This document shows positions 1 through 64,000 of a stretch of DNA of 64,000 nt, piece by piece (position 1 is the first letter of the stretch; each line of letters starts with the position of its first letter). The notes below the pieces were generated by a model. It searched no databases, was not told where the DNA came from, and saw only the letters and a list, made by a program, of their open reading frames with translations. Origin of the DNA: Streptomyces tateyamensis (GTDB lineage Bacteria > Actinomycetota > Actinomycetes > Streptomycetales > Streptomycetaceae); contig NZ_PYBW01000016.1 in assembly GCF_003205575.1 (NCBI RefSeq), positions 1 through 64,000 of the forward strand, given 5' to 3'. The translations under genes were made by a program, and so were the position numbers.

Positions 1-586
1 CTCGTGAAACGCCGAGGCCGAGGCTCGTGTCTCGACGGGTGCTCCCTCACGAGGCGCGGGGTGGGTGCGCCTTCACCGAGCTCGGCTTCTGTCAGGATCC
101 GCCGACTTCCTCAGGTTGAACTCGCGATGTCGGTGGTGTCTGCGGTCGTTGGTTGCAGGGGCGTTTCAACGCCCCGATGATCACGTGAGTCCGCAGGCCA
201 GAGCGGTCTGGAGAGTCCGAGTCGGCCCGTCACGTACGCATCGAGGTTCCAGTTGAACGAGGTGACCTTGCCAAGTCGCCTTGAACTGCTGGAGCTTCGA
301 TGCGCCGCCAGTCTGCCACCGTCTGCCTCGTCAAATCGCCGGCTGTGGAGGATGTAGTGGGGTTCTCGCTCGCCTCGATTCGTCAGTGGGCGTTTTGGCA
401 TCTCTGGTCCTTTAAGTGAATTATGGCCGTGTCGCTACGGAGCACGGACGCTGCCGAGGTCCCCACGCCAGCCGCCACGCGCGAAGACGCGGTCCTGCTT
501 CAGTTCAGTCGGTGCCGACGGCGGTCACACGGGGAATTCCATCACTGCACCCCCTGGGGAGCGGTGGTGCGTCGGTCGGGGCAGGT
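1..586. other. Left-edge stretch with no supported gene
   Basis: I find no gene with convincing codon use, a ribosome site or a recognisable family here. Short open frames on both strands (for example 111-401 minus) have poor codon bias and no recognised motif. The only structure is an inverted repeat at 158-175 (arms GGGGCGT and ACGCCCC around TTCA) without a T-tract. The sequence is less GC-biased than the genes to its right, which fits decayed or mobile DNA, but nothing can be named. Confidence 0.5.
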
Positions 587-1303
587 TCAGATGCCGGCTG
601 CGCCGAGCGCGAGACCCACGGAGTAGGTGATCGCCATGGCCAGCGCTCCTCCGAGGACGTTGCGCAGGATCGCCCGGCCCGGAGGAGCCCCGCCCAGGCG
701 GGCGCTGAGGGCCCCGGTGGCCCAGAGGACACCGAGGACAGCCACGGCGGTGATCGGCACACGGGAGGAGGCCGGCAGTAGCAGGATGACCAGCAGGGGC
801 AGCAGTGAGCCGACGGTGAAGGACACGAAGCTGGCCCCGGCCGCCTGCCAGGCACTCGTCAGTCCGTCGGGGTCGATCTTCAGCTCCGCGTCCGCGTGCG
901 CTGCCAGCGGGTCCTTCTCCGTCAGCCGCTCGGCCACCTCCCGGGCCAGCTCGGCCGACAGCCCCTTGACCTCGTACAGGCCGGCCAGCTCCTCCAGCTC
1001 CGCCTCCGGGCTCTCCGCCAGTTCGCGCTGCTCGGTGTGCAGCGCCGCCCGTTCGGAGTCCCGCTGGCTGCTGACCGACACGTACTCGCCCACCGCCATC
1101 GACATAGACCCGGCCAGCAGCCCGGCCAGCCCGGCAGTCAGCAGGGCCGTATGCGAGGTGGTAGCGCCGGCCACGCCGATGACGAGCCCGGCGGTCGAGA
1201 CGACACCGTCGTTCGCTCCCAGGACTCCGGCCCGCAGCCAGTTGAGGCGTCGGCCCAGGGAACGGCCGTGCGGCTCATCGTGCCCGGTGACCTGTCCCGT
1301 CAT
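587..1303 (-). CDS. VIT/CCC1-family membrane transporter
   Basis: Predicted integral membrane protein of 238 aa in the VIT1/CCC1 family, whose members move iron or manganese into a compartment or out of the cell. The N-terminal stretch LRAGVLGANDGVVSTAGLVIGV is the family signature. It is followed by a glycine-rich helix (LLAGSMSMAVGEYVSVSSQRD), a charged cytosolic region rich in Glu (about residues 85-145) that in this family binds metal, and three more C-terminal hydrophobic segments. I chose the ATG at 1303 because AAGGAGGG lies just upstream; an in-frame upstream start would add 24 unlike residues. It sits tail-first in a block of stress genes, consistent with metal storage or detoxification under stress. 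The transported ion cannot be read from the sequence. Confidence 0.88.
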   Translation of the reverse strand: MTGQVTGHDEPHGRSLGRRLNWLRAGVLGANDGVVSTAGLVIGVAGATTSHTALLTAGLAGLLAGSMSMAVGEYVSVSSQRDSERAALHTEQRELAESPEAELEELAGLYEVKGLSAELAREVAERLTEKDPLAAHADAELKIDPDGLTSAWQAAGASFVSFTVGSLLPLLVILLLPASSRVPITAVAVLGVLWATGALSARLGGAPPGRAILRNVLGGALAMAITYSVGLALGAAGI

Positions 1304-1397
1304 CGTGGGTTCCCTCCTTCTGTGACAGGATCGCGTGAACCGGAAGCCAGCACCCCCGTGCGAGGTCAGTTGCACTCCGGCGGCGAAGTTGCTGTCA

Positions 1398-2273
1398 TCA
1401 GCGGTGAGGGACGACGGCGACCGGGCAGTGCGCGTGGTGGACCACGGCCTGGCTGACCGATCCGAGGCGGCGCAGCGGTCCGTCCGTCGTGTTCCCGTTG
1501 CGCCCCACCACCACGAGTTGGTGGGTGGTCGAGAGGTCGACCAGGTGTTTCGCCGGGCCGGCTCGCAGGAGGTCCTCGGTGACGGTGACGTCGGGGTACT
1601 GCTGGCGCCAGCCGGCCAGGATCTCGGCGATCAGCCGTTGTTCCTCCCCGTCCACGTGGCTCTCCTCGTAGAGGGGTGGCAGGGTGTGCCCGGGCCCCAG
1701 GACGATCGGCAGGCTCCAGGCGTGGACGACGCGCAGTGCGAGGTGACGTCGCTGGGCGCTGTCGAAGGCGAAGGTCAGCAGTTCGTCGCACGGCTTTCGG
1801 CCGTGCAGTCCCACGACCACGCCGCCGCGGGTGCCGCCGTCGGGCATGGCCGCGGTCGCGGTGCCGCGGATGACGACGACCGGGCAGGCGGCGTGGGCGA
1901 CCACGTGCAGGCTCGTCGAGCCGATCAGAAGTCCGGAGAATCCTCCCGAGCCGCGCGGACCCAGCACGAGCAGGTCGGCGGCCGAGCTGAGCGCGATCAG
2001 TGCTTGGAGCGGGTTGGAGTCGACCACTCCGCTGCTGACCTCGAGATCGGGGTGATGGCTCGCTACCCGTCCGGTGAGCGCGTTCAGGGCCTGCTCGCCC
2101 TGGCGGCGGATCAGCGGGCCGTTCAACGAGGCCGGTGCTTGGTGCGGCTCCCACAGCCAGGCGTGGACCAGGTGCAGCCGCAGACCGCGCAGGTGCGCCT
2201 CGTCGGCGGCCCAGTCCACCGCCTCCTCGGCCCCGGCTGCCTCATCGACGCCGACGATCACGGGTTGTGCCAT
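1398..2273 (-). CDS. Universal stress protein, tandem UspA domains
   Basis: Cytosolic two-domain universal stress protein of 291 aa, the usual length for Streptomyces tandem USPs. Domain 1 starts VIVGVDEAAGAEEAVDWAADEA and carries the ATP-binding signature G-x2-G-x9-G-S (GPRGSGGFSGLLIGS). Domain 2 has a related GRNGNTTDGPLRRLGS motif. USPs bind ATP or AMP and modulate survival under nutrient, redox or oxygen stress; the partner is unknown. The start at 2273 (MAQPVIVG) has GGGAGAG upstream. The next minus-strand gene upstream (2350-3150) is a second USP, only 76 bases away, so the pair is probably co-transcribed. Confidence 0.92.
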   Translation of the reverse strand: MAQPVIVGVDEAAGAEEAVDWAADEAHLRGLRLHLVHAWLWEPHQAPASLNGPLIRRQGEQALNALTGRVASHHPDLEVSSGVVDSNPLQALIALSSAADLLVLGPRGSGGFSGLLIGSTSLHVVAHAACPVVVIRGTATAAMPDGGTRGGVVVGLHGRKPCDELLTFAFDSAQRRHLALRVVHAWSLPIVLGPGHTLPPLYEESHVDGEEQRLIAEILAGWRQQYPDVTVTEDLLRAGPAKHLVDLSTTHQLVVVGRNGNTTDGPLRRLGSVSQAVVHHAHCPVAVVPHR

Positions 2274-2349
2274 GATCCACTCTCCCTTCGTCCCGCTCGG
2301 CCGGACCGCGTCGCGGGCTCCTTGGTGGGCTGCGGAGCCGATCCCTGGG

Positions 2350-3150
2350 TCAGACCGGCGCCGGTACGGTGACGACGGGGCATCGTGCATGGTGCAGGAC
2401 GCCCTGGCCTACGGAGGAGCCGAGAAGCATTCCGGTGAAGCCGCCCAGGCCGCGCGTGCCGACCACGAGTGCGAGTGCGTGCTTGGAGGCTTCGGTCAGG
2501 ACGGCCACCGGGTGGCCGCGCAGCACCTCGTGCGTCAGCTCGACGTCGGGGTGGGTCTCCCGGCGTCCGGCCACGGTCTCCGCCAGGACCCGGCGGCTCA
2601 CGAGCTCGGCCTGGTGTTCGTCGACCCAGTCGGGATGCGAGGGGTGGAGAGCGAAGATCGCCCGCAGCCCGGCGCCGCGCAGGGCCGCGGCGTCGAAGGC
2701 GTAGTCCACGGCGGCGTGTGACGAAGGGCTGCCGTCCACTCCGACGACGAGGTACGGAGGTTGCTGGGTGGTGTGCTCCGGGTCCCGGACAACCGCCACC
2801 GGGCAGTGCGCGCGGGCGATCGACGCAACCGCAGCCGCCCCGGCGGTGAACAGCTCCCGAGTGGCGGTGAGCCGTCGGGAACCGAGGACGAGCAGCGTCG
2901 CCCCGGTGGACTGATCGTGCAGGACGTCGGCCGGCTCGCCGGCGGCGCGGGTGTGGTCGGTCTGTTCCCGGAGTTCGGGCCAGGTCACGTGCCAGTTGCC
3001 CGCGCGGGTCGCCGGCTTGCAGGCCAGCACCAGGGTCAGGGGCTGGCGGCGGCGTTCGGCCTCGTCGGCGGCCCAGGCCAGGAGAAGTCGGCTCGGCTGG
3101 TCAGGGTCGACTCCCGCGACGACCGGGTGCTGTTCGTCGGGCTTCATCAT
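2350..3150 (-). CDS. Universal stress protein, tandem UspA domains
   Basis: Second tandem USP (266 aa). Its first domain is degenerate at the nucleotide site (GSRRLTATRELFTAG instead of G-x2-G-x9-GS), while the second keeps a full signature, GTRGLGGFTGMLLGSS. Only one ATP site is therefore expected. It begins with two ATGs at 3150 and 3147 behind GGTGAGGGG. It is probably the first gene of a two-gene USP operon with 1398-2273, and it diverges from the zinc dehydrogenase at 3404 across a 253-base intergenic region that must hold both promoters. Such USP and dehydrogenase sets recur in dormancy-type regions of streptomycete genomes; coregulation here is inferred. Confidence 0.9.
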   Translation of the reverse strand: MMKPDEQHPVVAGVDPDQPSRLLLAWAADEAERRRQPLTLVLACKPATRAGNWHVTWPELREQTDHTRAAGEPADVLHDQSTGATLLVLGSRRLTATRELFTAGAAAVASIARAHCPVAVVRDPEHTTQQPPYLVVGVDGSPSSHAAVDYAFDAAALRGAGLRAIFALHPSHPDWVDEHQAELVSRRVLAETVAGRRETHPDVELTHEVLRGHPVAVLTEASKHALALVVGTRGLGGFTGMLLGSSVGQGVLHHARCPVVTVPAPV

Positions 3151-3403
3151 CGAGTCCCCTCACCGTGGCGGGCCCGCCTTGGGTTACTGGCCCGGGGAGG
3201 TACACGTGCGCGGGCCGGGGAGTGCGAGGGCGGGACCATACGGACCGTGCGGGGCAGCGGCCCTCTCCTTCCAGCATCCCCCGCCGAGCGCGTTCGGGCC
3301 TGGGGAGACGTTCGCCATGGCACGGGCCAGGCCCGCCCGCCTCACAGCCGGCCGGAGTGGAGAATGAAGGCGGCGGGGAACACCCCTACCGGAGGAGTCG
3401 GCC

Positions 3404-4435
3404 ATGACCGAAACCGGATCCGCGGGTCAACGTACGAGGGCCTGGGTGGTGGAGTGCCCCGGCCCGATCCGCTCGTCCCCGCTGCGCCGGGTGGAACGGG
3501 TACTGGATCCTCCCGGGCCGCGGGAACTGCTGGTCGAGGTCGGGGCCTGCGGGGTCTGCCGCACCGACCTGCACCTGGCCGAGGGCGACTTGCCACCGCA
3601 TCGGGCCGCCTGCACGCCGGGGCACGAGATCGTCGGCCGGGTGCTGGCTGCGGGCCTGGAGGTGCGGGACTTCGCACCCGGTGACCGGGTCGGCGCGGCC
3701 TGGCTGGCCAGTACCTGCGGCACCTGCCGGTACTGCCGGGCCAGCCATGAGAACCTCTGCCCGTACTCCCGCTACACCGGCTGGGACATCCACGGCGGCT
3801 ACGCCGGACACACCCTCGTGGACGCCGGATACGCCTACCCGCTCCCCGAAGGGCCGCCGGACGAGGAGCTCGCCCCGTTGCTGTGCGCCGGCATCATCGG
3901 CTACCGGGCTCTCGAGCGCGCGCAAGTGCCGCCCGGCGGACGCCTTGGCATCTACGGCTACGGCGCCTCGGGCCACCTCACCGCGCAACTCGCGCTCTCC
4001 CGGGGTGCCACCGTGCACGTCCTCACCCGGGCCGAGGATGCCCGGCGCCTGGCTCTGGAGCTGGGCGCGGCCTCCGCACGCGGTGCCTACGACACTCCGC
4101 CCGAGCCCCTGGACGCGGCCGTCCTGTTCGCGCCGGTGGGTGAACTGGTGCCGGTCGCGCTCGCCGCACTGGAGCGCGGCGGCACGCTGGCGGTGGCCGG
4201 TATCCACCTGACCGACATCCCCGCCCTCAACTACCAGCAGCACCTGTTCCAGGAGCGCAGCCTGCGCAGCGTCACCGCCAACACACGCGAGGACGGCCTC
4301 GCCTACCTCGCCGAGGCTGCCCGCCACCACCCGACCGTCCACGTGCAGCGCTACCCCATGAACCACGCCGACACCGCGCTGGGCGACCTCGCAGCGGGCC
4401 GGATCACCGGGGCCGCCGTCCTCATGGCACGGTGA
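3404..4435 (+). CDS. Zinc-dependent alcohol dehydrogenase
   Basis: MDR-family NAD(P)-dependent alcohol dehydrogenase of 343 aa. The catalytic zinc site is seen as CGVCRTDLH plus GHEIVG, and the structural zinc cysteines as [15 protein letters not shown]. The Rossmann turn is [10 protein letters not shown], where the usual GxGGxG is altered to GYGASG. The start at 4435-frame ATG 3404 is supported by GGAGGAG 6 bases upstream. The sequence resembles the AdhA-like, zinc-binding alcohol dehydrogenase family proteins common in actinomycetes. In an island of stress and fermentation genes it may reoxidise NADH by reducing aldehydes, but substrate and direction are not shown by the sequence. Confidence 0.9.
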
Positions 4436-4471
4436 CGGGCGCACCGACGCCCGGGGACCGGCACGGCCGAC

Positions 4472-5911
4472 TCAGGTGATCAGGACCTGCTCGCCAGGTC
4501 GCGGGACGACTGCGGTCCAGCCGAGTTCGCGGTCGATGCGGTCGCGCAGTGCGCTGGAGCCGTCGGGTTCGCCGTGCACCAGGTAGGTGGCGCTCGGCGG
4601 CGGAGCGCCGCCCAGCCAGTCGAGGATCTCGCCCGCGTCGGCGTGGGCAGAGAAGCCGGGGACGCTGACCACTTCGGCGCGCACCGGCACGTAGCCGCCG
4701 AAGATCTTGACTGTGGACGTGCCGTTCACCAGGTCCCGGGCGCGGGTGCCCAGTGCGGCGAACCCGACGATCAGGACGGTGTTGCGCGGGCCGGGCAGCA
4801 GCCCGCGCAGGTGGTGCACCACCCTCCCGCCGGTGGCCATTCCCGAGGCCGAGACGATGACCGAGGGGACGTCCGAGTGCCGGATCGCGATCGACTCCTG
4901 GGTCGAGCGGGCCGCGGTGAAGGGCGCCGGGTCCAGGGCCGCCGTGCCCGTCAGTTTGGGGCGAAGCTCCGGGGAGCCGTTCGCGACCGCGTCGCGGTAG
5001 ATCTGGAGGGCCGCCAGTGCCATAGGGCTGTCCGCGTACACCGGCACACCGGCGGGGAGCCGGCCCGAGCGGCGCAGTTCGGCGAGCTCGTGCAGCACGA
5101 TCTCGGTGCGGTCGACCGCGAAGGAGGGGATGAGGACCGTGCCGCCCCGGGCCAGCGCCCGCTCCACGGCATCGGCGAATCGCACGCGGGAGCCCCGCAG
5201 GTCGTGGTGCCGGTTGCCGTAGGTCGACTCCACCAGCAGCACGTCCGCGCCGGTGAACGGCTCGGGCGGGCGCAGCAGCGGGTGGACCGGGCGGCCGAGG
5301 TCACCGCTGGTGGCCACGGTGTGACCGTCCTCCAGGGTGAGGTGGGCCCATGCCGAGCCGAGGATGTGGCCCGCGTGGTGCAGGCGCAGCACCGTGCTCT
5401 CGGCGATGACGGTGTCGACTCCGGTGGGGACGGGTTCGAACAGGCGCAGGGTGAGGTCCACGTCCTGGTCGTCGTAGAGCGGGTGGGCGGGATGGTGCTT
5501 GGACCAGCCGTGCTGGTTGGCGTGCTCGGCCTCCTCCTGCTGCAGGTGCGCGCTGTCGCGCAGCACCAACTCGGCCAGCCTCGCGGTGTCGGGTGTGCAG
5601 AACACGGGTCCGTGGAAGCCTTGCCTGACCAGACGGGGCAGGTAGCCGCAGTGGTCGAGGTGGGCGTGGGTCAGCACCACGGCGTGCAGGTCGGCCGCGA
5701 CCAGCGGCAGTGGTTGCCGGTTGCGCCGGCGCAGCTCGGCCGCGCCCTGGAACAGGCCGCAGTCCAGGAGCACCCGAGCGTGCTCGGTCTCGACCAGGAA
5801 CTTGCTGCCGGTCACCGTGCCGACGCCGCCGAGAAACGTCAGCCGACCCGGACGGGACCTCGGCGCGCGCTTGTGCTGTGCCGTCGGTGACACCGTGCTG
5901 CTGGTCTCCAT
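4472..5911 (-). CDS. MBL-fold/beta-CASP nuclease (CPSF/YSH1-like)
   Basis: Metallo-beta-lactamase/beta-CASP protein of 479 aa. Residues 23-50 form the first strands ([17 protein letters not shown]). The zinc motif HAHLDH is at 82-87. Later hallmarks are the beta-CASP segment with [16 protein letters not shown], the [14 protein letters not shown] motif, and the C-terminal RMMBL segment with GFSAHAD. Relatives are RNA endo/exonucleases of the CPSF-73 group; bacterial versions often occur beside stress genes. The ATG at 5911 follows GGGAGG. Its upstream extension encodes unrelated sequence and is rejected. It converges with the dehydrogenase ending at 4435 and diverges from the P-type ATPase at 6226. 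RNA substrate unknown. Confidence 0.9.
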
Positions 5912-6225
5912 TATCGGCCTCCCGCTTGGCACGGCTGTGCCGCACTGACCCCTACCGCTCCACTGTCGTCCGGCTTTGGCGCATCGGCCACCAGAGGCAC
6001 TGGACGAGGGGAACCCGCGTTCGCGGCCGGCGGTGTGAGGTGGGTAATCCATGCCATCCTGGAGGCACGTAGCGCGCCCGGGTCCGTTCGGACTTCGTGC
6101 CCTCGCCGGGCGTGACGTGTGCCCGAAGGCGGCGATCGGCATGACGCAGCAGCAGTCCCTCGCGCTCCGACCCGGTAGCTTCGCGTGCTGATCGCCGTCG
6201 TCCGAGCAGGTCAGGACCGCCTCCG
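5912..6225. other. Divergent promoter region, nuclease / P-type ATPase
   Basis: This 314-base gap lies between two divergent genes and should carry both promoters. I see no gene. A short palindrome, GTCCGTTCGGAC, lies at 6082-6093 and could be an operator arm, but at 12 bases in GC-rich DNA it is weak evidence. No clear -10/-35 pair stands out. Confidence 0.4.
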
Positions 6226-8973
6226 GTGAGTGTCTCCGCTCCGGTGCAGCAACCCGCGCCCGTGGACGGGGTGGTGGTGGCGGCGACGCTACCGGGGGCC
6301 GATGTCCTTCGCGGGCTCGGCGCCGGTCCCAAGGAGGGGCTGAGCGGCGAGGAAGTCGCCAGGCGGCAGGCGCAGTTCGGCCCCAATGCGGTCTCCTCGC
6401 ACCGGGCCCGGTTCTTCCCCGTGCTCTGGCACCAGCTGCGCTCTCCGTTGCTCGGTCTGCTGCTGGGTGCCGCCGTGGCGTCGTTCCTGGTGGGCGAGCG
6501 CAGTGACGCCGTGATCATCGGGGTGATCGTCGCCGTGTCGGTGGGGCTCGGTTTCGTCAACGAGTACCGGGCCGAGAGAGCCGCCGAGGCGCTGCACTCG
6601 CAGATCCGCCACACGACGGTGGTGGTGCGAGACGGGCGCGCCGCGTCGGTGGATGTCACCGCGCTGGTTCCCGGCGACCTGGTGGAGCTGCATCTCGGGG
6701 ACGTGATCCCCGCCGATCTGCGGCTGCTGGAGGTCACTGGCCTGGAGTGCGACGAGTCGGTGCTGACCGGCGAGTCGCTCCCCGTCGACAAGACCACCGC
6801 CGCCGTGCCGGCCGGGACCCCGCTCGCCGAGCTGGCCGGATGCGCGCTGATGGGAACGGTGGTGCGCACCGGCAGCGCCCGAGGCGTCGCGGTGTCCACC
6901 GGCGTGCACACCGAGTTCGGCAAGATCGCCGCCGGGCTTAGCACGCACCAGCTCGACACCGCGTTCCAGGTCGGCCTGCGCCGCTTCTCACTGCTACTCG
7001 TCTACGTCGCGGGTGCGCTCACCACCTCGATTTTCGTGATCAACGTGGCGCTGCACAAGCCGATCATCGACGCGCTGCTGTTCTCGCTGGCCATCGCGGT
7101 CGGCATCACCCCGCAGCTGCTGCCCGCCGTGGTCTCCACCAGTCTGGCCGCCGGCTCGCGGCGGATGAGCCGGCGCAAGGTCCTGGTCAAGCGACTGGTC
7201 TGCATCGAGGACCTCGGCGACGTCGACGTCCTGTTCACCGACAAGACCGGCACCCTCACCCTGGGCCGCATCGACTACATGCGCGCCGTGCCCGCCGGGA
7301 CCGACGATCCCGGCGCGGTGCTGCGCTGGGGGCTGCTCTGCACCGAGAACGCGGCCCAGGACGAGCAGGACGTCGGCGGCAACCCGCTCGACCAGGCCCT
7401 GTGGCGATCACCGGCCTGCGCGGGCGAGCGGACCGCGCTGGCCGGCTACACCCAGCTCGCGGTGCTGCCCTTCGACCACGAGCGCCGCATGATCTCCGTC
7501 CTGGTGCGCGACGTGTCCGGCCGGTCGACCCTGGTCACCAAGGGCGCGCCGGAGACCGTCCTGGACCGCTGCGCCGACGTGCCGCCCGCCGCCCGCGACG
7601 CGCTGGCGGCGGAGTTCGCCGCCGGAAACCGGGTGGTCGCCGTCGCCACCCGCCCCGGCGCCCCCGGCACCGGACCACCGGTCATCAGCGCCGCGGACGA
7701 GAGCGGCCTTCGCCTGGCAGGACTGCTGGTCTTCCTCGACCCGCCCAAGCCGGACGCGGCCGCTGCGCTGGGCAGGCTGGCCGGTCTCGGCATCGCGGTG
7801 AAGGTGGTCACCGGCGACAACGCCGCGGTCGCCGCCAAGGTCTGCCACGACCTGGGACTCGGCGAGGGCGACGCGATGACCGGCACCGAGATCGACGCGC
7901 TGGACGACTCCGCGCTGGCCGAGGCGATCACCAGGACCACCGTCTTCGCCCGGGTCAGCCCCGAGGCCAAGGCCCGCATCGTGCACGCCCAGCGCAGCAG
8001 CGGCGGCGGAGTCGCCTTCCTAGGCGACGGCGTCAACGACGCACTCGCCCTGCACGCCGCCGACGTCGGCATCTCGGTCGACTCGGCCACCGACGTGGCC
8101 AAGGACGCCGCCGACGTGATCCTGCTGGAGAAGGACCTCGACGTGCTCGCCGACGGCGTGTCAGAGGGCCGGAGGATCTTCGCCAACACCATCAAGTACG
8201 TGCTGATGGGCACCTCCAGCAACTTCGGCAACATGGCCTCCGCAGCCGGCGCTTCGCTGTTCCTGTCGTTCCTGCCGATGCTGCCCTCCCAGATCCTGCT
8301 GAACAACCTGCTCTACGACAGCAGCCAACTCGCCATCCCCACCGACAACGTGGACGAGGAGCAGCTGCGCAAGCCCTCACACTGGGACATCGCCTTCATC
8401 CGCCGGTTCATGATCTGCTTCGGCCCGCTCAGCTCGGTGTTCGACTTCGTCACCTTCGGCGTCATGCTCTGGGTCTTCCACGCCGGCCCGGCGCTGTTCC
8501 GCTCCGGCTGGTTCGTCGAGTCGCTGGCCACCCAGACGCTGGTGATCTTCGCGATCCGCACCCGGCGCATCCCGTTCTTCCGCAGCCACCCCAGCCTCCC
8601 GCTGACGCTGGCGGCCCTCGGCGTGGTCGCCGTCGGCAGCCTGCTGCCCGCCACCCCTCTGGCCGCCACCCTCGGCTTCCAGCCGCTGCCGGGGGCCTTC
8701 TTCGCCGCTCTGGTCGCCATGATCATCGCCTACCTGGTCCTGATCGAGATCGGCAAACGCCTCTTCTACGGCGCGGCCGCCACCTCCGCTGCCAAGCCGC
8801 TGCCCTACGGGCCCCTGCGCCACCTGCGTCGCCGCGCCGCCTACTTCAGCACCGCCGCACACCGCACCGCCACCCCGTCCACCGAACACTGGCCCCGCGG
8901 ACGCGGCTTCCGGCGCGGACCGGGCCCGGATGCCGTGACGAGACGCAGCGTGGAGGCATCGGCCGACCAGTGA
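6226..8973 (+). CDS. mgtA: P-type ATPase, magnesium-translocating (P3B, MgtA-like)
   Basis: Membrane cation pump of 915 aa, the normal MgtA size. The actuator TGES motif is in [15 protein letters not shown], the phosphorylated Asp339 in DKTGTLT, nucleotide-domain KGAPE is present, and the hinge is [10 protein letters not shown]. The membrane motif before the P-domain reads [11 protein letters not shown], matching the MgtA/MgtB type (TPEMLP) rather than the copper or calcium types. MgtA pumps import Mg2+ with ATP hydrolysis. The GTG at 6226 has AGGA upstream at 10 bases. The C-terminal tail after the last helix (about 75 residues) is basic and unusually long. Mg2+ as substrate is a family inference. 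Confidence 0.88.
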
Positions 8974-9013
8974 GGTGTGTCATGGACCGTGTCGTTGTCG
9001 GTGGCCACCAGCG

Positions 9014-9202
9014 ATGACCGAGGAGCATCAGCCGTCCCTCGCGGTCGGCCCCGATGAGCTCCTGCTTCCGGCGCGGCGTCCCGAGGACCTGGTGCGTTTC
9101 GTACTGGGCGCGGCCTTGATCGCGCTGACGCTCCTGGCGGCCGACGCCGCCCAGAGCACCGCGGGCGGACTGAACACCGGCCAGTACGGCGACCTCCTCG
9201 CC
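9014..9202 (+). pseudogene. Remnant of a multi-pass membrane protein (N-terminus only)
   Basis: An ATG at 9014 opens a frame whose first 60 or so residues look genuine: a polar start, then RRPEDLVRFVLGAALIALTLLAADAAQSTAGGL with one hydrophobic helix. This resembles the N-terminus of Streptomyces lysylphosphatidylglycerol-synthase-type or UPF0104-like membrane proteins. After about residue 63 the frame loses codon bias and runs into the downstream region of the minus-strand DUF5994 gene. The remaining several hundred residues are absent, so this is a gene fragment. The family assignment is tentative. The rest of the 8974-9278 gap shows nothing else. Confidence 0.45.
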
Positions 9203-9278
9203 CCGCACCCGGTCCATCCGTCCCTCCGCGTTCAGTGTGCTCCCGCCCCTGGACGTCCCGACGACCACGCAGGCCTCC

Positions 9279-9731
9279 TCACCGGTTGTCGGCCAGCAGG
9301 GCGGTGGCGCTCTGGATGTTGTGCACGTCCGCAGCGGCAGCCATCAACTGGGCGGCTCGCGCGGGCTCGCACTCGGGCGGGATCACCAGAAGGTCCCAGC
9401 GCCCGGTGTGGTAGGACAGCAGGCACAGGTCGGCGGGTTCCTGCTCCGCGTCGAACCAGCCCACGCGCAGGACGTGACTGCCTGTCGGTACCTTCGCGGG
9501 GATGTGCGGCCACATCCGCACGTTCACCGTGACGCGCGTGATCCGCGCCCAGCAATCGTCCAACACCGCTATCAGTGAAGGAAGTTCCCTGGTGAGGTCG
9601 CGTGATCGGGGCCACCAGGCGCCATCCACCATCCCTCGGGTCTCGCCAAGGGGTTTCAAGGACATCCGTACCTCATGCGTCGAGCCGGGGACCGGCTCCG
9701 TCGGCATCGGGCGGACGGTGGTCGTGGTCAT
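9279..9731 (-). CDS. DUF5994 family protein
   Basis: Cytosolic protein of 150 aa with the features of the actinobacterial DUF5994 family: MSLKPLGETRGMVDGAWWPRSRDLTRELPSL, then WARITRVTVN, VGWFDAEQEPADLCLLSY and GRWDLLVIPPE. Function is unknown; in Streptomyces these genes often accompany ANTAR, GAF or STAS regulators. The ATG at 9731 is preferred over an upstream start because the family begins near here; the ribosome site is only moderate. It diverges from the SpoIIE phosphatase at 10120, which fits a signalling role, but that is inference. Confidence 0.82.
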   Translation of the reverse strand: MTTTTVRPMPTEPVPGSTHEVRMSLKPLGETRGMVDGAWWPRSRDLTRELPSLIAVLDDCWARITRVTVNVRMWPHIPAKVPTGSHVLRVGWFDAEQEPADLCLLSYHTGRWDLLVIPPECEPARAAQLMAAAADVHNIQSATALLADNR

Positions 9732-10119
9732 GGTGCGAACCCGTCTCCGGGCCGCTGAAGGCCCGGACTGGTCGTTCGCCGGAGACGATGCCGCCCTGAA
9801 TGGCGATGTACGAAAAGCCCTCGGTAGTTCAACAGTACTCCGGCGCGGTCCTGCCCGGACCGTCCCGACGACGCCGACTGCCACGCCATGGCAGGTGACC
9901 GACAGACCCTGGTGGCGGATGGCCCGGTTGGCTCAACGCGTCGCACTCCGACAGGCCATGGCGCGACCGCGCTGCGCCGACCGGGCTACACACCGCCCGC
10001 TACCACGCGGAGCCGATGCGATGCTGAGACCCGAGCACTCCGACGAGCCAGACCTGTCATCGCACACAAGCACATCAGGACAGCCCGCCGAGGCCGCCGC
10101 CCCGAACCCCGAGGTACCC
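9732..10119. other. Divergent intergenic region, DUF5994 / SpoIIE phosphatase
   Basis: A 388-base region without a supported gene. An in-frame upstream ATG at 10021 could extend the phosphatase by 33 low-complexity residues, so the last 99 bases may be translated. The AT-rich stretch near 9806-9840 (for example AGTTCAACAGTACT) is a plausible promoter site for either direction, but I cannot assign a sigma factor. Confidence 0.4.
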
Positions 10120-11346
10120 ATGACACAGTCCGCGCGCAGAAACGGCAGACCCGAAGTGGACCGGTCCGAGGGCTTCGGCGAGCGCCTGCTGGGGCACCTG
10201 CTGGACCGGGCCCACGAGATGCCTCCGCAGCTCATCGCGCCGCTGGTGGCCGAGGAAGTACACGCGATGGGCGGCCGCGACGTCTCGATCCTCCTCCAGG
10301 ACTACGAACAGATCATGCTCGTCCCCCTGTCCGGCCAGGGACTGACGGTCGGTGCCCCCGTGCCGATCGACGGGTCCACGGCCGGCGCGGCCTTCCTACG
10401 CACGACCCCCGTCGAGCAGCCGCTGGCGGACGGCACCCGGATCTTCCTGCCGCTGCTGGACGGCAGCGACGAGGTGGGCGTTCTCGTGCTCACCCTGGAC
10501 CGCATCGACGACGACGACCGGCGTCTGCTGCGCCGGCTGGCCGGGCTGGTGGCGGAGATGCTGGTCACCAAGAACGCCTACACCGACCTGTTCCTCCGCA
10601 CCAGGCGCCGCGAGCCGATGAGCGTGGCAGCCGAGATCCAGTGGTCTCTGCTGCCCCCGCTGACGATGACCACCCCTCAGGTCGCGGTGGCCGGCATCCT
10701 GGAACCGGCCTACAGCGTCGCCGGCGACAGCCTGGACTACGCCCTCAACGGTGACACCCTGCACCTGGCCGTCATCGACGCGATGGGACACGGCCTGAAC
10801 GCCGCCGTGCTCGCCACCGTCGCGATGGGCGCCTACCGACACGCCAGGCGCACCGACGTCGGGCTCGCGGAGCTGTACGCGTTCATGGACAACGCCGTCG
10901 ACCAGCAGTTCGGCCCCGACCAGTTCGTCACCGCCCAGATGATGACCCTCGACGTCAGCACCGGCTACCTACAGGCCGTCAACGCCGGCCACCCGGCGCC
11001 CCTGCTGATCCGCGACAACAAGGTCAATCAGACACTGGAGAGCCCGGGCACCCTGCCGGTCGGCTTCGGCGGCGCCACCCCGCTGATCAGCACCCAGCAG
11101 TTGCTGCCCGGCGACCGGGTGCTCTTCTACACCGACGGCCTCGTCGAGGAACACACGCGCGGCGGAGAGCAGTTCGGCGAGGACCGCCTCGTCGAGGCCG
11201 TCGAGCGCGTCGCACGGGCCACCGGCAGCGTGCAGGAGACGGTTCGCGGCCTCTCCCACGCGCTGATGCGCGAACGCGCCGGGATCACCAGCGACGACGC
11301 AACCCTCTTCCTCGTCGAGTGGCGCGGAACGAGCCCGCGCGGGTAA
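10120..11346 (+). CDS. SpoIIE-type PP2C serine phosphatase
   Basis: Regulatory phosphatase of 408 aa. The N-terminal half is an atypical sensor region without a clear PAS or GAF signature. The C-terminal half is a SpoIIE/PP2C domain: LEPAYSVAGDSLDYAL and VIDAMGHGLNAA (metal-binding aspartates), VNAGHPAPLLI, LPVGFGG, GDRVLFYTDGLVEEH and SDDATLFLVEW. Such enzymes dephosphorylate anti-sigma-factor antagonists and so switch alternative sigma factors. The first metal motif reads GDSLDY where GGDWYD is common, a conservative variant that keeps the acidic residue. Start chosen at 10120 (GAGG 6 bases upstream); 10021 is the alternative. No anti-sigma partner gene is adjacent. Confidence 0.88.
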   Translation: MTQSARRNGRPEVDRSEGFGERLLGHLLDRAHEMPPQLIAPLVAEEVHAMGGRDVSILLQDYEQIMLVPLSGQGLTVGAPVPIDGSTAGAAFLRTTPVEQPLADGTRIFLPLLDGSDEVGVLVLTLDRIDDDDRRLLRRLAGLVAEMLVTKNAYTDLFLRTRRREPMSVAAEIQWSLLPPLTMTTPQVAVAGILEPAYSVAGDSLDYALNGDTLHLAVIDAMGHGLNAAVLATVAMGAYRHARRTDVGLAELYAFMDNAVDQQFGPDQFVTAQMMTLDVSTGYLQAVNAGHPAPLLIRDNKVNQTLESPGTLPVGFGGATPLISTQQLLPGDRVLFYTDGLVEEHTRGGEQFGEDRLVEAVERVARATGSVQETVRGLSHALMRERAGITSDDATLFLVEWRGTSPRG

Positions 11347-11377
11347 CTCCAGGAGTCATCCGCCGGCTCGAAGCCGC

Positions 11378-12259
11378 TCAGAGGTGTCTGGACGTGGGGG
11401 GCCGCAGGGTGCCCTGTGCGGAGCGGGATCCGCCGGGTCCGCCGCCTGGTCCGCGCAGCATGTACGCGGCGGCGACCGCGGCCAGCGCGCCGACCAGCGG
11501 CGCCGTGAGGTAGATCCACAGATTGTGCAGCTCCGGACTGACGAGCGCGGGCCCCAGCGAGCGGGCCGGATTCATGGACGCGCCGCTGACGGGCCCCGCC
11601 CACAGGCCGGCCAGCACGATGTAGGCACCGACACCCACGGCGGAGAGCGAGCCCACGTTCTGCGCGCTGGAGGCCGTACCCAGGATGGTGCTGACCAGCC
11701 CGAGGGTGAGCACGGCTTCGACGACGAAGGCCTGGGCCGCGGAGAAGCCGGGCCCGGGCAGGGTCGCGCCCAGGTGCGCCACGTCGCCGAAGGTGGCCCG
11801 CAGGAGCAGGCAGGCCAGCACGGCGCCGACGACCTGCACGGCGACGTAGCCGGGGACGCGGCGCCAGGCGAAGTCACCGCGAAGGGCGAAGGCGACGCTG
11901 ACGACGGGGTTCAGGTGGGCTCCGGAGACGGCGCCCATGAAGAGGATGACGGCCAGCACGGTCAGCCCGGGAGCCGTGACTTCGGCACCGCGGCCGATCC
12001 CTTCGTGGGTGACGGATTCCAGGACCGCGCCTCCGGCTCCGGCGAGGACGAGCAGGAACGTGCCGAACAGTTCGCTGAACAGCCGTCGCCCCTCGTAGGA
12101 CAGGTCGGTGAAGTCACGGGCCCAGACCGGCTCACGCTCGAGTTCGGCTGCGATCAGCGGCCCGTGCCGGGCCTGAACGATCGCTTCGACGTGATCCAGG
12201 GCGTCCTGTCCGGGCCTTTCCGGTGGCCCTGCGCCGTCCTGCTGGTCAGGACCCGTCAC
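11378..12259 (-). CDS. MIP-family channel (aquaporin/glycerol facilitator type)
   Basis: Six-helix MIP channel of 293 aa. Both half-helix signatures are visible: GAHLNPVVSV (NPV instead of NPA) and GASMNPARSLGPAL (NPA). A hydrophilic N-terminal extension of about 60 residues (rich in acidic and polar residues) precedes helix 1, which is longer than in ordinary aquaporins. The NPV variant changes the pore constriction, so solute selectivity (water, glycerol or another small neutral solute) is open. The GTG at 12259 has AGGACGAG upstream. It converges with the phosphatase and lies downstream of the phosphoketolase operon on the same strand, 146 bases apart. Confidence 0.88.
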   Translation of the reverse strand: MTGPDQQDGAGPPERPGQDALDHVEAIVQARHGPLIAAELEREPVWARDFTDLSYEGRRLFSELFGTFLLVLAGAGGAVLESVTHEGIGRGAEVTAPGLTVLAVILFMGAVSGAHLNPVVSVAFALRGDFAWRRVPGYVAVQVVGAVLACLLLRATFGDVAHLGATLPGPGFSAAQAFVVEAVLTLGLVSTILGTASSAQNVGSLSAVGVGAYIVLAGLWAGPVSGASMNPARSLGPALVSPELHNLWIYLTAPLVGALAAVAAAYMLRGPGGGPGGSRSAQGTLRPPTSRHL

Positions 12260-12405
12260 GGCATCTCGTCCTCTCGACCCGGGTCGGTCCGATCCACCGG
12301 CTTCCGGAAGGAAGCACCATTCCCCACACGGTCTACCGGCACACCACGTTCACCCGTACGGTGGGCCGGTTCCGTGCTGTGGCTCGTCATCCGCCGTGGC
12401 TCCGG

Positions 12406-14775
12406 TCACGGGCTCCCGGTCCAGGTCCAGTCGCAGATCTCCGGCAGGTCCTTTCCGTGGTGCCCGATGTACTGGCTGTGCTCGACCAGCTTGTCCCGCA
12501 TCTGCTGCTTCAGGTAGTCGCCGCTGGCGCCGAGTTGGGGCAGTCGGTCGATGACGTCCTGGACGAGGTGGAAGCGGTCCAGGCGGTTCTGCACCCGCAT
12601 GTCGAAGGCAGTGGTGATGGTGCCCTCCTCGTTGTAGCCGCGCACGTGCAGGTTGTGGTTGGCGCGGCGGTAGGCGAGCCGGTGGATCAGCGAAGGGTAT
12701 CCGTGGAAGGCGAAGATGATGTGCTTGTCCCTGGTGAAGAGCGAGTCGTAGTCCTGATCGCTGAGTCCGTGCGGGTGCACCGTCTCCGGTTCCAGCTTCA
12801 TCAGGTCGACGACGTTGACCACCCGGACCCTCAGGTCGGGCAGGTGCTCGCGCAGGATCGACGCCGCGGCCAGGACCTCCAGGGTCGGGGTGTCCCCGCA
12901 GCAGGCCAGCACCACGTCCGGCTCGCCGCCCTGGTCGTTGCTCGCCCACGGCCAGATGCCGATGCCCTCGGTGCAGTGCACGACAGCGTCCTCCATGGAC
13001 AGCCACTGCGGCATCGCGCGCTTGCCCGCCACCACGACGTTCACGTAGTGCCGGCTGCGCAGGCAGTGGTCCATCACGGACAGCAGGCAGTTGGCGTCCG
13101 GCGGGAGGTAGACCCGCACGACGTCGGCCTTCTTGTTCACCACGTGGTCCAGGAATCCCGGGTCCTGGTGGGTGAAACCGTTGTGGTCCTGCTGCCAGAC
13201 GTGCGACGTGAGCAGGTAGTTGAGGGAGGCGATGTCGCGCCGCCAGGGCAGCTGCCTGGTGACTTTCAGCCACTTGGCATGCTGGTTGAACATCGAGTCG
13301 ACGATGTGGACGAACGCCTCGTAGCAGTTGAACACCCCGTGCCGACCGGTGAGCAGGTAGCCCTCCAGCCAGCCCTCGCACTGGTGCTCGCTGAGCATGG
13401 AATCCAACACCCGACCCGACGGCGCGAGGAACTCGTCGCCCTCCACCGTGCCGGCGTTCCACTGGCGGCTGGTCGCCTCGAAGACCGCGCCCAGCATGTT
13501 GGACAGCGTCTCGTCGGGGCCGACGATGCGGAAGTTGCGCTGCTCCTCGTTGAGCGCGATGACGTCCCGCAGGAACCGGCCCAGGACCAGGGTGTCCTTC
13601 CCGCTGACCGTACCGGGTGCGCGGACGTCCACGGCGTGGTCCCGGAAGTCGGGCATCCGCAGGTCCCGCAGGAGCAGCCCGCCGTTGGCGTGCGGGTTGG
13701 CGCCCATCCGCCGGTCGCCCTCGGGGGCCAGTGCGGCCAGGTCCGGCAGCAGCCGGCCGCGCTCGTCGAAGAGTTCCTGCGGCTTGTAGCTGCGCATCCA
13801 GCTCTCCAACTGCTCGACACGGCCAGGGTGGTCGCCGTCCACCAGGAGCGGCACCTGGTGCGAGCGGAAGGTGCCCTCGATCGGCAGGCCGTCGACGACC
13901 TTGGGGCCCGTCCAGCCCTTGGGCGAGCGCAGGACGATCATCGGCCAGCTCGGACGGGTGGTGGCCGAGCCGGTGCGCGCGGCCTGCTGGATCTGCCGGA
14001 TCCGCTCCACGACCCGGTCAAGCGTGGCGGCCATGAGCTGGTGCATGGTCTCGGGGTCGTCACCGGAGACGAAGTGCGGCTCCCAGCCGCAGCCTTGCAG
14101 GAACTGCGTCAGCTGCTCGTCGCCGATGCGGGCCAGGACGGCGGGATTGCTGATCTTGTAGCCGTTCAGGTGCAGGATCGGCAGCACCGCTCCGTCCCCG
14201 ACCGGGTCGAGGAACCGGGTGGACTGCCAGGAGGTGGCCAGCGGCCCGGTCTCGGCCTCGCCGTCACCCACCATGCAGGCCACCACCAGGTCGGGGTTGT
14301 CCAGTACCGCCCCGAAGGAGTGACTGAGGGAGTACCCGAGTTCGCCGCCCTCGTGGATCGAGCCGGGCGTGGTGGGTGCGACGTGGCTGGAGATCCCGCC
14401 TGGGAAGGAGAACTGGGTGAAGAGCCGCTTCATCCCGGCCTCGTCCTGGCTGACGTCCGGGTAGACCTCGCTGTAGGTGCCCTCCAGGTAGGTGTTGCCC
14501 ACCAGGGCCGGGCCGCCGTGGCCGGGGCCCGCGACGTAGAGCATGTCCAGGTCGTACTTGGTGATGACCCGGTTCAGGTGCACGTAGACGAAGTTCTGAC
14601 CCGGGGTCGTCCCCCAGTGCCCGACGACCAGCGGCTTCACGTCGGCCAGTTCCAGGGGGCGCTTCAGCAGCGGGTTGTCGTAGAGGTAGAGCTGACCGAC
14701 CGACAGGTAGTTGGCGGCGCGCCAGTAGGCGTCCATCCGGTGCAGCAGTTCGGGGGTGAGGGTCGGGGCGTTCAC
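12406..14775 (-). CDS. xfp: Phosphoketolase (xylulose/fructose-6-phosphate)
   Basis: Full-length TPP-dependent phosphoketolase (789 aa). It cleaves xylulose 5-phosphate or fructose 6-phosphate with phosphate to acetyl phosphate plus glyceraldehyde 3-phosphate or erythrose 4-phosphate. Seen in sequence: N-terminal [26 protein letters not shown], the GPGHGGPA loop, the TPP motif [14 protein letters not shown] and [17 protein letters not shown]. Its GTG start overlaps the stop of the carbamate kinase (GTGA, 14772-14775), so it is translationally coupled. Together they can make ATP from carbamoyl phosphate and acetyl phosphate without respiration, fitting an energy-starvation island. An acetate kinase is not present here. 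Confidence 0.95.
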
Positions 14776-15800
14776 TTGGGCCAGGGCTCCTTCAGCGGCT
14801 GGAGGGCACCGTCGCGGGATTCAGCGGTTCGCTGGGAGTCACGGGCGGCCGCGTGCTCATCCGGCGGGGGCAGGTCACTGAGGGCCCTCGGTGTTCGCCT
14901 GGTGATGGTGGTGCCGGTGGTGCCGGCGAGCAGTGCACACGTGTCGGACAGCTGGCCGATGGCGGCCCGGCCGCCAGTGGCTTCGACGAACTGCCGGCAG
15001 GCGGCGATCTTGGGCCCCATCGATCCAGCGGGGAATTGGAGGGCGGCCAGGTCGTCCAGGTCGAGGTGGCGCAGCGCGGTGGCCTGCGGTGTGCCGAAGT
15101 GCGCCATCACGGCGGGCACGTCGGTGAGCACGAGCAGCACCTCGGCCTGGACGGTGATCGCGAGCAGGGCTGCGACGGAGTCCTTGTCGACGACGGCCTC
15201 AACCCCGCTCATCCGGCCTTCGCTGTCGGCGGTGACCGGCGCGCCGCCGCCACCGCCGCAGATGACAACTGTCCCATGGTGCAGCAGGTGTGTGATCGAG
15301 TCCTGTTCGACGATCCGTTGCGGCTCGGGTGAGGCGACGACCCGCCGCCATCGCTCGCCGTCCGCGGCGATGGCCCAGCCGTGCAGTTCGGCCAGCTGGT
15401 GGGCGCGCTGGCGGCTGTACACGGGGCCGACGAACTTCGTCGGCTCGGCGAACGCCGGGTCGCCCGGGTCGACCAGTGTCTGGGTGACCAGGCCGAGGAC
15501 GGGCTTGGCCACGCCTTCGTTGCGCAGGCACTGAGCCAGCCAATAGCCGATCATGCCCTGTGTCTGGGCTACGAGGGCGTCCAGCGGGTAGGGGCGGCTG
15601 AGCGCCTGGTCGCTCTCGCTCTCCAGGGAGAGCATGCCGACCTGCGGGCCGTTGCCGTGACAGATGATCAGCTCGTGCTGCGCGGCCAGCGGTGCCAGCG
15701 CCGCGGCGGCAGCGCGGACGTGAACCAACTGGACTGCGGCGTCCGGCTTCTCACCGCGTCGCAGCAGTGCGTTGCCGCCCAGGGCCACCACGATGCGCAT
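14772..15800 (-). CDS. arcC: Carbamate kinase
   Basis: Amino-acid-kinase-fold carbamate kinase (342 aa): carbamoyl phosphate + ADP gives ATP + carbamate. Hallmarks are [14 protein letters not shown] at the N-terminus, [19 protein letters not shown] (family VIDKDLASALLA), LTDVPAV and [10 protein letters not shown]. About 40 residues after the fold end are a low-complexity extension. The ATG at 15800 sits one base after the TGA of the broken ornithine carbamoyltransferase (TGACATG), and its own stop overlaps the phosphoketolase start, so the three are one operon. With the upstream carbamoyltransferase broken, its carbamoyl phosphate must come from elsewhere, or the operon is losing function. 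Confidence 0.94.
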
Positions 15801-15801
15801 G

Positions 15802-16194
15802 TCAGTCGGCCCGTGCGGCCACCAGCACCGCTTCGACGGGGTGGAGCCGGTTCTCGGGCTGGTCGAAGCCGTCGGACATCGGGCCCAGTGCACGGGCGGT
15901 GTCGGGGACCGGCTCCTCGCGTCCGATGGGGGAGCCCTCGGGGCCGAGGTGGGGCACGTGGGCGCCCTGATGGTGGGCGGCGACCTCGAAGGCGCGGCGG
16001 GTGCGGGTGGAGCGCTTCTCGAAGACCGGCGCGATGTTCTCGCCTGTCAGCCGGGGCCGGATGGTGCTGCCCTCGATCTTCAGGCGTTCGAGTTGCGCGG
16101 CCCGGGTGGTCAGCGCCAGGAACTGGGCTTTGTCCAGGTCGAGTTCCTGGAGCAGGGAGCCGGGGTGGCGGATGGTGACCATGAGGGCGGTCAT
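15802..16194 (-). pseudogene. Ornithine carbamoyltransferase with large in-frame internal deletion
   Basis: Residues 1-107 match the N-terminus of catabolic ornithine carbamoyltransferases: LDLDKAQFLALTTRAAQL, LTGENIAPVFEKRSTRTRRAFE (the carbamoyl-phosphate STRTR loop) and DTARALGPMSDG. This joins directly to FDQPENRLHPVEAVLVAA, which is the extreme C-terminus of the same family (normally FDQAENRxHTIKAVMVAT). About 200 residues in between, including HPTQ and HCLP, are missing, yet the frame is intact, giving 130 aa instead of about 330. The product cannot be a working carbamoyltransferase. Start 16194; ATG at 16182 is an alternative. It heads the operon with carbamate kinase and phosphoketolase. 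Confidence 0.9.
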
Positions 16195-16367
16195 GAGGTC
16201 CTTGCCTTCGTATGCCGTCGCATGTGACCGGCGGGTCGTGCGGCGGGTGCCGGGCGGTCGGGTTTGGTGACGCTCGGGCGGCTTGCAGGGCCGAGGCTTC
16301 GAGCCATCGCGCTGCTGTGGGCGGCTTTGCTCCGCACGCGTTGCTCGAAGCCTCGGATGGACGGCGG

Positions 16368-17288
16368 CTACCTCTGCGGTACGGCGGGTCCTCCGTCTAC
16401 CGGTGCCTCTTGGGCCGGCAGGGGGTGGGTCGGGTGCTTGATGAGCGGCAGTGCGGTGACCGCTTCCGGCTTGTCCAGCCCCACCACAGGCACTGGCGGG
16501 GCCAGTGGGGTAGCGGCTGCGGCCTTCTCGCGGGCGAGGAAGGAGCCGAGTTCGCCGATGGTGCTCATCAGCGGGGCGGGGAAGACGACGGTGGTGTTCT
16601 TGTCCACGCCGATCTCCACCAGGCTCTGCAGGTTGCGCAGTTGCAGGGCCAGCGGGTGAGCCATCATGGTGTCCGAGGCGTCGCCCAGCGCGGCGGCGGC
16701 GAGGGATTCGCCCTCGGCGTTGATGATCTTCGCCCTCTTCTCCCGCTCGGCCTCGGCCTGCCGGGCCATCGCCCGCTTCATGCTCTCGGGCAACTGGATG
16801 TCCTTCAGCTCAACCAGTGTGACCTCGACGCCCCACTCCACGGTGGACACGTCGAGGATCTCGCGAATACCCAGGTTGATCGTGTCGGTCTCGGAGAGCG
16901 TCTCGTCCAGCGTGTGTTGTCCGACCACCTTGCGCAGCGTGGTCTGGGCGATCTGGTTGATCGCGGCGTTCACGTTCTCGATCGCGACGACCGACTTCAC
17001 CGCGTCGACGACTCGGAAGTAGGCGACCGCGGAGACGTCGACACTGACGTTGTCGCGGGTGATGATGCCCTGGGACTGGATCGGCATCGTGACGATCCGC
17101 AGCGAGATCCGGTGCAGGACGTCGACGACCGGGATGATCAGGGTGAATCCGGGCTTCCTCGAGCTGCGGACCCGGCCGAGCCGGAACAGCACACCCTGCT
17201 CGTACTGCTTGACGATCTTCGCGGACAGGGCGAACGCCAGCAGGACGGCCAGTACGACGATGACGAGGACGATGATCAAGGCTTTCAT
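16368..17288 (-). CDS. SPFH/band-7 slipin-family membrane protein
   Basis: Stomatin/slipin-type protein of 306 aa. One N-terminal membrane helix (MKALIIVLVIVVLAVLLAF) is followed by the SPFH domain: VKQYEQGVLFRLGRV, PGFTLIIPVVD, SVDVSAVAYFRV, TTLRKVVGQHTLDE and the helical EAEREKRAKIINAEGE segment. A 50-residue Pro/Ala-rich tail ends the protein. Slipins oligomerise on the inner membrane face and organise microdomains; a partner NfeD-type protease is often next door but is not seen here. The ATG at 17288 overlaps the stop of the small upstream reading frame (ATGA), suggesting coupling. Confidence 0.92.
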   Translation of the reverse strand: MKALIIVLVIVVLAVLLAFALSAKIVKQYEQGVLFRLGRVRSSRKPGFTLIIPVVDVLHRISLRIVTMPIQSQGIITRDNVSVDVSAVAYFRVVDAVKSVVAIENVNAAINQIAQTTLRKVVGQHTLDETLSETDTINLGIREILDVSTVEWGVEVTLVELKDIQLPESMKRAMARQAEAEREKRAKIINAEGESLAAAALGDASDTMMAHPLALQLRNLQSLVEIGVDKNTTVVFPAPLMSTIGELGSFLAREKAAAATPLAPPVPVVGLDKPEAVTALPLIKHPTHPLPAQEAPVDGGPAVPQR

Positions 17289-17554
17289 GGTGTGCCTCTG
17301 TTCAGTTGTTGGCGGGACGCCGCGTACGGGCCTGTGAGCGTGAGCTGCGGGAGAGGCGGTCCGCTGCGGCCCTGGCCGACGTCGACCTGTCGGGCGGGCA
17401 GGGGCGGCGATTCGTCCGCGGGAGATGCCGGTTCGACGACGGGGGCGGCGGCCGGGGCGCCGTCGTCCGGGCAGCGCTGAGCGACGGTCCGTCCATCGGC
17501 CGGGCCGTCCGGGGAAGGCGGGATGCCTGGGGTGGTGGAGAGCTGCATGAACAT
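17285..17554 (-). CDS. Small Pro/Ala-rich hypothetical protein upstream of slipin
   Basis: An 89-aa frame with ATG at 17554 behind GCGAGGATCACC, a good ribosome site, and a stop overlapping the slipin start by 4 bases. The arrangement supports a real translated gene or leader coupled to the slipin. The product is rich in Pro, Ala, Asp and Glu, has no hydrophobic segment and matches no family I know. The alternative is a non-conserved leader whose only job is coupling. Confidence 0.45.
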   Translation of the reverse strand: MFMQLSTTPGIPPSPDGPADGRTVAQRCPDDGAPAAAPVVEPASPADESPPLPARQVDVGQGRSGPPLPQLTLTGPYAASRQQLNRGTP

Positions 17555-17812
17555 GGTGATCCTCGCGTGAGGAGGTCACCGGATGTGCCCGGTTGCGAGC
17601 TGATCGCTCCCGAGGCGGGCATGATGCCGACCGTCGTCTCCGAGCTGGCTGCTGACTCAACCACCTTCGACAGTACTCTCGCGCGGCCCGCAGCGTCGAA
17701 GGCTCCCGCTCGCCGCCGGTCGGGCGGACAATGGGCACCAGCACGGCCGGCCCGAGAACCCGCGCCGGCGAAGGAGCGGTCGACCGCGCGAACTCGGAGA
17801 ACGGAAAGCGCC

Positions 17813-18610
17813 ATGACGCAGACAGGCCCCGGTTCACCGGAGCACGGAGACACGCCACCGCCGGGCTCGGGCACCGGCCGGTCCGTTGCCGACGACGAGG
17901 ATCTGCGGGAGAGCCTGGCCGACCTGTCACGGCTGGCCACCGCCCGGCTGGACCTACGAGACCTGCTGACGCACGTCGCCGGGTTCGCCGTGCGCGCGAT
18001 CCCGGGCGCGGACGGCGCGGGGCTGACCCTGCTGGAGAACGACCGGGCCGACACCATCGTCGCGAGCGCGGAGTTCGTCCGGGAGGTCGATGCGATCCAG
18101 TACGGCATCGGCGAGGGACCGTGCATCACCGCAGCGGCCGAACGACGCACGGTGCACTCCGCGTCCCTGGACAAGGACCCCGCATGGCCGCGGTTCGGGC
18201 CGCAGGTCGGCCGACTGGGCGTGCACAGCGTGGTGTCGCTCCCGCTGCTGGCCGGCGACAGCGTGCTGGGGGCGATGAACGTCTACGCCCGTGCCGAGAA
18301 CGCCTTCGACCCGCGGGCCGTGGAACTCGGCGAACTGTTCGCCGTGCCGGCCGCGATCTCCGTCCAGAACGCCCAGGCCCTCGCCCAGGCCCAGCGGCTG
18401 GCCGCACAGCTGCAGTCCGCCCTGACCCACCGCGCCTCGATCGACCAGGCGCTCGGCATCCTCATGAGCCGCAGCGGCTGCACCCCCGCCGAGGCATTCG
18501 ACAGACTCCGCGTGATGAGCCAGACCCAGAACCGCAAGGCATCCGTGGTGGCGCAGCAGCTGCTCGACGAGGCCGTAGCCCGCGCGCGCGCCCGCCACAG
18601 CGCTGACTGA
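17813..18610 (+). CDS. GAF-ANTAR transcription antiterminator
   Basis: Cytosolic sensor-regulator of 265 aa. A GAF domain (about 40-185; GADGAGLTLLEN, YGIGEGPCITAAAERRTVHS, VVSLPLLAGDSVLGAMNVYA) is followed by an RNA-binding ANTAR domain (about 205-260; SIDQALGILMSRSGCTPAEAFDRLRVMSQ). ANTAR proteins bind paired RNA hairpins to prevent termination. The GEGPC motif is typical of actinobacterial GAF-ANTAR proteins. ATG at 17813 follows GGAAAG. It is followed after 186 bases by a second ANTAR gene. RNA targets cannot be identified from this window. Confidence 0.9.
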   Translation: MTQTGPGSPEHGDTPPPGSGTGRSVADDEDLRESLADLSRLATARLDLRDLLTHVAGFAVRAIPGADGAGLTLLENDRADTIVASAEFVREVDAIQYGIGEGPCITAAAERRTVHSASLDKDPAWPRFGPQVGRLGVHSVVSLPLLAGDSVLGAMNVYARAENAFDPRAVELGELFAVPAAISVQNAQALAQAQRLAAQLQSALTHRASIDQALGILMSRSGCTPAEAFDRLRVMSQTQNRKASVVAQQLLDEAVARARARHSAD

Positions 18611-18796
18611 CACCCGCGCCGGGCCGGCCCGGGTGACACTGGCCCCGCCGGCGACGGCAGCGTAGCGTCGAGGGTACGGAGGCCGCGAGACGGCGGGCCC
18701 CGACCCGCCGCCGATCTCCGTCACACCGCGCGCCGCGACCCGCCGCGAGCGGACCGGGCAGCACTGCCGGGCGATCGGGACACCCGGAGTCCCGTT

Positions 18797-19375
18797 GTGG
18801 ACCTCTCCGGCACACTTGCCGCCGACCTCACGACCCTCACCGAAGCCCTCGGGCGCCCCGCCGCCGACCTCACGGACTCCGTGCAGAACCTGGCCGACAG
18901 CATGCGCTCGGCCGTGCCGTCCTGGCTCGGCCTCACGATGACCATCGTCCTGGACGGCCTTCCGCTGGCACTCACCATCCTGGACGACTCCGCGGCCCCC
19001 CACCGCGTCGCCACCTCCGCAGCACTGCCGCTGACATCAGACCAAGGCACCGGGCCCGGTAGCACGATCGTGTTCTACGCCGGCACCCCAGGCGCCTTCG
19101 TCGACTTCGCCGCCGACCTGACCTTCGCACTCAGCCTGGAACTGGACGATGTCGCGCTCGACCAGCACCTCACCCCACCGCGCGAGACGTCGGGCCTCAG
19201 CGGACTGACCGACGCGGCCGGCCTCAACCAGGCCATCGGAATCCTCATCGACCGAGGCCGTACCCAGGACGAGGCCACGGCCGAACTCTGCCGCCTCACC
19301 CAGGTCGACCTGACCACCACGGCCAAACAGATCATCAGATCGACCTCACGGCAGCCCCGACCGGGAGCAGCGTGA
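18797..19375 (+). CDS. ANTAR-domain regulator with non-GAF N-terminus
   Basis: A 192-aa protein whose last 60 residues form an ANTAR domain (GLNQAIGILIDRGRTQDEATAELCRLTQVDLTTTAKQII). The first 125 residues have the alternating pattern of a degenerate sensor domain (WLGLTMTIVLDGLPLALTIL) but lack GAF signatures. It may be a short cofactor-type sensor found in Streptomyces stress islands. The GTG at 18797 has CGGAG upstream. It follows the GAF-ANTAR gene on the same strand, so the two could act on the same RNAs or form heterodimers; this is inference. Confidence 0.8.
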   Translation: MDLSGTLAADLTTLTEALGRPAADLTDSVQNLADSMRSAVPSWLGLTMTIVLDGLPLALTILDDSAAPHRVATSAALPLTSDQGTGPGSTIVFYAGTPGAFVDFAADLTFALSLELDDVALDQHLTPPRETSGLSGLTDAAGLNQAIGILIDRGRTQDEATAELCRLTQVDLTTTAKQIIRSTSRQPRPGAA

Positions 19376-20192
19376 CACCCGGGCCAGCAGTCACTCCACC
19401 CCGCATCGAGGCTCAGCGGCTCCTTGTCGCTGGGGAGCCTGAGCGGAGACGGCCGAGGTCCCCAAATCGCATGCCTCGAACCACATCAAGCCAGGTTCGC
19501 CAGAGTGCGACGGCATCGACTGCGTGGCATGGGACTGATTGGCTTCGGTTCCCAGGGCGGCACCACAGACACCGCTTCGTGGCCGTCGACCCTTCAGCTC
19601 AGCGCCCCTGGCCGGGTCGAACGCGTCCTCAACATGGGAGCTTTCTTCGTCGGCGCCGCCACTCCTGCCCGGACGGCTACAGCAGGGTCACCGCCTGAAC
19701 TCGCCGCGCCCTGCGGCGACCCGGGCGGAACCGGGCCGCCACACGTGCCTGCACGTCACCTCCCGACCGGGTGATCGACGATCACCGCTGTGCGAGGAAG
19801 CCCAATCGTCGTGGTACGGCTCACGCGCCGGGCCGACCCGCCTTCCTTCCACCGTCGATACGCGAGGCCAGACGGGCGGCGTACGTGTCGAGTTGGCCAC
19901 GCAGGACGACGCGCACGGTGCCCGTCTGGTTGACCGGGGTGTAGGTCTGGGCGATGTTGTCGACGAGCCTGCTGGTGTCCGTGCCGCAGCGTCGCATCCC
20001 GGTCAGGACGGGGCTGTGGGCGTACTCGTCCTGGGTGAGCTCGGTCCACAACAGCAACAGGGATCGCGGGCTTCGGCGTCGTTCAGCCGCCCAAGGAGCC
20101 GCTGTCGCATGGTACTGAGCTGCGGCTCTACCGGGGGATCAGCTGAGGCTGGTCCCCCCGTTGGCGTTCGTCGCGGGGCTGGCGCATCTAGA
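19376..20192. other. Gene-poor stretch between stress island and oxidoreductase operon
   Basis: No gene here is convincing over 817 bases. A 78-aa minus-strand frame at 19821-20057 contains the motif-like stretch LVDNIAQTYTPVNQTGTVRVVLRGQLDTYAARL, which has plausible codon use and could be the end of a decayed gene, but I do not recognise it. A plus-strand frame at 19424-19774 lacks codon bias. The position, next to a truncated regulator, fits a decayed boundary between two acquired segments. Confidence 0.4.
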
Positions 20193-20414
20193 TCAGTTGC
20201 GGGGGCCGGGGCGGGTCTCCTTGCCGCGTTCCAGGCGGGTGTAGTAGTCGATGCTGACTCCGGACAGGGTGGCCAGTTCCTCGCGGCGCAGTCCCGGGGT
20301 GCGTCGGGTGCCGGGGCCGGGAGTGAGACCGACGGAAGCGGGACTGGTCTGGGTGCGGCGGGCGCGCAGGAAGCGGGCCAGCTCGTTGCCGCCGGGGGTG
20401 TGGTCTGGAGCCAT
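20193..20414 (-). pseudogene. Truncated MmyB-type XRE regulator (HTH only)
   Basis: The frame from ATG 20414 gives 73 aa: LARFLRARRTQTSPASVGL, then RTPGLRREELATLSGVSIDYYTRLERGKE, the diagnostic HTH segment of MmyB-like XRE regulators in actinomycetes. The family normally runs to about 270-300 aa with a C-terminal MLTR ligand-binding domain; here it stops right after the HTH (ETRPGPRN). The missing domain means it cannot sense a ligand in the normal way. It lies divergent from the oxidoreductase operon at 20652, the typical arrangement of this regulator with its target, so the operon has probably lost its natural control. Confidence 0.82.
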
Positions 20415-20651
20415 GAGCCCAGTGTCGCCCGAGCGGGGCCTGGGCTCCAGGACGGTGGGGGCCCTGTCGCACCCTGGCAGAACCCGGCCTGCCTGAACGG
20501 TGTGCGTGGGGGCAGGGTGGAGGACGTCGCCCGACGGACCCGCTGGTCGGCGCCCCAAGAAGGTGCCCGCCGTTTCGAGCACGTCGGGTGGTGGCCCCGA
20601 TGGGGCCCGTGAGGCTGGATGCGGCCACGATCACGACGGAGAGGGACGACG

Positions 20652-21023
20652 ATGACCGGCTGGAACATCCCGGACTTGGAGAAGATCGGCGTGGCCGAGG
20701 AACTGGACCTGTGGTCCGAGCGAGCCGACGGCACCCTGCGCGATCCGGTGACAATGTGGGTGGTCCGCGCCGGCGACCAGGTGTACGTCCGCTCGGTCAA
20801 GGGCACCGAGGGCCCGTGGTACCGGGGCACGACCGCCCGCCACCAGGGCCGGATCGAGGCCGGCGGTGTGCGGCGGGAGGTCGTCTTCCGCCCGGCCGAT
20901 CCCAGCGAGTACACCGACGTCGATGCCGCCTACCAGGTCAAGTACGGGCGGTACACGAGCATCGTCGAGCACGTCCTGACCGAGCAGGCCCGTACCTCCA
21001 CCCTCCGCCTGGAACCGCGCTGA
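20652..21023 (+). CDS. DUF2255 family protein
   Basis: Small cytosolic protein (123 aa) with the DUF2255 pattern: LDLWSERADGTLRDPVTMWVVRAGDQVYVRSVKG, then WYRGTTARHQGRIEAGGVRREVVF. Members are distant flavin-reductase or nitroreductase-like fold proteins of unknown role, frequently encoded with dehydrogenases. The ATG at 20652 has GGAGAGGG upstream. It is the first gene of the four-gene operon DUF2255, zinc dehydrogenase, SDR, cupin (20652-23537), with gaps of 92, 78 and 46 bases. Confidence 0.85.
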   Translation: MTGWNIPDLEKIGVAEELDLWSERADGTLRDPVTMWVVRAGDQVYVRSVKGTEGPWYRGTTARHQGRIEAGGVRREVVFRPADPSEYTDVDAAYQVKYGRYTSIVEHVLTEQARTSTLRLEPR

Positions 21024-21115
21024 CCCGCCGGCCTCGGCCGCCGCCAGCCGCGCCGCGCCGCCCGTCGGCCACCTGATCAGACCATCACTCGCCTGCACCT
21101 TGAGGAGCTGCGCCG

Positions 21116-22150
21116 ATGCGCGCCACCCTGCTGTACGGGGCCGGCGACGTCCGTGTCGAGGACGTCGCCGACCCGAAGATCCAGAACCCCACTGACGCGG
21201 TCGTGCGGATCGTGCTGTCCTGCGCCTGCGGCAGCGACCTGTGGCCGTACAAGTCGCTGCAGCCCACCGACACGCCCCGCCACATGGGGCACGAGTTCCT
21301 CGGCGTCGTCGAGGAGGCCGGTGCCGCCGTGCGTGGCATCAAGGCCGGCGACGTGGTCGTGGCCCCGTTCGTCTACGCCGACAACACCTGCGTCTACTGC
21401 CGCGAAGGGCTGCAGACCTCCTGCGTGCACGGCGGGCAGTGGGGCGTGGGCGGCGTCGACGGCGGCCAGGGCCAGGCCGCCCGCGTCCCCCACGCGGAGG
21501 GGACACTGGTCAAGCTGCCGGTCGGTGAGGACTCCGAGCTGCTGCCGGACCTGCTGACCCTGTCCGACATCCTGTGCACCGGCTACCACGCGGCCCGCAC
21601 CGCGGGCGTGGTGCCCGGCGACACGGTGACCGTCGTCGGCGACGGCGCCGTGGGCCTGGCCGCGGTCATCTCCGCGAAGCTGCTCGGCGCCGAGCAGATC
21701 ATCCTCATGGGTCGCCACCAGGTGCGCACCGACCTGGGCCGCGCCTTCGGCGCCACCGACGTCGTAGCCGAGCGCGGTGAGGATGGCGTCGCCCGGGTGC
21801 GCGAGCTGACCGGCGGCGAGGGCTCCCGGCGGGTCCTGGAGTGCGTGGGGCTGAAGGAGGCGCTCGTGCAGAGCTTCGGCGCGGTCCGCGCCGGCGGCAC
21901 GATCAGCCGGGTCGGCGCACCCCAGTACCCCGAAGTACCCTTCGGCTTCGGTGACTTCATGCGCAACATCACCCTGACCGGCGGCGTCGCCCCGGCCCGC
22001 GCCTACATCGACGAGCTGATGCCGCACATCCTCGACGGCTCGATCACCCCCGGCCGGGTCTTCGACCGCACGCTCGACCTGGAGGACATCGCCGACGGCT
22101 ACCGGGTGATGAACGACCGCCAGGCTCTGAAGGTCCTGATCCGGCCCTGA
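21116..22150 (+). CDS. Zinc-dependent dehydrogenase (MDR family)
   Basis: Medium-chain dehydrogenase of 344 aa. CACGSDLWPYK and GHEFLGVVEE hold the catalytic zinc ligands. CVYCREGLQTSCVHGG replaces the usual four-cysteine structural lobe with a reduced set, as in related members that act on small aldehydes or formaldehyde-like substrates. The Rossmann motif is VVGDGAVGLAAV. Start ATG 21116 follows GAGGAG. Second gene of the oxidoreductase operon behind the truncated MmyB regulator. Substrate unknown. Confidence 0.9.
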   Translation: MRATLLYGAGDVRVEDVADPKIQNPTDAVVRIVLSCACGSDLWPYKSLQPTDTPRHMGHEFLGVVEEAGAAVRGIKAGDVVVAPFVYADNTCVYCREGLQTSCVHGGQWGVGGVDGGQGQAARVPHAEGTLVKLPVGEDSELLPDLLTLSDILCTGYHAARTAGVVPGDTVTVVGDGAVGLAAVISAKLLGAEQIILMGRHQVRTDLGRAFGATDVVAERGEDGVARVRELTGGEGSRRVLECVGLKEALVQSFGAVRAGGTISRVGAPQYPEVPFGFGDFMRNITLTGGVAPARAYIDELMPHILDGSITPGRVFDRTLDLEDIADGYRVMNDRQALKVLIRP

Positions 22151-22228
22151 CCCCGACAGCCGAGCGCGGCCACCTCCGCACCCGGCCAACCCAGCACCAG
22201 ATCCAGCACAGGGAGAGGAACTCACACA

Positions 22229-23071
22229 ATGAGCAGCGAAAACCCGCGCGAGGTAGTCGTCGTCATCGGCTCCGGCAGCATCGGCCTGGCCATCGCCCGC
22301 CGGATCGGGCCGGGCCGCACCGTGCTGCTCGCCGACCACAGCCAGGAAGCGGCCGACGCCGCCGCCACGACGCTGCGCGGCCAGGGGCACGAGGTGCGCA
22401 CCCAGGTCACCGACGTCTCGGACCGCGCGGCGGTCGAGGCCCTGGCGGACGCGGCAGCCGCGCTCGGCCCGGTCACCCAGGTCGTGCACACCGCCGGGGT
22501 CTCCCCGACTCAGGCGAGCATCGAGCGGATCCTCCAGGTCGACCTGCTGGGGACCGCCATGGTCCTGGACGCCTTCGCCCGCGTCGTCGCCCCCGGCGGC
22601 GCCGGCCTGGTCGTCGCCAGCATGGCCGGCCACCGCGAAAGCCCCTACGCCCCCGACGTCGAGCACGCGCTCGCCACCACCGCCACCGCCGAGCTGCTCG
22701 CGCTGCCGTTCCTCCAGAGCGGCGAGATCGGCTCCACCGTCCACGCGTACGCCCTGTCCAAGCGGGCGAACTCGCTGCGGGTGCAGACCGCTGCCGCCGC
22801 GTGGGGCAAGCGCGGTGCCCGTGTGAACGCCGTCAGCCCCGGCGTCATCATCACCCCGCTGGCCCTGGACGAACTGTCCGGGCCGCGCGGCGAGTGGTTC
22901 GAGCGCGTGCGCCAGGTGTCGGCTGCCGGGCGCTTCGGCACCCCCGACGAAGTCGCCGACGCCGCCGCGTTCCTCCTCGGCCCCCAAGCCGGTTTCATCA
23001 CCGGCGCCGACCTGCTGATGGACGGCGGCGTCACCGCCGCCCTGCGCACCGGCGAGCTGACCATGCCCTGA
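22229..23071 (+). CDS. Short-chain dehydrogenase/reductase
   Basis: SDR of 280 aa. The cofactor motif is VVIGSGSIGLAIA (GxGxIG), Asp after strand 2 (LADHSQEAA) suggests NAD+ preference, and the catalytic pair is YALSK with upstream Ser in VASMAG. The NAG signature is altered to HTAG. C-terminal residues RFGTPDEVADAAAFLLGPQAGFITGADLLMDGG are typical. An extra loop near residues 130-170 distinguishes it from the minimal SDR. The ATG at 22229 has GGGAGAGGAA upstream. Third gene of the operon; it probably oxidises or reduces the same metabolite series as the zinc enzyme. Confidence 0.9.
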   Translation: MSSENPREVVVVIGSGSIGLAIARRIGPGRTVLLADHSQEAADAAATTLRGQGHEVRTQVTDVSDRAAVEALADAAAALGPVTQVVHTAGVSPTQASIERILQVDLLGTAMVLDAFARVVAPGGAGLVVASMAGHRESPYAPDVEHALATTATAELLALPFLQSGEIGSTVHAYALSKRANSLRVQTAAAAWGKRGARVNAVSPGVIITPLALDELSGPRGEWFERVRQVSAAGRFGTPDEVADAAAFLLGPQAGFITGADLLMDGGVTAALRTGELTMP

Positions 23072-23117
23072 CCCTGCCCGCACATCACCCGACCAGCACG
23101 ACACCCGAGGAGCAGCG

Positions 23118-23537
23118 ATGGAGTTCGTGACGCCCAGGCCGACCGGCAAGGGACCGCAGGAGTGGTTCAACGGAGACGTCTGGTTCGACGTCATCCACGC
23201 CGGCCTGGAGCCCTCCCGCCTGCGAGCCAACATGGTCCGCTTCGCCCCCGGCGCCCGCACCGCCTGGCACCACCATGCCGTCGGCCAGACCCTGCACGTC
23301 CTCGCCGGCATCGCGCTGATCGGCACCCGCGACGGCACCGTCTTCCAGGCCCACCCCGGCGAGACGGTAACCTGCCCGCCCGGAGAGGAGCACTGGCACG
23401 GCGCCATTGAGGACCGCTTCATGCAGCACCTCGCGCTGTGGGACGGCACCGCCCCCGATGACGACCGGCCCGAGACCACCTGGCTGGAACACGTCACCGA
23501 CGAGCAGTACCGCACCCCGCGCACCCGCAGCCACTGA
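23118..23537 (+). CDS. Cupin-domain protein
   Basis: Single-domain cupin (139 aa) with metal ligands in motif 1, WHHHAVGQTLHVLAG, and motif 2, PGEEHWHGA. The layout resembles the carboxymuconolactone/(R)-mandelonitrile-lyase-like cupins often co-encoded with SDRs and MmyB regulators. ATG at 23118 follows GAGGAGC. Last gene of the operon; 166 bases later the integrase remnant begins. Reaction unknown. Confidence 0.87.
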   Translation: MEFVTPRPTGKGPQEWFNGDVWFDVIHAGLEPSRLRANMVRFAPGARTAWHHHAVGQTLHVLAGIALIGTRDGTVFQAHPGETVTCPPGEEHWHGAIEDRFMQHLALWDGTAPDDDRPETTWLEHVTDEQYRTPRTRSH

Positions 23538-23708
23538 CCACGCGAAGCAGCACCTGCCGCTGCCCGCAACGATGACCGCCCTGCTCGGCGGCACCGGCCC
23601 CGACAGGACTACCGGCAGCGCGGACATCCTCGACGGCGTCCTGGACTTGACGAACGGCCCGCCGGACGCCGAACCCGGCAGTGTACGCGCCGACCCCGAC
23701 GCGACCGC

Positions 23709-24380
23709 TCCGGCATCCGCAAGGGCGAGGCACTCGCCCTGCGCTGGAACGACGTCGACCTCGAAGACGGCGTGTTCTTCGTCCGCGCCACCCTCTCCGC
23801 CGTCGACAACAACCAAGTGGTGCTGACCTCCCCGAAGACCAAGGGCAGCCGGATGTGGGTCGCCCTGTCCGAGCGCGTCGCCTCAGCGCTCGACGACCGC
23901 GCCGGCACCCGCGCCTTCGGCAACATCACCGACAGCGGCGGCTACGTCTTCCACCACCACGGCCGCCCCCTCCACCCCAAGCACGTCCTCGACCACTTCC
24001 ACCTGCTCTGCGACAAGGCTGGCGTCCCCCGCATCGCCCTCCACGACCTGCGCCACCTCATGACCAGCTTCGCCCTGGCTGCCGGCGTCCCCCTGCCCGT
24101 CATCTCCAAGACGCTGCGCCACCGCACCCTGTCGACCAGCGCGAACATCTACGCCGACCTCACCCGCCTCGCCGCCCGCGCGGCCGTCGACGCCGTCGCC
24201 TGGACCCTCGACAACGCCGACCGCGCCGTCCTCGGCCGACCCGTCTGCCGCGCCCACCGCCCCTGGCGCCAGCACCCGCGCCCGCACCGGCAACTGCCCG
24301 CTTATCAGCAGACACGAACAGAAGAACCGTCGACGTCCTGGCCGATGTGGCCTGGCGACCACCGTGCGACCACCAGCTGA
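23709..24380 (+). pseudogene. Tyrosine-type integrase, N-terminus missing
   Basis: The complete catalytic domain of a phage/ICE tyrosine recombinase is present: Arg in GIRKGEALALRWNDVDL, Lys in SPKTKGSR, HDLRH, LRHRTLS and the nucleophile Tyr in ANIYADL. The 5' side shows no integrase core-binding domain, only unrelated sequence that runs back towards the cupin gene, so about 200 residues are lost. The start given is where homology begins; no proper start codon or ribosome site is visible. It ends 64 bases before the 3' end of tRNA-Pro, the usual position of an integrase next to its attachment site. It is a scar of an element, unlikely to act. Confidence 0.85.
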
Positions 24381-24444
24381 CGCGGCAACAGAAAGAGCCG
24401 GCACCTGGTTTCCCAAGTACCGGCCCTCACAACCGACTTCACAG

Positions 24445-24518
<74 letters not shown>

Positions 24519-24643
24519 TGGTCTCGTTGCTTCGCCGGGCTGGTGGGCTCGGGTGGCTTCTTGACCTGTCGGCCGGGTGTTCCGGCGACGTGGAAAACAA
24601 TACAGCACGGTGGGGGGTGCTCGCTGCCAGGTTTCGGTGCAGG

Positions 24644-25942
24644 TCACGGGGTGGGGTGGCGGGCGTCGTAGCGGAGGAAGGCGGGGCGGCGGGTGGTGAG
24701 GAGGAGGACGGCGGCGACGCAGGCGAGGCCGCCGGTGATGACGGATACGGCCGGGGTGGTGAGGGCGGCGACGGTGCCGGACTCGAAGTCGCCGAGGCGG
24801 GGGCCGCCGGCGACCACCACGATGAAGATGCCCTGGAGGCGGCCGCGCATTTCGTCGGGGGCGGCGACCTGCATCATGGTGTTGCGGAAGATCATGCTCA
24901 CGGTGTCCGCGCAGCCGGCGGCGGCGAGCAGGACGAGGCCGAGCCAGAGGTGGTGGGCGGTGAGGCCGAAGGCGGCGATGGACAGGCCCCAGGCGGCGAC
25001 GGCGACCAGGACGGCCAGGCCGTGCCGGTGCACGCGGGATATCCAGCCGCTGAACAGGGCGCCGGCCAGGGCGCCGACGGCCGGGGCCGCGACCAGCAGG
25101 CCGACGGTGCCGGCGCCGCCGCCGTAGAAGGTGACTGCGAGGGCGGGGAAGAGGGAGCGGGGCAGGCCGAAGATCATCGCGGCCAGGTCGGCCAGGAAGC
25201 TGGTGCGCAGGTTGGGCTGCTCGCGCAGGAAGCGCAGGCCGTCCAGGACCGAGGCGCGGGCGGGGGGCGTGCTGCCGTCGCCGGGCAGCATCGCGGGCAG
25301 GCGCCACATCGCGTGGAGCACGGCGGCGAAGGCGACCGTGTCGACCAGGTAGGCCGCCTGGCTGCCGTAGGCGCCGATCAGCAGGCCGCCGAGCATCGGA
25401 CCCACCGTCATGCCCAGGTTCATGCTGATGGTGTTGAGCGCGTTGGCGGCCGGCAGCTGCTCGGCGGGCAGCAGGCGCGGGATCATCGAGGACCGGGCGG
25501 GCGAGGAGACGGCGAAGAAGCCGCCCTGCAGGGCGACGGCGGCGTACAGCACTCCCACCTGGTGCAGGCCGAGCAGCGCCTGGGCGGCCAGCACCGCGGA
25601 GACGGCGGCGAGGCCGGCGGCGCCGACCAGGCCGAGCTTGCGCCGGTCGACCGAGTCGGCGATCGCGCCGCCGTAGAGGCCGAAGCCGATCAGCGGGAGC
25701 AGGGAGCAGAGGCCGACCAGGCCGGTGGCGAAGGTGGAGCGGGTGAGCGCGTAGACCTGGACGGCGACCGCGACGGCGGTCATCTGCTGGCCGATCGAGG
25801 AGACCGACTGGCCGAACCAGATCCGCCGGTAGTCGGCGCTGGTGCGCAGCGGGGTGAGGTCGGCCAGCACCCGGGCCGGGCGGCGGGGCCGGGACGGGGG
25901 CGAGGGGGCCGGCTCGGCAGTGGTGGGATGATTGGTCGACAT
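24644..25942 (-). CDS. MFS exporter (enterobactin-exporter/EntS-like)
   Basis: Twelve-helix major facilitator transporter of 432 aa. LRTSADYRRIWFGQSVSSIGQQMTAVAVAVQVYALT starts helix 1, and GGAIADSVDRRKLGL is the loop 2-3 signature. The family (MFS_3) includes EntS-like siderophore and drug exporters. The ATG at 25942 sits inside a perfect 8-base inverted repeat (25931-25952) with no clear Shine-Dalgarno, so translation may be leaderless and repressor-controlled. A TTG at 25951 would add three residues. Neighbours do not point to a substrate. Confidence 0.9.
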   Translation of the reverse strand: MSTNHPTTAEPAPSPPSRPRRPARVLADLTPLRTSADYRRIWFGQSVSSIGQQMTAVAVAVQVYALTRSTFATGLVGLCSLLPLIGFGLYGGAIADSVDRRKLGLVGAAGLAAVSAVLAAQALLGLHQVGVLYAAVALQGGFFAVSSPARSSMIPRLLPAEQLPAANALNTISMNLGMTVGPMLGGLLIGAYGSQAAYLVDTVAFAAVLHAMWRLPAMLPGDGSTPPARASVLDGLRFLREQPNLRTSFLADLAAMIFGLPRSLFPALAVTFYGGGAGTVGLLVAAPAVGALAGALFSGWISRVHRHGLAVLVAVAAWGLSIAAFGLTAHHLWLGLVLLAAAGCADTVSMIFRNTMMQVAAPDEMRGRLQGIFIVVVAGGPRLGDFESGTVAALTTPAVSVITGGLACVAAVLLLTTRRPAFLRYDARHPTP

Positions 25943-25952
25943 AGCGACCAAT
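25931..25952. promoter_or_regulatory. Operator-like palindrome over the MFS start codon
   Basis: Arms ATTGGTCG and CGACCAAT separated by ACATAG form a perfect 8-base inverted repeat that contains the MFS start codon (complement of CAT at 25940-25942). The size and symmetry fit a dimeric TetR, MarR or ArsR-type repressor. No such regulator is encoded next to the gene, so the binder is unknown. Confidence 0.55.
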
Positions 25953-25992
25953 GGTCACCCCGCTCTTCCGGCCGCCCGCACCCGGGGTGCCG

Positions 25993-26772
25993 TCAGCCGC
26001 GCAGCACCTGCTTCTCGCCGGCCCGGACCGCGACCGGCAGCCGGTTGCCCGGGGGCGGGAACGGGCAGACGAAGTGGTCGGCGAAGGCGCAGGGCGGCAG
26101 GTAGGCCCGGTTGAGGTCGAGCACGGTGCGGCCCTCGGCGTTGGGGGCGGGCATCGACACGAAGCGGAACCGGTAGGTGTCCTGGCCGCTGGTCGCGTCG
26201 GCGATCACGGCGCTCAGGCCGGACCCGCTGCTGCTCACCGTCAGGGCGTAGGGCTCGCCCGCCAGGCGGAAGGCGATCCGGCCGGTGACCGCGAGCGGGC
26301 GGTCGTGCCCGTCCGCGTTCGGCACGGTGATGGACTGCTCGCCCGTCTCGAAGGGGGTGTAGACGGCGGGGACGGACCACTCGGGTGCGTAGGGGAAGAC
26401 GGTGATGCCGGCGAAGCTCGCCCGGGCCTCGGCGGTGGGGTCGAAGACCCGCACCGCGAGCTCGCCCTCGCGCTCGATCGGGACCAGCAGGACGTCCCGG
26501 TAGCGGGCCACCTGGGCGTCGGGGTCGGTGTCCGGGCGCAGCCCGACCGCGCCGTCGACCGCCTCCCCGCCCACCGCGAGGTCGTCACCGGCTGCCGCCG
26601 CCACCCGGGCCAGCGGGCCGTCGGCGGACCAGTGGCCGGGGACGCCGGGGATCTCCACCGGCTCCTGGGCCAGCCAGTGCGTACCGGTGAGGGAGAGCAC
26701 GCCGTGCGGGGCGCTCACCTTGGCGGTGCGGGCGTCGGTCCAACGCTTCCATTCCTCGGCGTCGACGGTCAT
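25993..26772 (-). CDS. DUF1684 family protein
   Basis: A 259-aa cytosolic protein of the DUF1684 family: WKRWTDARTAKVSAPHGVLSLTGTHWL at the start, a central beta-rich part and C-terminal RTVLDLNRAYLPPCAFADHFVCPFPPPGNRLPVAVRAGEK. Conserved Asn, Cys and Pro residues of the family end are present, but no reaction is known. The ATG at 26772 has GAGGAGCTACC upstream. The TesB-like thioesterase gene lies 45 bases upstream on the same strand, so the two may be co-transcribed. Confidence 0.85.
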   Translation of the reverse strand: MTVDAEEWKRWTDARTAKVSAPHGVLSLTGTHWLAQEPVEIPGVPGHWSADGPLARVAAAAGDDLAVGGEAVDGAVGLRPDTDPDAQVARYRDVLLVPIEREGELAVRVFDPTAEARASFAGITVFPYAPEWSVPAVYTPFETGEQSITVPNADGHDRPLAVTGRIAFRLAGEPYALTVSSSGSGLSAVIADATSGQDTYRFRFVSMPAPNAEGRTVLDLNRAYLPPCAFADHFVCPFPPPGNRLPVAVRAGEKQVLRG

Positions 26773-26817
26773 GGCCGGTAGCTCCTCATCAGGGTGGGGG
26801 ACGGGCTGCGCGGCGGC

Positions 26818-27681
26818 TCAGTTGGCGCGCAGCGGGCGGAACAGGCCCTCCTGCACCACCGAGACGACCAACTGGCCGCTGCGGTCGAAGATCTGACCGC
26901 GGGCCAGGCCGCGCGCGCCGTGCGCGATCGGCGACTCCTGCTGGTAGAGCAGCCAGTCGTCGGCGCGGAACGGGCGGTGGAACCACATCGCATGGTCGAG
27001 CGAGGCCATGTCGAAGTTGCGCCGGCCCCAGAGCGGCTCGACGGGGGCGCGGACCGAGTCCAGCAGGGTCATGTCGCTGGCGTAGGTGAGGGCGCAGACG
27101 TGGATCAGCGGGGCGTCCGGCAGCGGGCCGTTGGTGCGCAGCCAGACGCCGCTGCGCGGCTGGACGCCGACCAGCTCCTCCTGCGTCCAGCGCAGCCGCT
27201 CGACGTAGCGGATGTCGAACGGCTGGCGGCGGCTGATGAACGGCGGCAGCTCGCCGAGCCGGGCGCCGACCTCGTCCAGCGCGCTGGGCAGCTCCTCGGG
27301 GGCCGGGACCGGCGGCATCGCCTCCTGGTGCTCGATGCCGCCCGGCTCCGGGACGTGGAAGTCGGCGGTCAGCGCGAAGATGCTGCGGCCGCCCTGGATG
27401 CCGAGGACCCGGCGGGTGGTGAAGGAGCGGCCGTCCCGGATCCGGTCGACCTGGTAGACGATCGGGACGCCGGGGACGCCGGGGCGCAGGAAGTAGGCGT
27501 GCAGGGAGTGGACCGGGCGGTCCCCGTCCACCGTGCGGCCGGCGGCCACCAGGGCCTGGCCCGCGACCTGGCCGCCGAAGGTGCGCTGCAGCGACTCCTC
27601 GGGGCTCCTGCCCCGGAAGATGTTGAGCTCGATCTGTTCGAGATCGAGCAGCTCGACGAGCACGTCGACGGGCGTTCCCAT
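26818..27681 (-). CDS. tesB: Acyl-CoA thioesterase II
   Basis: Double-hotdog acyl-CoA thioesterase of 287 aa; hydrolyses medium/long acyl-CoA to free acid and CoA. Seen: LDLEQIELNIFRGRSPEESLQRTFGGQVAGQAL at the first hotdog, FLRPGVPGVPIVYQVDRIRDGRSFTTRRV, and the second hotdog with SLDHAMWFHRPFRADDWLLYQQESP, which holds the family Asp of the Asp-Gln-Thr network. The ATG at 27681 has GGGAGAGGAC upstream. Homologues are single core genes in streptomycetes. Confidence 0.93.
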   Translation of the reverse strand: MGTPVDVLVELLDLEQIELNIFRGRSPEESLQRTFGGQVAGQALVAAGRTVDGDRPVHSLHAYFLRPGVPGVPIVYQVDRIRDGRSFTTRRVLGIQGGRSIFALTADFHVPEPGGIEHQEAMPPVPAPEELPSALDEVGARLGELPPFISRRQPFDIRYVERLRWTQEELVGVQPRSGVWLRTNGPLPDAPLIHVCALTYASDMTLLDSVRAPVEPLWGRRNFDMASLDHAMWFHRPFRADDWLLYQQESPIAHGARGLARGQIFDRSGQLVVSVVQEGLFRPLRAN

Positions 27682-27931
27682 GGCGTAGTCCTCTCCCAGC
27701 GGGCACGCCGGAGGCATCGACGCCTTGGCGTTTCTGTCATTCCAGAAGCCCACGAACCGCCTGGTAATTCCCACCCGCCGCCGCGGTCACTGCGGTGGCG
27801 CGGGAAACCCGGGCCGCCGGACGTGACCAGCGCGAAGGCGGCCCGCCGAACGCCACGCAGGGTGCGGAGAGCGGCACCCCGAGTGGCGGGGCCGGACGGG
27901 GCCGGACGGGGGCGGGCGGGGTCGGGCGGGC

Positions 27932-28540
27932 TCAGGCCTCGTAGGCCAGCAGGCCGGCCAGCGCGGCGAAGGCGCCGGCGAAGGTGCGGCGCAGCGTGGT
28001 GGCCACCGCGGGGCGGGTGGCGATGTGGGTGCGGAAGGTGGCGGCGAACCGGCCGTACAGGGCGAAGACCGCGAAGGTCAGGGCCATGAAGACGGCGCTG
28101 AGCTCGATCATCGGCAGCCAGGCGTGGGCCGGGTCGGTGTGCACGAACTGGGGGAGGAAGGCGAAGAAGAAGAGGGTCAGCTTGGGGTTGAGCAGGTTGA
28201 TCGCGATCCCCTTGGCGATCACCCGGAGCGCGGGGACCTCGGGGGCGTCCTCGGGCACGGTCAGGGCGCTGCGGTCCCGCAGGGTGGCCCAGGCGGTGTA
28301 GAGCAGGTAGGCGACGCCGGCGTACTTGAGGGTCTGGAAGGCGGTGGCGCTCGCGTTGAGCAGGGCGGCCAGGCCGGTGACGGCGGCGATCAGGTGCGGC
28401 ACGATGCCCAGCGTGCAGCCCAGTGCGGCGACCAGCGCCGCGCGGTGGCCACGGGCCAGGCCGGCGGCGACGGTGTAGAGGGCGCCGGTGCCGGGGGTGG
28501 CGACGATGACGAGTGAGGTCAGCAGGAAGCTGAGGCTCAT
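27932..28540 (-). CDS. LysE/RhtB-family amino-acid exporter
   Basis: Six-helix LysE-type exporter (202 aa). The N-terminal signature LVIVATPGTGALYTVAAGLARGHRAAL matches the family (PGP in many, here PGTG). A second conserved block is GIAINLLNPKLTLFFFAFLPQFV. ATG at 28540 follows GGAAGGACC. It probably exports an amino acid or metabolite; the substrate is not evident. It diverges from the secreted protein at 28903 across a 362-base region containing DasR-like sites. Confidence 0.93.
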   Translation of the reverse strand: MSLSFLLTSLVIVATPGTGALYTVAAGLARGHRAALVAALGCTLGIVPHLIAAVTGLAALLNASATAFQTLKYAGVAYLLYTAWATLRDRSALTVPEDAPEVPALRVIAKGIAINLLNPKLTLFFFAFLPQFVHTDPAHAWLPMIELSAVFMALTFAVFALYGRFAATFRTHIATRPAVATTLRRTFAGAFAALAGLLAYEA

Positions 28541-28703
28541 GGCGGTCCTTCCGACTGGGCCGGAGTCAGTTGAGTCAGTTTCTGACGGGTCGACACGACG
28601 CTATCCCGGCCCCTCAACAGCTGCGGGCGGCACGACTGGCGACGCCATGGGCGCCGGCCGGCGAGTGTGCCAACGGTGCTCTTGGAAAGGGGAGTTGCCT
28701 TAA

Positions 28704-28747
28704 GGGAGGTATAGACCTCCCGGGACAGTACTTAATGGTCTAGACCC
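28704..28747. promoter_or_regulatory. Two DasR-like (dre) sites
   Basis: Site 1 is the perfect 7-base inverted repeat GGGAGGTATAGACCTCCC (28704-28721), with core GGTATAGACC. Site 2 is TGGTCTAGACCC (28736-28747), containing the perfect palindrome GGTCTAGACC. Both resemble the DasR responsive element ACTGGTCTAGACCACT known from chitin/GlcNAc genes. A TTGACG hexamer follows at 28748-28753 and may be the -35 of the secreted-protein promoter. The sites lie between divergent LysE and secreted-protein genes, so either could be the target. The remainder of the 28541-28902 gap shows nothing else. Confidence 0.6.
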
Positions 28748-28902
28748 TTGACGGGTCCCCGCCCGGGTGGAACCGTACGAGGCAACCCCCAGCGGGCCCT
28801 CCCCGGGCATGCCGTCTCCGCGCTCCCCCACTGCACCGAGCCGGCGAGTGGACACCCGCCGTGGGTCGATCGTTCGTTCCTCGTCGAAAGGACCGATCCA
28901 CC

Positions 28903-29616
28903 ATGCACGTCCCCTCCAACAAGCGCGGCCTGGGCGCGGGCCTGGCCACCGTGCTGCTGCTGGCCGGCGTCGCCGCCTTCGCCGGCGGCGGCTCGGCCGC
29001 GGCCGACCCGAACACCACCAGTGCGGTCAGCGCCGGGCCCGCCGGCTTCACCCAGGCGGTGCCGGCCGGCCAGCCCTCGCAGTACAACCAGCCTCTGGAG
29101 CGCTGCGCCAACGGCGTCAACTACCCGATCAGCGGCGCCAACCCGGTGCTCAGCGAGCCGGCGACCACCCAGTTCGCCAGCAACGTGGGGCTGTCGGAGT
29201 ACGTCACCTTCAGCGGCAACCAGTACTACGGCAACTGGCAGTTCGTCTTCACCAACACCACCTCCCAGGTGCTCTCCACCGACTGCGCGGTGCTGGTCTT
29301 CCGGGCGCCGTCCGGCTCGGACAACCACGGGTACACCGCCACCGTGCAGTACGGGCACCCGCAGCAGGACTACCTGGAGGTGCCGCGCGGTGACGGCACC
29401 TCGTACTACATCGCCCGGATCGACTTCCACGACGTGCCGCTGGCACAGCGTCAGGTCGGCCCCGGACAGTCGTTCAGCTACTCCCTCGGCGGCGCGCCCA
29501 ACTCCGCGATCACGCTGGCGCAGATGCGTGACTCGTTGAAGTTCACCGCCGACCTGGACCTGAAGGCCAACCAGGCACTGGTCCAGCACTACGGCACCAA
29601 CCGGCTGACCAACTGA
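28903..29616 (+). CDS. Secreted protein of unknown function
   Basis: A 237-aa preprotein with a Sec-type signal peptide (basic MHVPSNKRG, hydrophobic LGAGLATVLLLAGVAAFA, cleavage after GGGSAAA). The mature part is rich in Asn, Tyr, Gln and Ser with two Cys (RCANG, STDCAV) that could form a disulfide. It contains no catalytic motif I recognise. ATG 28903 follows GAAAGGACC. The two DasR-like sites upstream suggest control by GlcNAc or chitin supply, so it may aid polymer binding or use outside the cell; this is inference. A strong hairpin terminator follows the stop codon. Confidence 0.85.
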   Translation: MHVPSNKRGLGAGLATVLLLAGVAAFAGGGSAAADPNTTSAVSAGPAGFTQAVPAGQPSQYNQPLERCANGVNYPISGANPVLSEPATTQFASNVGLSEYVTFSGNQYYGNWQFVFTNTTSQVLSTDCAVLVFRAPSGSDNHGYTATVQYGHPQQDYLEVPRGDGTSYYIARIDFHDVPLAQRQVGPGQSFSYSLGGAPNSAITLAQMRDSLKFTADLDLKANQALVQHYGTNRLTN

Positions 29617-29637
29617 CGGCGGTCGGCGCAGGGATGC

Positions 29638-29679
29638 CCGGTCGGGCCCGGGGCGGTTCGCCGCTCCGGGCCCGACCGG
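29638..29679 (+). terminator. Hairpin terminator after secreted-protein gene
   Basis: Perfect 14-base stem (CCGGTCGGGCCCGG with its complement at 29666-29679), extended by a G-T pair and an inner GCGG-TTCG-CCGC hairpin. It starts 21 bases after the stop codon. No T-run, as usual in high-GC actinomycetes. Confidence 0.75.
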
Positions 29680-29703
29680 CCCTGGCCGGAGGAGGAGTTG
29701 AGG

Positions 29704-30189
29704 GTGGGTAGCGGAGTGGGAGCGGGCCGGTCGGCGGTGCTGGTGGCAGCCGTGGCGGCGGCGCTGACGGGCTGCGCGGGCAAGCCGGCCGGGCCGTCGG
29801 CCCCGCCGGTCGCGCCGCAGCCGCAGACCGCGCAGGCGCAGGCGGTGGCGAGCCAGGAGTTCGGGCTGCTGGCCGGCGGAGGCTGGGCGCCGGCCTGGAG
29901 CCTGTGGCCGGCCAGTGCGCAACAGGCGATCAGCGCAGCCGACTTCGTCCGGCTGAACACCGAGTGCAAGCCGCAGCTCGGTACCGCCTACGTGCTGGAC
30001 AGCAGCACCAAGCTGGACGACACCACGGTGCGGGTCGGTTGGCACCGCGGGGCGCAGAGCGGCAGCAACACGGTGGCGTACCAGGACGGCAAGTGGCGCT
30101 TCGTGCCGGACGCGAGCGCGCTGGCGGACTACCGGCTGGGCGTGGACCAACTGGTGGAGCGCAGACGGGCGGCGGGTGACTGCCATTGA
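29704..30189 (+). CDS. Small lipoprotein
   Basis: A 161-aa predicted lipoprotein: signal region GAGRSAVLVAAVAAALTGC with lipobox LTGC, then a Pro/Gln/Ala linker and a compact domain (FVRLNTECKPQLGTAYVLDSSTKLDDTTVRVGW). Start chosen at GTG 29704 because GGAGGAGGAG at 29688-29697 gives 6-base spacing; a TTG two codons earlier has too little spacing. Its stop overlaps the CopC-CopD start. No family recognised; the coupling suggests a cell-surface role alongside copper handling. Confidence 0.82.
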   Translation: MGSGVGAGRSAVLVAAVAAALTGCAGKPAGPSAPPVAPQPQTAQAQAVASQEFGLLAGGGWAPAWSLWPASAQQAISAADFVRLNTECKPQLGTAYVLDSSTKLDDTTVRVGWHRGAQSGSNTVAYQDGKWRFVPDASALADYRLGVDQLVERRRAAGDCH

Positions 30190-31595
30190 GCACGGTGAGG
30201 AAGGCGCAGTCGCTGGGCAGGGCGGTCCGGCTGGTCGGGCTGCTGCTCGGATTGCTGTTGGCGGTGCTCGCCCTGGTGCTCGGGGCGGCCGGCCCGGCTG
30301 CGGCGCACGCCGTGCTGGTCAGGGCCTCGCCCGCGGACGGCGCGGTGCTGGCGGGCGCGCCCCCGCAGGTGCGGCTGGTCTTCTCCGAGGCGCTGGCGCC
30401 CGGCCTCGGCACGGTGCGGGTGATCGGGCCCGAGGGGCGCCGGGCGGACACCGGGGGGCCGCCCGTGGCGCAGGGCGACGCGCTGCTGGTGGGGCTGGAC
30501 GCCGGCCGGCAGCAGGGGACCTTCGTCGTCGAGTGGCGGGTCACCGCGGCCGACGACGGGCACACCACCGCCGGCGCGGTGGCCTTCTCGGTCGGCGCGC
30601 CGAGCCGAAACGCGGCCCTGGGCGCGCCCGGCGGGGGTGACCGGACCACCCAGGCGTTGCTGGACCTGGCGGTCTGGCTGGGCTTCGCCGGACTGGCCGT
30701 CATGGTCGGGTCGGCGGCCGTGCGCCTGTGGTGCCTGCCGCCGGACGCCGAGGCACCGGGGGCGCTCGCCCCCGGCTGGGCGGTGCTGCTGGTCGGCACC
30801 GTGCTGCAGCTCTTCGCCTACGGTCCCGCGACCCAGGGCGAGTCGCTCGCCCACCTGACGGACCGTTCGCTGCTGGCCGCCACCCTCGCGGGCCATCAGG
30901 GCCACGTGCTGGTGGCCCGGATCCTGCTGCTCGCGCTGGCCGCGACCGCCGGCGGACCGCTGCTGCGCCGTCCGGGACCCGCGACCAGGGCGGCCGCGGC
31001 GGCCCTGACCCTGCTGTTCGCCCTGACCTGGGCCGAGACCAGCCACGCGGCGGCCGGCCCGCTGGTCCCGCTGGCACTGCTGGCCACCACGCTGCACGTG
31101 GCGGCGATGGCGCTCTGGGCCGGCGGGGTCGCCACCCTGGCGCTGCTCGCGGTCCGCGGCGGCGGTGCCGGACTGCCCGCGGTGGCCCGGCGGTTCTCCG
31201 GGCTGGCCACTGCCTCGGTGGCGGTGCTGGCGGTCACGGGAGCCTGGCAGGCGCTGCGCGAGGTGGGCAGCACGGCCGCGCTGACCGGCACCCCGTACGG
31301 CCGGCTGCTGCTGGCCAAGCTCGCCGTGCTGGCGGTGGTGCTGGCGGCGGCGGGTCTGCTGCGCGGGCGGGTGAGCGGGCGGGTGGACAACCGGGTCGAG
31401 GCCGGTGCGGCCGTCCGGCGCGCGGTGCTGCTGGAGCTGGCCGGGGTCACCGCGCTGGTGGTGCTCACCGTGCTGATGATCGGCACCGCCCCGGCCCGCA
31501 CCGCCGCCCCCGACTCCCAGGCCGGCGCCCCGGACTCCCGACCGGCGGCCGCCGTGACGATTCTCACGGCAGCCGTCCGGGGCCCGGCCAACTGA
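30186..31595 (+). CDS. CopC-CopD fusion, copper resistance/import protein
   Basis: Membrane protein of 469 aa. After a signal peptide, the mature CopC domain begins HAVLVRASPADGAVLAGAPPQV, placing the copper-ligand His at the new N-terminus, and later shows the second site DDGHTTAG. About eight CopD transmembrane helices follow (from ALLDLAVWLGFAGLAVMVG onward) with WAETSHAAAGPL and TLHVAAMALWAGG histidines. The family binds Cu(II) outside and aids copper uptake or tolerance. TTG at 30186 overlaps the preceding TGA; GTG at 30195 is an alternative start. A 13-base-stem terminator follows. Confidence 0.92.
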   Translation: MSTVRKAQSLGRAVRLVGLLLGLLLAVLALVLGAAGPAAAHAVLVRASPADGAVLAGAPPQVRLVFSEALAPGLGTVRVIGPEGRRADTGGPPVAQGDALLVGLDAGRQQGTFVVEWRVTAADDGHTTAGAVAFSVGAPSRNAALGAPGGGDRTTQALLDLAVWLGFAGLAVMVGSAAVRLWCLPPDAEAPGALAPGWAVLLVGTVLQLFAYGPATQGESLAHLTDRSLLAATLAGHQGHVLVARILLLALAATAGGPLLRRPGPATRAAAAALTLLFALTWAETSHAAAGPLVPLALLATTLHVAAMALWAGGVATLALLAVRGGGAGLPAVARRFSGLATASVAVLAVTGAWQALREVGSTAALTGTPYGRLLLAKLAVLAVVLAAAGLLRGRVSGRVDNRVEAGAAVRRAVLLELAGVTALVVLTVLMIGTAPARTAAPDSQAGAPDSRPAAAVTILTAAVRGPAN

Positions 31596-31618
31596 GCCGC
31601 TTTGGCCCGGTTTTCCAC

Positions 31619-31660
31619 CCCGCCGGACCTGGTTCGCCAACGCTGCGCAGGTCCGGCGGG
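31619..31660 (+). terminator. Hairpin terminator after CopC-CopD
   Basis: A perfect 13-base inverted repeat: CCCGCCGGACCTG at 31619-31631 and its complement at 31648-31660, with a 16-base loop. It lies 24 bases after the stop codon and before the GAPDH promoter region. Confidence 0.65.
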
Positions 31661-31744
31661 TGGTCGTGGGTGGGCGCGGCGACCGGGGCGCAGAGCGGCG
31701 CCGCTAGCATGAGGGCACCCTCACCTACCTCGAAAGATAGAGCT

Positions 31745-33190
31745 GTGACTGTCAACGACGACGTGTTCACGAACTGGAAGCACCGCGAGGAGATCGCGGA
31801 GTCGATGATCCCGCTCATCGGCAAGCTGCACCGCGAGCAGGACGTGACCGTCCTCGTTCACAGCCGCTCGCTGGTGAACAAGTCGGTGGTCAGCATCCTC
31901 AAGACCCACCGCTTCGCCCGCCAGATCGCCGGCGAGGAGCTCTCGGTCACCGAGACCATGCCCTTCCTGGCGGCGCTGACCGAGCTGGACCTCGGCCCCT
32001 CGCAGATCGACATCGCGATGCTGGCCGAGACCTACAAGGCCGACTCGCGCGGCCTGTCGGTCGCCGAGTTCACCGCCGAGGCGGTCTCCGGCGCCACCGG
32101 CCCCAACAAGGTGGAGCGGTCCGAGGGCCGCGACGTGGTGCTGTACGGCTTCGGCCGGATCGGCCGCCTGGTCGCCCGCCTGCTGATCGAGAAGGCCGGC
32201 TCGGGCAACGGCCTGCGCCTGCGCGCCGTCGTGGTCCGCAACAGCGGCGGCGAGGACCTGGTCAAGCGCGCCTCGCTGCTGCGCCGCGACTCGATCCACG
32301 GCCAGTTCCAGGGCACCATCACGGTCGACGAGGCCAACAACACCATCGTCGCCAACGGCACCGAGATCAAGGTGATCTACTCCGACGACCCGACCACTGT
32401 CGACTACACGGAGTACGGGATCAAGGACGCCATCCTGATCGACAACACCGGCCGCTGGCGGGACCGTGCGGGTCTGTCCAAGCACCTGCAGCCGGGCATC
32501 GCCAAGGTCGTGCTGACCGCCCCGGGCAAGGGCGACGTGCCGAACATCGTGCACGGCGTCAACCACGACACCGTCAAGCCGGACGAGCAGATCATCTCCT
32601 GCGCGTCCTGCACCACCAACGCGATCGTCCCGCCGCTGAAGGCGATGGCGGACAAGTACGGCGTGCTGCGCGGCCACGTGGAGACCGTCCACTCGTTCAC
32701 CAACGACCAGAACCTGCTGGACAACTACCACAAGGCCGACCGCCGCGGCCGCTCGGCACCGCTGAACATGGTGATCACCGAGACCGGGGCCGCCTCGGCC
32801 GTCGCCAAGGCGCTGCCGGACCTGAACGCGAAGATCACCGGCAGCTCGATCCGGGTGCCGGTGCCGGACGTGTCGATCGCGATCCTCAACCTGCAGCTCG
32901 CCACCGAGGCCGACCGCGAGGAGGTGCTGGAGTACCTGCGCAACGTCTCGCTGACCTCGCCGCTGCGTCGCCAGATCGACTTCATCGACTCGCCGGACGC
33001 CGTCTCCAGCGACTTCATCGGCTCGCGCCACGCCTCGATCGTGGACGCCGGGGCGACCAAGGTCGAGGGCGACAACGCGATCCTCTACCTGTGGTATGAC
33101 AACGAGTTCGGCTACTCGTGCCAGGTGATCCGGGTGGTCCAGCACATCTCCGGTGTGGAGTACCCGACCTTCCCGCGCGCGGCGGTCTGA
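31745..33190 (+). CDS. gap: Glyceraldehyde-3-phosphate dehydrogenase, long form
   Basis: GAPDH of 481 aa, about 150 longer than the classical enzyme. Residues 1-125 are an extra helical domain (MTVNDDVFTNWKHREEIAESMIPLIGKLHREQDVTVLVHSRSL). Then follow the NAD motif GFGRIGR at 135-141, the active-site Cys289 in CASCTTNA, HVETVHSFTNDQNLLD and C-terminal WYDNEFGYS. The long type occurs in actinomycetes as an additional GAPDH; whether it runs glycolysis or gluconeogenesis is not shown. The GTG at 31745 has only a weak upstream GAAAGATAG. A TAGCAT hexamer at 31705-31710 may be its -10 element. An 18-base hairpin follows. Confidence 0.95.
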   Translation: MTVNDDVFTNWKHREEIAESMIPLIGKLHREQDVTVLVHSRSLVNKSVVSILKTHRFARQIAGEELSVTETMPFLAALTELDLGPSQIDIAMLAETYKADSRGLSVAEFTAEAVSGATGPNKVERSEGRDVVLYGFGRIGRLVARLLIEKAGSGNGLRLRAVVVRNSGGEDLVKRASLLRRDSIHGQFQGTITVDEANNTIVANGTEIKVIYSDDPTTVDYTEYGIKDAILIDNTGRWRDRAGLSKHLQPGIAKVVLTAPGKGDVPNIVHGVNHDTVKPDEQIISCASCTTNAIVPPLKAMADKYGVLRGHVETVHSFTNDQNLLDNYHKADRRGRSAPLNMVITETGAASAVAKALPDLNAKITGSSIRVPVPDVSIAILNLQLATEADREEVLEYLRNVSLTSPLRRQIDFIDSPDAVSSDFIGSRHASIVDAGATKVEGDNAILYLWYDNEFGYSCQVIRVVQHISGVEYPTFPRAAV

Positions 33191-33227
33191 GCCCGGGAGT
33201 GATCCGGACAGATCCGGAGTGATCCGC

Positions 33228-33268
33228 CCACGGGCGGCGGTGGGCCGGGTGCCCACCGCCGCCCGTGG
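33228..33268 (+). terminator. Strong hairpin terminator after GAPDH
   Basis: Perfect 18-base stem (33228-33245 with 33251-33268) and loop CGGGT, followed by CGTTTCTCCCGTT. It is the strongest intrinsic-type terminator in the window. Confidence 0.85.
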
Positions 33269-33335
33269 CGTTTCTCCCGTTGCGGTGCCGGCAACAGGGT
33301 TTGCCGATCGGGGGACGGCGCGCTGCAATGGCGGG

Positions 33336-33959
33336 ATGGAGTACCGGGCTGTACTGGACGAGGTGGCACCGCGGCTGCGCCGGCTACGGGAGGTGCGCGG
33401 GCTGACCCTCGGCGCGGTGGCGGAGGCCACCGGCGTCTCGAAGAGCACGCTGTCCCGGCTGGAGTCGGGACAGCGCCGGCCGACCCTGGAACTGCTGCTC
33501 CCGCTGGCCGGGCTGTACCGGGTGGCGCTGGACGAACTGGTCGGGGCGCCCGAGGTGGACGACCCCCGGGTGCGGCTCAAGCCGCGCAAGCTGGCCAACG
33601 GCGGGACCTACGTTCCGCTGACCCGGGAGGCCGGCCCGCTGCAGGCGTACAAGCTGGTGATCCCCGACCGGGGCGAGCAGCCCGAGCCGCGTTCCCACGA
33701 GGGGTACGAGTGGCTGTACGTGCTGCAGGGGCGGCTGCGGCTGGTGCTGGCCGAGCACGACCTGCTGCTCGGGCCCGGTGAGGTGGCGGAGTTCGACACC
33801 CGGGTGCCGCACTGGTTCAGCGGGGCGGACGGGCGCCCGGTGGAGGTGCTGAGCCTGTTCGGCCGGCAGGGCGAGCGGATGCACGTGCGGGCCCGACCGC
33901 GCTCCTCGGGTACCGGGTCGGCGGGTGCCCGGCCATCGGCAGCTCCACCGACGAGGTGA
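33336..33959 (+). CDS. XRE-cupin transcriptional regulator
   Basis: A 207-aa regulator. HTH_XRE covers residues 5-60 (LRRLREVRGLTLGAVAEATGVSKSTLSRLESGQRRPTLELLL). The C-terminal cupin (about 105-185) has HEGYEWLYVLQGRLRLVL, LLGPGEVAEFDTRVPHWF. Such proteins sense small molecules through the cupin and repress neighbouring catabolic or export genes. Start at 33336 (MEYRAVLDEVAPRL) without a clear ribosome site. No obvious partner gene; the YbaK gene follows on the same strand after 295 bases of sequence in which I see no gene. Confidence 0.9.
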   Translation: MEYRAVLDEVAPRLRRLREVRGLTLGAVAEATGVSKSTLSRLESGQRRPTLELLLPLAGLYRVALDELVGAPEVDDPRVRLKPRKLANGGTYVPLTREAGPLQAYKLVIPDRGEQPEPRSHEGYEWLYVLQGRLRLVLAEHDLLLGPGEVAEFDTRVPHWFSGADGRPVEVLSLFGRQGERMHVRARPRSSGTGSAGARPSAAPPTR

Positions 33960-34254
33960 TTCTCAGGCGGGTGCCATGATCCGGTTCCAGGCCGGGCTTC
34001 CCAGTCGATTCCCAGTGGCCGTCCGTACCGTGCCACCGCGTCGGCTGCCCGAAGGTGATCACCACGGGGACGGCGGGCCCGGTGGACTCCGCGCGGATCG
34101 CGTCGAGCGCAAGGGCGAAGCAGCGGCGTCGACCAGCGGCCGTCCGGACCGGGCGGCCCGGCCCGCCGTGCCCGAGTGCGGCGGGCCGGGCCATCGGAGT
34201 ACCCACTCCCGCCCCCCGCCGCACGAACCCCGCGTCAACCAACGAGGAGGAGCC

Positions 34255-34830
34255 GTGCGCGACCACCCGCAGGGGCCGCCGGCCGCGGCCGCCGTGCTCG
34301 ACCGTCCACAGGAGCCGGAGGAGCCGGAGGAGCCGGAGGGGCCGGTGGCAGTGGCGCCGTCGACCTACCGGCGGTTGCTCGACCTGTTCGACCAGGGCCA
34401 GGTGCCCTACCGGCTGCTGGACCATCCGCCGGAAGGCCAGACCAGCCGGGCGAGTGAGCTGCGCGGGCACCGGTTGTCGGCCGCCGCGAAGTGCATGGTG
34501 GTGGCGGTGCAGCGCCCCGGCCTGACGCCGTGTCACGTGTTGGCGGTGGTGCCCGGTGACCGCCGGGTGGACCTGGCCGGTGTGGCCCGTGAGTGCGGTG
34601 GGCGCAAGGCGAGGTTCGCCGACCAGGCCGATGCCGAGCGGCTGGGTGCGACGGTGAGCGGGACGATCACCCCGTTCTCGTTCCATCCGGAGCTGGCGGT
34701 ACTGGCGGATCCGGCGTTGTTCGAGGAGCCGGAGCTGTTCTTCAACGCCGCCCGGCTGGACCGCTCGGTGGCGATCCGGGCGGCCGACTACCGGCGGCTG
34801 GCCCGGCCCCGGGTGGTCACCATCACCTGA
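34255..34830 (+). CDS. YbaK/ProX-type aminoacyl-tRNA deacylase
   Basis: A YbaK/EbsC-domain protein of 191 aa. A Pro/Glu-rich linker (about 15-35, repeated EPEEP) precedes the fold: YRRLLDLFDQGQVPYRLLDHPPEGQTSRASELRG, AAAKCMVVAV with the family Lys, and the conserved C-terminal GATVSGTITPFSFHPELAVLADPALFEEPELFFNAARLDRSVAI. The family hydrolyses mischarged tRNAs such as Cys- or Ala-tRNA-Pro. The GTG at 34255 has GAGGAGGAGCC upstream, which decides the start over the long upstream frame. A 16-base-stem terminator follows within 7 bases. Confidence 0.88.
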   Translation: MRDHPQGPPAAAAVLDRPQEPEEPEEPEGPVAVAPSTYRRLLDLFDQGQVPYRLLDHPPEGQTSRASELRGHRLSAAAKCMVVAVQRPGLTPCHVLAVVPGDRRVDLAGVARECGGRKARFADQADAERLGATVSGTITPFSFHPELAVLADPALFEEPELFFNAARLDRSVAIRAADYRRLARPRVVTIT

Positions 34831-34836
34831 CGGCCA

Positions 34837-34876
34837 GGCCCGGTCCGGCTGGTCGATCCTCCAGCCGGACCGGGCC
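34837..34876 (+). terminator. Hairpin terminator after YbaK gene
   Basis: Perfect 16-base inverted repeat (34837-34852 with 34861-34876) and an 8-base loop, 7 bases after the stop codon. It separates the YbaK gene from the xanthine-dehydrogenase-type operon. Confidence 0.8.
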
Positions 34877-34960
34877 CGCCCGGTGTGCGCCACCACTCGT
34901 TCGCCCTGGTCAGGCGTTGCTTGAATCACCGTGTCGGGCTGTCGAGGCGGTAGGTGGAGC

Positions 34961-35782
34961 GTGGATCTCAACACGGTGGTGGAGGTGCGCGACGCGCGCC
35001 GGCGGGACAGCTGGCAGGCCGGCGACGCCTGGCTCGGCGGCGGGACCTACCTCTTCTCCGAGCCGCAACCGGGCATCCGGCGGCTGCTGGACCTGAGCCG
35101 GATGGGCTGGCAGCCGCTGCACGAGGACGCCGCCGCCGGCTTGGAGATCGCGGCCACCTGTACCGTCGCCCAGCTGTCGCGGTGGGGCCGGTCGGCCCGG
35201 TGGCGGGCCGCCCCGCTGGTCGAGCAGTGCTGCCGGGCCTTCCTGGCCTCCTGGAAGATCTGGAACATGGCCACCGTCGGCGGCAACCTGTGCAACGCGC
35301 TGCCCGCCGGGCCGATGATCTCGCTGACCGCCGCGCTGGACGGCCGGTGCCGGCTGCTCGGCCAGGACGGCGGTGAACGCACCGTCCCGGTGGACCGGTT
35401 CGTCACCGGCGCGGGCCGCAAGGTGCTGCGGCCGGGGGAGTTGCTCCGCTCGGTGCAGTTGCCGGCCCGGGCGCTGGCCGCCCGCACCGCGTTCCGGCAG
35501 GCCTCGCTGTACGGCCTGGGCCGCTCGGGCGCGCTGCTGATCGGCGCGGTGGACCCGGTGGACGGCGAGCTGACCCTCACCGTGACCGCCGCCACCGTGC
35601 GCCCGATCCGGCTGCGCTTCCCGGTGGCGCCCAACGCGGCCGCGGTGCGCGAGGCGCTGGACGAGGCGATCGCGCCCGCCGACTACTTCGACGACATCCA
35701 CGGCTCGCCGGCCTGGCGGCGCCACCTGACGTACCACTTCGCCGAACAGATCCGCCGCGAGCTGATCGAGGAGCAGAACTGA
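34961..35782 (+). CDS. Xanthine-dehydrogenase-type FAD subunit
   Basis: FAD-binding subunit of a molybdenum hydroxylase (273 aa). FAD motifs are AWLGGGTYLFSEPQ (usual AGGT) and NMATVGGNLCNALPAGPM (usual TIGGN). The C-terminal CO-dehydrogenase flavoprotein domain contains VQLPARALAARTAFRQASLYGLGRSGAL. It passes electrons from the molybdenum/iron-sulfur subunit to NAD+. The start is set at GTG 34961 (VDLNTVVEVRD) where family sequence begins; GTG 34931 is the alternative. TGATG overlap (35780-35784) couples it to the next gene. Confidence 0.92.
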   Translation: MDLNTVVEVRDARRRDSWQAGDAWLGGGTYLFSEPQPGIRRLLDLSRMGWQPLHEDAAAGLEIAATCTVAQLSRWGRSARWRAAPLVEQCCRAFLASWKIWNMATVGGNLCNALPAGPMISLTAALDGRCRLLGQDGGERTVPVDRFVTGAGRKVLRPGELLRSVQLPARALAARTAFRQASLYGLGRSGALLIGAVDPVDGELTLTVTAATVRPIRLRFPVAPNAAAVREALDEAIAPADYFDDIHGSPAWRRHLTYHFAEQIRRELIEEQN

Positions 35783-38544
35783 TGAACTATCAGCTGACGC
35801 TCAACGGCGAGCAGTTCGCCGAGGAGCCGAGACCGGGCCAGTGTCTGCGGACCTACCTGCGCGATCGCGGCTGGTTCGGGGTGAAGAAGGGGTGCGACGC
35901 GGGCGACTGCGGGGCCTGCACCGTGCAGGTGGACGGTGAGCCGGTGCACAGTTGCCTCTACCCGGCGGTGCGGGCGGCCGGGCGCTCGGTCACCACGGTG
36001 GAGGGGCTGGCCAAGGACGGTGAACTCCACCCGGTGCAGCAGCGCTTCCTGGAGGCGCAGGGCTTCCAGTGCGGGTTCTGCACGCCCGGCTTCCTGATGA
36101 CCGCCAGCGCCCTGAACGAGGAGCAACTAGCCGATCTACCAAGGGCGTTGAAGGGCAACCTGTGCCGCTGCACCGGCTACCGGGCGATCGAGGACGCGAT
36201 CCGCGGGGTGCGGCACACCGAGGAGCCGTGCGCCGGGCAGGCGGTGGGCCGCAGCCTCGGGGCGCCGGCCGGACCGCAGGTGGTCACCGGGACCGCCCGC
36301 TACACCTTCGACGTCGAGGTCGAGGGGCTGCTGCACCTGAAGCTGCTGCGCTCCCCGCACCCGCACGCCCGGATCCGCTCGATCGACACCTCGGCGGCGC
36401 TGCGGGTGCCCGGGGTGGTCGCGGTGCTCACCCATCACGACGCCCCCGACAAGCTGTACTCCTCCGCCCGGCACGAGCACCCGACCGAGGACCCGGACGA
36501 CACCCGGGTGCTGGACGACGTGGTCCGCTTCGTCGGACAGCGGGTCGCCGCCGTGGTCGCCGAGAGCGAAGCGGCGGCCGAGGAGGGCCGCCGGCGGATC
36601 GCGGTCGACTACGAGGTGCTGCCGTTCGTCCTCGACCCGGAGCTCGCCATGCTGCCGGGCGCCCCGGTGCTCCACCCCAAGGGGCCGCAGTCCAGGATCG
36701 CCCGGCCGGAGCAGAACGTCTGCGGCGAGGCGCACGGCGAGCTGGGCAACGTCGAACTGGGCTTCGCCGAGGCCGACCTGGTCTACGAGGAGACCTTCCA
36801 GACCCAGTGGGTGCAGCACGCCAGTCTGGAGACGCACGGCTGCCTGGCCTACTTCGAGCAGGCCGAGTCGGACGGGGAGCCCGGTCAGGAGCGGCTGGTG
36901 GTGCGCTCCTCCACCCAGGTGCCGTTCCTGACCCGGCGAGCCCTGTGCGACCTGTTCGACCTGCCGCTGGAGCAGATCCGGGTGGTCGCGGGGCGGGTCG
37001 GCGGCGGGTTCGGCGGCAAGCAGGAGATGCTCACCGAGGACATCGCGGTGCTGGCGGCGACGAAGCTGCACCGGCCGGTGAAACTCGAGTTCACCCGGGC
37101 CGAGCAGTTCTACGGCGCCACCACCCGCCACCCGTTCCGGATCACCGTGAAGCTCGGCGCCAAGCGGGACGGCACGCTGACGGCCGTTCAGTTCCGCGTC
37201 GTCGCCAACACCGGTGCGTACGGCAACCACGGCCCGGCGGTGATGTTCCACAGCGTCGGCGAGTCGATGGGCATCTACCGCGCCCCGCACAAGAAGGTCG
37301 ACGCCTACTCGGTCTACACCAACGGCGTGCCCGCGGGCGCGTTCCGCGGCTACGGGCTCGGCCAGGTCACCTTCGCCCTGGAGTCGGCCATCGACGAACT
37401 CGCCCGCCGGCTCGGCCTGGACCCGCTGGTGCTCCGGGAGAAGAACGTCATCGGCCCCGGCGAGCAGATGGCCGGTCCGCTCGGCGAGGAGGAGGACCTG
37501 CACATCGCCTCCTACGGCCTGGACCAGTGCCTGCAGGTGGTCCGCACCGCGCTGGCCGACGACACCAGCGCCGAACTGGCCCCCGAGGGCTGGCTGGTGG
37601 GGCAGGGGTTCGCCATGTCGGCGATCGCCTGCGGGCCGCCCGGCGGACACATCGCCGACGCCACGGTCAAGCTGCTGGACGACGGCAGCTACGACGTCGC
37701 GGTGGGCACCGCCGAGTTCGGCAACGGCACCACCACGGTGCACAAGCAGATCACCGCCGGGGCGCTGGGCACCACGGTGGACCGGATCACGATCCGGCAG
37801 TCGGACACCGACCTGGTCAAGCACGACACCGGCGCCTTCGGCTCGGCCGGCACCGTGGTGGCGGGCAAGGCGGTGATGAAGGCCGCCAACGCGCTGGCCG
37901 AGCAGATCCTCTCCTTCACCGCCGAGTACGCCCGCACCCCGCGCAGCCTGCTGCGGCTGACCGCCGAGGCGGTCGAGTGCGACGGTCGGCGGGTGACCCT
38001 CAAGGAGGTCCACGAGGCGGCCCGCAGGCAGGGCGTCGTGCTGAGCGCGGACGGCCACTTCGGCGGCTCCCCGCGCTCGGTGGCCTTCAACTCCCACTGG
38101 TTCCGGATCGCCGTCGATCCCGACACCGGCGAGATGCGGATCCTGCGCAGCGTGCACGGCGCCGACGCCGGCAAGGTGATGAACCCGCTGCAGTGCCGGG
38201 GCCAGGTGGAGGGCGGCGTGGCCCAGGCGCTGGGCGCCACCCTGTTCGAGCAGGTGCTGCTCGACGAGCAGGGCCAGGTCAGCACCGCCGCGTTCCGCCG
38301 CTACCGGCTGCCGGCCTATGCCGACGTGCCGCGTACCGAGGTGCACTTCAGCGAGACCTCGGACGCGATCGGGCCGCTGGGGGCGAAGTCGATGAGCGAG
38401 AGCCCGTTCAACCCGGTGCCGCCGGCCTTCGCCAACGCGCTGCGGGACGCCACCGGGATCCGCTTCACCGAGGCGCCGTTCCTGCGCGACAAGGTCTGGC
38501 AGGCGCTCGCGGAGCGGGAGCGGGGAAAGGGCCGGCCCGCTTGA
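35782..38544 (+). CDS. Xanthine-dehydrogenase-type fused [2Fe-2S]/molybdenum subunit
   Basis: A 920-aa fusion of the small iron-sulfur subunit and the large molybdopterin subunit. The plant-type cluster ligands are Cys38, 43, 46 and 58 and the second cluster Cys97, 100, 128 and 130. The molybdenum part begins near residue 160 and shows GRVGGGFGGKQ, AFRGYGLGQ, and GPLGAKSMSESPFNPVPPAF, with the catalytic Glu in the SES motif (GVGEPP in classical enzymes). These enzymes hydroxylate purines or other heterocycles with water as oxygen source. The PucR regulator downstream supports purine catabolism. The order FAD, then FeS-Mo, with no separate FeS gene, is typical of streptomycetes. Confidence 0.93.
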   Translation: MNYQLTLNGEQFAEEPRPGQCLRTYLRDRGWFGVKKGCDAGDCGACTVQVDGEPVHSCLYPAVRAAGRSVTTVEGLAKDGELHPVQQRFLEAQGFQCGFCTPGFLMTASALNEEQLADLPRALKGNLCRCTGYRAIEDAIRGVRHTEEPCAGQAVGRSLGAPAGPQVVTGTARYTFDVEVEGLLHLKLLRSPHPHARIRSIDTSAALRVPGVVAVLTHHDAPDKLYSSARHEHPTEDPDDTRVLDDVVRFVGQRVAAVVAESEAAAEEGRRRIAVDYEVLPFVLDPELAMLPGAPVLHPKGPQSRIARPEQNVCGEAHGELGNVELGFAEADLVYEETFQTQWVQHASLETHGCLAYFEQAESDGEPGQERLVVRSSTQVPFLTRRALCDLFDLPLEQIRVVAGRVGGGFGGKQEMLTEDIAVLAATKLHRPVKLEFTRAEQFYGATTRHPFRITVKLGAKRDGTLTAVQFRVVANTGAYGNHGPAVMFHSVGESMGIYRAPHKKVDAYSVYTNGVPAGAFRGYGLGQVTFALESAIDELARRLGLDPLVLREKNVIGPGEQMAGPLGEEEDLHIASYGLDQCLQVVRTALADDTSAELAPEGWLVGQGFAMSAIACGPPGGHIADATVKLLDDGSYDVAVGTAEFGNGTTTVHKQITAGALGTTVDRITIRQSDTDLVKHDTGAFGSAGTVVAGKAVMKAANALAEQILSFTAEYARTPRSLLRLTAEAVECDGRRVTLKEVHEAARRQGVVLSADGHFGGSPRSVAFNSHWFRIAVDPDTGEMRILRSVHGADAGKVMNPLQCRGQVEGGVAQALGATLFEQVLLDEQGQVSTAAFRRYRLPAYADVPRTEVHFSETSDAIGPLGAKSMSESPFNPVPPAFANALRDATGIRFTEAPFLRDKVWQALAERERGKGRPA

Positions 38545-38580
38545 GGACCGGGCCGGCCCGCTTGAGGACCGGGCCGGCCC
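38529..38580 (+). repeat. 21-base tandem repeat spanning the stop codon
   Basis: Unit GGGCCGGCCCGCTTGAGGAC plus a final C, present 2.5 times (38529-38549, 38550-38570, 38571-38580). The first copy includes the TGA stop of the molybdenum subunit (38542-38544), so the extra copies lie in the untranslated trailer. Each unit contains the palindrome GGGCCGGCCC, which could also help termination. Confidence 0.85.
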
Positions 38581-38755
38581 GTGGGGACGATTCAAGCAGC
38601 GCCGCAATGGTGCGGACCACTGGTCTCCCGCACCAGCCGCCGGGCCGTCGGCTGGACCATCGAACAAGAGGGCGATCCAGGGCTTTGGGTTGCATCTACT
38701 ATGCCTAAAAGCCGGTAGCCCTTGCTGGTGCGATAGGCAGGAGTGGAGCAACAGG

Positions 38756-40228
38756 ATGATCGTCGGGGAACTGCTGGAGCTGGACGGCCTGGACATCGAG
38801 GTGGCCTGGGCGACCCGGGAGCTGCTGGAGCGCGAGGTCACCGGCGTCACCTCCACCGACCTGCAGGACCCCGCGCGCTACCTGCAGGCCGGCGAGCTGG
38901 TGCTGACCGGGCTGGTCTGGTGGCACGGCGAGGACGCCTCGGCCGCGCTGCGGTTCGCCAACGCGCTGCGCAGCGCCGAGGTGTCCGCGCTGCTCGCCGG
39001 GGAGGGCACCCACGGCACGGTGCCCGAGGAGCTGGTGGCGGCGTGCCGGGCGCACTCCATCGCGCTGCTCTCGGTGCCGGCGGGCACCAGCTTCCGGGCC
39101 GTCACCGACCGGGTCTACCTGCGGCTCTGGGGCGAGCTGCGGGAACGCTCGGAGAACCTGGCGGCGGTGCCGGCCACGGTGCGCCGCGAGCTGCTCGGGA
39201 TGCTGCACTCCCACGCACCGGCGGCGGCGATCCTGGCCCACGCGGTGGCGCACCTGGGGCTGCCGCACTGCCGGCTGGAGACGGCCGGCGGGCGGGTGCT
39301 GGCCTCCTCCGCGCCGGACTGCCCGGTGCCCGAGGGGCCGCCGATCGCGGTCGGGCCGGCCGGCACCTCGCCGTTCGACGGCTGGCGGCTGCGCCCGGTC
39401 GCCCAGGCCGCGCCCGCCGCCACCACGGTGCTGCACGGCCTGGCCGAACTGCTCGGCCCGCTGGCCACCCGGGCCCGGGCCACCGCCACCGCGCAGCGCC
39501 AGAGCGCGGTGCGGGTGCTGGAGTCGCTGGCTCGCGGCGGCGGTCCCGGGCTGGCGGAGGCGCTGGCTGCCTGCGGGCTGCCGGGCCGGCCGGTGACCCC
39601 GGTGCTGGCGCGGATCGAGGGCGCCCCTGAGTCGTGGGCGGCAGCCGCGCTGGCCGAGGGGCTGCACGTGCTCGGCGTGCCGTTCGCGGCGGCGCCGGAC
39701 GGGCAGGGCGGGGCGGTGGCCCTGGTGGCCGGCGAGCCGGCCGCGGTGGAGGGCGCCCTGCGGGCCGCCTGGCCCGGGCTGGCCGCCGTGTTGACGGACC
39801 GTCAGGAGCTGCGCGGCGGCGTCGGGCCGACCGCCGGCCCGGACGGCGCGACGCTGCGCGGCGCGCTGGTGGAGGCCGGTTACGCGCTCGCCTCGGCCGG
39901 CCCGGGCGAGGTCGGCAGCAGCGGCGAACTGACCTCGCTGCAGGCCCTGTTGCGCGGCATCCCGACCGAGGTCAAGGCGGCCTACCGGAGCAGCCTGCTG
40001 GCCCCGCTGGCCGAGCACGACCGGACCAACCCGGTCTCGCTGCTGGGCACCCTGGACTCCTTCCTGCGCCACGACGCCTCCTGGTCGCGCACCGCGGAGG
40101 CGCTGCACATCCACGTGAACACGGTGCACTACCGGATCAAGCGGATCGAGGAACTGACCGGCCGCAGCCTGGTCCGCCTGGAAGACCGCCTTGACCTGCG
40201 CGCGGCGCTGCTGTGCCCGACGGGGTGA
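38756..40228 (+). CDS. PucR-family transcriptional regulator
   Basis: PucR-type regulator of 490 aa. The N-terminal purine-catabolism-regulator-like domain (about 1-125) begins IVGELLELDGLDIEVAWATRELLEREVTGVTSTDLQDPARYLQAGELVLTGL. A linker and GGDEF-like middle follow, then the C-terminal HTH_30: NPVSLLGTLDSFLRHDASWSRTAEALHIHVNTVHYRIKRIEELTGR. Such proteins sense purine intermediates and activate uric-acid or xanthine catabolism. ATG 38756 follows GGAGTGGAG. Placed just after the xanthine-dehydrogenase-type genes on the same strand, which supports its role as their regulator. Confidence 0.92.
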   Translation: MIVGELLELDGLDIEVAWATRELLEREVTGVTSTDLQDPARYLQAGELVLTGLVWWHGEDASAALRFANALRSAEVSALLAGEGTHGTVPEELVAACRAHSIALLSVPAGTSFRAVTDRVYLRLWGELRERSENLAAVPATVRRELLGMLHSHAPAAAILAHAVAHLGLPHCRLETAGGRVLASSAPDCPVPEGPPIAVGPAGTSPFDGWRLRPVAQAAPAATTVLHGLAELLGPLATRARATATAQRQSAVRVLESLARGGGPGLAEALAACGLPGRPVTPVLARIEGAPESWAAAALAEGLHVLGVPFAAAPDGQGGAVALVAGEPAAVEGALRAAWPGLAAVLTDRQELRGGVGPTAGPDGATLRGALVEAGYALASAGPGEVGSSGELTSLQALLRGIPTEVKAAYRSSLLAPLAEHDRTNPVSLLGTLDSFLRHDASWSRTAEALHIHVNTVHYRIKRIEELTGRSLVRLEDRLDLRAALLCPTG

Positions 40229-40230
40229 GG

Positions 40231-40274
40231 CAGCCGGGGGAAGGTGACCCAGAAGGTCACCCGGGAGCCGGCTG
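40231..40274. terminator. Bidirectional hairpin between PucR and ATPase genes
   Basis: Nested inverted repeats, CAGCCGG (40231-40237) with CCGGCTG (40268-40274) outside and GGTGACC (40243-40249) with GGTCACC (40255-40261) inside, lie between convergent genes. It overlaps the last codons of the minus-strand gene. Confidence 0.6.
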
Positions 40275-40745
40275 CGTGTGGGCTTCCGAGAGGTCGAGTT
40301 CGGCCCAGATCGTCTTCCCGGGCGCGGCCGGGCGCGGGGACATCCCCCAGCGGGCGGCCAGGCGGGCGACGATCAGCAGGCCTCGGCCTGACTCGGCGTC
40401 ATCGGAGGGAGCGGTCGGAGGAGCCTGCCGGGGCGCCCGCTCGGTGCGGGTGTCGGAGACCTCGACCCGCAGGGCGGTGGCGGACCGGGTCAACCGGACC
40501 TCGAAGTCCCGCCCCGGTACGTGGCCGTGGCGAACGGCGTTGGCGGCCAGCTCGGCGCAGACCAGGGTCATGGTCTCGTTGGCGCGGGAGTCGTAGGAAT
40601 AGCCCCACTCGTCGAGCCGGTGCGAGACGAGTCGGCGGGCGAGGCGGGCACCGCGCGGGGTGGAGCTGAAGCGCATCGCGAACCTGGCGGCCTCGATCAG
40701 GGCGGGAGTGTGCAGGGAGTCCATGCCGAGCAGCGTGCCGGGCAT
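40257..40745 (-). CDS. RsbW-like ATP-binding anti-sigma/regulatory protein
   Basis: A GHKL-fold ATPase of 162 aa. FSSTPRGARLARRLVSHRLDEWG is the typical start, MTLVCAELAANAVRHG is the N-box, VEVSDTRTERAP the G1 box and SGRGLLIVARLAARWG the G2 box. In Streptomyces many such proteins act as anti-sigma-factor kinases or act with HTH/DUF397 partners. Start chosen at ATG 40745; ATG 40724 is possible. It diverges from the HTH protein at 40939, an arrangement conserved with XRE-DUF5753/DUF397 genes. Confidence 0.88.
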   Translation of the reverse strand: MPGTLLGMDSLHTPALIEAARFAMRFSSTPRGARLARRLVSHRLDEWGYSYDSRANETMTLVCAELAANAVRHGHVPGRDFEVRLTRSATALRVEVSDTRTERAPRQAPPTAPSDDAESGRGLLIVARLAARWGMSPRPAAPGKTIWAELDLSEAHTQPAPG

Positions 40746-40938
40746 CGCGGGGCTCTGACCAGGGACGACGCGCGTACGGAGCGGTGCTGTACGGGGAGTT
40801 GGCGGCAGTGTACGCGGAAGTTCGCACACTCCGCGACGAAGACCGCTCACGGCGTGCTACCGTGCGACTACAAATCAAGAACTGACCCCGGCGGTGCGTC
40901 AACACCCCGGGGCACGGCACTTGGAGTCAGAGCTCCTC

Positions 40939-41826
40939 ATGCACGTTCACTTTAGCGCGCCCGAACGCTTCGTACGGGCGCCACACGAGATTGTCCGCCA
41001 CCCGCGTCTGCGGGCCACCGCGAAGACGCTGCTGCTCTGGGCGCTGTCGTTGCCGCCCGGCAGCCGGGACACCATCCTCACCATCGGCAGGCGGATGCCG
41101 GAGGGGCGCACCGCCGTGTCGCGGGCGCGCAGTCAGCTGATCGAGGAGGGATACCTCCACGTGCGGCGGAGTCAGCACCCGACGAAGGGCACCTGGACCA
41201 CCCGGGTACTGGTGAGCAGCGAGCCGCTGACGGAGCCTCAGGAGATCGCGGCCGCTTGGGACGCTGCGGTCCGAAACCCGGCACTCGGTGAAGGGGGCAG
41301 TCGGGCCGTCGGCACTTCCCCCAAGGGGGAGAAGACGGAGGTGAAGACCTCCCTCCCCGACACGGCGAGTCCGTCGGACGAGGCGCGCCGGGCCGATGCC
41401 GCACGGCTGCTGGGGCGCCTGGCCACCCGGGACGGACGGATGCACCTCGGCGTGCCCGAGATCTTCGGCCTCGCACCGCTGGTCGCGGACTGGCTCTCGC
41501 GAGACTCGGACGTCGGGCGCCTGCGGGAGGCGCTGTTCGGCGGGCTGCCGAGCCCGGTCCTGTTCCCGGCAGGGCTGCTGCGCTCGCGGCTGGAGCGGAA
41601 GATGCCCGAGGCTGCTGGTGCTGCTGGTGCTGCTGGTGCTGCTGGTGCGCCCCGGGGTGTCGGGGAGTGCGAGCGGTGCGCGGATCCGGTGCCGGGCGGG
41701 AGTGCGCTCTGCCGCCGGTGCACGGGAGGTGCTCCGCCGAGGGTGCTGCCGGATCCGGGCGCGGTGGAGCGCAACCGGCGGGGTGCGGCGAAGGCGCGAA
41801 GTCTGCTGCGAGGCGCGGCGGCCTGA
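40939..41826 (+). CDS. HTH protein with C-terminal zinc ribbon
   Basis: DNA-binding protein of 295 aa. The N-terminal domain (about 1-105; VRAPHEIVRHPRLRATAKTLLLWALSLPPGSRDTILTIGRRMPEGRTAVSRARSQLIEEGYL) is a winged-helix like those of replication or phage regulators. A low-complexity Ala/Gly stretch (225-237) links to a C-terminal Cys4 ribbon (CERCADPVPGGSALCRRC). This is a common streptomycete helix-turn-helix family of unknown function. Start ATG 40939. It lies between the divergent ATPase and an XRE regulator. Confidence 0.8.
   Translation: MHVHFSAPERFVRAPHEIVRHPRLRATAKTLLLWALSLPPGSRDTILTIGRRMPEGRTAVSRARSQLIEEGYLHVRRSQHPTKGTWTTRVLVSSEPLTEPQEIAAAWDAAVRNPALGEGGSRAVGTSPKGEKTEVKTSLPDTASPSDEARRADAARLLGRLATRDGRMHLGVPEIFGLAPLVADWLSRDSDVGRLREALFGGLPSPVLFPAGLLRSRLERKMPEAAGAAGAAGAAGAPRGVGECERCADPVPGGSALCRRCTGGAPPRVLPDPGAVERNRRGAAKARSLLRGAAA
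41611..41646 (+). repeat. Four perfect 9-base repeats in coding sequence
   Basis: GCTGCTGGT is repeated four times in frame, encoding (AAG)4 in the linker of the HTH protein (residues about 225-236). Perfect units of this sort can vary in copy number between strains. Confidence 0.85.
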
Positions 41827-41841
41827 CATGACGTCAGCCTG

Positions 41842-41864
41842 GTTGTACACGCGGGCGTTGTACA
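41842..41864. promoter_or_regulatory. Direct repeat GTTGTACA, possible operator
   Basis: Two copies of GTTGTACA (41842-41849 and 41857-41864) spaced 15 bases apart lie upstream of the XRE-DUF5753 gene. Each contains the palindrome TGTACA. This spacing suits a regulator contacting one face of the helix; autoregulation by the XRE protein is possible but unproven. Confidence 0.4.
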
Positions 41865-41976
41865 TGGGCCCGTGCGGCTGGAGATTCGCAGTTCAGACCC
41901 CATGGGAACGTGGCTCTCCGTATGGTTTCCGGTACGCCTTGGATGTGGGCGTGGGCGGGTGGCCGGAGGTGCGGGC

Positions 41977-42789
41977 GTGGCGGACCAGGACGACGGTGCG
42001 GGCTTCCTGCGGAGCTTCGGGTTGCAGCTGAAGCTGCTGCGGGAGCGGCGGAAACTGTCCCGCGCGGAGCTGGGCGCGCTGCTCGGGTACGGCGAGGATC
42101 AGATCGCCTCGGTGGAGCTCGGCCGGCGGATCCCCAAGCCCGAGTTCATCGACAAGGCCGACGAGGTACTGGATGCGGGCGGCGTGCTGAAGGCGATGAA
42201 GGGGGAGGTGCAGCGGGCCCGGTACCCGGCGTTCTTCCGGGATGCGGCGAAGTTGGAGGCGGAGTCGGTCGAGCTGCACGCGTATGACGCGCTGGTGATG
42301 AACGGCCTGTTGCAGACGGAGGAGTACGCGCGAGCGGTCTTCACGATGATGAGGCCTCCACTCGATGACGACGTCATCGACCAGCGGGTAGCCGCGCGCC
42401 TTGCACGACAGAGCCTCTTCGACAGGAGGCCTGCGCCCCTCGCTAGCTTCGTCATTGACGAGTCGGTGCTTCGCAGACCTATCGGTGGGCCTCAAGTGCT
42501 TCGAGGCCAGCTGGAGGAGCTCCTCCTTGTCGGCCAGCGGCGGACCGTCGAGATCCAGGTCATGCCGCTCAGTCGGCCCCAGAATGCGGGCCTCGCCGGG
42601 CCGTTCACCTTGATCGAGACGAAGGACGGGCGCAGGGTCGCCTACGTCGAGGTGCAGAATGTGAGCCACGTGCACGCGGAGCGGCACCTGGTTCGTGGGC
42701 TGGAGGTCAAATACGGGATCCTCCGAGCCCAGGCGCTGACGCCCCAGGAGTCCATGGGCTTTGTCGAGAGGTTGCTGGGAGAGCTATGA
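41977..42789 (+). CDS. XRE regulator with DUF5753 domain
   Basis: A 270-aa regulator. HTH_XRE covers about 12-65 (LKLLRERRKLSRAELGALLGYGEDQIASVELGRRIPKPEFI). The DUF5753 domain covers about 95-265 (LHAYDALVMNGLLQTEEYARAVFTMM, RQSLFDRRPAPLASFVIDESVLRRPIGGPQVL, EIQVMPLS). It works with small DUF397 proteins in systems like WhiJ/AbaA-type developmental control. The GTG at 41977 is chosen because GGAGG lies 7 bases upstream; GTG 41959 and ATG 41872 are less likely. Its stop overlaps the DUF397 start (ATGA). Confidence 0.92.
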   Translation: MADQDDGAGFLRSFGLQLKLLRERRKLSRAELGALLGYGEDQIASVELGRRIPKPEFIDKADEVLDAGGVLKAMKGEVQRARYPAFFRDAAKLEAESVELHAYDALVMNGLLQTEEYARAVFTMMRPPLDDDVIDQRVAARLARQSLFDRRPAPLASFVIDESVLRRPIGGPQVLRGQLEELLLVGQRRTVEIQVMPLSRPQNAGLAGPFTLIETKDGRRVAYVEVQNVSHVHAERHLVRGLEVKYGILRAQALTPQESMGFVERLLGEL

Positions 42790-42995
42790 GGGTCGAGCAG
42801 TTGGAAGAGATGTCTCGGCTGGTGTGGGTGAAGAGCAGTTACAGCAGCGAAGAAGGCGGTCAGTGCGTGGAGGTCGCCCTCTCGGCCGGAGCCATCCGTG
42901 TAAGGGACTCCAAAGACCGGACAGGGCCGGTACTCAGCTTCGACGACGCCGACTGGGTTGCCTTTCTCGGGTTCGCTGTCACTCAGGCCGGCTGA
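42786..42995 (+). CDS. DUF397 protein
   Basis: A 69-aa partner protein: LVWVKSSYSSEEGGQCVEVA and VRDSKDRTGPVLSFDDADWVAFL are the diagnostic DUF397 motifs. ATG 42786 overlaps the XRE stop codon by 4 bases. Together with the RsbW-like ATPase and XRE regulator it makes the typical streptomycete regulatory cassette, in which DUF397 proteins are thought to modulate the XRE protein. Confidence 0.93.
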   Translation: MRVEQLEEMSRLVWVKSSYSSEEGGQCVEVALSAGAIRVRDSKDRTGPVLSFDDADWVAFLGFAVTQAG

Positions 42996-43061
42996 CAGCC
43001 GCCGACCGTGAACGAGCTCGCCGGTGTGTCTGGTCCGGCAGGAAGGCTCGTAGGCTCCTGG

Positions 43062-43098
43062 CGAGGTGGCGGCTGGTCAGGGACCAGCCGCCACCTCG
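43062..43098. terminator. Bidirectional hairpin between DUF397 and EF-Tu genes
   Basis: Perfect 16-base stem, 43062-43077 with 43083-43098, loop of 5 bases. It lies 3 bases beyond the stop of the EF-Tu gene and serves the convergent DUF397 transcript as well. Confidence 0.8.
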
Positions 43099-43101
43099 GG
43101 T

Positions 43102-44283
43102 CTAGCTCAGCACCTCGCGCACCGCGCCGGCCGCGACCGTGCGGCCGCCCTCGCGGACGGCGAAGGTCAGGCCCGGCTCCAGCGGGACCGCCTGACCCAG
43201 CGTCACAGTGGCCGTCACCGTCTCACCCGGGAGTACCAGGTCGGTGCCCGCGGGCAGGTCGACGTTGCCGACCACGTCACCGGTGCGCAGGTAGAACTGC
43301 GGGCGGTAGCCGCCGGTGATGCCGGTGCGGCGGCCGCCCTGGGCGGTGTCCAGCAGGTGCAGGCGGGCGGTGAACGAGGTGTGCACCTCGGTGCTGCCCG
43401 GCGCCGCGACCACCTGGCCGCGCCGCACCTGGCCGCGCTGCACGCCGCGCAGCAGCAGCGCGACGTTGTCGCCCGCCTCGGCGGACTCCATGGTGCGCCC
43501 GAAGGTCTCCACCCCGGTGACCACCGACTCCAGCTGCCCGCCGTAACCGAGCACGGCCACCTTGTCGCCGAGTCGGACCCGCCCGCGCTCCACCGCGCCG
43601 GTCACGACGGTGCCGCGGCCGGTGATGGTGAGCACGTTCTCCACCGGCAGCAGGAACGGCGCGTCCGTGTAGCGCACCGGGGTCGGCACGTACGCGTCGA
43701 CGCTGTCGAGCAGGCGCAGCAGGGCGTCGGTCCAGACCGGGTCGCCCTCCAGCGCGCGGAGCCCGGAGACCGGCACCACCGGCAGCTCGGCGCCGTCGTA
43801 GCCGTGCGCGGCGAGCAGCTCGCGCACCTCCAGCTCGATCAGCTCCAGCAGCTCGGAGTCGGCCCCGTCCGCCTTGTTGAGCGCCACCACCACGTGCTCG
43901 ACGCCGACCTGACGAGCCAGCAGCACGTGCTCGGCGGTCTGCGGCATCACGCCGTCCTGCGCCGACACCACCAGGATCGCGCCGTCCAGCTGGGCGGCGC
44001 CGGTGATCATGTTCTTCACGAAGTCGGCGTGCCCGGGCATGTCGACGTGCGCGTAGTGCCGGGTGGCGGTCTCGTACTCGACGTGCGAGATGTTGATGGT
44101 GATGCCGCGGGCACTCTCCTCCGGGGCCCGGTCGATCCGGTCGAACGGGACGAAGGTGCCGGTGCCCCGGTCGGCGAGGACCTTGGTGATGGCGGCGGTG
44201 AGGGTGGTCTTGCCGTGGTCGACGTGACCCATGGTGCCGATGTTCAGGTGCGGCTTGGTGCGCACGAAGGCCTGCTTGGCCAT
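43102..44283 (-). CDS. tuf: Elongation factor Tu, divergent paralogue
   Basis: EF-Tu of 393 aa, all three domains present. The P-loop GHVDHGKT is at 19-26, switch II DMPGH at 81-85, base motif NKAD at 136-139, and the C-terminus [20 protein letters not shown]. It delivers aminoacyl-tRNA to the ribosome with GTP. Divergence from usual Streptomyces EF-Tu1 is clear (SAQDG for AATDG, ADGADS for ADMVDD) and no EF-G or ribosomal gene is adjacent, so it is a tuf3-like paralogue. It has no cysteine at all; the usual Cys in DCPGH is Met. Residues at classical kirromycin-resistance sites (Gln in RQVGV, Ala375) are unchanged. The ATG has GGAGAAGAG upstream. Confidence 0.95.
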
Positions 44284-44818
44284 GGTTCTCTTCTCCGGGA
44301 TTCGTCAGCTCTCTGACAGGACCTCAGGGGCGGGCCACCTTCCCCGGACGAGGTCCCGGGTCGGACGGTCCCGGGGAAGGTCAGCTTCGTGCGCCGTCGA
44401 ACGCGGCGGAAGCGGCTGCGTCTGCCAGTGCCGGAGCAGCAGCCATCGCGCCCGCGACTGCGGGGAACTGGGCGATGGCGTACTGGGACATGTGGACCAT
44501 CTTGCGGGCCGGGTGGGGTGCGTGGCCAACGGTTTTCCGCCGACTGCTACCGATCGGCTCCGGCGGCGGCCCTCGGTGGGGCACCGGTCGCAGGGGCGAC
44601 CCTCGACAGCCGCTCGGCCAGCAGGGCCGGCTCCGTCTTCCGACCGACCAACGACGAGACCGTGCTGCGGGACCCAGCTAGGTAGATTCAATCTACGTAG
44701 ATGCTGTCTACCAACTTTGCGTGCGGACAGGTGCCGGCCGGTCGCAGTCGATCGGTGCTCTGGTGCATCATCAGATCCGATCGATCCACCAAGAGCTTCG
44801 GACGGCAGGTACCGACTG
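44284..44818. other. Intergenic region upstream of tandem oxygenases
   Basis: A 535-base gap between the divergent EF-Tu and oxygenase genes. The last 140 bases are distinctly AT-richer and contain the tandem palindromes at 44682-44711. A short minus-strand frame ending at 44381 encodes an Ala-rich peptide of about 36 residues (MSQYAIAQFPAVAGAM...); it lacks a good ribosome site and is not called. No other gene is supported. Confidence 0.5.
44682..44711. promoter_or_regulatory. Two abutting palindromes, probable operator
   Basis: GTAGATTCAATCTAC (44682-44696) is a perfect 7-base inverted repeat. It abuts GTAGATGCTGTCTAC (44697-44711), an imperfect copy. Across the junction lies the perfect palindrome ATCTACGTAGAT (44691-44702). 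Four half-sites GTAGA/TCTAC thus occur in 30 bases, in AT-rich sequence 108 bases before the start of the first oxygenase. It looks like a cooperative two-dimer operator. No regulator gene is adjacent on that strand. Confidence 0.7.
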
Positions 44819-46036
44819 ATGCACCCGACAGAGCTGACCGAGGCCCGGCTGGCGGAGGCGGGCCACGTGCTGGTGGCGCCGGTGGCGATGGGGGACGACC
44901 AGCTGGTCAGGGAGTTCTTCGGGGTGACCATGACGCCGGAGCAGGTCGCGGCCGGGGCGGTCGACCTTGCGGGGCGGGATGTGTACCTGTGCGGGGACGT
45001 CAGCGGGGTGGACGGGAGCCGGCTGGCGGCGGCCGAGCGGGTGTTCGTGGTCCGCGAGTCGGCGGGCGGGTACGCGGGGCCGTGGCCCCTGGTCGAGCTC
45101 GGGCGGGTTCCGCTGCGCGTGCACGGTGTCGGGGTGTACTACCGCCGGTTCTTCGGTCTCGACGCCGACCACTTCGGGCGGATCCGCGCGGAGCACGAGT
45201 TCCAGTCGCTGACGGAGTCGACCAAGCCCGGCGCGGCGCATCGCAGCGGGATCTACCTGACGCCCGTCGAACGGGACGGCGACGAACTGCACTTCCGGCT
45301 GCTGCGCTGCTCCACCAACCTCTCCGGGCCGACCGAGGGCTTCGGCCCGACCGACACCGGCATCGTCGAGGCGCTGAACCGCGAGGCCGCCGCCGTCTTC
45401 CGCAACCAGGCGCCGCTGAACCACGTCCTGGCGCAGATCTACCACAACACCCTTGCCACGCCCGAGCGCAAGCAGTCCAAGGCGAAAATCTCGGCCCATG
45501 CCGACAAGACCAAGGACATGCCCGTCAACGGCATCATGGCCTTCTGCACCTTCTACGACGGGCTCGACGGGCTGCAGCCGCTGGCCGAGGACGCGTTCGA
45601 CCACGGGGTGAAGGGCGTCAGCGGGCTGACCAGACTCCACTTCCGCCGCAAGGAGTCGACCGGAGGGCTCCACGAGGACGGGCTCCCCGCGCAGTTCACC
45701 GTGACGCTTTATCCCGGGTCGGTGTTCTTCATGCCGCTGTCCACCAACCGCCTGTACTCCCACGAGATCCGGCCCTCGGCGCTGGACGCCGAACTGCTCC
45801 CGACCCGCCTGGGATACGTGGTGCGCTGTTCGAGTGCCGAGGCCGTGCACAAGGACGGCCGCACCTTCCTCAAGGGGGCCGGCGGGCTGGTGGCGCTGGA
45901 GCCGCCCACGCCGGAGGGCATGGACGAGCTGCGCCTGCGGTATGCCGAGGAGAACCGGACCTCGTCCTTCGTCGACTACGGCGACGGGTTCCGCTTCAGC
46001 ATGAACACGGGAGACTACCGTGCCCCTCGACCCTAG
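44819..46036 (+). CDS. AlkB-like 2-oxoglutarate/Fe(II) oxygenase with extra N-terminal domain
   Basis: A 405-aa protein I do not recognise as a named family. Residues 195-345 carry the AlkB-type oxygenase pattern: LAQIYHNTL, iron ligands H227 and D229 in SAHADK, a double-stranded-helix core, third iron ligand H315 in LYSHEIRPS, and the 2-oxoglutarate Arg in RLGYVVRCSS (R336). Residues 1-190 are a separate domain with no known motif, and 345-405 a C-terminal tail. The ATG at 44819 has GGCAGG upstream. It overlaps the second oxygenase gene by 17 bases, so the two are made together. Oxidative demethylase or hydroxylase chemistry is inferred from the fold; the substrate is unknown. Confidence 0.75.
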   Translation: MHPTELTEARLAEAGHVLVAPVAMGDDQLVREFFGVTMTPEQVAAGAVDLAGRDVYLCGDVSGVDGSRLAAAERVFVVRESAGGYAGPWPLVELGRVPLRVHGVGVYYRRFFGLDADHFGRIRAEHEFQSLTESTKPGAAHRSGIYLTPVERDGDELHFRLLRCSTNLSGPTEGFGPTDTGIVEALNREAAAVFRNQAPLNHVLAQIYHNTLATPERKQSKAKISAHADKTKDMPVNGIMAFCTFYDGLDGLQPLAEDAFDHGVKGVSGLTRLHFRRKESTGGLHEDGLPAQFTVTLYPGSVFFMPLSTNRLYSHEIRPSALDAELLPTRLGYVVRCSSAEAVHKDGRTFLKGAGGLVALEPPTPEGMDELRLRYAEENRTSSFVDYGDGFRFSMNTGDYRAPRP

Positions 46037-46790
46037 GACCGCGGACGAGATCCTCTCGTACGCCCTGCCGGCCGAGGCGGACCGCTTCGCCGAGTTGTCC
46101 GCGTCGGTGCGGTGGGAGGGCCTGGGCAAGGGACGGCAGGGCGCCGTGCTCACCCGGGTCGACGAGGCGGGCGGGGTGCCGCTCGTCCGTACCACCACGC
46201 GGTACGGCAACCCGGCGCAGCGCTTCGGGGCGGTGCACGAACGGCTGGCGCGCCAGGTGCAGGAAGGTGCGGCGCTGCCGGTCGGCTTCAACAACGCTCT
46301 CGTCGAGAGCTACACGAACGCCTACCGGACCATGGGCGCCCACTCGGACCAGGCGCTCGACCTGGCCGACGGGTCGTTCGTCGCCCTCTTCTCCTGCTAC
46401 CGGAACCCCGGGGCGCCCCCGCAGCGGAAACTGGTCTTCGAAGCCAAGGAGCCCGGTGGCGAGGGGTTCGAGCTCCCCCTCGCCCACCACAGCGTGGTCG
46501 CGTTCTCGGTCGCCGCGAACCGGCGGCTCAGGCACAGGATCGTCCTGGACGCGCCCGGCCGAGCGCCGGACAACCCGTGGCTGGGGGTGACCTTCCGGAC
46601 CTCGAAGACCCTGGTCCGGTTCCGCGACGGACATCCCTACCTCCCGCAGGGGGCGCGCCTCGGGTCGGCCGACGAGGAGCAGCGGCGTGAGTTCTACCAG
46701 TTGCGGCGCCGGGAGAACACCGAGACGGACTTCAGCTACCCCCTGCTGACGTACACCGTCAGCGAGAGCGACCTGCTGCCTCCCGGTTGA
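46020..46790 (+). CDS. AlkB-like 2-oxoglutarate/Fe(II) oxygenase, second of tandem pair
   Basis: A 256-aa protein with a compact AlkB-like core: NALVESYTNAYRTMGAHSDQALDL (iron ligands H108, D110), GSFVALFSCYRNPG, the third ligand H172 in LRHRIVL, and WLGVTFRTSK with the 2-oxoglutarate Arg193. The core resembles AlkB more closely than its partner does (LGVTFR versus NLTFR). GTG start at 46020, inside the end of the first gene. It converges with the glycosyltransferase ending at 46810. No typical substrate-recognition lid is evident, and the target (nucleic acid, protein or small molecule) is open. Confidence 0.75.
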   Translation: MPLDPRTADEILSYALPAEADRFAELSASVRWEGLGKGRQGAVLTRVDEAGGVPLVRTTTRYGNPAQRFGAVHERLARQVQEGAALPVGFNNALVESYTNAYRTMGAHSDQALDLADGSFVALFSCYRNPGAPPQRKLVFEAKEPGGEGFELPLAHHSVVAFSVAANRRLRHRIVLDAPGRAPDNPWLGVTFRTSKTLVRFRDGHPYLPQGARLGSADEEQRREFYQLRRRENTETDFSYPLLTYTVSESDLLPPG

Positions 46791-46809
46791 GCACCGGCCC
46801 GGCGCATCG

Positions 46810-48960
46810 TCACTTCCCGGAGCAGCGGTAGTACAGGTAGTCCGCCGTCGGGTTGTTGCTGATCGGGGAGCAGTGGTACTTGACGGCCAGCACGCGGGGG
46901 TCGTTGCCGGACTCGGTGTCGGGGCCCGGGACCAGGGCGGTGGAGATCCGGCCGGACTCGATCAGGCGGACCACCTCGTCGGCGGTCGGGGTGGGGAGGT
47001 TGCCGCTGAAGCCGCCGATCACCTGGATGTGGGTGAGGCCGCTGATGATGTACTCGCTGGCGGTGGCGGACTGGTAGACCAGCAAGTCGCCGTGGTCGGC
47101 CGCGCTCCGGTCCGCGGCGGTGCCCGACTGCAGCAGCTTGGCCCAGTCGGCCGGCCTGGACTCGGGCATGATCGAGCCGCCGTAGGTCCCCGTCACCGCG
47201 AGCCGGGCGCTGCGGGCGGCGGGCGTGGGCTTGGCGAAGGTGCCGGAGGAGGTGAACGGCGTGTCGAACGGGCCGCCGGAGCGGGTCAGCAGCCACATTC
47301 CCGCGGTCACCGGGCCGGCCACCAGGACGGTGAGGACGAGGGCGAAGGCGAGGGCCCGGACCGGGACCCACAGCGCGCCGCGGACCCGGCCGTCCAGCAG
47401 CAGCGCCACCGCGGCCGCGCCGCCGCTCAGCGCGACGAGGAGCTGGAGGAAAGGGAGTTGGGCGTAGAGCAGACTCGCGCTCCAGAGTCCCTGCACGGCC
47501 AGCAGCGCCGCCAGCAGTCCCCGGGCGTGCCGCCACAGGGTGGTCACGGTGAGCCCGGTGAGCGCGCCGACGGCCGGAACCAGGGTGGCCAGGTAGTAGT
47601 CGTGCATGGCGTCGACCCGGCTGAACGCGACGGCGCAGCTGAGCAGCCAGGTGGTCCAGAGCACCACCGCCGGTCGGTAGCGGCGCAGTTGTGCGTGCGC
47701 GGCGGTCAACGGCCCGGCCGCGCCCCGGGCCGGGGCACCGGGCAGGCGGCGGGGCAGCACCACCAGGAGCAGCACCGCACCCGCGAGGGCCAGCGGCAGC
47801 AGCCAGCCCGCGTCCGGGCCCAGCGGTGCGGCGAGCAGCCGGTCCCAGGCCGCGTGCGAGAAGGTGCTGGTCGGCAGCACGGACCCGCCGAGCTTGGGGT
47901 CCGTCACGTACAGGTCGGCGTGCCGCAGGGCCGCCGGGTTCGGTGCGGCCAGCGGCTGGAGGCCGAAGTGCCAGCCGTTGCCGAGGCGGGCGCCGCCGTT
48001 GTAGCGGAAGACCTGCTCGAAGACCGAGTTGTGCGTGCTGCCGTCCGCCACCGGGCGCCGGTCGGCCGGGGTGAGGGCGAAGAAGAGCATCCAGGAGAGG
48101 GAGAGCGCCGCTGCCGTGACCGTGAGCAGGGCCGCGTGCAGGGTGGCGCGCAGGCGGCGGCCCTTGGGGGCGGCGACCACCAGGGTCAGCACGAGGGCGG
48201 GCAGCAGGAACCAGGCCTCGGTCATCTTGGCCTGGAAGGCCAGGGCGATCCAGACCGCCGCGGCCCAGCCGGAGCGGCGCCGGCCGAGGAGCACCAGGCG
48301 CAGCACCGCGTCTGCGGCCAGCAGCAGGAGCAGCAGGTAGAGCGGCTCGGAGAGGTTGCCGCGGGTGGAGGCCAGCGTCACCGGACTGGTGGCCAGCACG
48401 GCCGCGGCGATCAGGGCCGGGGCGGCGCCGCCGAGCCGGCGGACGGCGCGGTAGAGCACCAGGACGGCGAGGGTGCCCTCGACGACCTGGGGGAGGACCA
48501 TCGCCCAGACCGAGTACCCGAAGGCCCGCACCGAGAGCGCCTGGACCCAGAAGGCGCCCGGCAGCTTGTCGAGGGTGGTGGCGGCCTGCGGGTCGAAGGC
48601 GTCGTAGAAGAAGGCGTGCCAGCTGCCGGCCATGCTGCGGACACCGGCGGCGTAGTAGGTCTCCAGGCCCTCGGTGTCGAGCTGCCAGGCGTAGCCGGCT
48701 GCTGCCACGGCGGTGATCAGCAGCAGCAGGAGGCGAGGGAGCGGCAGGGCGCGCCGCAGCAGCACGAGCAGGCGCGGGAGCAGCGGCGGGCGGGGCGGGG
48801 AGGCGGGCGGTGACGGGGGCGCGGCGAGGGCGGGGGCCGAGGGGCCGGGCGGCGGCGCGGTCTCGGCGGTCGGTATCTCGGTGGTGTCGATGGCGTGCTG
48901 GCACGGCGCCGCGGCACGATCAGCCGTGCGCCGCTCCCCCTTTCCTGAGACGCGCATCAT
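46810..48960 (-). CDS. ArnT/PMT-type membrane glycosyltransferase
   Basis: Integral membrane protein of 716 aa in the GT-C (PMT_2, ArnT-like) class. A Pro/Ala-rich cytosolic start (1-75) leads to about 12 hydrophobic segments. The first outside loop has DTEGLETYYAAGVRSMAGSWHAFFYDAFDPQAATTLDKLPGAFWVQAL, the region where these enzymes carry their acidic catalytic residues, and the C-terminal outside domain holds YGGSIMPESRPADW and LAVKYHCSPISNNPTADYLYYRC. They transfer sugars from polyprenyl-phosphate to surface molecules. ATG at 48960 or 48957. It is 57 bases downstream of alkB on the same strand, so read-through from the biosynthetic operon is possible, but homologues are common outside clusters. 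Confidence 0.88.
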   Translation of the reverse strand: MMRVSGKGERRTADRAAAPCQHAIDTTEIPTAETAPPPGPSAPALAAPPSPPASPPRPPLLPRLLVLLRRALPLPRLLLLLITAVAAAGYAWQLDTEGLETYYAAGVRSMAGSWHAFFYDAFDPQAATTLDKLPGAFWVQALSVRAFGYSVWAMVLPQVVEGTLAVLVLYRAVRRLGGAAPALIAAAVLATSPVTLASTRGNLSEPLYLLLLLLAADAVLRLVLLGRRRSGWAAAVWIALAFQAKMTEAWFLLPALVLTLVVAAPKGRRLRATLHAALLTVTAAALSLSWMLFFALTPADRRPVADGSTHNSVFEQVFRYNGGARLGNGWHFGLQPLAAPNPAALRHADLYVTDPKLGGSVLPTSTFSHAAWDRLLAAPLGPDAGWLLPLALAGAVLLLVVLPRRLPGAPARGAAGPLTAAHAQLRRYRPAVVLWTTWLLSCAVAFSRVDAMHDYYLATLVPAVGALTGLTVTTLWRHARGLLAALLAVQGLWSASLLYAQLPFLQLLVALSGGAAAVALLLDGRVRGALWVPVRALAFALVLTVLVAGPVTAGMWLLTRSGGPFDTPFTSSGTFAKPTPAARSARLAVTGTYGGSIMPESRPADWAKLLQSGTAADRSAADHGDLLVYQSATASEYIISGLTHIQVIGGFSGNLPTPTADEVVRLIESGRISTALVPGPDTESGNDPRVLAVKYHCSPISNNPTADYLYYRCSGK

Positions 48961-49017
48961 GCCGGGAACCGGCAGGGTCGATCAAGTGCGATCGAGTGGC
49001 GCGCCCAGGCGGCGCGA

Positions 49018-49677
49018 TCAGTCGCTGAGACCGGTGCACCGCAGCGTCAGGTTGAGCCGCCCGCCGGCCAGTCCGGTGTCCGGCCGGTCGGTGTCCGCCA
49101 GCACCCTGGTGACCCCGTGGTAGGCGTACCGGGAGGGGCCGCCGAAGACGAACAGGTCGCCGGAGGCCAGCCGCAGGTCGGTCCACGGCTTCCCCCGGTG
49201 CTCGGGGTTGCCGAACCGGAACAGGCAGCTCGCCCCGATGCTGAGGGAGACCACCGGGGCGTCGCTGCGCTCGTCCTTGTCCTGGTGCAGGCCCATCCGG
49301 GCCTCGGCGTCGTAGTAGTTGACCAGTACCGTGTCGGGGGCGTAGGCCGCGCCGGCCGCCCCGTCCCCGTACGCCTCGGCCACCGCCGCGCGGCCCAGCT
49401 CGACCAGCCGGTCGGGCAGCGGGGCCACCCGGCGGCCGTTCACGTCGGCGGCGGTGCGGGTGTAGCGGTACGGCTGCCAGTGCCAGCCCAGACAGACCGT
49501 CTGCACCGACATCACCCCGCCGTTCGGCAGCCGGGTGCGGTGCATCGGCACCGGCCCGCGGGCCCACTCCCGGCAGGCGGCGACCAGCTCCCGCTGCTGC
49601 TCCAGGGCCAGCCAGTCGGGCAGGTGCACCGCCCCCGGGGCCACGGTGGCCCGCGATCGCGGGAAGAGCTCGGCCAT
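49018..49677 (-). CDS. alkB: AlkB, DNA alkylation-damage dioxygenase
   Basis: Canonical AlkB of 219 aa. Iron ligands H131 and D133 (MGLHQDKDE) and H187 (YAYHGV), with 2-oxoglutarate arginines R207 and R213 in RLNLTLRCTG; the nucleotide-recognition lid shows SVQTVCLGWHWQPYRYTR. It removes 1-methyladenine and 3-methylcytosine damage by oxidative demethylation. The start ATG 49677 follows a run of G. It lies 13 bases after sbnB on the same strand and may be co-transcribed with the biosynthetic operon, though its sequence is that of the ordinary streptomycete repair enzyme. Confidence 0.93.
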   Translation of the reverse strand: MAELFPRSRATVAPGAVHLPDWLALEQQRELVAACREWARGPVPMHRTRLPNGGVMSVQTVCLGWHWQPYRYTRTAADVNGRRVAPLPDRLVELGRAAVAEAYGDGAAGAAYAPDTVLVNYYDAEARMGLHQDKDERSDAPVVSLSIGASCLFRFGNPEHRGKPWTDLRLASGDLFVFGGPSRYAYHGVTRVLADTDRPDTGLAGGRLNLTLRCTGLSD

Positions 49678-49690
49678 CCCCCCATGCTAG

Positions 49691-50713
49691 TCACCGCACC
49701 GCGTCCCCGAAGAAGTCCGCCAGCTCCGCCCCCGACCCGGTCTCCGCCAGCTGCGCGTGCACCCACTGGCCCACCGCCAGGTCCAGCACGCCGAGGCCGA
49801 ACGGGGCGTAGACCGCGGCCCGGGAGGGGTCGCGCACCAGCGTGCCGTTCAGCACGTCGGCGATCGTGCCGTGCACGAAGTCCCGGTGGCCGACCTGCTG
49901 TTCGGCCAGGTGCAGGGAGGTGCGCTCGCGCACCGCGTGGTCGATGTCGTCGGTGATGTTCTGCGCGGCCAGCACCAGTTCGGGGGCCAGGTCGCGCAGC
50001 GACAGGTGCAGCACCACCGGGTTGTGGGCGAGCAGTTCGGGGTCGTGCACGTGCGGCTCGCCGGCCACCGTGGTGAGCACCACCAGGTCGCAGTCGAGGA
50101 AGGCGTCGTCCAGCCGGTCCACCACCTCGACCTCGACCCCGGCCGCGTCCAGGGTGCCGGCGAACCGCTCGGCGTGCGCCCGGTCCAGGTCGAACAGCCG
50201 CAGGCCGTCGATCTGCCAGCCGAGGTCGCGCAGGAACTTCCAGACGTGGCCGGCGATCAGCCCGGTGCCGACCAGCCCGACCCGGCGGGCCCGGCGCTCG
50301 CCGACCAGGGCCTCGGCGCCCAGCACGGCGGAGGCGGCGGTGCGGGTGGCGGAGATGACGGAGGACTCCAGCACGGCGTACGGGTAGCCGGTCTCGGTGG
50401 AGTTGAGCACCAGCACGGCCGAGGCGCGCGGGATGCCGCGGGCCAGGTTCTCCGGGAAGCTGGCGATCCACTTGATCCCGGCCACCTCGAACTCGCCGCC
50501 CAGGTAGGCCGGCAGCGAGATGATCCGGGAGCTGGGCCGGTGCGGGAAGCGCAGGAAGGCGCTGTGCGGGTTGCTGCTGTCCCCGGCCGCGTGCGCCAGG
50601 TAGGCGCGGCGGACCACGTCCACGCAGGTCTCGCGGTGGCCGTCGACCTGCTTGAGGACGTCGGCGCCGGTCAGCACGCGCAGCGGGGGGAAGGTGAGCT
50701 GGGTGTCGGTCAT
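49691..50713 (-). CDS. SbnB-like dehydrogenase for 2,3-diaminopropionate
   Basis: Ornithine-cyclodeaminase/mu-crystallin-fold protein of 340 aa, of the SbnB type. SbnB oxidatively cleaves N-(1-amino-1-carboxy-2-ethyl)-glutamate with NAD+ to L-2,3-diaminopropionate plus 2-oxoglutarate. Seen: GIKWIASFPENLARGIPRASAVLVLN (K81 region of the family), NAD motif VGLVGTGLIAGHV (149-156), LFDLDRAHAERF and LHLSLRDLAPE. ATG 50713 follows GGAG. It lies 17 bases downstream of the SbnA-like gene, its obligate partner. Naming by function rests on this pairing. Confidence 0.9.
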   Translation of the reverse strand: MTDTQLTFPPLRVLTGADVLKQVDGHRETCVDVVRRAYLAHAAGDSSNPHSAFLRFPHRPSSRIISLPAYLGGEFEVAGIKWIASFPENLARGIPRASAVLVLNSTETGYPYAVLESSVISATRTAASAVLGAEALVGERRARRVGLVGTGLIAGHVWKFLRDLGWQIDGLRLFDLDRAHAERFAGTLDAAGVEVEVVDRLDDAFLDCDLVVLTTVAGEPHVHDPELLAHNPVVLHLSLRDLAPELVLAAQNITDDIDHAVRERTSLHLAEQQVGHRDFVHGTIADVLNGTLVRDPSRAAVYAPFGLGVLDLAVGQWVHAQLAETGSGAELADFFGDAVR

Positions 50714-50730
50714 GGCGGACTCCGGGAGGG

Positions 50731-51789
50731 TCAGAGGGCGGCGGACGGGGTGAGCGACCAGGCGGCGGGCGGTGTTCCGGTGCCGAAGGCGGCGGCCACC
50801 CAGGCGGGGTTGTAGACGGTGTCGGCGTAGGCGATGCCGCGGTCGGCGCACAGGAAGGCGACCCGCGGGCGCTCGCCGGCGGCCGGCGGGTGCTCGGTGA
50901 ACCAGTGCTCGATCGCGGCGTACACGCTGCCGGTGGAGCCGCCCGTGTACAGGCCGTGCCGGCGCACCAGGTCCAGGCAGCCGCGCACCGCCCGGGCCTC
51001 CGGCACGATCACCACGTGGTCGATCAGCGCCCGCTCGCACAGCTGCGGGACCAGGCTGGAGCCCAGGCCCGGCAGCCGGCGGGTGGCCGGCGGCTGGCCG
51101 AAGATGGCCGAGCCGGCCGCGTCCACCGCGACCACGGTGGCGCTCGGGTAGGTCTCCTTGACCCGGCGGGACAGGCCGGCGATGGTGCCGCCGGTGCTCA
51201 CCCCGAGGAAGACGTAGTCCAACTCGGGCATCATCCGGGCGATCTCACCGCCCGTCAGTTCGTAGTGCGCGGTCAGCGCGTCGTCGTTGGCGTACTGGTT
51301 GGGCCAGTAGGCGTGCGGGAGCACCCGGCACAGCTCGCGCACCCGGGCCAGTCGGGTGTTCAGGAAGCCGCCGCTGGCGTCGCGCTCGGTGACCTTCTCC
51401 ACCGAGTCGCACATGATGTCCAGGTAGGCCTCGGTGAGCGCGTTGCAGTTGGGGTCGATCACCGGCACGAAGCCGATGCCCAGCGCCCGGCAGAACGCGG
51501 CCATCGAGATCGCGAAGTTGCCGGAGGAGGACTCCACCACCGTGGTCTCCCGGGTGATCTCGCCGCGCTCGATGGCGCGCTTGAGGATCCAGAAGGCCGA
51601 GCGGTCCTTGGAACTCCCGTTGGGGTTGCAGTACTCCAGCTTGGCGTAGAGCTCGATCCGCTCGTCGTCGAGCCGCACCAGCGGGGTCTCCGCGAAGGTG
51701 GCGGCCAGTGCGGCCAACCGGTAGGTCAGCGGGCTGTCCTGGTCGACCGGCGGTTCCGGGGCCAGGGTGGCGGACTTGTGTGTCGGCAT
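50731..51789 (-). CDS. SbnA-like PLP enzyme for 2,3-diaminopropionate
   Basis: Cysteine-synthase-fold PLP enzyme of 352 aa. SbnA condenses O-phospho-L-serine with L-glutamate to N-(1-amino-1-carboxy-2-ethyl)-glutamate. Seen: ETPLVRLDDERIELYAKLEYCNPNGSSKDRSA with PLP Lys61, ESSSGNFAISMAAFCRALG (SSGN replacing the TSGNTG loop of cysteine synthases), and phosphate loop GVSTGGTIAGLSRR. The altered loop and the adjacent SbnB support Dap rather than cysteine synthesis. Start ATG 51789. It follows the condensation enzyme by 65 bases and is part of the biosynthetic operon. Confidence 0.9.
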   Translation of the reverse strand: MPTHKSATLAPEPPVDQDSPLTYRLAALAATFAETPLVRLDDERIELYAKLEYCNPNGSSKDRSAFWILKRAIERGEITRETTVVESSSGNFAISMAAFCRALGIGFVPVIDPNCNALTEAYLDIMCDSVEKVTERDASGGFLNTRLARVRELCRVLPHAYWPNQYANDDALTAHYELTGGEIARMMPELDYVFLGVSTGGTIAGLSRRVKETYPSATVVAVDAAGSAIFGQPPATRRLPGLGSSLVPQLCERALIDHVVIVPEARAVRGCLDLVRRHGLYTGGSTGSVYAAIEHWFTEHPPAAGERPRVAFLCADRGIAYADTVYNPAWVAAAFGTGTPPAAWSLTPSAAL

Positions 51790-51854
51790 GACGCCGTTCT
51801 CTCCCAGTCTCGGTGAGGTTCTGGTGGCGGCACCGGTGGCGGCCGCGAGGGCGG

Positions 51855-53258
51855 TCACCACTGGCCGGTGGCGAAGGCGAGGAGCGCTTCGCGTTCGGCG
51901 GGATCGACCAGGTCGACGGCGGCCACCGGGGTGTCCGGGTCGGCCAGCGCGGCGGCCAGCAGCCGCTCGTAGTGGGCCGCCATCCGAGCCACCGTGGCCG
52001 GCTCGAAGAGGTCGGCGTCGTACTTCAGCGCGACCTTGACGCCGCCGGTACCGGCCAGCACCTCGGCGCTCAGGTCGAACTGCCCCTCCTGCTGCGGCAC
52101 CGCGAAGCCGGACAGCCGCAGCTCGTGGTGGATCAGCTCGGCGCCCGGGTCGCCCAGCGCGAGCAGTTCCAGCAGCGGTTGGAACCGGTTGGCGGCCACC
52201 AGGCTGAACATCGCCTGGAAGACCGGGGTCCGCCCCGGGTCGGCGGCCAGCCCCAGCTCCCCGGGCAGCAGCGGCAGCGGGAAGTCCCGGTGGGCCAGGT
52301 CCTGGCGCACCTGCTCGCCGATCGCGCCGAACAGTTGACGGAAAGTAAGCTGCCGGCCGATCCGCACCCGGTGCGGCAGGGTGTTGACGAAGTAGCCGAC
52401 CGCGTCCTTCATGGTCCGTTCCGGCCGGGTGGTCACCGCGTAGCCGACCAGGAAGTCGGCCTGCGTGGTCCACCGGTGCAGCAGTGCCTGGAAGGTGCCG
52501 AAGAGCACCGCGAACGGGGTGACCGCGGCGGCGGCCGCGGCCGGCCGCAGCCGCTGCACCAGCTCCTCGGGCAGCCGCAGGTCGTGGCTGGCTCCGGCGT
52601 ACCGCTTGCGGGCCGGGCGCTGGTGGTCCACCGGCAGCTCCAGCACCGGCGGTGCGCCGGAGCACACCTCCCGCCAGTAGTCGGCCAGTTCGGCCCGGCG
52701 CGGGGAGGTGAGCAGCTCCTCCTCGGCGTCCACCAGCTCCTGGAACGGGCGGCGCAGCTCGGGCCAGTTGGGCTCGGTGCCGTCCAGTTCGGCCCGGTAG
52801 GCGGTCAGCAGGTCGCCCAGCACGATCACCTGCGAGGCACCGTCGGTGGCCAGGTGGTGTGCCACCACCAGCAGCACCGCGTCGCTGGGCGAGGGGCGCA
52901 GCAGCAGCACCCGGATCGGTCCCGGCGCGGTCAGGTCGAACGGGCGGTTGACCGCCGCATGCGCCCGCTCGTGCAGTTCGGTGTCCGCGGCGCCTGGCAG
53001 CTCGTGCAGCTCCAGCACCTCGATCGGGCCGCGGTGCACCACCCGGTAGGGCGTGCCGTCGACCTCGGTGAACCGGGAGCGGAGCAGCTCGTGGCGCTCC
53101 AGCACCCGCTGGACGGCCCGGCGCAGCGCCTGGTCGTCCACCCGCTGGTGGATCCGGACCGCCATCGCCACGTTGTAGGCCGGGCTGGTGGGCGCCATCC
53201 GGTGCAGGAACCAGAGCGCCTCCTGCCCGGTGGTCAGGGGGAGGTGTTCGCTGCTCAT
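51855..53258 (-). CDS. Free-standing NRPS condensation domain
   Basis: A 467-aa protein that is one complete condensation domain. It starts LPLTTGQEALWFLHRMAPTSPAYNV (C1), has RHELLRSRFTEVDG (C2) and the catalytic HHLATDG at 134-140 (C3), YFVNTLPHRVRIG (C5) and ends soon after the usual C-domain boundary (DPAEREALLAFATGQW). No adenylation or carrier domain is attached. Such proteins accept acyl chains and amines from separate carriers. ATG at 53258 overlaps the ACP stop (TGATG), so it may join the ACP-bound acyl chain to the first amino acid, a lipoinitiation-like step, or form an extra amide with Dap. Confidence 0.93.
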   Translation of the reverse strand: MSSEHLPLTTGQEALWFLHRMAPTSPAYNVAMAVRIHQRVDDQALRRAVQRVLERHELLRSRFTEVDGTPYRVVHRGPIEVLELHELPGAADTELHERAHAAVNRPFDLTAPGPIRVLLLRPSPSDAVLLVVAHHLATDGASQVIVLGDLLTAYRAELDGTEPNWPELRRPFQELVDAEEELLTSPRRAELADYWREVCSGAPPVLELPVDHQRPARKRYAGASHDLRLPEELVQRLRPAAAAAAVTPFAVLFGTFQALLHRWTTQADFLVGYAVTTRPERTMKDAVGYFVNTLPHRVRIGRQLTFRQLFGAIGEQVRQDLAHRDFPLPLLPGELGLAADPGRTPVFQAMFSLVAANRFQPLLELLALGDPGAELIHHELRLSGFAVPQQEGQFDLSAEVLAGTGGVKVALKYDADLFEPATVARMAAHYERLLAAALADPDTPVAAVDLVDPAEREALLAFATGQW

Positions 53259-53521
53259 CAGACCCCGACCAGCTCGTTCAGGTGGCCGGCCAGGCCGCCG
53301 ATGGTGGGGTGGTCCCAGGCCAGGGTGGGGGAGAGCTCCACCTCGAAGCGGTCCTCGATCTGGGCGATCAGGCTCATCCCGTAGACCGAGTCCATGCCGT
53401 ACTCGACCAGATTGACGTCGGGTCGCAGCTGGTCCGGCTCGGTCTCCAGGAAGAAGGCGACCCGCTCGGTGAGCCAGGCGGTGATCCCGGCCACCGAGGT
53501 CTCGACGGTCTGCTCGGACAT
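53258..53521 (-). CDS. Acyl carrier protein
   Basis: An 87-aa carrier protein. The phosphopantetheine Ser45 is in YGMDSVYGMSLI, with a typical four-helix pattern (LRPDVNLVEYGMDS before it, LSPTLAWDHPTIGGLAGHL after). It resembles the ACPs that accept fatty acyl chains from fatty acyl-AMP ligases rather than fatty-acid-synthase ACPs (DSVYGM versus DSLDTV). ATG 53521 has GGGAG upstream. It lies between the dehydrogenase-like genes and the condensation gene, matching its role as the carrier on which the chain is loaded, desaturated and then handed on. Confidence 0.93.
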   Translation of the reverse strand: MSEQTVETSVAGITAWLTERVAFFLETEPDQLRPDVNLVEYGMDSVYGMSLIAQIEDRFEVELSPTLAWDHPTIGGLAGHLNELVGV

Positions 53522-53569
53522 GGTGAACTCCCTAGACAGTGCTGGTGCGTCAGTTGGTGGGGTGGGTGG

Positions 53570-54688
53570 TCAGGACGGGCTGGTGGCCGGCCGTTGCCGG
53601 CGGCGCAGTTCGTCCAGCAGGAGCTGGTCCCGCTCGGCCCGTGCGGCCGGCGAGTCGTTCGGGGGCAGGTCGTGCGGGTGCGGGGCCCGCGCGGTCGGAT
53701 CCCCGAGGCCGGCCAGCCGGTGCAGGGCGGCGGCCAGCCAGTGCGGTGCGGAGCGGAACGGGTCGGCGGACTGCTGCTGGACCAGGCGGCAGGCCTGGGC
53801 GGCCTGCTCGGCCAGCCGCGCGCCGGGTTGGTGCAGCGGGCCGCGCAGGGCGGCCAGCGTGGTGAGGTCGCGCTGGTGCTTCTGGAAGATCGCGTGCTCG
53901 CCCTCGCGCAGGTAGGAGCGGGCGCCGAGCAGCAGCGCGAGCCGGTGCCCGGCCTCCCGGACCAGGACCGGGACCAGTTGCTCGACCGTGGCCGCGGTGC
54001 CCCGGGCCAGACAGCAGTCGGCGATCAGCAGATCGGTGAAGGCCTCGGCCAGCGCCGCCCGGGCGCTGGGCAGCGCGGTGACCGGACGGCCGTACAGCTC
54101 GCGCTGCTCGGCGAAGCGCAGCGTGGTGCGCAGCTGGGTGTCCAGCGCGCCCAGGGTCGCCCCGGCCAGCAGCCGGGCCGCCCGGGCCGGGTCCGCCGGG
54201 CCGGGCAGCAGGGCGTCGGCCGGCACCCGGTGGCCGGTGAAGGCGAGCCGGTGCGGGCGGCAGCCGCGCAGCCCGGGCGTGCGGTAGAACGGCCCGGCCG
54301 GCGGGCGCAGTTCGGCGGGCAGCAGCAGGTACCGGGCGGTGCCGGCCAGCTCCACGGTGAGCAGCAGCGCGCCGGGCCCGGTGGCGTGCACCTGGCCGTC
54401 GAGCAGCAGCGCGCCGTCCACCGGCCGGGCCCGCAGCGGCTCCTCGCGCAGGAAGGCGTAGCCGGCCGGCCGCGGCAGGCCGCTCAGTGCCGGGGCCAGC
54501 GCCCGCCCCAGCACCAGGCCGAGGTCGCGCCCGCCCAGCGCGCGGACCAGCTCCGGGGTGAACCCCAGCTGCACCGCGGGCAGTTCGCCGCGCTCGTCGG
54601 CCGCGACCAGGGCCGCGAAGCCGAGCGGGTTGGCCGCGTCGGCCGGATCGCCGAGCCGGTCGGCGGTCCGGGACAGGGTGGCGGTCAT
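53570..54688 (-). CDS. Acyl-CoA-dehydrogenase-like protein (second, divergent)
   Basis: A 372-aa protein related to the acyl-CoA dehydrogenase fold but much decayed in sequence: GCRPHRLAFTGHRVPADALLP (mid-domain strand typical of ACADs), then an all-helical C-terminal half (TLGALDTQLRTTLRFAEQRELYGRPVTAL with the family RxxFG-like element) and a charged tail. FAD-binding motifs of the N-terminal half are poorly conserved. In pairs of this sort one subunit is often the catalytic partner and the other a support or second desaturase; which holds here is unknown. Its ATG overlaps the stop of the first dehydrogenase (ATGA), so they are probably made 1:1. Confidence 0.78.
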   Translation of the reverse strand: MTATLSRTADRLGDPADAANPLGFAALVAADERGELPAVQLGFTPELVRALGGRDLGLVLGRALAPALSGLPRPAGYAFLREEPLRARPVDGALLLDGQVHATGPGALLLTVELAGTARYLLLPAELRPPAGPFYRTPGLRGCRPHRLAFTGHRVPADALLPGPADPARAARLLAGATLGALDTQLRTTLRFAEQRELYGRPVTALPSARAALAEAFTDLLIADCCLARGTAATVEQLVPVLVREAGHRLALLLGARSYLREGEHAIFQKHQRDLTTLAALRGPLHQPGARLAEQAAQACRLVQQQSADPFRSAPHWLAAALHRLAGLGDPTARAPHPHDLPPNDSPAARAERDQLLLDELRRRQRPATSPS

Positions 54689-56355
54689 GCGCTCTCCTCC
54701 AACTGGCAGTCGAGCAGCGAGAAGAGCCGGCCGGCCTTGTGCTGGTGGCGCAGCCGCTCGGTGAGCTCGGCGACCAGGTCGGCCGGCAGTTCGCCGCTGC
54801 CCGCGCCCAGCTGGCCGAGCAGCCGGATCAGCGCGGCGCGCAGCCAGTCGCCGTGCTGCCAGAACGGCGAGTCGTCGGCGGTGCGGTTGTGCAGCCAGAG
54901 CTGCACGCAGCCGGCTGCCGCGAACAGCACGGTGTAGCGCCGGGCCAGCTCGTAGGCCATGGCCGGCACCTCGCGGGCGGACGGGCGCAGTTCCGCCATC
55001 TCGGTGTGCAGCTGCTCGGCCTGCTCGGCCAGCGCTGCTGCCAGCGGGGCGAAATGAGGGTCGGTCAGCTCGGCCAGGGCGGCGGGCAGGCTCTGCACCA
55101 GGCTGCTGCCGTGCCGGGAGAACAGCGCCAGCCGGCTGGTGTCGGCCGCGGGCAGCGGGTCGGACAGCGTGGTGGCGGCGGCCAGGCCGGCCTGGTCCAC
55201 CCGGGCCCGCCGGTAACCGCGGGCCAGCGCGTCGAACTGGTTGACCAGGGCGTTCAGGTTCACCGCGGTGTTGCCGTCGAAGATGCTCATGATGTGGTGG
55301 TCGCGTTCCAGCTTCTGGAAGCTGTCCGCCTCGGTCGGCTCGGCCAGCAGCAGCGCCGGGCCCAGCTCGCGGGCCAGGTCGGCGATCAACTCCTCGACCA
55401 GGGTCGGCACGAAGGCCTTGACCGCGGCCGAGGCCACGCTCAGCTCGCCGGGCAGCGCGTGCACCGCGCGGGCGGCCACCAGGGTGACCGCCTCGGCCAC
55501 CAGCAGGTCGGCGTAGGCGCCGGCCAGCGCCGGGTTGGCGCCGGTGGCGCTGTTGCGCACCGCCAGGCGCAGCGCGTGGTCGGCGGTGCCCAGCGAGAGC
55601 GCTCCGCACAGCGTGCGGGTCAGCTGCAGGCACTTGAGCACCGTCTCCAGCCCGGTGCCGGCCGCGCCGACCAGCGCGTCGGCGGGCACCTCGGCCTCGC
55701 GGAACTCGATCCCGCTGATGTCCGCACCCCGGATGCCGACCGTGCGCACCGCCGGCAGGCAGCGGTAACTGCCCGGCGCCAGGCGGCGCTTGTCCACCAG
55801 CAGCAGGCTGAAGCCGCGCGGGCCGCCGACCGGCTCGGTGCGGGCCAGCACGCAGACCAGCTGTCCGCGCGAGGCGTTGCCGATCAGCCACTTCTCGCCG
55901 GCGATCCGGTACCAGTCCTCGCCGCCAGAGGTCCGCACCCGGTTGGCCAGCAGGTCGCTGCCATGCTCGCGCTCGGACAGCGCCAGCGAGACCACGCTGC
56001 CGGCCTCCACCTCGCGGGCCAGCTGCGCGGCCTGCTCGGGCCGCCCGGCCAGCCAGACCGAGGCGGCGCCCAGGAAGGTGCCCACGTGGGCCACCGCGAC
56101 GGTCAGGTCGCGGCGGGCCACCAGGCGGACCAGGGCGGCCAGTTCCTCGTAGCTGTGCAGCTCGCCGCCGAGCGCGGCGGGCACGTAGCGGCGGGCCAGC
56201 CCCAGGCCGTCCAGCCGTTGGCAGATCTCGGTGGGGAACTCCTCGCGCTCGTCCAGCTCCTGGCAGCGGGCGAAGGAGAAGATCTGCAGCGGGTCGTGCG
56301 GGTCGCCGAGGCCGCGGTCGAAGCACTCGACGAGTTGGGCGACGGCGGATTTCAC
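54685..56355 (-). CDS. Acyl-CoA/acyl-ACP dehydrogenase
   Basis: An acyl-CoA dehydrogenase-family flavoprotein of 556 aa, longer than the usual 380-400 owing to a C-terminal helical extension (about 400-556). Seen: LARRYVPAALGGELHSYEELAALVRLVARRDLTVAVAHVGTFLGA, FAD motif SLALSEREHGSDLLANRV, WYRIAGEKWLIGNASRGQLV, and DHHIMSIFDGNTAVNLNALVNQFD near the catalytic region. Likely introduces a double bond into an acyl chain on the neighbouring ACP, as dehydrogenases next to fatty acyl-AMP ligases do in unsaturated lipopeptide clusters. An alternative is dehydrogenation of a ureido-amino-acid residue, as for the VioJ/CmnJ type. GTG at 56355 overlaps the ligase stop (GTGA). Confidence 0.85.
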   Translation of the reverse strand: MKSAVAQLVECFDRGLGDPHDPLQIFSFARCQELDEREEFPTEICQRLDGLGLARRYVPAALGGELHSYEELAALVRLVARRDLTVAVAHVGTFLGAASVWLAGRPEQAAQLAREVEAGSVVSLALSEREHGSDLLANRVRTSGGEDWYRIAGEKWLIGNASRGQLVCVLARTEPVGGPRGFSLLLVDKRRLAPGSYRCLPAVRTVGIRGADISGIEFREAEVPADALVGAAGTGLETVLKCLQLTRTLCGALSLGTADHALRLAVRNSATGANPALAGAYADLLVAEAVTLVAARAVHALPGELSVASAAVKAFVPTLVEELIADLARELGPALLLAEPTEADSFQKLERDHHIMSIFDGNTAVNLNALVNQFDALARGYRRARVDQAGLAAATTLSDPLPAADTSRLALFSRHGSSLVQSLPAALAELTDPHFAPLAAALAEQAEQLHTEMAELRPSAREVPAMAYELARRYTVLFAAAGCVQLWLHNRTADDSPFWQHGDWLRAALIRLLGQLGAGSGELPADLVAELTERLRHQHKAGRLFSLLDCQLEESA

Positions 56356-58094
56356 GCGCCCTCCCCGACCGGCTCCGGGCGGCGGTAGCGGGCCCGGGCG
56401 CGCGGGCTGAGCTCCTCGTACAGCGGCTCCAGTGCGCCGTTGACGAAGAGTTCGCGCATCCGGGAGCGCTGGATCTTGCCGCTGGTGGTCCGGCTGACCC
56501 GGCCCGGCTTGAGGAAGACCACGTTGCCCACCGCCATGCCGAGGCTGCGGCGCAGCTCCACCTTGACGGCCTGGGCCAGCTCCGGCAGCGCGGTGCCGTC
56601 CAGCCGGGCGGCCCGCACCTCCTGGACCACCACCAGCTCCTCCAGCGGGGCCGGGGCCGGCACCGAGAAGACGCTGCCCTGCAGGCCGCCGAAGCTGCGG
56701 TGCAGCTCGCCGACCTCGCGCTCCACGTCGTGCGGGTAGATGTTGCGGCCATTGATCGTCATCATGTCCTTGATCCGGCCGGTGACGTAGAGCTCGCCGT
56801 CGTGCACCACGCCCAGGTCCCCGGTGCGCAGGTAGCCGGTACTGCCGTCGGCGGTGGCCGCGCCGAAGACCCGCGCGTTCACCTCGGGCTTGTTCCAGTA
56901 GCCCGCGCTGACCGAGTCGCCGCGCAGCCAGATCTCGCCCACCTGGCCGTCCGGCAGCACCCGGTGGTCGGCCGGGTCGACGATCCGCAGGTCCAGCGAG
57001 GCGGGACGCCCGCAGCTGACCAGCTCCAAGCCGGTCGGCGCCGGCCGGAAGACGTTGCCCTCCAGCTCGGCCGGGTCGACCGTGGTGACGTTCGGGGCCC
57101 GGCCCGGGATGCCCGCGGTGACCCCGAGGGTTGCCTCGGCCAGGCCGTAGGCGGGGCGCAGCGCGGTGGCCGAGAAGCCGGCCGCGGCGAACCGCTCGGC
57201 GAACCGGGCCAGCGTGCGGGCGTGCACCGGCTCGGCGCCGTTGGCGGCCACCTGCCAGCTGGACAGGTCGAGTTCGGCCAGCTGCTGGTCGGTGACCGAG
57301 AGCGCGCACAGGTTGTAGGCGAAGTTCGGCGCGAAGGAGTGGGTGGCGCGGTGCCGCTGGATCAGCCGCAGCCAGGTGTACGGGCGGCGGATGAAGTCGG
57401 TGGGCGGCAGCAGCACCGTGCGCCCGCCCTGGTACAGCGGCAGCAGCAGGGCCGCGATCAGGCCCATGTCGTGGAAGAGCGGGGCCCAGCTGCACACCGT
57501 GTGCTGCTGCTCCAGGGTGAGGATGGCGCGCAGCTCGCCGAAGTTGTGCCGCAGGTTGGCGTGGCTGACCACCACGCCCTTGGGGTCGCTGGTGGAGCCG
57601 GAGGTGTACTGCAGGAAGGCCGGGTCCTGCGGGTCGGCGGCCGGCCAGACCCAGTCGGCCTCGGCCACCTCGGCGACCTCCTCCACCGCCAGGCAGCGCA
57701 CCTCGGTCAGCTGCTCCTGCTCGGCGAACTCGGCCACCTCGGGCAGCGTGGCGCGGTCGGTGAGCAGCAGGCGGGCGCCGCAGTCGGCGACCACGCCGCT
57801 GGTGCGCCGGCGCTGGCTGCTGCCGCGGTCGGGCAGCGGCACCGGGACCGGCACCACCCGGGCGTACAGGCAGCCCAGGAAGGCGGTGACGAACTCCAGG
57901 CCGGTCGGGAAGAGCAGCAGCGCGCGGTCCCCGGGCTCGGCGGTGCGGCGCAGCTCGGCGGCCACCGCCTGGGCGCCGGCGACGAGCTGGCGGTAGGTCA
58001 GGACGCGCTCGGTGTCCCCGGTGGCGAAGACCACGGCCGCGGCCTGCGGGGTGCGCCCGGCGTGGTGCGCGGTCGCTTCGATCAGATCACGCAT
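56352..58094 (-). CDS. Fatty acyl-AMP ligase
   Basis: ANL-superfamily fatty acyl-AMP ligase (580 aa). Core motifs are YTSGSTSDPKG (163-173), WAPLFHDMGLIAALLLPL (207 onward), NGAEPVHARTL, LRPAYGLAEATLGVT and the C-terminal YVTGRIKDMMTINGRNIYPHDVE with SRTTSGKIQR. FHDMGLI with NGAEP and YGLAE is typical of FAALs, which activate free fatty acids as adenylates and load them on an ACP without CoA. ATG at 58094, 9 bases after the MFS gene. The start of the lipid branch of the pathway; chain length cannot be read from the sequence. Confidence 0.93.
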   Translation of the reverse strand: MRDLIEATAHHAGRTPQAAAVVFATGDTERVLTYRQLVAGAQAVAAELRRTAEPGDRALLLFPTGLEFVTAFLGCLYARVVPVPVPLPDRGSSQRRRTSGVVADCGARLLLTDRATLPEVAEFAEQEQLTEVRCLAVEEVAEVAEADWVWPAADPQDPAFLQYTSGSTSDPKGVVVSHANLRHNFGELRAILTLEQQHTVCSWAPLFHDMGLIAALLLPLYQGGRTVLLPPTDFIRRPYTWLRLIQRHRATHSFAPNFAYNLCALSVTDQQLAELDLSSWQVAANGAEPVHARTLARFAERFAAAGFSATALRPAYGLAEATLGVTAGIPGRAPNVTTVDPAELEGNVFRPAPTGLELVSCGRPASLDLRIVDPADHRVLPDGQVGEIWLRGDSVSAGYWNKPEVNARVFGAATADGSTGYLRTGDLGVVHDGELYVTGRIKDMMTINGRNIYPHDVEREVGELHRSFGGLQGSVFSVPAPAPLEELVVVQEVRAARLDGTALPELAQAVKVELRRSLGMAVGNVVFLKPGRVSRTTSGKIQRSRMRELFVNGALEPLYEELSPRARARYRRPEPVGEGA

Positions 58095-58103
58095 GAGGCA
58101 CCG

Positions 58104-59495
58104 TCACTTTCCGGTCTCGATGAGGGCGGGGGAGTCAGTGGCGTCGGCGGGCTCGGCGGGCTCGGCGGCACCGAGGCGGCGCAGCGCCGGGCTGAACACC
58201 GCGGCCAGCGCGAGCAGGGCCATCACGGCGCTGCACGCCAGCACGGTGGGCCGGAACCCGAAGGACTGCAGGGCGAACCCGCCGATCAGCGCGCCCAGCG
58301 GCAGGGTGCCGAAGGCGATGATCGAGACCACGCTGGCGATCCGGCCCTGCAGGTCGTCCGGGGTGACCCGGACCTGGTAGGAGACCACCGCGATGGTCCA
58401 GGCCGCCCCGATCAGCGCCATCGGCGTGATCACCAGGGCGAACAGCAGCGGGTTGTGCAGCAGCACGGTGAGCGGGAAGAGCACCGCCCAGATCAGGTTG
58501 GCGCCGATCACGATGGTCGGCAGGCTGAGCCGCTCCAGCCACCAGGAGGTGGACAGCGCCCCGGCCACTCCGCCGATCCCGGCCGCGCCCATCACCAGGC
58601 CGACCACCGCGGGCGAGACCCCGTCGTGCCGCAGCACGGTGAGCATGCCCAGGGTGAGCACCTCGAAGAGCAGGTTGCTGACCGCGATCACGGCGGCGGC
58701 GGCCCGCAGCCCGCGGTGCTGCCAGAGCCAGCGCACCCCGGCGGCGATCTCCGGCAGCACCTTGCCGCGCTCGCCGGTCCCCGTGCGCTCGGCCTGGAAG
58801 CTCTTGCGGATCGAGGCCAGGGTGGCGAAGGAGACCAGCTGGGAGACGGCGGTGAAGAGCAGCGGCACCCAGAACGCCACCGCCGACAGCGCGCCGGCCA
58901 GCGGCTGCCCGAGCAGGCCGGTGGCCTGCACCCGGGCCTCGTTCTGCGAGATCGCCTGGTCCAGGTGGTCCGGGTGGACCACGTTGCGCACCGCCGCGTG
59001 CTCGGCCAGCCGGTGCACCACGCCCAGGCTCGCCTCGACGAAGGCGACCGCCAGCAGCACCGGCAGCAGCACCTTGCCCGCCACCAGGGTGGCCACCAGC
59101 ACCGCGAGCGCGGCGCACCGGCCCAGGTTGCAGGCCAGCATCAGGCGCTTGCGGTCGAAGCGGTCGACCAGCACGCCGGCGAAGAGCGAGAGCAGCAGCT
59201 GCGGCAGCGCCGCCGCCGCGCCGACCAGGCCGGCCGAGCGGACCGAGCCGCCGGACCAGAGCACGATCAGCGGGTAGGCGAAGGAGGAGACCTGGGAGCC
59301 GAGCGAGGAGAGCGCGGTGCCGCTCCACAGCAGGACGAAGTCCCGGTTGCGGCGCAGCGGACCGGGCCCGGCCCCGGCGGTGTCCGAGGTGGTGCCGGAA
59401 GCTTCCGCGCCGGCAGGTCCGGTGGCGGCAGGTTCGGCAGGGGCGGTTGCGGCCGGGGCCGCGGCGGTCACCGGGTCGAGGGCGTCGAGGCTCAT
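58104..59495 (-). CDS. MFS exporter of the biosynthetic operon
   Basis: Twelve-helix MFS (MFS_3) transporter of 463 aa. A Thr/Ala/Pro-rich start (1-50) precedes LRRNRDFVLLWSGTALSSLGSQVSSFAYPLIVLW, and the loop 2-3 signature is FAGVLVDRFDRKRLMLACN. It probably exports the finished product or gives self-resistance. The ATG at 59495 overlaps the stop of the carbamoyltransferase (ATGA). It is related to, but distinct from, the MFS protein at 24644-25942. Confidence 0.9.
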   Translation of the reverse strand: MSLDALDPVTAAAPAATAPAEPAATGPAGAEASGTTSDTAGAGPGPLRRNRDFVLLWSGTALSSLGSQVSSFAYPLIVLWSGGSVRSAGLVGAAAALPQLLLSLFAGVLVDRFDRKRLMLACNLGRCAALAVLVATLVAGKVLLPVLLAVAFVEASLGVVHRLAEHAAVRNVVHPDHLDQAISQNEARVQATGLLGQPLAGALSAVAFWVPLLFTAVSQLVSFATLASIRKSFQAERTGTGERGKVLPEIAAGVRWLWQHRGLRAAAAVIAVSNLLFEVLTLGMLTVLRHDGVSPAVVGLVMGAAGIGGVAGALSTSWWLERLSLPTIVIGANLIWAVLFPLTVLLHNPLLFALVITPMALIGAAWTIAVVSYQVRVTPDDLQGRIASVVSIIAFGTLPLGALIGGFALQSFGFRPTVLACSAVMALLALAAVFSPALRRLGAAEPAEPADATDSPALIETGK

Positions 59496-60427
59496 GCCTG
59501 GCCCCCGGCGCACCACTCGAGCACGGCCATGGCGCTGGTCAGCTTGTGACCCGCCTGCCAGAAGGCGATGCTGGCCGGTCCGTCCAGCACCTCGGCGGTG
59601 ACCTCCTCGCCGCGGTGGGCGGGCAGGTCGTGCATGAAGACCGCCTTCGGGCTCCGCTCCCACAGCTCGGCGCGCACCTGGAACGGGTCGAAGCGGTCGC
59701 GCCAGTTGGCGTCCGGCTTGTCGGTGCCGGTGGTCTGCCAGCGGGTGGTGTAGATGACGTCCACGTCCCGGGGCAGCTGGTCCAGATCGTGGTGCTCGGT
59801 GACCAGCGAACCGTGCCTGGCGCCCTGCTCGACGGCCCGGGCCAGGTAGTCGGGCAGCAGGCCGTAGCCCGCGGGGGTACGCAGGTGCAGCTCGGTGCCC
59901 GGGTAGCGGGAGAGCGCCAGGGCCAGCGCGGAGGCGGTGTTGTTGCCCTCGCCCAGGTAGAGCACCCGCAGGCCGTCGACCTGCCCGAAGTGCCGCTGCA
60001 TGGTGGTCAGGTCGGTCAGCGCCTGGGTCGGGTGCTCCTCGGTGCTCATCGCGTTGATCACCGGCATCCGGCCCTGGGCGGCCAGCGCCCGCAGGTCGGC
60101 GGAGGGTTCGGCGGTGCGGGCCACCAGGACGTCGATCATCCGGGAGAGTACGTCGCCGGTGTCCTCCAGCGTCTCGCCGGTGTTCAGCTGCAGGTCGCCG
60201 GGCTGGTAGGTGAGCAGCTCGCCGCCCAGGCGCAGGGTGCCGCTGGAGAACGCGGTGCGGGTGCGGGTGGAGGTCCGCTTGAAGTAGACACCCACCACCC
60301 GGCCGGCCAGCGCGCTCCCGGCCGGCCGGTCCTGCTCGGCGAACTCCACGCCACGGGTGACCAACTGGCGCAGGTCGTCGTCGGTCAGGTCCGAGATGGA
60401 GATCAGGTGTCGTGCTGGTGCGGTCAT
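59492..60427 (-). CDS. Carbamoyltransferase, ornithine-carbamoyltransferase-like
   Basis: Aspartate/ornithine carbamoyltransferase-fold enzyme of 311 aa. The carbamoyl-phosphate loop STRTRT (53-58) and HPTQ (132-135) are intact. The amino-substrate residues differ from ornithine enzymes: HCLP is HDLP (266-269), the SMG loop is replaced by TRWQTTGTDKPD (228-239), and the C-terminus reads FWQAGHKLTSAM instead of FDQAENR. A different amine, for example the 3-amino group of diaminopropionate (giving beta-ureidoalanine, as in the viomycin and capreomycin pathways), is the likely acceptor in an operon with SbnA/SbnB. That step is inferred. ATG 60427; its stop overlaps the MFS start. Confidence 0.88.
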   Translation of the reverse strand: MTAPARHLISISDLTDDDLRQLVTRGVEFAEQDRPAGSALAGRVVGVYFKRTSTRTRTAFSSGTLRLGGELLTYQPGDLQLNTGETLEDTGDVLSRMIDVLVARTAEPSADLRALAAQGRMPVINAMSTEEHPTQALTDLTTMQRHFGQVDGLRVLYLGEGNNTASALALALSRYPGTELHLRTPAGYGLLPDYLARAVEQGARHGSLVTEHHDLDQLPRDVDVIYTTRWQTTGTDKPDANWRDRFDPFQVRAELWERSPKAVFMHDLPAHRGEEVTAEVLDGPASIAFWQAGHKLTSAMAVLEWCAGGQA

Positions 60428-60459
60428 CGAGGGCCTTCGTTCGTGTGGGTGAGGGAGGG

Positions 60460-63400
60460 TCAGCGGGCGTTCAGGCGCTCGGCGAGCGCGGCGGCGATCC
60501 GGGCCGAGGCAGCCGGGGAGGCCAGTTCGGCGTGGCCGAACTCGAGCTGGTGCACCGTCAGTGCGCCGCTGAGCAGCGCCTGCCAGGCGGCCGGCTTGGG
60601 GTGCTCGGTCGACTCGGTCCTGGTGGCGACGAACAGCTCCAGGTCGCCGCCCTGGGCCGGGGCCCGGTAGGGCTCGGCGATCCGCTGGAAGTTGAGCAGC
60701 ACCTCGACCAGCCGGTCGGCGGTGCCGGCGTCCAGGTCGGCCAGCTCCGGGTAGGCGGCGCGCAGCACCTCCAGGAAGCGCAGCCGGGGCGCCGGGGTCG
60801 GCGGCTCGTGCTCGGCGCCGGCCGGCAGGATGCCGAGCCCGGCCAGCACCTCGGCCAGCTGGGTGCGCTCGTCGGCGTCGGCGGGCAGCGGCTCGAAGCC
60901 GCGCCAGTCCGGGTAGGCGTCCAGCACCGCGAGCAGCTCCACCTGCTCGCCGGCGGTGCGCAGCTGAGCGGCCATCTGGTGGGCCAGCAGGCCGCCGAAG
61001 GACCAGCCGAGCAGGCGGTACGGGCCGCTGGGCTGGACCTCGCGGACCAGCGTCAGGTAGTCGGCCGCCACCTCCTCGATCGCCGTCGGCAGCTCGGCCG
61101 GCCCGGCCAGGCCCCGGGCCTGCACCGCGTACACCGGCAGCTCGGCCGGCAGGTGCGGCAGCAGGTTGGCGTAGCCCCAGCCGACCGCCAGCCCCGGGTG
61201 CACGCAGAACAGCGGGCGCAACTCCCCGGTGCGGCGCAGCGGCAGCAGGGCCGGGATCGCGGCGGGCCGCTGGTGCCCGGCCAGCCGCTCGGCGAGCTCG
61301 GCCACGGTGGGCGCCTCGAAGACGGTGCGGACCGGCAGTTCGACGCCCAGCTCGGTGCGGATCCGGCTGACCAGCTTGGTGACCAGCAGCGAGTGGCCGC
61401 CGAGCGCGAAGAAGCTGTCGTCGGCCCAGACCTCGGGCAGCTCCAGCAACTCGGCCAGCAGCGCGCACAGCTGCCGCTCACGCTCGGTGCGCGGCGCCCG
61501 CCCGACGGTGCGCCGGGAGTGCTCCGGGGCCGGCAGGCGGCGCTGGTCCAGCTTGCCGTGCGCGGTGAGCGGGAGCTCGTCCAGCACCACGAAGTCGCTG
61601 GGCACCATGTAGTCGGGCAGCGCGTCGGCGGTGTACTTGCGCAGCACCTCCGGCTCGGGCAGGGTCCGGCCCTGCTCGGGGACCAGGTAGGCCACGATCC
61701 GCCCGTCGCGGACCAGGACCGCGGCCCGGGCCAGGTCGGGGTGGCCGGTCAGCACGGCCTGGATCTCGCCGAGTTCGATCCGGAAGCCGCGGATCTTGAC
61801 CTGGTCGTCGGCCCGGCCCAGGAACTCGAGCAGGCCGTCGGCGCTCCAGCGGGCCAGGTCGCCGGTGGTGTACATCCGGGCACCGGGCGCCCCGAACGGG
61901 TCGGGGCGGAACCGGTCGGCGGTCAGGTCCGGGCGGTTCAGGTAGCCGCGGGCCAACCCCGCGCCGGCCAGGTGCAGTTCACCAGCGACGCCGGGCGGCA
62001 CCGGGTTGCCGTGCGGATCCAGCACGTAGGCACGGCCGTTGTCGATCGGGCGGCCGATCAGCGGTTCGGCACAGGCCCGCGCGTCCAGCATGACGGCGTC
62101 CACCGTGGTCTCGGTGGGGCCGTAGCAGTTCACGGTGCTGGTGCGCTCGGCCGTCCGCAGCCGCTGCCACAGCGCCGGATCGACCGCCTCGCCGCCCACC
62201 CAGAGCAGCGCCGGGGCGTGCTCCGGCTGGTCGAGCAGGCCTGCCTCGACCAGAACGGCGGTGAAGGACGGGGTGATGTCCAGGAACTCCAGCCGGTGCT
62301 CGGTGACGTGGCGCACCACGGCCCGCGGGTCGAGCCGGGTCTCCTCGTCGATCAGGTGCACCCGGTGGCCGCCGAGCAGGCAGCTCAGCGGGTCGATCCA
62401 GGCGTCGAAGGTGACGCCCGCGGTCAGTGCCACGCCTACCTTGCGGCCGGCGAAGTGACGCTCCATCAGCAGCCGTCGGTTGGTGCCGGCCAGGTCGCTG
62501 AGGCTGCGGTGCTCGATCAGCACGCCCTTGGGGCGGCCGGTGGAGCCGGAGGTGTAGATGACGTAGGCCGGGTGGTTCGGGTCCGGGCGCAGGCCCAGGT
62601 CGGTGTCCGGGTGGTCCGGCACCGGCTCGTCCAGCAGCAGGACGGGCAGTCCGTCCAGGGTGTGCGCGGTGCGGCCGATGGCCAGGCCGAGCACCGGGCG
62701 GGCGTCCTGGAGCATCTGGGTGGTCCGGGAGGCCGGGGCGGCGGGGTCGAGCGGCAGGTAGGCGGCGCCGGCCTTCCAGACGGCGAGTTGGGCGACGACC
62801 AGGTGGCTGGTGCGGGGCAGGGCGAGGGCGACGCAGCGCTCGGGGCCGGCGCCGCGGGCGCGCAGTTCGCGGGCCAGGCGGTTGGCGCGGCGGTTGAGCT
62901 CGGCGTAGCTGAGCTGCTCGTCGACGGCGACCAGGGCCACCGCGTCCGGGGTGTCCCGGACCTGCTGCTCGAACAGCTCCGGGAAGGAGGGCAGCGGGCT
63001 TCCCTGCTCGGTGGCGTTCCAGTCGACCAGGATCCGGGTCAGCTCCGCGGGGGTGAGCAGCTCGATCTCGGAGAGCGGCAGCCCGGGGTCGGCGGCGACC
63101 GCGGCCAGCAGGCGGCACAGCCGGTCCGCGAGCCGGGCGACGGTGTCGCGGTCGAACAGGTCGGTGGCGAACTCCACGCTGCCGCCGTCGGGGGAGAAGG
63201 TGAAGGAGAGGTCGAACTTGGCGCTCTCCTCGCCCAGCGCCACCGGGGTCACGCTCAGCCCCGGCAGCTGCGGCGCCTGCTCGGTGCTCTCCGGGGTGAA
63301 GGCCACCATCACCTGGAAGAGCGGGTGCCGGTTCATCGCCCGGGTCGGGTTGAGCACCTCGACCAAGCGCTCGAACGGCACGTCCTGGTGCGCGAAGGCG

Positions 63401-64000
63401 GCCAGGTCCACCGCCTTCACCCGGGCCACCAACTCGCCGAAGGCCGGGTTGCCGGTCAGGTCGGTGCGCAGCACCAGGGTGTTGACGAAGAAGCCCACCA
63501 GGGGGTCGAGCGCGCCGTCGGTGCGCCCGCCGACCGGGGTGCCGAGCGGGATGTCGGTGCCCGCCCCGAGCCGGCCGAGCAGGGCGGCCACCGCAGCCTG
63601 GGCCACCATGAACGGGGTGGCGTCGCAGCGCCGGGCCAGCTCGGCCAGTGCGCCCGGCTCCAGCGCGAACTCCACCAGGTCGCCGCGGTTGCTGCTCTCC
63701 ACCGGACGCGGTCGGTCGGTGGGCAGCTCGATCAGCTCCGGCAGCTCGGCCAGCGCGCTGCGCCAGTGGTCGAGCTGGGCGCTGATCAGGCTCTCCGGGT
63801 CGGTCTCGGTGCCGAGCAGCTCGCGCTGCCACAGGGTGTAGTCGGCGTACTGGACCGGCAGGTCGTCCCAGGAGGGGGCCGCTCCGGCCAGCCGGGCGGT
63901 GTAGGCGGCGGCCAGGTCGGCCGCCAGCGGGGCCAGCGAAAGGCCGTCGGCGGCGATGTGATGGATCGTCAGGACCAGGGTGTGCTCCTGGGCCGACTCG
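60460..64000 (-). CDS. Nonribosomal peptide synthetase, terminal module C-A-PCP-TE (5' end outside window)
   Basis: The frame enters from the right edge, so at least 1180 codons are seen and the start is not in the window. Domains in order: condensation (HHIAADG near 63943-63963, LPTDRPRP, FVNTLVLRTDLTG), adenylation (YTSGSTGRPKG near 62540, YTTGDLARW, then RIELGEIQAVL), PCP (FFALGGHSL, Ser codon at 61390-61392) and type I thioesterase (GWSFGG, Ser codon at 61000-61002; GHAELA). Signature residues read by eye against PheA are D-A-D-D-L-V-C-V-D-K; three acidic pocket positions suggest a basic or polar-nitrogen side chain. The thioesterase shows this is the last module, releasing the product. 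First visible gene of the operon. Confidence 0.95.
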   Translation of the reverse strand, partial: ESAQEHTLVLTIHHIAADGLSLAPLAADLAAAYTARLAGAAPSWDDLPVQYADYTLWQRELLGTETDPESLISAQLDHWRSALAELPELIELPTDRPRPVESSNRGDLVEFALEPGALAELARRCDATPFMVAQAAVAALLGRLGAGTDIPLGTPVGGRTDGALDPLVGFFVNTLVLRTDLTGNPAFGELVARVKAVDLAAFAHQDVPFERLVEVLNPTRAMNRHPLFQVMVAFTPESTEQAPQLPGLSVTPVALGEESAKFDLSFTFSPDGGSVEFATDLFDRDTVARLADRLCRLLAAVAADPGLPLSEIELLTPAELTRILVDWNATEQGSPLPSFPELFEQQVRDTPDAVALVAVDEQLSYAELNRRANRLARELRARGAGPERCVALALPRTSHLVVAQLAVWKAGAAYLPLDPAAPASRTTQMLQDARPVLGLAIGRTAHTLDGLPVLLLDEPVPDHPDTDLGLRPDPNHPAYVIYTSGSTGRPKGVLIEHRSLSDLAGTNRRLLMERHFAGRKVGVALTAGVTFDAWIDPLSCLLGGHRVHLIDEETRLDPRAVVRHVTEHRLEFLDITPSFTAVLVEAGLLDQPEHAPALLWVGGEAVDPALWQRLRTAERTSTVNCYGPTETTVDAVMLDARACAEPLIGRPIDNGRAYVLDPHGNPVPPGVAGELHLAGAGLARGYLNRPDLTADRFRPDPFGAPGARMYTTGDLARWSADGLLEFLGRADDQVKIRGFRIELGEIQAVLTGHPDLARAAVLVRDGRIVAYLVPEQGRTLPEPEVLRKYTADALPDYMVPSDFVVLDELPLTAHGKLDQRRLPAPEHSRRTVGRAPRTERERQLCALLAELLELPEVWADDSFFALGGHSLLVTKLVSRIRTELGVELPVRTVFEAPTVAELAERLAGHQRPAAIPALLPLRRTGELRPLFCVHPGLAVGWGYANLLPHLPAELPVYAVQARGLAGPAELPTAIEEVAADYLTLVREVQPSGPYRLLGWSFGGLLAHQMAAQLRTAGEQVELLAVLDAYPDWRGFEPLPADADERTQLAEVLAGLGILPAGAEHEPPTPAPRLRFLEVLRAAYPELADLDAGTADRLVEVLLNFQRIAEPYRAPAQGGDLELFVATRTESTEHPKPAAWQALLSGALTVHQLEFGHAELASPAASARIAAALAERLNAR

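What the first reader, a model, noticed from the sequence alone, without database searches (positions are those of the whole stretch)
49691..64000. Compact operon predicted to make an unsaturated lipopeptide containing 2,3-diaminopropionate
The genes seen are FAAL, ACP, two acyl-dehydrogenase-like proteins, free-standing C domain, SbnA/SbnB and a C-A-PCP-TE NRPS with a carbamoyltransferase-like enzyme and exporter. Each family has a known role, but I do not recall a described product with this set. FAAL, dehydrogenase and ACP genes occur in unsaturated lipopeptide pathways (ramoplanin, laspartomycin types), while SbnA/SbnB plus a carbamoyltransferase recalls the ureido-alanine branch of viomycin/capreomycin. 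Joining both logics in one tight operon would give an acylated Dap or beta-ureidoalanine peptide.
Basis: partly seen in the sequence, partly recalled or inferred. Interest (0 to 1): 0.8.

Follow-up and report, generated by a model that had tools for sequence, protein, structure and literature searches.

The report
Ureidoalanine-starting unsaturated lipopeptide gene cluster
This stretch of an actinobacterial (Kitasatospora-like) chromosome is the end of a large gene cluster that most likely builds a fatty-acid-tipped peptide whose first building block is the rare amino acid beta-ureidoalanine, and comparison of about 300 related genomes suggests which enzyme pocket recognises that amino acid.

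Summary
The genes are real and correctly placed. On the minus strand: NRPS, L-Dap-type carbamoyltransferase, MFS exporter, FAAL, two acyl dehydrogenases, ACP, free-standing C domain, SbnA, SbnB. The operon is the 3' part of a larger cluster broken over three contigs (C399-C78-C67). Relative G063 carries the full syntenic version.

The carbamoyltransferase has the published Dap-transcarbamylase signature (TRWQTTG + HDLP), not the ornithine one, so SbnA/SbnB + this enzyme should make beta-ureidoalanine (Uda). The first adenylation domain has the code DAWQFATIDK. In 298 genomes, all 31 with a domain of this clade also carry the carbamoyltransferase (50/298 background). 24 of the 32 domains lie within 30 kb of it, so this A domain is probably Uda-specific.

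Best reading: FAAL/dehydrogenases/ACP supply an unsaturated acyl group, the free-standing C domain puts it on Uda, and a roughly nine-residue peptide with two dehydrobutyrines and an Asn-type residue follows. Oddities: module 2 has no A domain, two dehydrating C domains have EG instead of DG, and the second dehydrogenase is eroded in this strain.

Nearest known logics are rotihibin/laspartomycin initiation and viomycin/capreomycin precursor supply. No described product was found in the open papers searched. New variant of a known kind; product untested.

The parts
60460..64000 (-). 3' part of NRPS3 (continues to contig position 71193): A-fragment/PCP, three C-A-PCP modules, thioesterase
   Evidence: order matches G063 NRPS3
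59492..60427 (-). L-2,3-diaminopropionate carbamoyltransferase (DPTCase type), OTC fold family; TRWQTTG at residue 228 and HDLP at 266
   Evidence: signature from PMC4581275
58104..59495 (-). MFS exporter (MFS_3 / EntS-like)
   Evidence: next to the carbamoyltransferase in many relatives
56352..58094 (-). Fatty acyl-AMP ligase (FAAL)
54685..56355 (-). Acyl-ACP/CoA dehydrogenase 1 (556 aa, N, M and C domains)
   Evidence: 69% identical to G063
53570..54688 (-). Acyl dehydrogenase-like protein 2, shortened by several in-frame losses (372 aa vs 511-513 aa in G029/G063)
   Evidence: no Pfam match alone
53258..53521 (-). Free-standing acyl carrier protein (GMDS motif)
51855..53258 (-). Free-standing condensation domain (HHLATDG), proposed acyl-ACP to ureidoalanyl-PCP transfer
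   Evidence: ACP-C-SbnA-SbnB order kept in L081, L096, L102
50731..51789 (-). SbnA: PLP enzyme, N-(1-amino-1-carboxy-2-ethyl)-glutamate synthase; PLP Lys in SSKDR
   Evidence: TIGR03945 above cut-off
49691..50713 (-). SbnB: NAD-dependent enzyme releasing L-Dap; conserved end of the cluster
   Evidence: TIGR03944 above cut-off; same last conserved gene in G029 and G063

Best explanation
A lipopeptide biosynthesis cluster in which precursor supply and chain initiation are encoded together. Steps: (1) SbnA and SbnB turn O-phospho-L-serine and glutamate into L-Dap. (2) The carbamoyltransferase adds a carbamoyl group to give L-beta-ureidoalanine (Uda). (3) FAAL loads a fatty acid on the free-standing ACP, and dehydrogenase 1, with or without its shortened partner, introduces a double bond. 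(4) The A domain of NRPS1 (contig C399) loads Uda on PCP1. (5) The free-standing C domain moves the acyl group from ACP to Uda. (6) Module 2 has no A domain and is loaded in trans, by A1 (giving Uda-Uda) or by the Asn-type A domain of NRPS2. (7) NRPS2 adds two Thr-type residues, each dehydrated to dehydrobutyrine by the dehydrating-type C domain that follows, then an Asn-type residue that the TauD-type hydroxylase may oxidise. (8) NRPS3 adds a Thr-type residue and three of unassigned specificity, and its TE releases the peptide. (9) The MFS protein exports it. Shown by sequence and comparison: gene content, enzyme signatures, domain order, A1-carbamoyltransferase linkage. Inferred: every reaction, the order of loading, and the product.
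For: SbnA/SbnB pass equivalog cut-offs. The carbamoyltransferase carries the TRWQTTG and HDLP motifs that PMC4581275 gives for Dap transcarbamylase, instead of ornithine's DxxxSMG and HCLP. A1 code DAWQFATIDK is Gln-like, and Uda is a Gln isostere (the isostere point is general chemistry). All 31 of 298 genomes with an A1-clade domain (>=415 bits) have the carbamoyltransferase; 24 of 32 domains lie within 30 kb of it and the other 8 are on separate contigs. 28 of 28 fetched linked domains read DA[WL]Q.[AG]T[IV]DK, while 9 of 12 fetched domains outside that set are Ser-type DVWH.SL.DK. The one genome with this code and no intact enzyme, G022, keeps a 133-aa remnant of it beside SbnA/SbnB. SbnB is enriched in carbamoyltransferase genomes (46/50 vs 155/298). 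The ACP-C-SbnA-SbnB block persists when the fatty-acid source is FabG/KASIII instead of FAAL/dehydrogenases. NRPS2's C domains match the dehydrating AmbE and McyA C domains at about 1e-54 against 1e-23 for the next and carry the K[SN]VLLAAH motif (PMC11342130).
Against: No product or activity is known. NRPS1, most of NRPS2 and the start of NRPS3 are on other contigs, joined only by synteny with G063, and both breaks fall inside repeated Thr-type A domains. The two dehydrating-type C domains have EG where DG is reported as invariant. Dehydrogenase 2 is eroded in this strain. An A domain with code DAWQCATIDK also sits in another NRPS cluster of the same genome (C46) with no carbamoyltransferase or SbnA/B in the stretch read. 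The genome counts are not corrected for relatedness.
Confidence: 0.75

Rival explanations
1. Free Dap, not ureidoalanine, is the incorporated residue: one of the NRPS3 A domains with acidic pockets (D[STA]DDxG[YC]VDK) takes Dap, and the carbamoyltransferase serves another purpose.
For: SbnA/SbnB-type enzymes occur without the carbamoyltransferase in many genomes (SbnB in 155, carbamoyltransferase in 50 of 298); two own and two G063 A domains have acidic pockets that fit a cationic side chain.
Against: The carbamoyltransferase sits in the operon, overlaps the exporter gene, and keeps all the published Dap-transcarbamylase positions checked. A1 tracks it across genomes. Dap could be used in addition to, rather than instead of, Uda.
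Confidence: 0.1
2. A1 activates another amide or ureido amino acid (Gln or citrulline), and the carbamoyltransferase makes citrulline or the Dab-derived ureido acid.
For: The code resembles Gln codes. Rotihibin's first, lipidated residue is citrulline and tools call its A domain Glu or Ser (PMC8552735), as might be expected of a pocket like this. Own C46 has the code without the enzyme nearby.
Against: The carbamoyltransferase signature differs from ornithine (DxxxSMG) and from the single Dab enzyme (TRWQSMG) in PMC4581275. Linkage to it is complete among close relatives of A1, and SbnA/SbnB are in the same operon.
Confidence: 0.1
3. The cluster is decaying in this strain and makes little product, or only a saturated lipopeptide.
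For: Dehydrogenase 2 has lost about 140 residues in several places. Clear ruins of the same kind of cluster exist in G022 and L124.
Against: All other genes are full length, in frame, coupled and strongly biased at codon position 3; the shortened gene itself stays open with GC3 0.96. Dehydrogenase 1, the likely first dehydrogenase, is intact.
Confidence: 0.12
4. The product is an amphiphilic siderophore rather than an antibiotic-type lipopeptide: a beta-hydroxylated Asp/Asn residue binds iron and the EntS-like MFS protein exports it.
For: MFS with an EntS-family match, a TauD-type hydroxylase, and several Asn/Asp-type modules with two hydroxylases in related clusters.
Against: Only one Asn-type module here and no other chelating group visible; no receptor or uptake genes in the operon.
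Confidence: 0.15

Closest known systems
Rotihibin (rth) cluster, Streptomyces scabies (PMC8552735)
   Same: FAAL - dehydrogenase - dehydrogenase - ACP in that order; first, acylated residue is a ureido amino acid (citrulline); module 2 has no A domain and is proposed to be loaded in trans; MbtH; an Asn hydroxylase.
   Different: No SbnA/SbnB or carbamoyltransferase; C domain is part of the NRPS; epimerase in module 1; separate single-module NRPS with the trans A domain; reductive release instead of TE; ABC transporter instead of MFS.
Laspartomycin/glycinocin, friulimicin, taromycin, malacidin initiation (FAAL:ACP:C-III, reviewed in PMC9113097)
   Same: FAAL, one or two dehydrogenases between FAAL and ACP, free-standing ACP; dehydrogenases 1 and 2 are about 30% identical to each other in G063 and relatives, like Tar5/Tar6.
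   Different: C domain is free-standing, not on the first NRPS module; TE is at the end of a long NRPS, not on a dimodular protein; exporter is MFS, not DptMN-type ABC; no calcium-binding motif seen.
Viomycin/capreomycin and zwittermicin precursor supply (SbnA/B-type enzymes + Dap carbamoyltransferase; PMC4581275, PMC12400406)
   Same: Dap synthesis followed by carbamoylation to beta-ureidoalanine; an A-less module with precedent for trans loading (capreomycin).
   Different: Those are not FAAL lipopeptides; the tuberactinomycin product has beta-ureidodehydroalanine inside a ring, whereas here Uda is predicted as the first, acylated residue.
Dehydrating (CmodAA) condensation domains: AmbE, albopeptide AlbB, corallorazine Crz1-C2 (PMC11342130, PMC10880069)
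   Same: AmbE is among the closest solved relatives by sequence; [K/R]xVLxAAH motif; placed after Thr-type modules.
   Different: Active-site motif is [CS]HxxLEG instead of (H)HxxxDG, where DG is reported as strictly conserved.

Membership tests
L-Dap transcarbamylase (DPTCase) | (T/S)RWQTTG in the 240s loop and HDLP instead of HCLP | tested here: met
   TTRWQTTG from residue 227, HDLP from residue 266; motif from PMC4581275
L-Dap transcarbamylase (DPTCase) | Carbamoylates Dap rather than Orn or Dab | not testable with these tools
   needs enzyme assay
SbnA/SbnB Dap synthesis pair | Both proteins above NCBIfam equivalog cut-offs | tested here: met
   TIGR03945 389 vs 350 bits; TIGR03944 416 vs 327 bits
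[quoted passage not shown]
[quoted passage not shown]
   NRPS1 starts with its A domain; C is a separate 467-aa protein
[quoted passage not shown]
   TE ends a protein of at least four modules; the operon's exporter is MFS; no ABC exporter recognised among the cluster genes read on C67 and C399
Dehydrating CmodAA condensation domains | Closest to AmbE/McyA and [K/R]SVLLAAH motif | tested here: met
   (own domains KSVLLAAH and KNVLLAAH)
Dehydrating CmodAA condensation domains | DG of the HHxxxDG motif strictly conserved | tested here: not met
   own domains read CHPVLEG and SHVILEG; same in G063
Rotihibin-type clusters | Module 2 without A domain | tested here: met
   C 607-1034 then PCP 1066-1130 in NRPS1, no AMP-binding domain between
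Rotihibin-type clusters | Dab transaminase, separate trans-acting NRPS and terminal reductase | tested here: not met
   TE instead of reductase; none of the others recognised among the genes called in the operon or the C399 stretch
Tuberactinomycin (viomycin/capreomycin) clusters | Capreomycidine synthesis and ureidodehydroalanine-forming enzymes | not tested
   no reference sequences were at hand; none noticed in the cluster

The most novel reading that the evidence does not exclude
The A-domain clade with code DA[WL]QxAT[IV]DK is a general beta-ureidoalanine code. It marks a large, undescribed actinobacterial family of peptides that begin with acyl-ureidoalanine, of which this is the FAAL/dehydrogenase branch; here A1 also acts on the A-less second module, giving acyl-Uda-Uda followed by two dehydrobutyrines made by EG-type dehydrating C domains.
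Probability: 0.3. Interest if true: 0.65.

Novelty: new variant of a known kind. Interest (0 to 1): 0.5.

Why it matters
Uda-activating A domains appear not to be recognised by name: none of the papers opened gives this code, and rotihibin's first A domain, which takes the related residue citrulline, was called Glu or Ser by prediction tools. A code supported by genomic linkage would let genome miners call ureidoalanine in many clusters (the carbamoyltransferase is in 50 of 298 Streptomycetaceae genomes searched). The cluster also offers a free-standing acyl-transferring C domain, an A-less module and variant dehydrating C domains that can each be tested in vitro. If the product is active it would be a lipopeptide scaffold not described in the papers that could be searched.

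Tried and rejected
Ordinary ornithine carbamoyltransferase or a resistant ArgF copy: rejected on the 240s-loop and HDLP motifs. SbnB presence alone as evidence for linkage: weak, because 155 of 298 genomes have it, so the A1-carbamoyltransferase linkage and the operon were used instead. L124, first taken as a further cluster, is only a relict. G022, a seeming exception to the linkage, is a decayed cluster with a carbamoyltransferase remnant. Classing the free-standing C domain as starter type by solved relatives failed: best hits are mixed C domains, so its role rests on gene context. Literature searches for ureidoalanine/albizziine lipopeptides, FAAL + Dap + carbamoyltransferase sets and related terms gave no described product. 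Comparison with MIBiG or antiSMASH could not be run. No structure predictions were made, because the alignments allowed for them would have been too shallow.

Full report
Observation. The window is positions 1-64000 of contig C67 (71193 bases) of a 7.46 Mb, 73% GC genome in 439 contigs. Its nearest cluster relatives are Kitasatospora: G029 corresponds to Kitasatospora sp. MBT63. On the minus strand the genes run NRPS3, carbamoyltransferase, MFS, FAAL, dehydrogenase 1, dehydrogenase 2, ACP, C domain, SbnA, SbnB with overlaps or gaps of at most 65 bases. Families were confirmed with Pfam and NCBIfam, and the FAAL by its closest solved structures.

The cluster is larger than the window. NRPS3 runs to the contig end. 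In G063 the whole set is contiguous: MbtH, NRPS1 (1191 aa), NRPS2 (3240 aa), NRPS3 (5537 aa), then the same tail of genes to SbnB, with a TauD-type hydroxylase divergently placed upstream. G029 has the same tail. In our genome the missing parts are on C399 (hydroxylase, MbtH, NRPS1, start of NRPS2) and C78 (rest of NRPS2, start of NRPS3). Both breaks fall in Thr-type A domains, and no separate contig with the missing piece was found, so the joins rest on synteny.

Precursor. SbnA and SbnB pass equivalog cut-offs. The carbamoyltransferase scores below the ornithine cut-offs. Ornithine enzymes read TDVWxSMG and HCLP; this one reads TTRWQTTG and HDLP, as do nearly all of the 59 relatives found in named genomes, apart from two distant ones that keep the ornithine 240s-loop motif and a few with small variants. 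A review of the family gives (T/S)RWQTTG and HDLP as the mark of the Dap enzyme of viomycin and zwittermicin biosynthesis (PMC4581275). Beta-ureidoalanine is therefore the expected precursor.

Where it goes. Pocket codes were read by aligning A domains and taking the ten usual positions. NRPS1's A domain reads DAWQFATIDK in ours and G063, and the same code appears in L081, L086, L088, L096 and L102 beside carbamoyltransferase, SbnA and SbnB. In 298 Streptomycetaceae-type genomes (same family as the window), 50 have the carbamoyltransferase. All 31 genomes with an A1-clade domain of at least 415 bits are among these 50 (32 domains; 24 within 30 kb, 8 on other contigs; hypergeometric 2.5e-29, not corrected for relatedness). 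The 28 linked domains fetched read DA[WL]Q.[AG]T[IV]DK; of 12 others fetched, nine read as Ser pockets, one DIWAFGFIDK, and two are exceptions. One exception, G022, is a decayed cluster with a carbamoyltransferase fragment, SbnA, SbnB and a free C domain. The other is a second NRPS cluster in our own genome (C46), which might borrow Uda or use another residue. Uda is an isostere of glutamine, which fits a Gln-like code; that point is inference.

Initiation. In FAAL lipopeptides the dehydrogenase genes lie between FAAL and ACP and the starter C domain is on the first NRPS module (PMC9113097). Here the C domain is a separate protein between ACP and SbnA. In L081, L096 and L102 the same ACP-C-SbnA-SbnB block follows FabG and KASIII instead of FAAL and dehydrogenases (FabG and KASIII named from their sequences by eye), so the block looks like a unit that puts an acyl group on Uda whatever the acyl source. 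G009 and G040 have FAAL, two dehydrogenases, ACP and the carbamoyltransferase in a different layout, with SbnB and SbnA close by in G040, and L123 has FAAL, carbamoyltransferase, SbnA and SbnB homologs. The two logics thus occur together more than once.

Elongation. NRPS1 is A-PCP-C-PCP: module 2 has no A domain, whereas in G062 the second A domain is present and Asn-type. Trans loading of A-less modules is known from capreomycin (PMC12400406) and proposed for rotihibin (PMC8552735). NRPS2 has two C domains closest to AmbE and McyA with the KxVLLAAH motif but [CS]HxxLEG in the active site; PMC11342130 reports DG as strictly conserved in this class. They follow Thr-type modules, so two dehydrobutyrines are expected. 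Residue 5 is Asn-type (DLPKSGEVAK), residue 6 Thr-type by its partial sequence and by G063. Residues 7-9 (DSDDSGYVDK, DVFSVAFVYK, DADDWGCVDK; the third letter of the two acidic codes was set by eye because the aligner left a gap) are not assigned. NRPS3 ends in a TE.

Dehydrogenase 2. It is 372 aa against 511-513 in G029 and G063, with several in-frame losses, yet has GC3 0.96. Whether it still works, perhaps only as a partner of dehydrogenase 1, is open.

Conclusion. Closest relatives by logic are rotihibin and the laspartomycin group for initiation and viomycin/capreomycin/zwittermicin for precursor supply. No described product was found in the open literature library; antiSMASH/MIBiG could not be consulted, so a known entry cannot be excluded.

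Noticed in passing
G000:C46:62130-63350 (L209, L215-L216): A second NRPS cluster in the same genome has an A domain with the related code DAWQCATIDK, with PanD-like, TauD-like and MFS genes but no carbamoyltransferase or SbnA/B in the stretch read; it might share the Uda supply.
   Followed up: partly
L081, L086, L096, L102, G009, G040, G062: A widespread group of NRPS clusters combines the Dap carbamoyltransferase, MFS, the DAWQFATIDK-type A domain and DLPKVAEVGK-type (Asn-like) modules, in most with one or two TauD-type hydroxylases; I could not name a product.
   Followed up: partly
L217-L218 (G022) and L124 (Kitasatospora sp. MAA19): Decayed versions of this kind of cluster: truncated NRPS pieces, carbamoyltransferase fragments, and in L124 scraps of dehydrogenase 1.
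   Followed up: partly
window 53570-54688: Dehydrogenase 2 has lost about 140 residues in several in-frame steps but keeps codon bias and its operon position.
   Followed up: partly
L066:3-2240 (NRPS2, first C domain): The C domain that accepts from the A-less module reads HHIACDE instead of HHxxxDG, also in G063.
   Followed up: no
G000:C388:41244-44651 and C364:42318-43955: The same genome has further dehydrogenase genes 35-38% identical to dehydrogenase 1, as a pair on C388, suggesting other unsaturated-lipopeptide clusters.
   Followed up: no
window 46810-49677: Downstream of SbnB lie an AlkB-family dioxygenase gene and a large membrane-protein gene that do not appear in the G063 or G029 stretches searched, so the cluster probably ends at SbnB.
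   Followed up: partly
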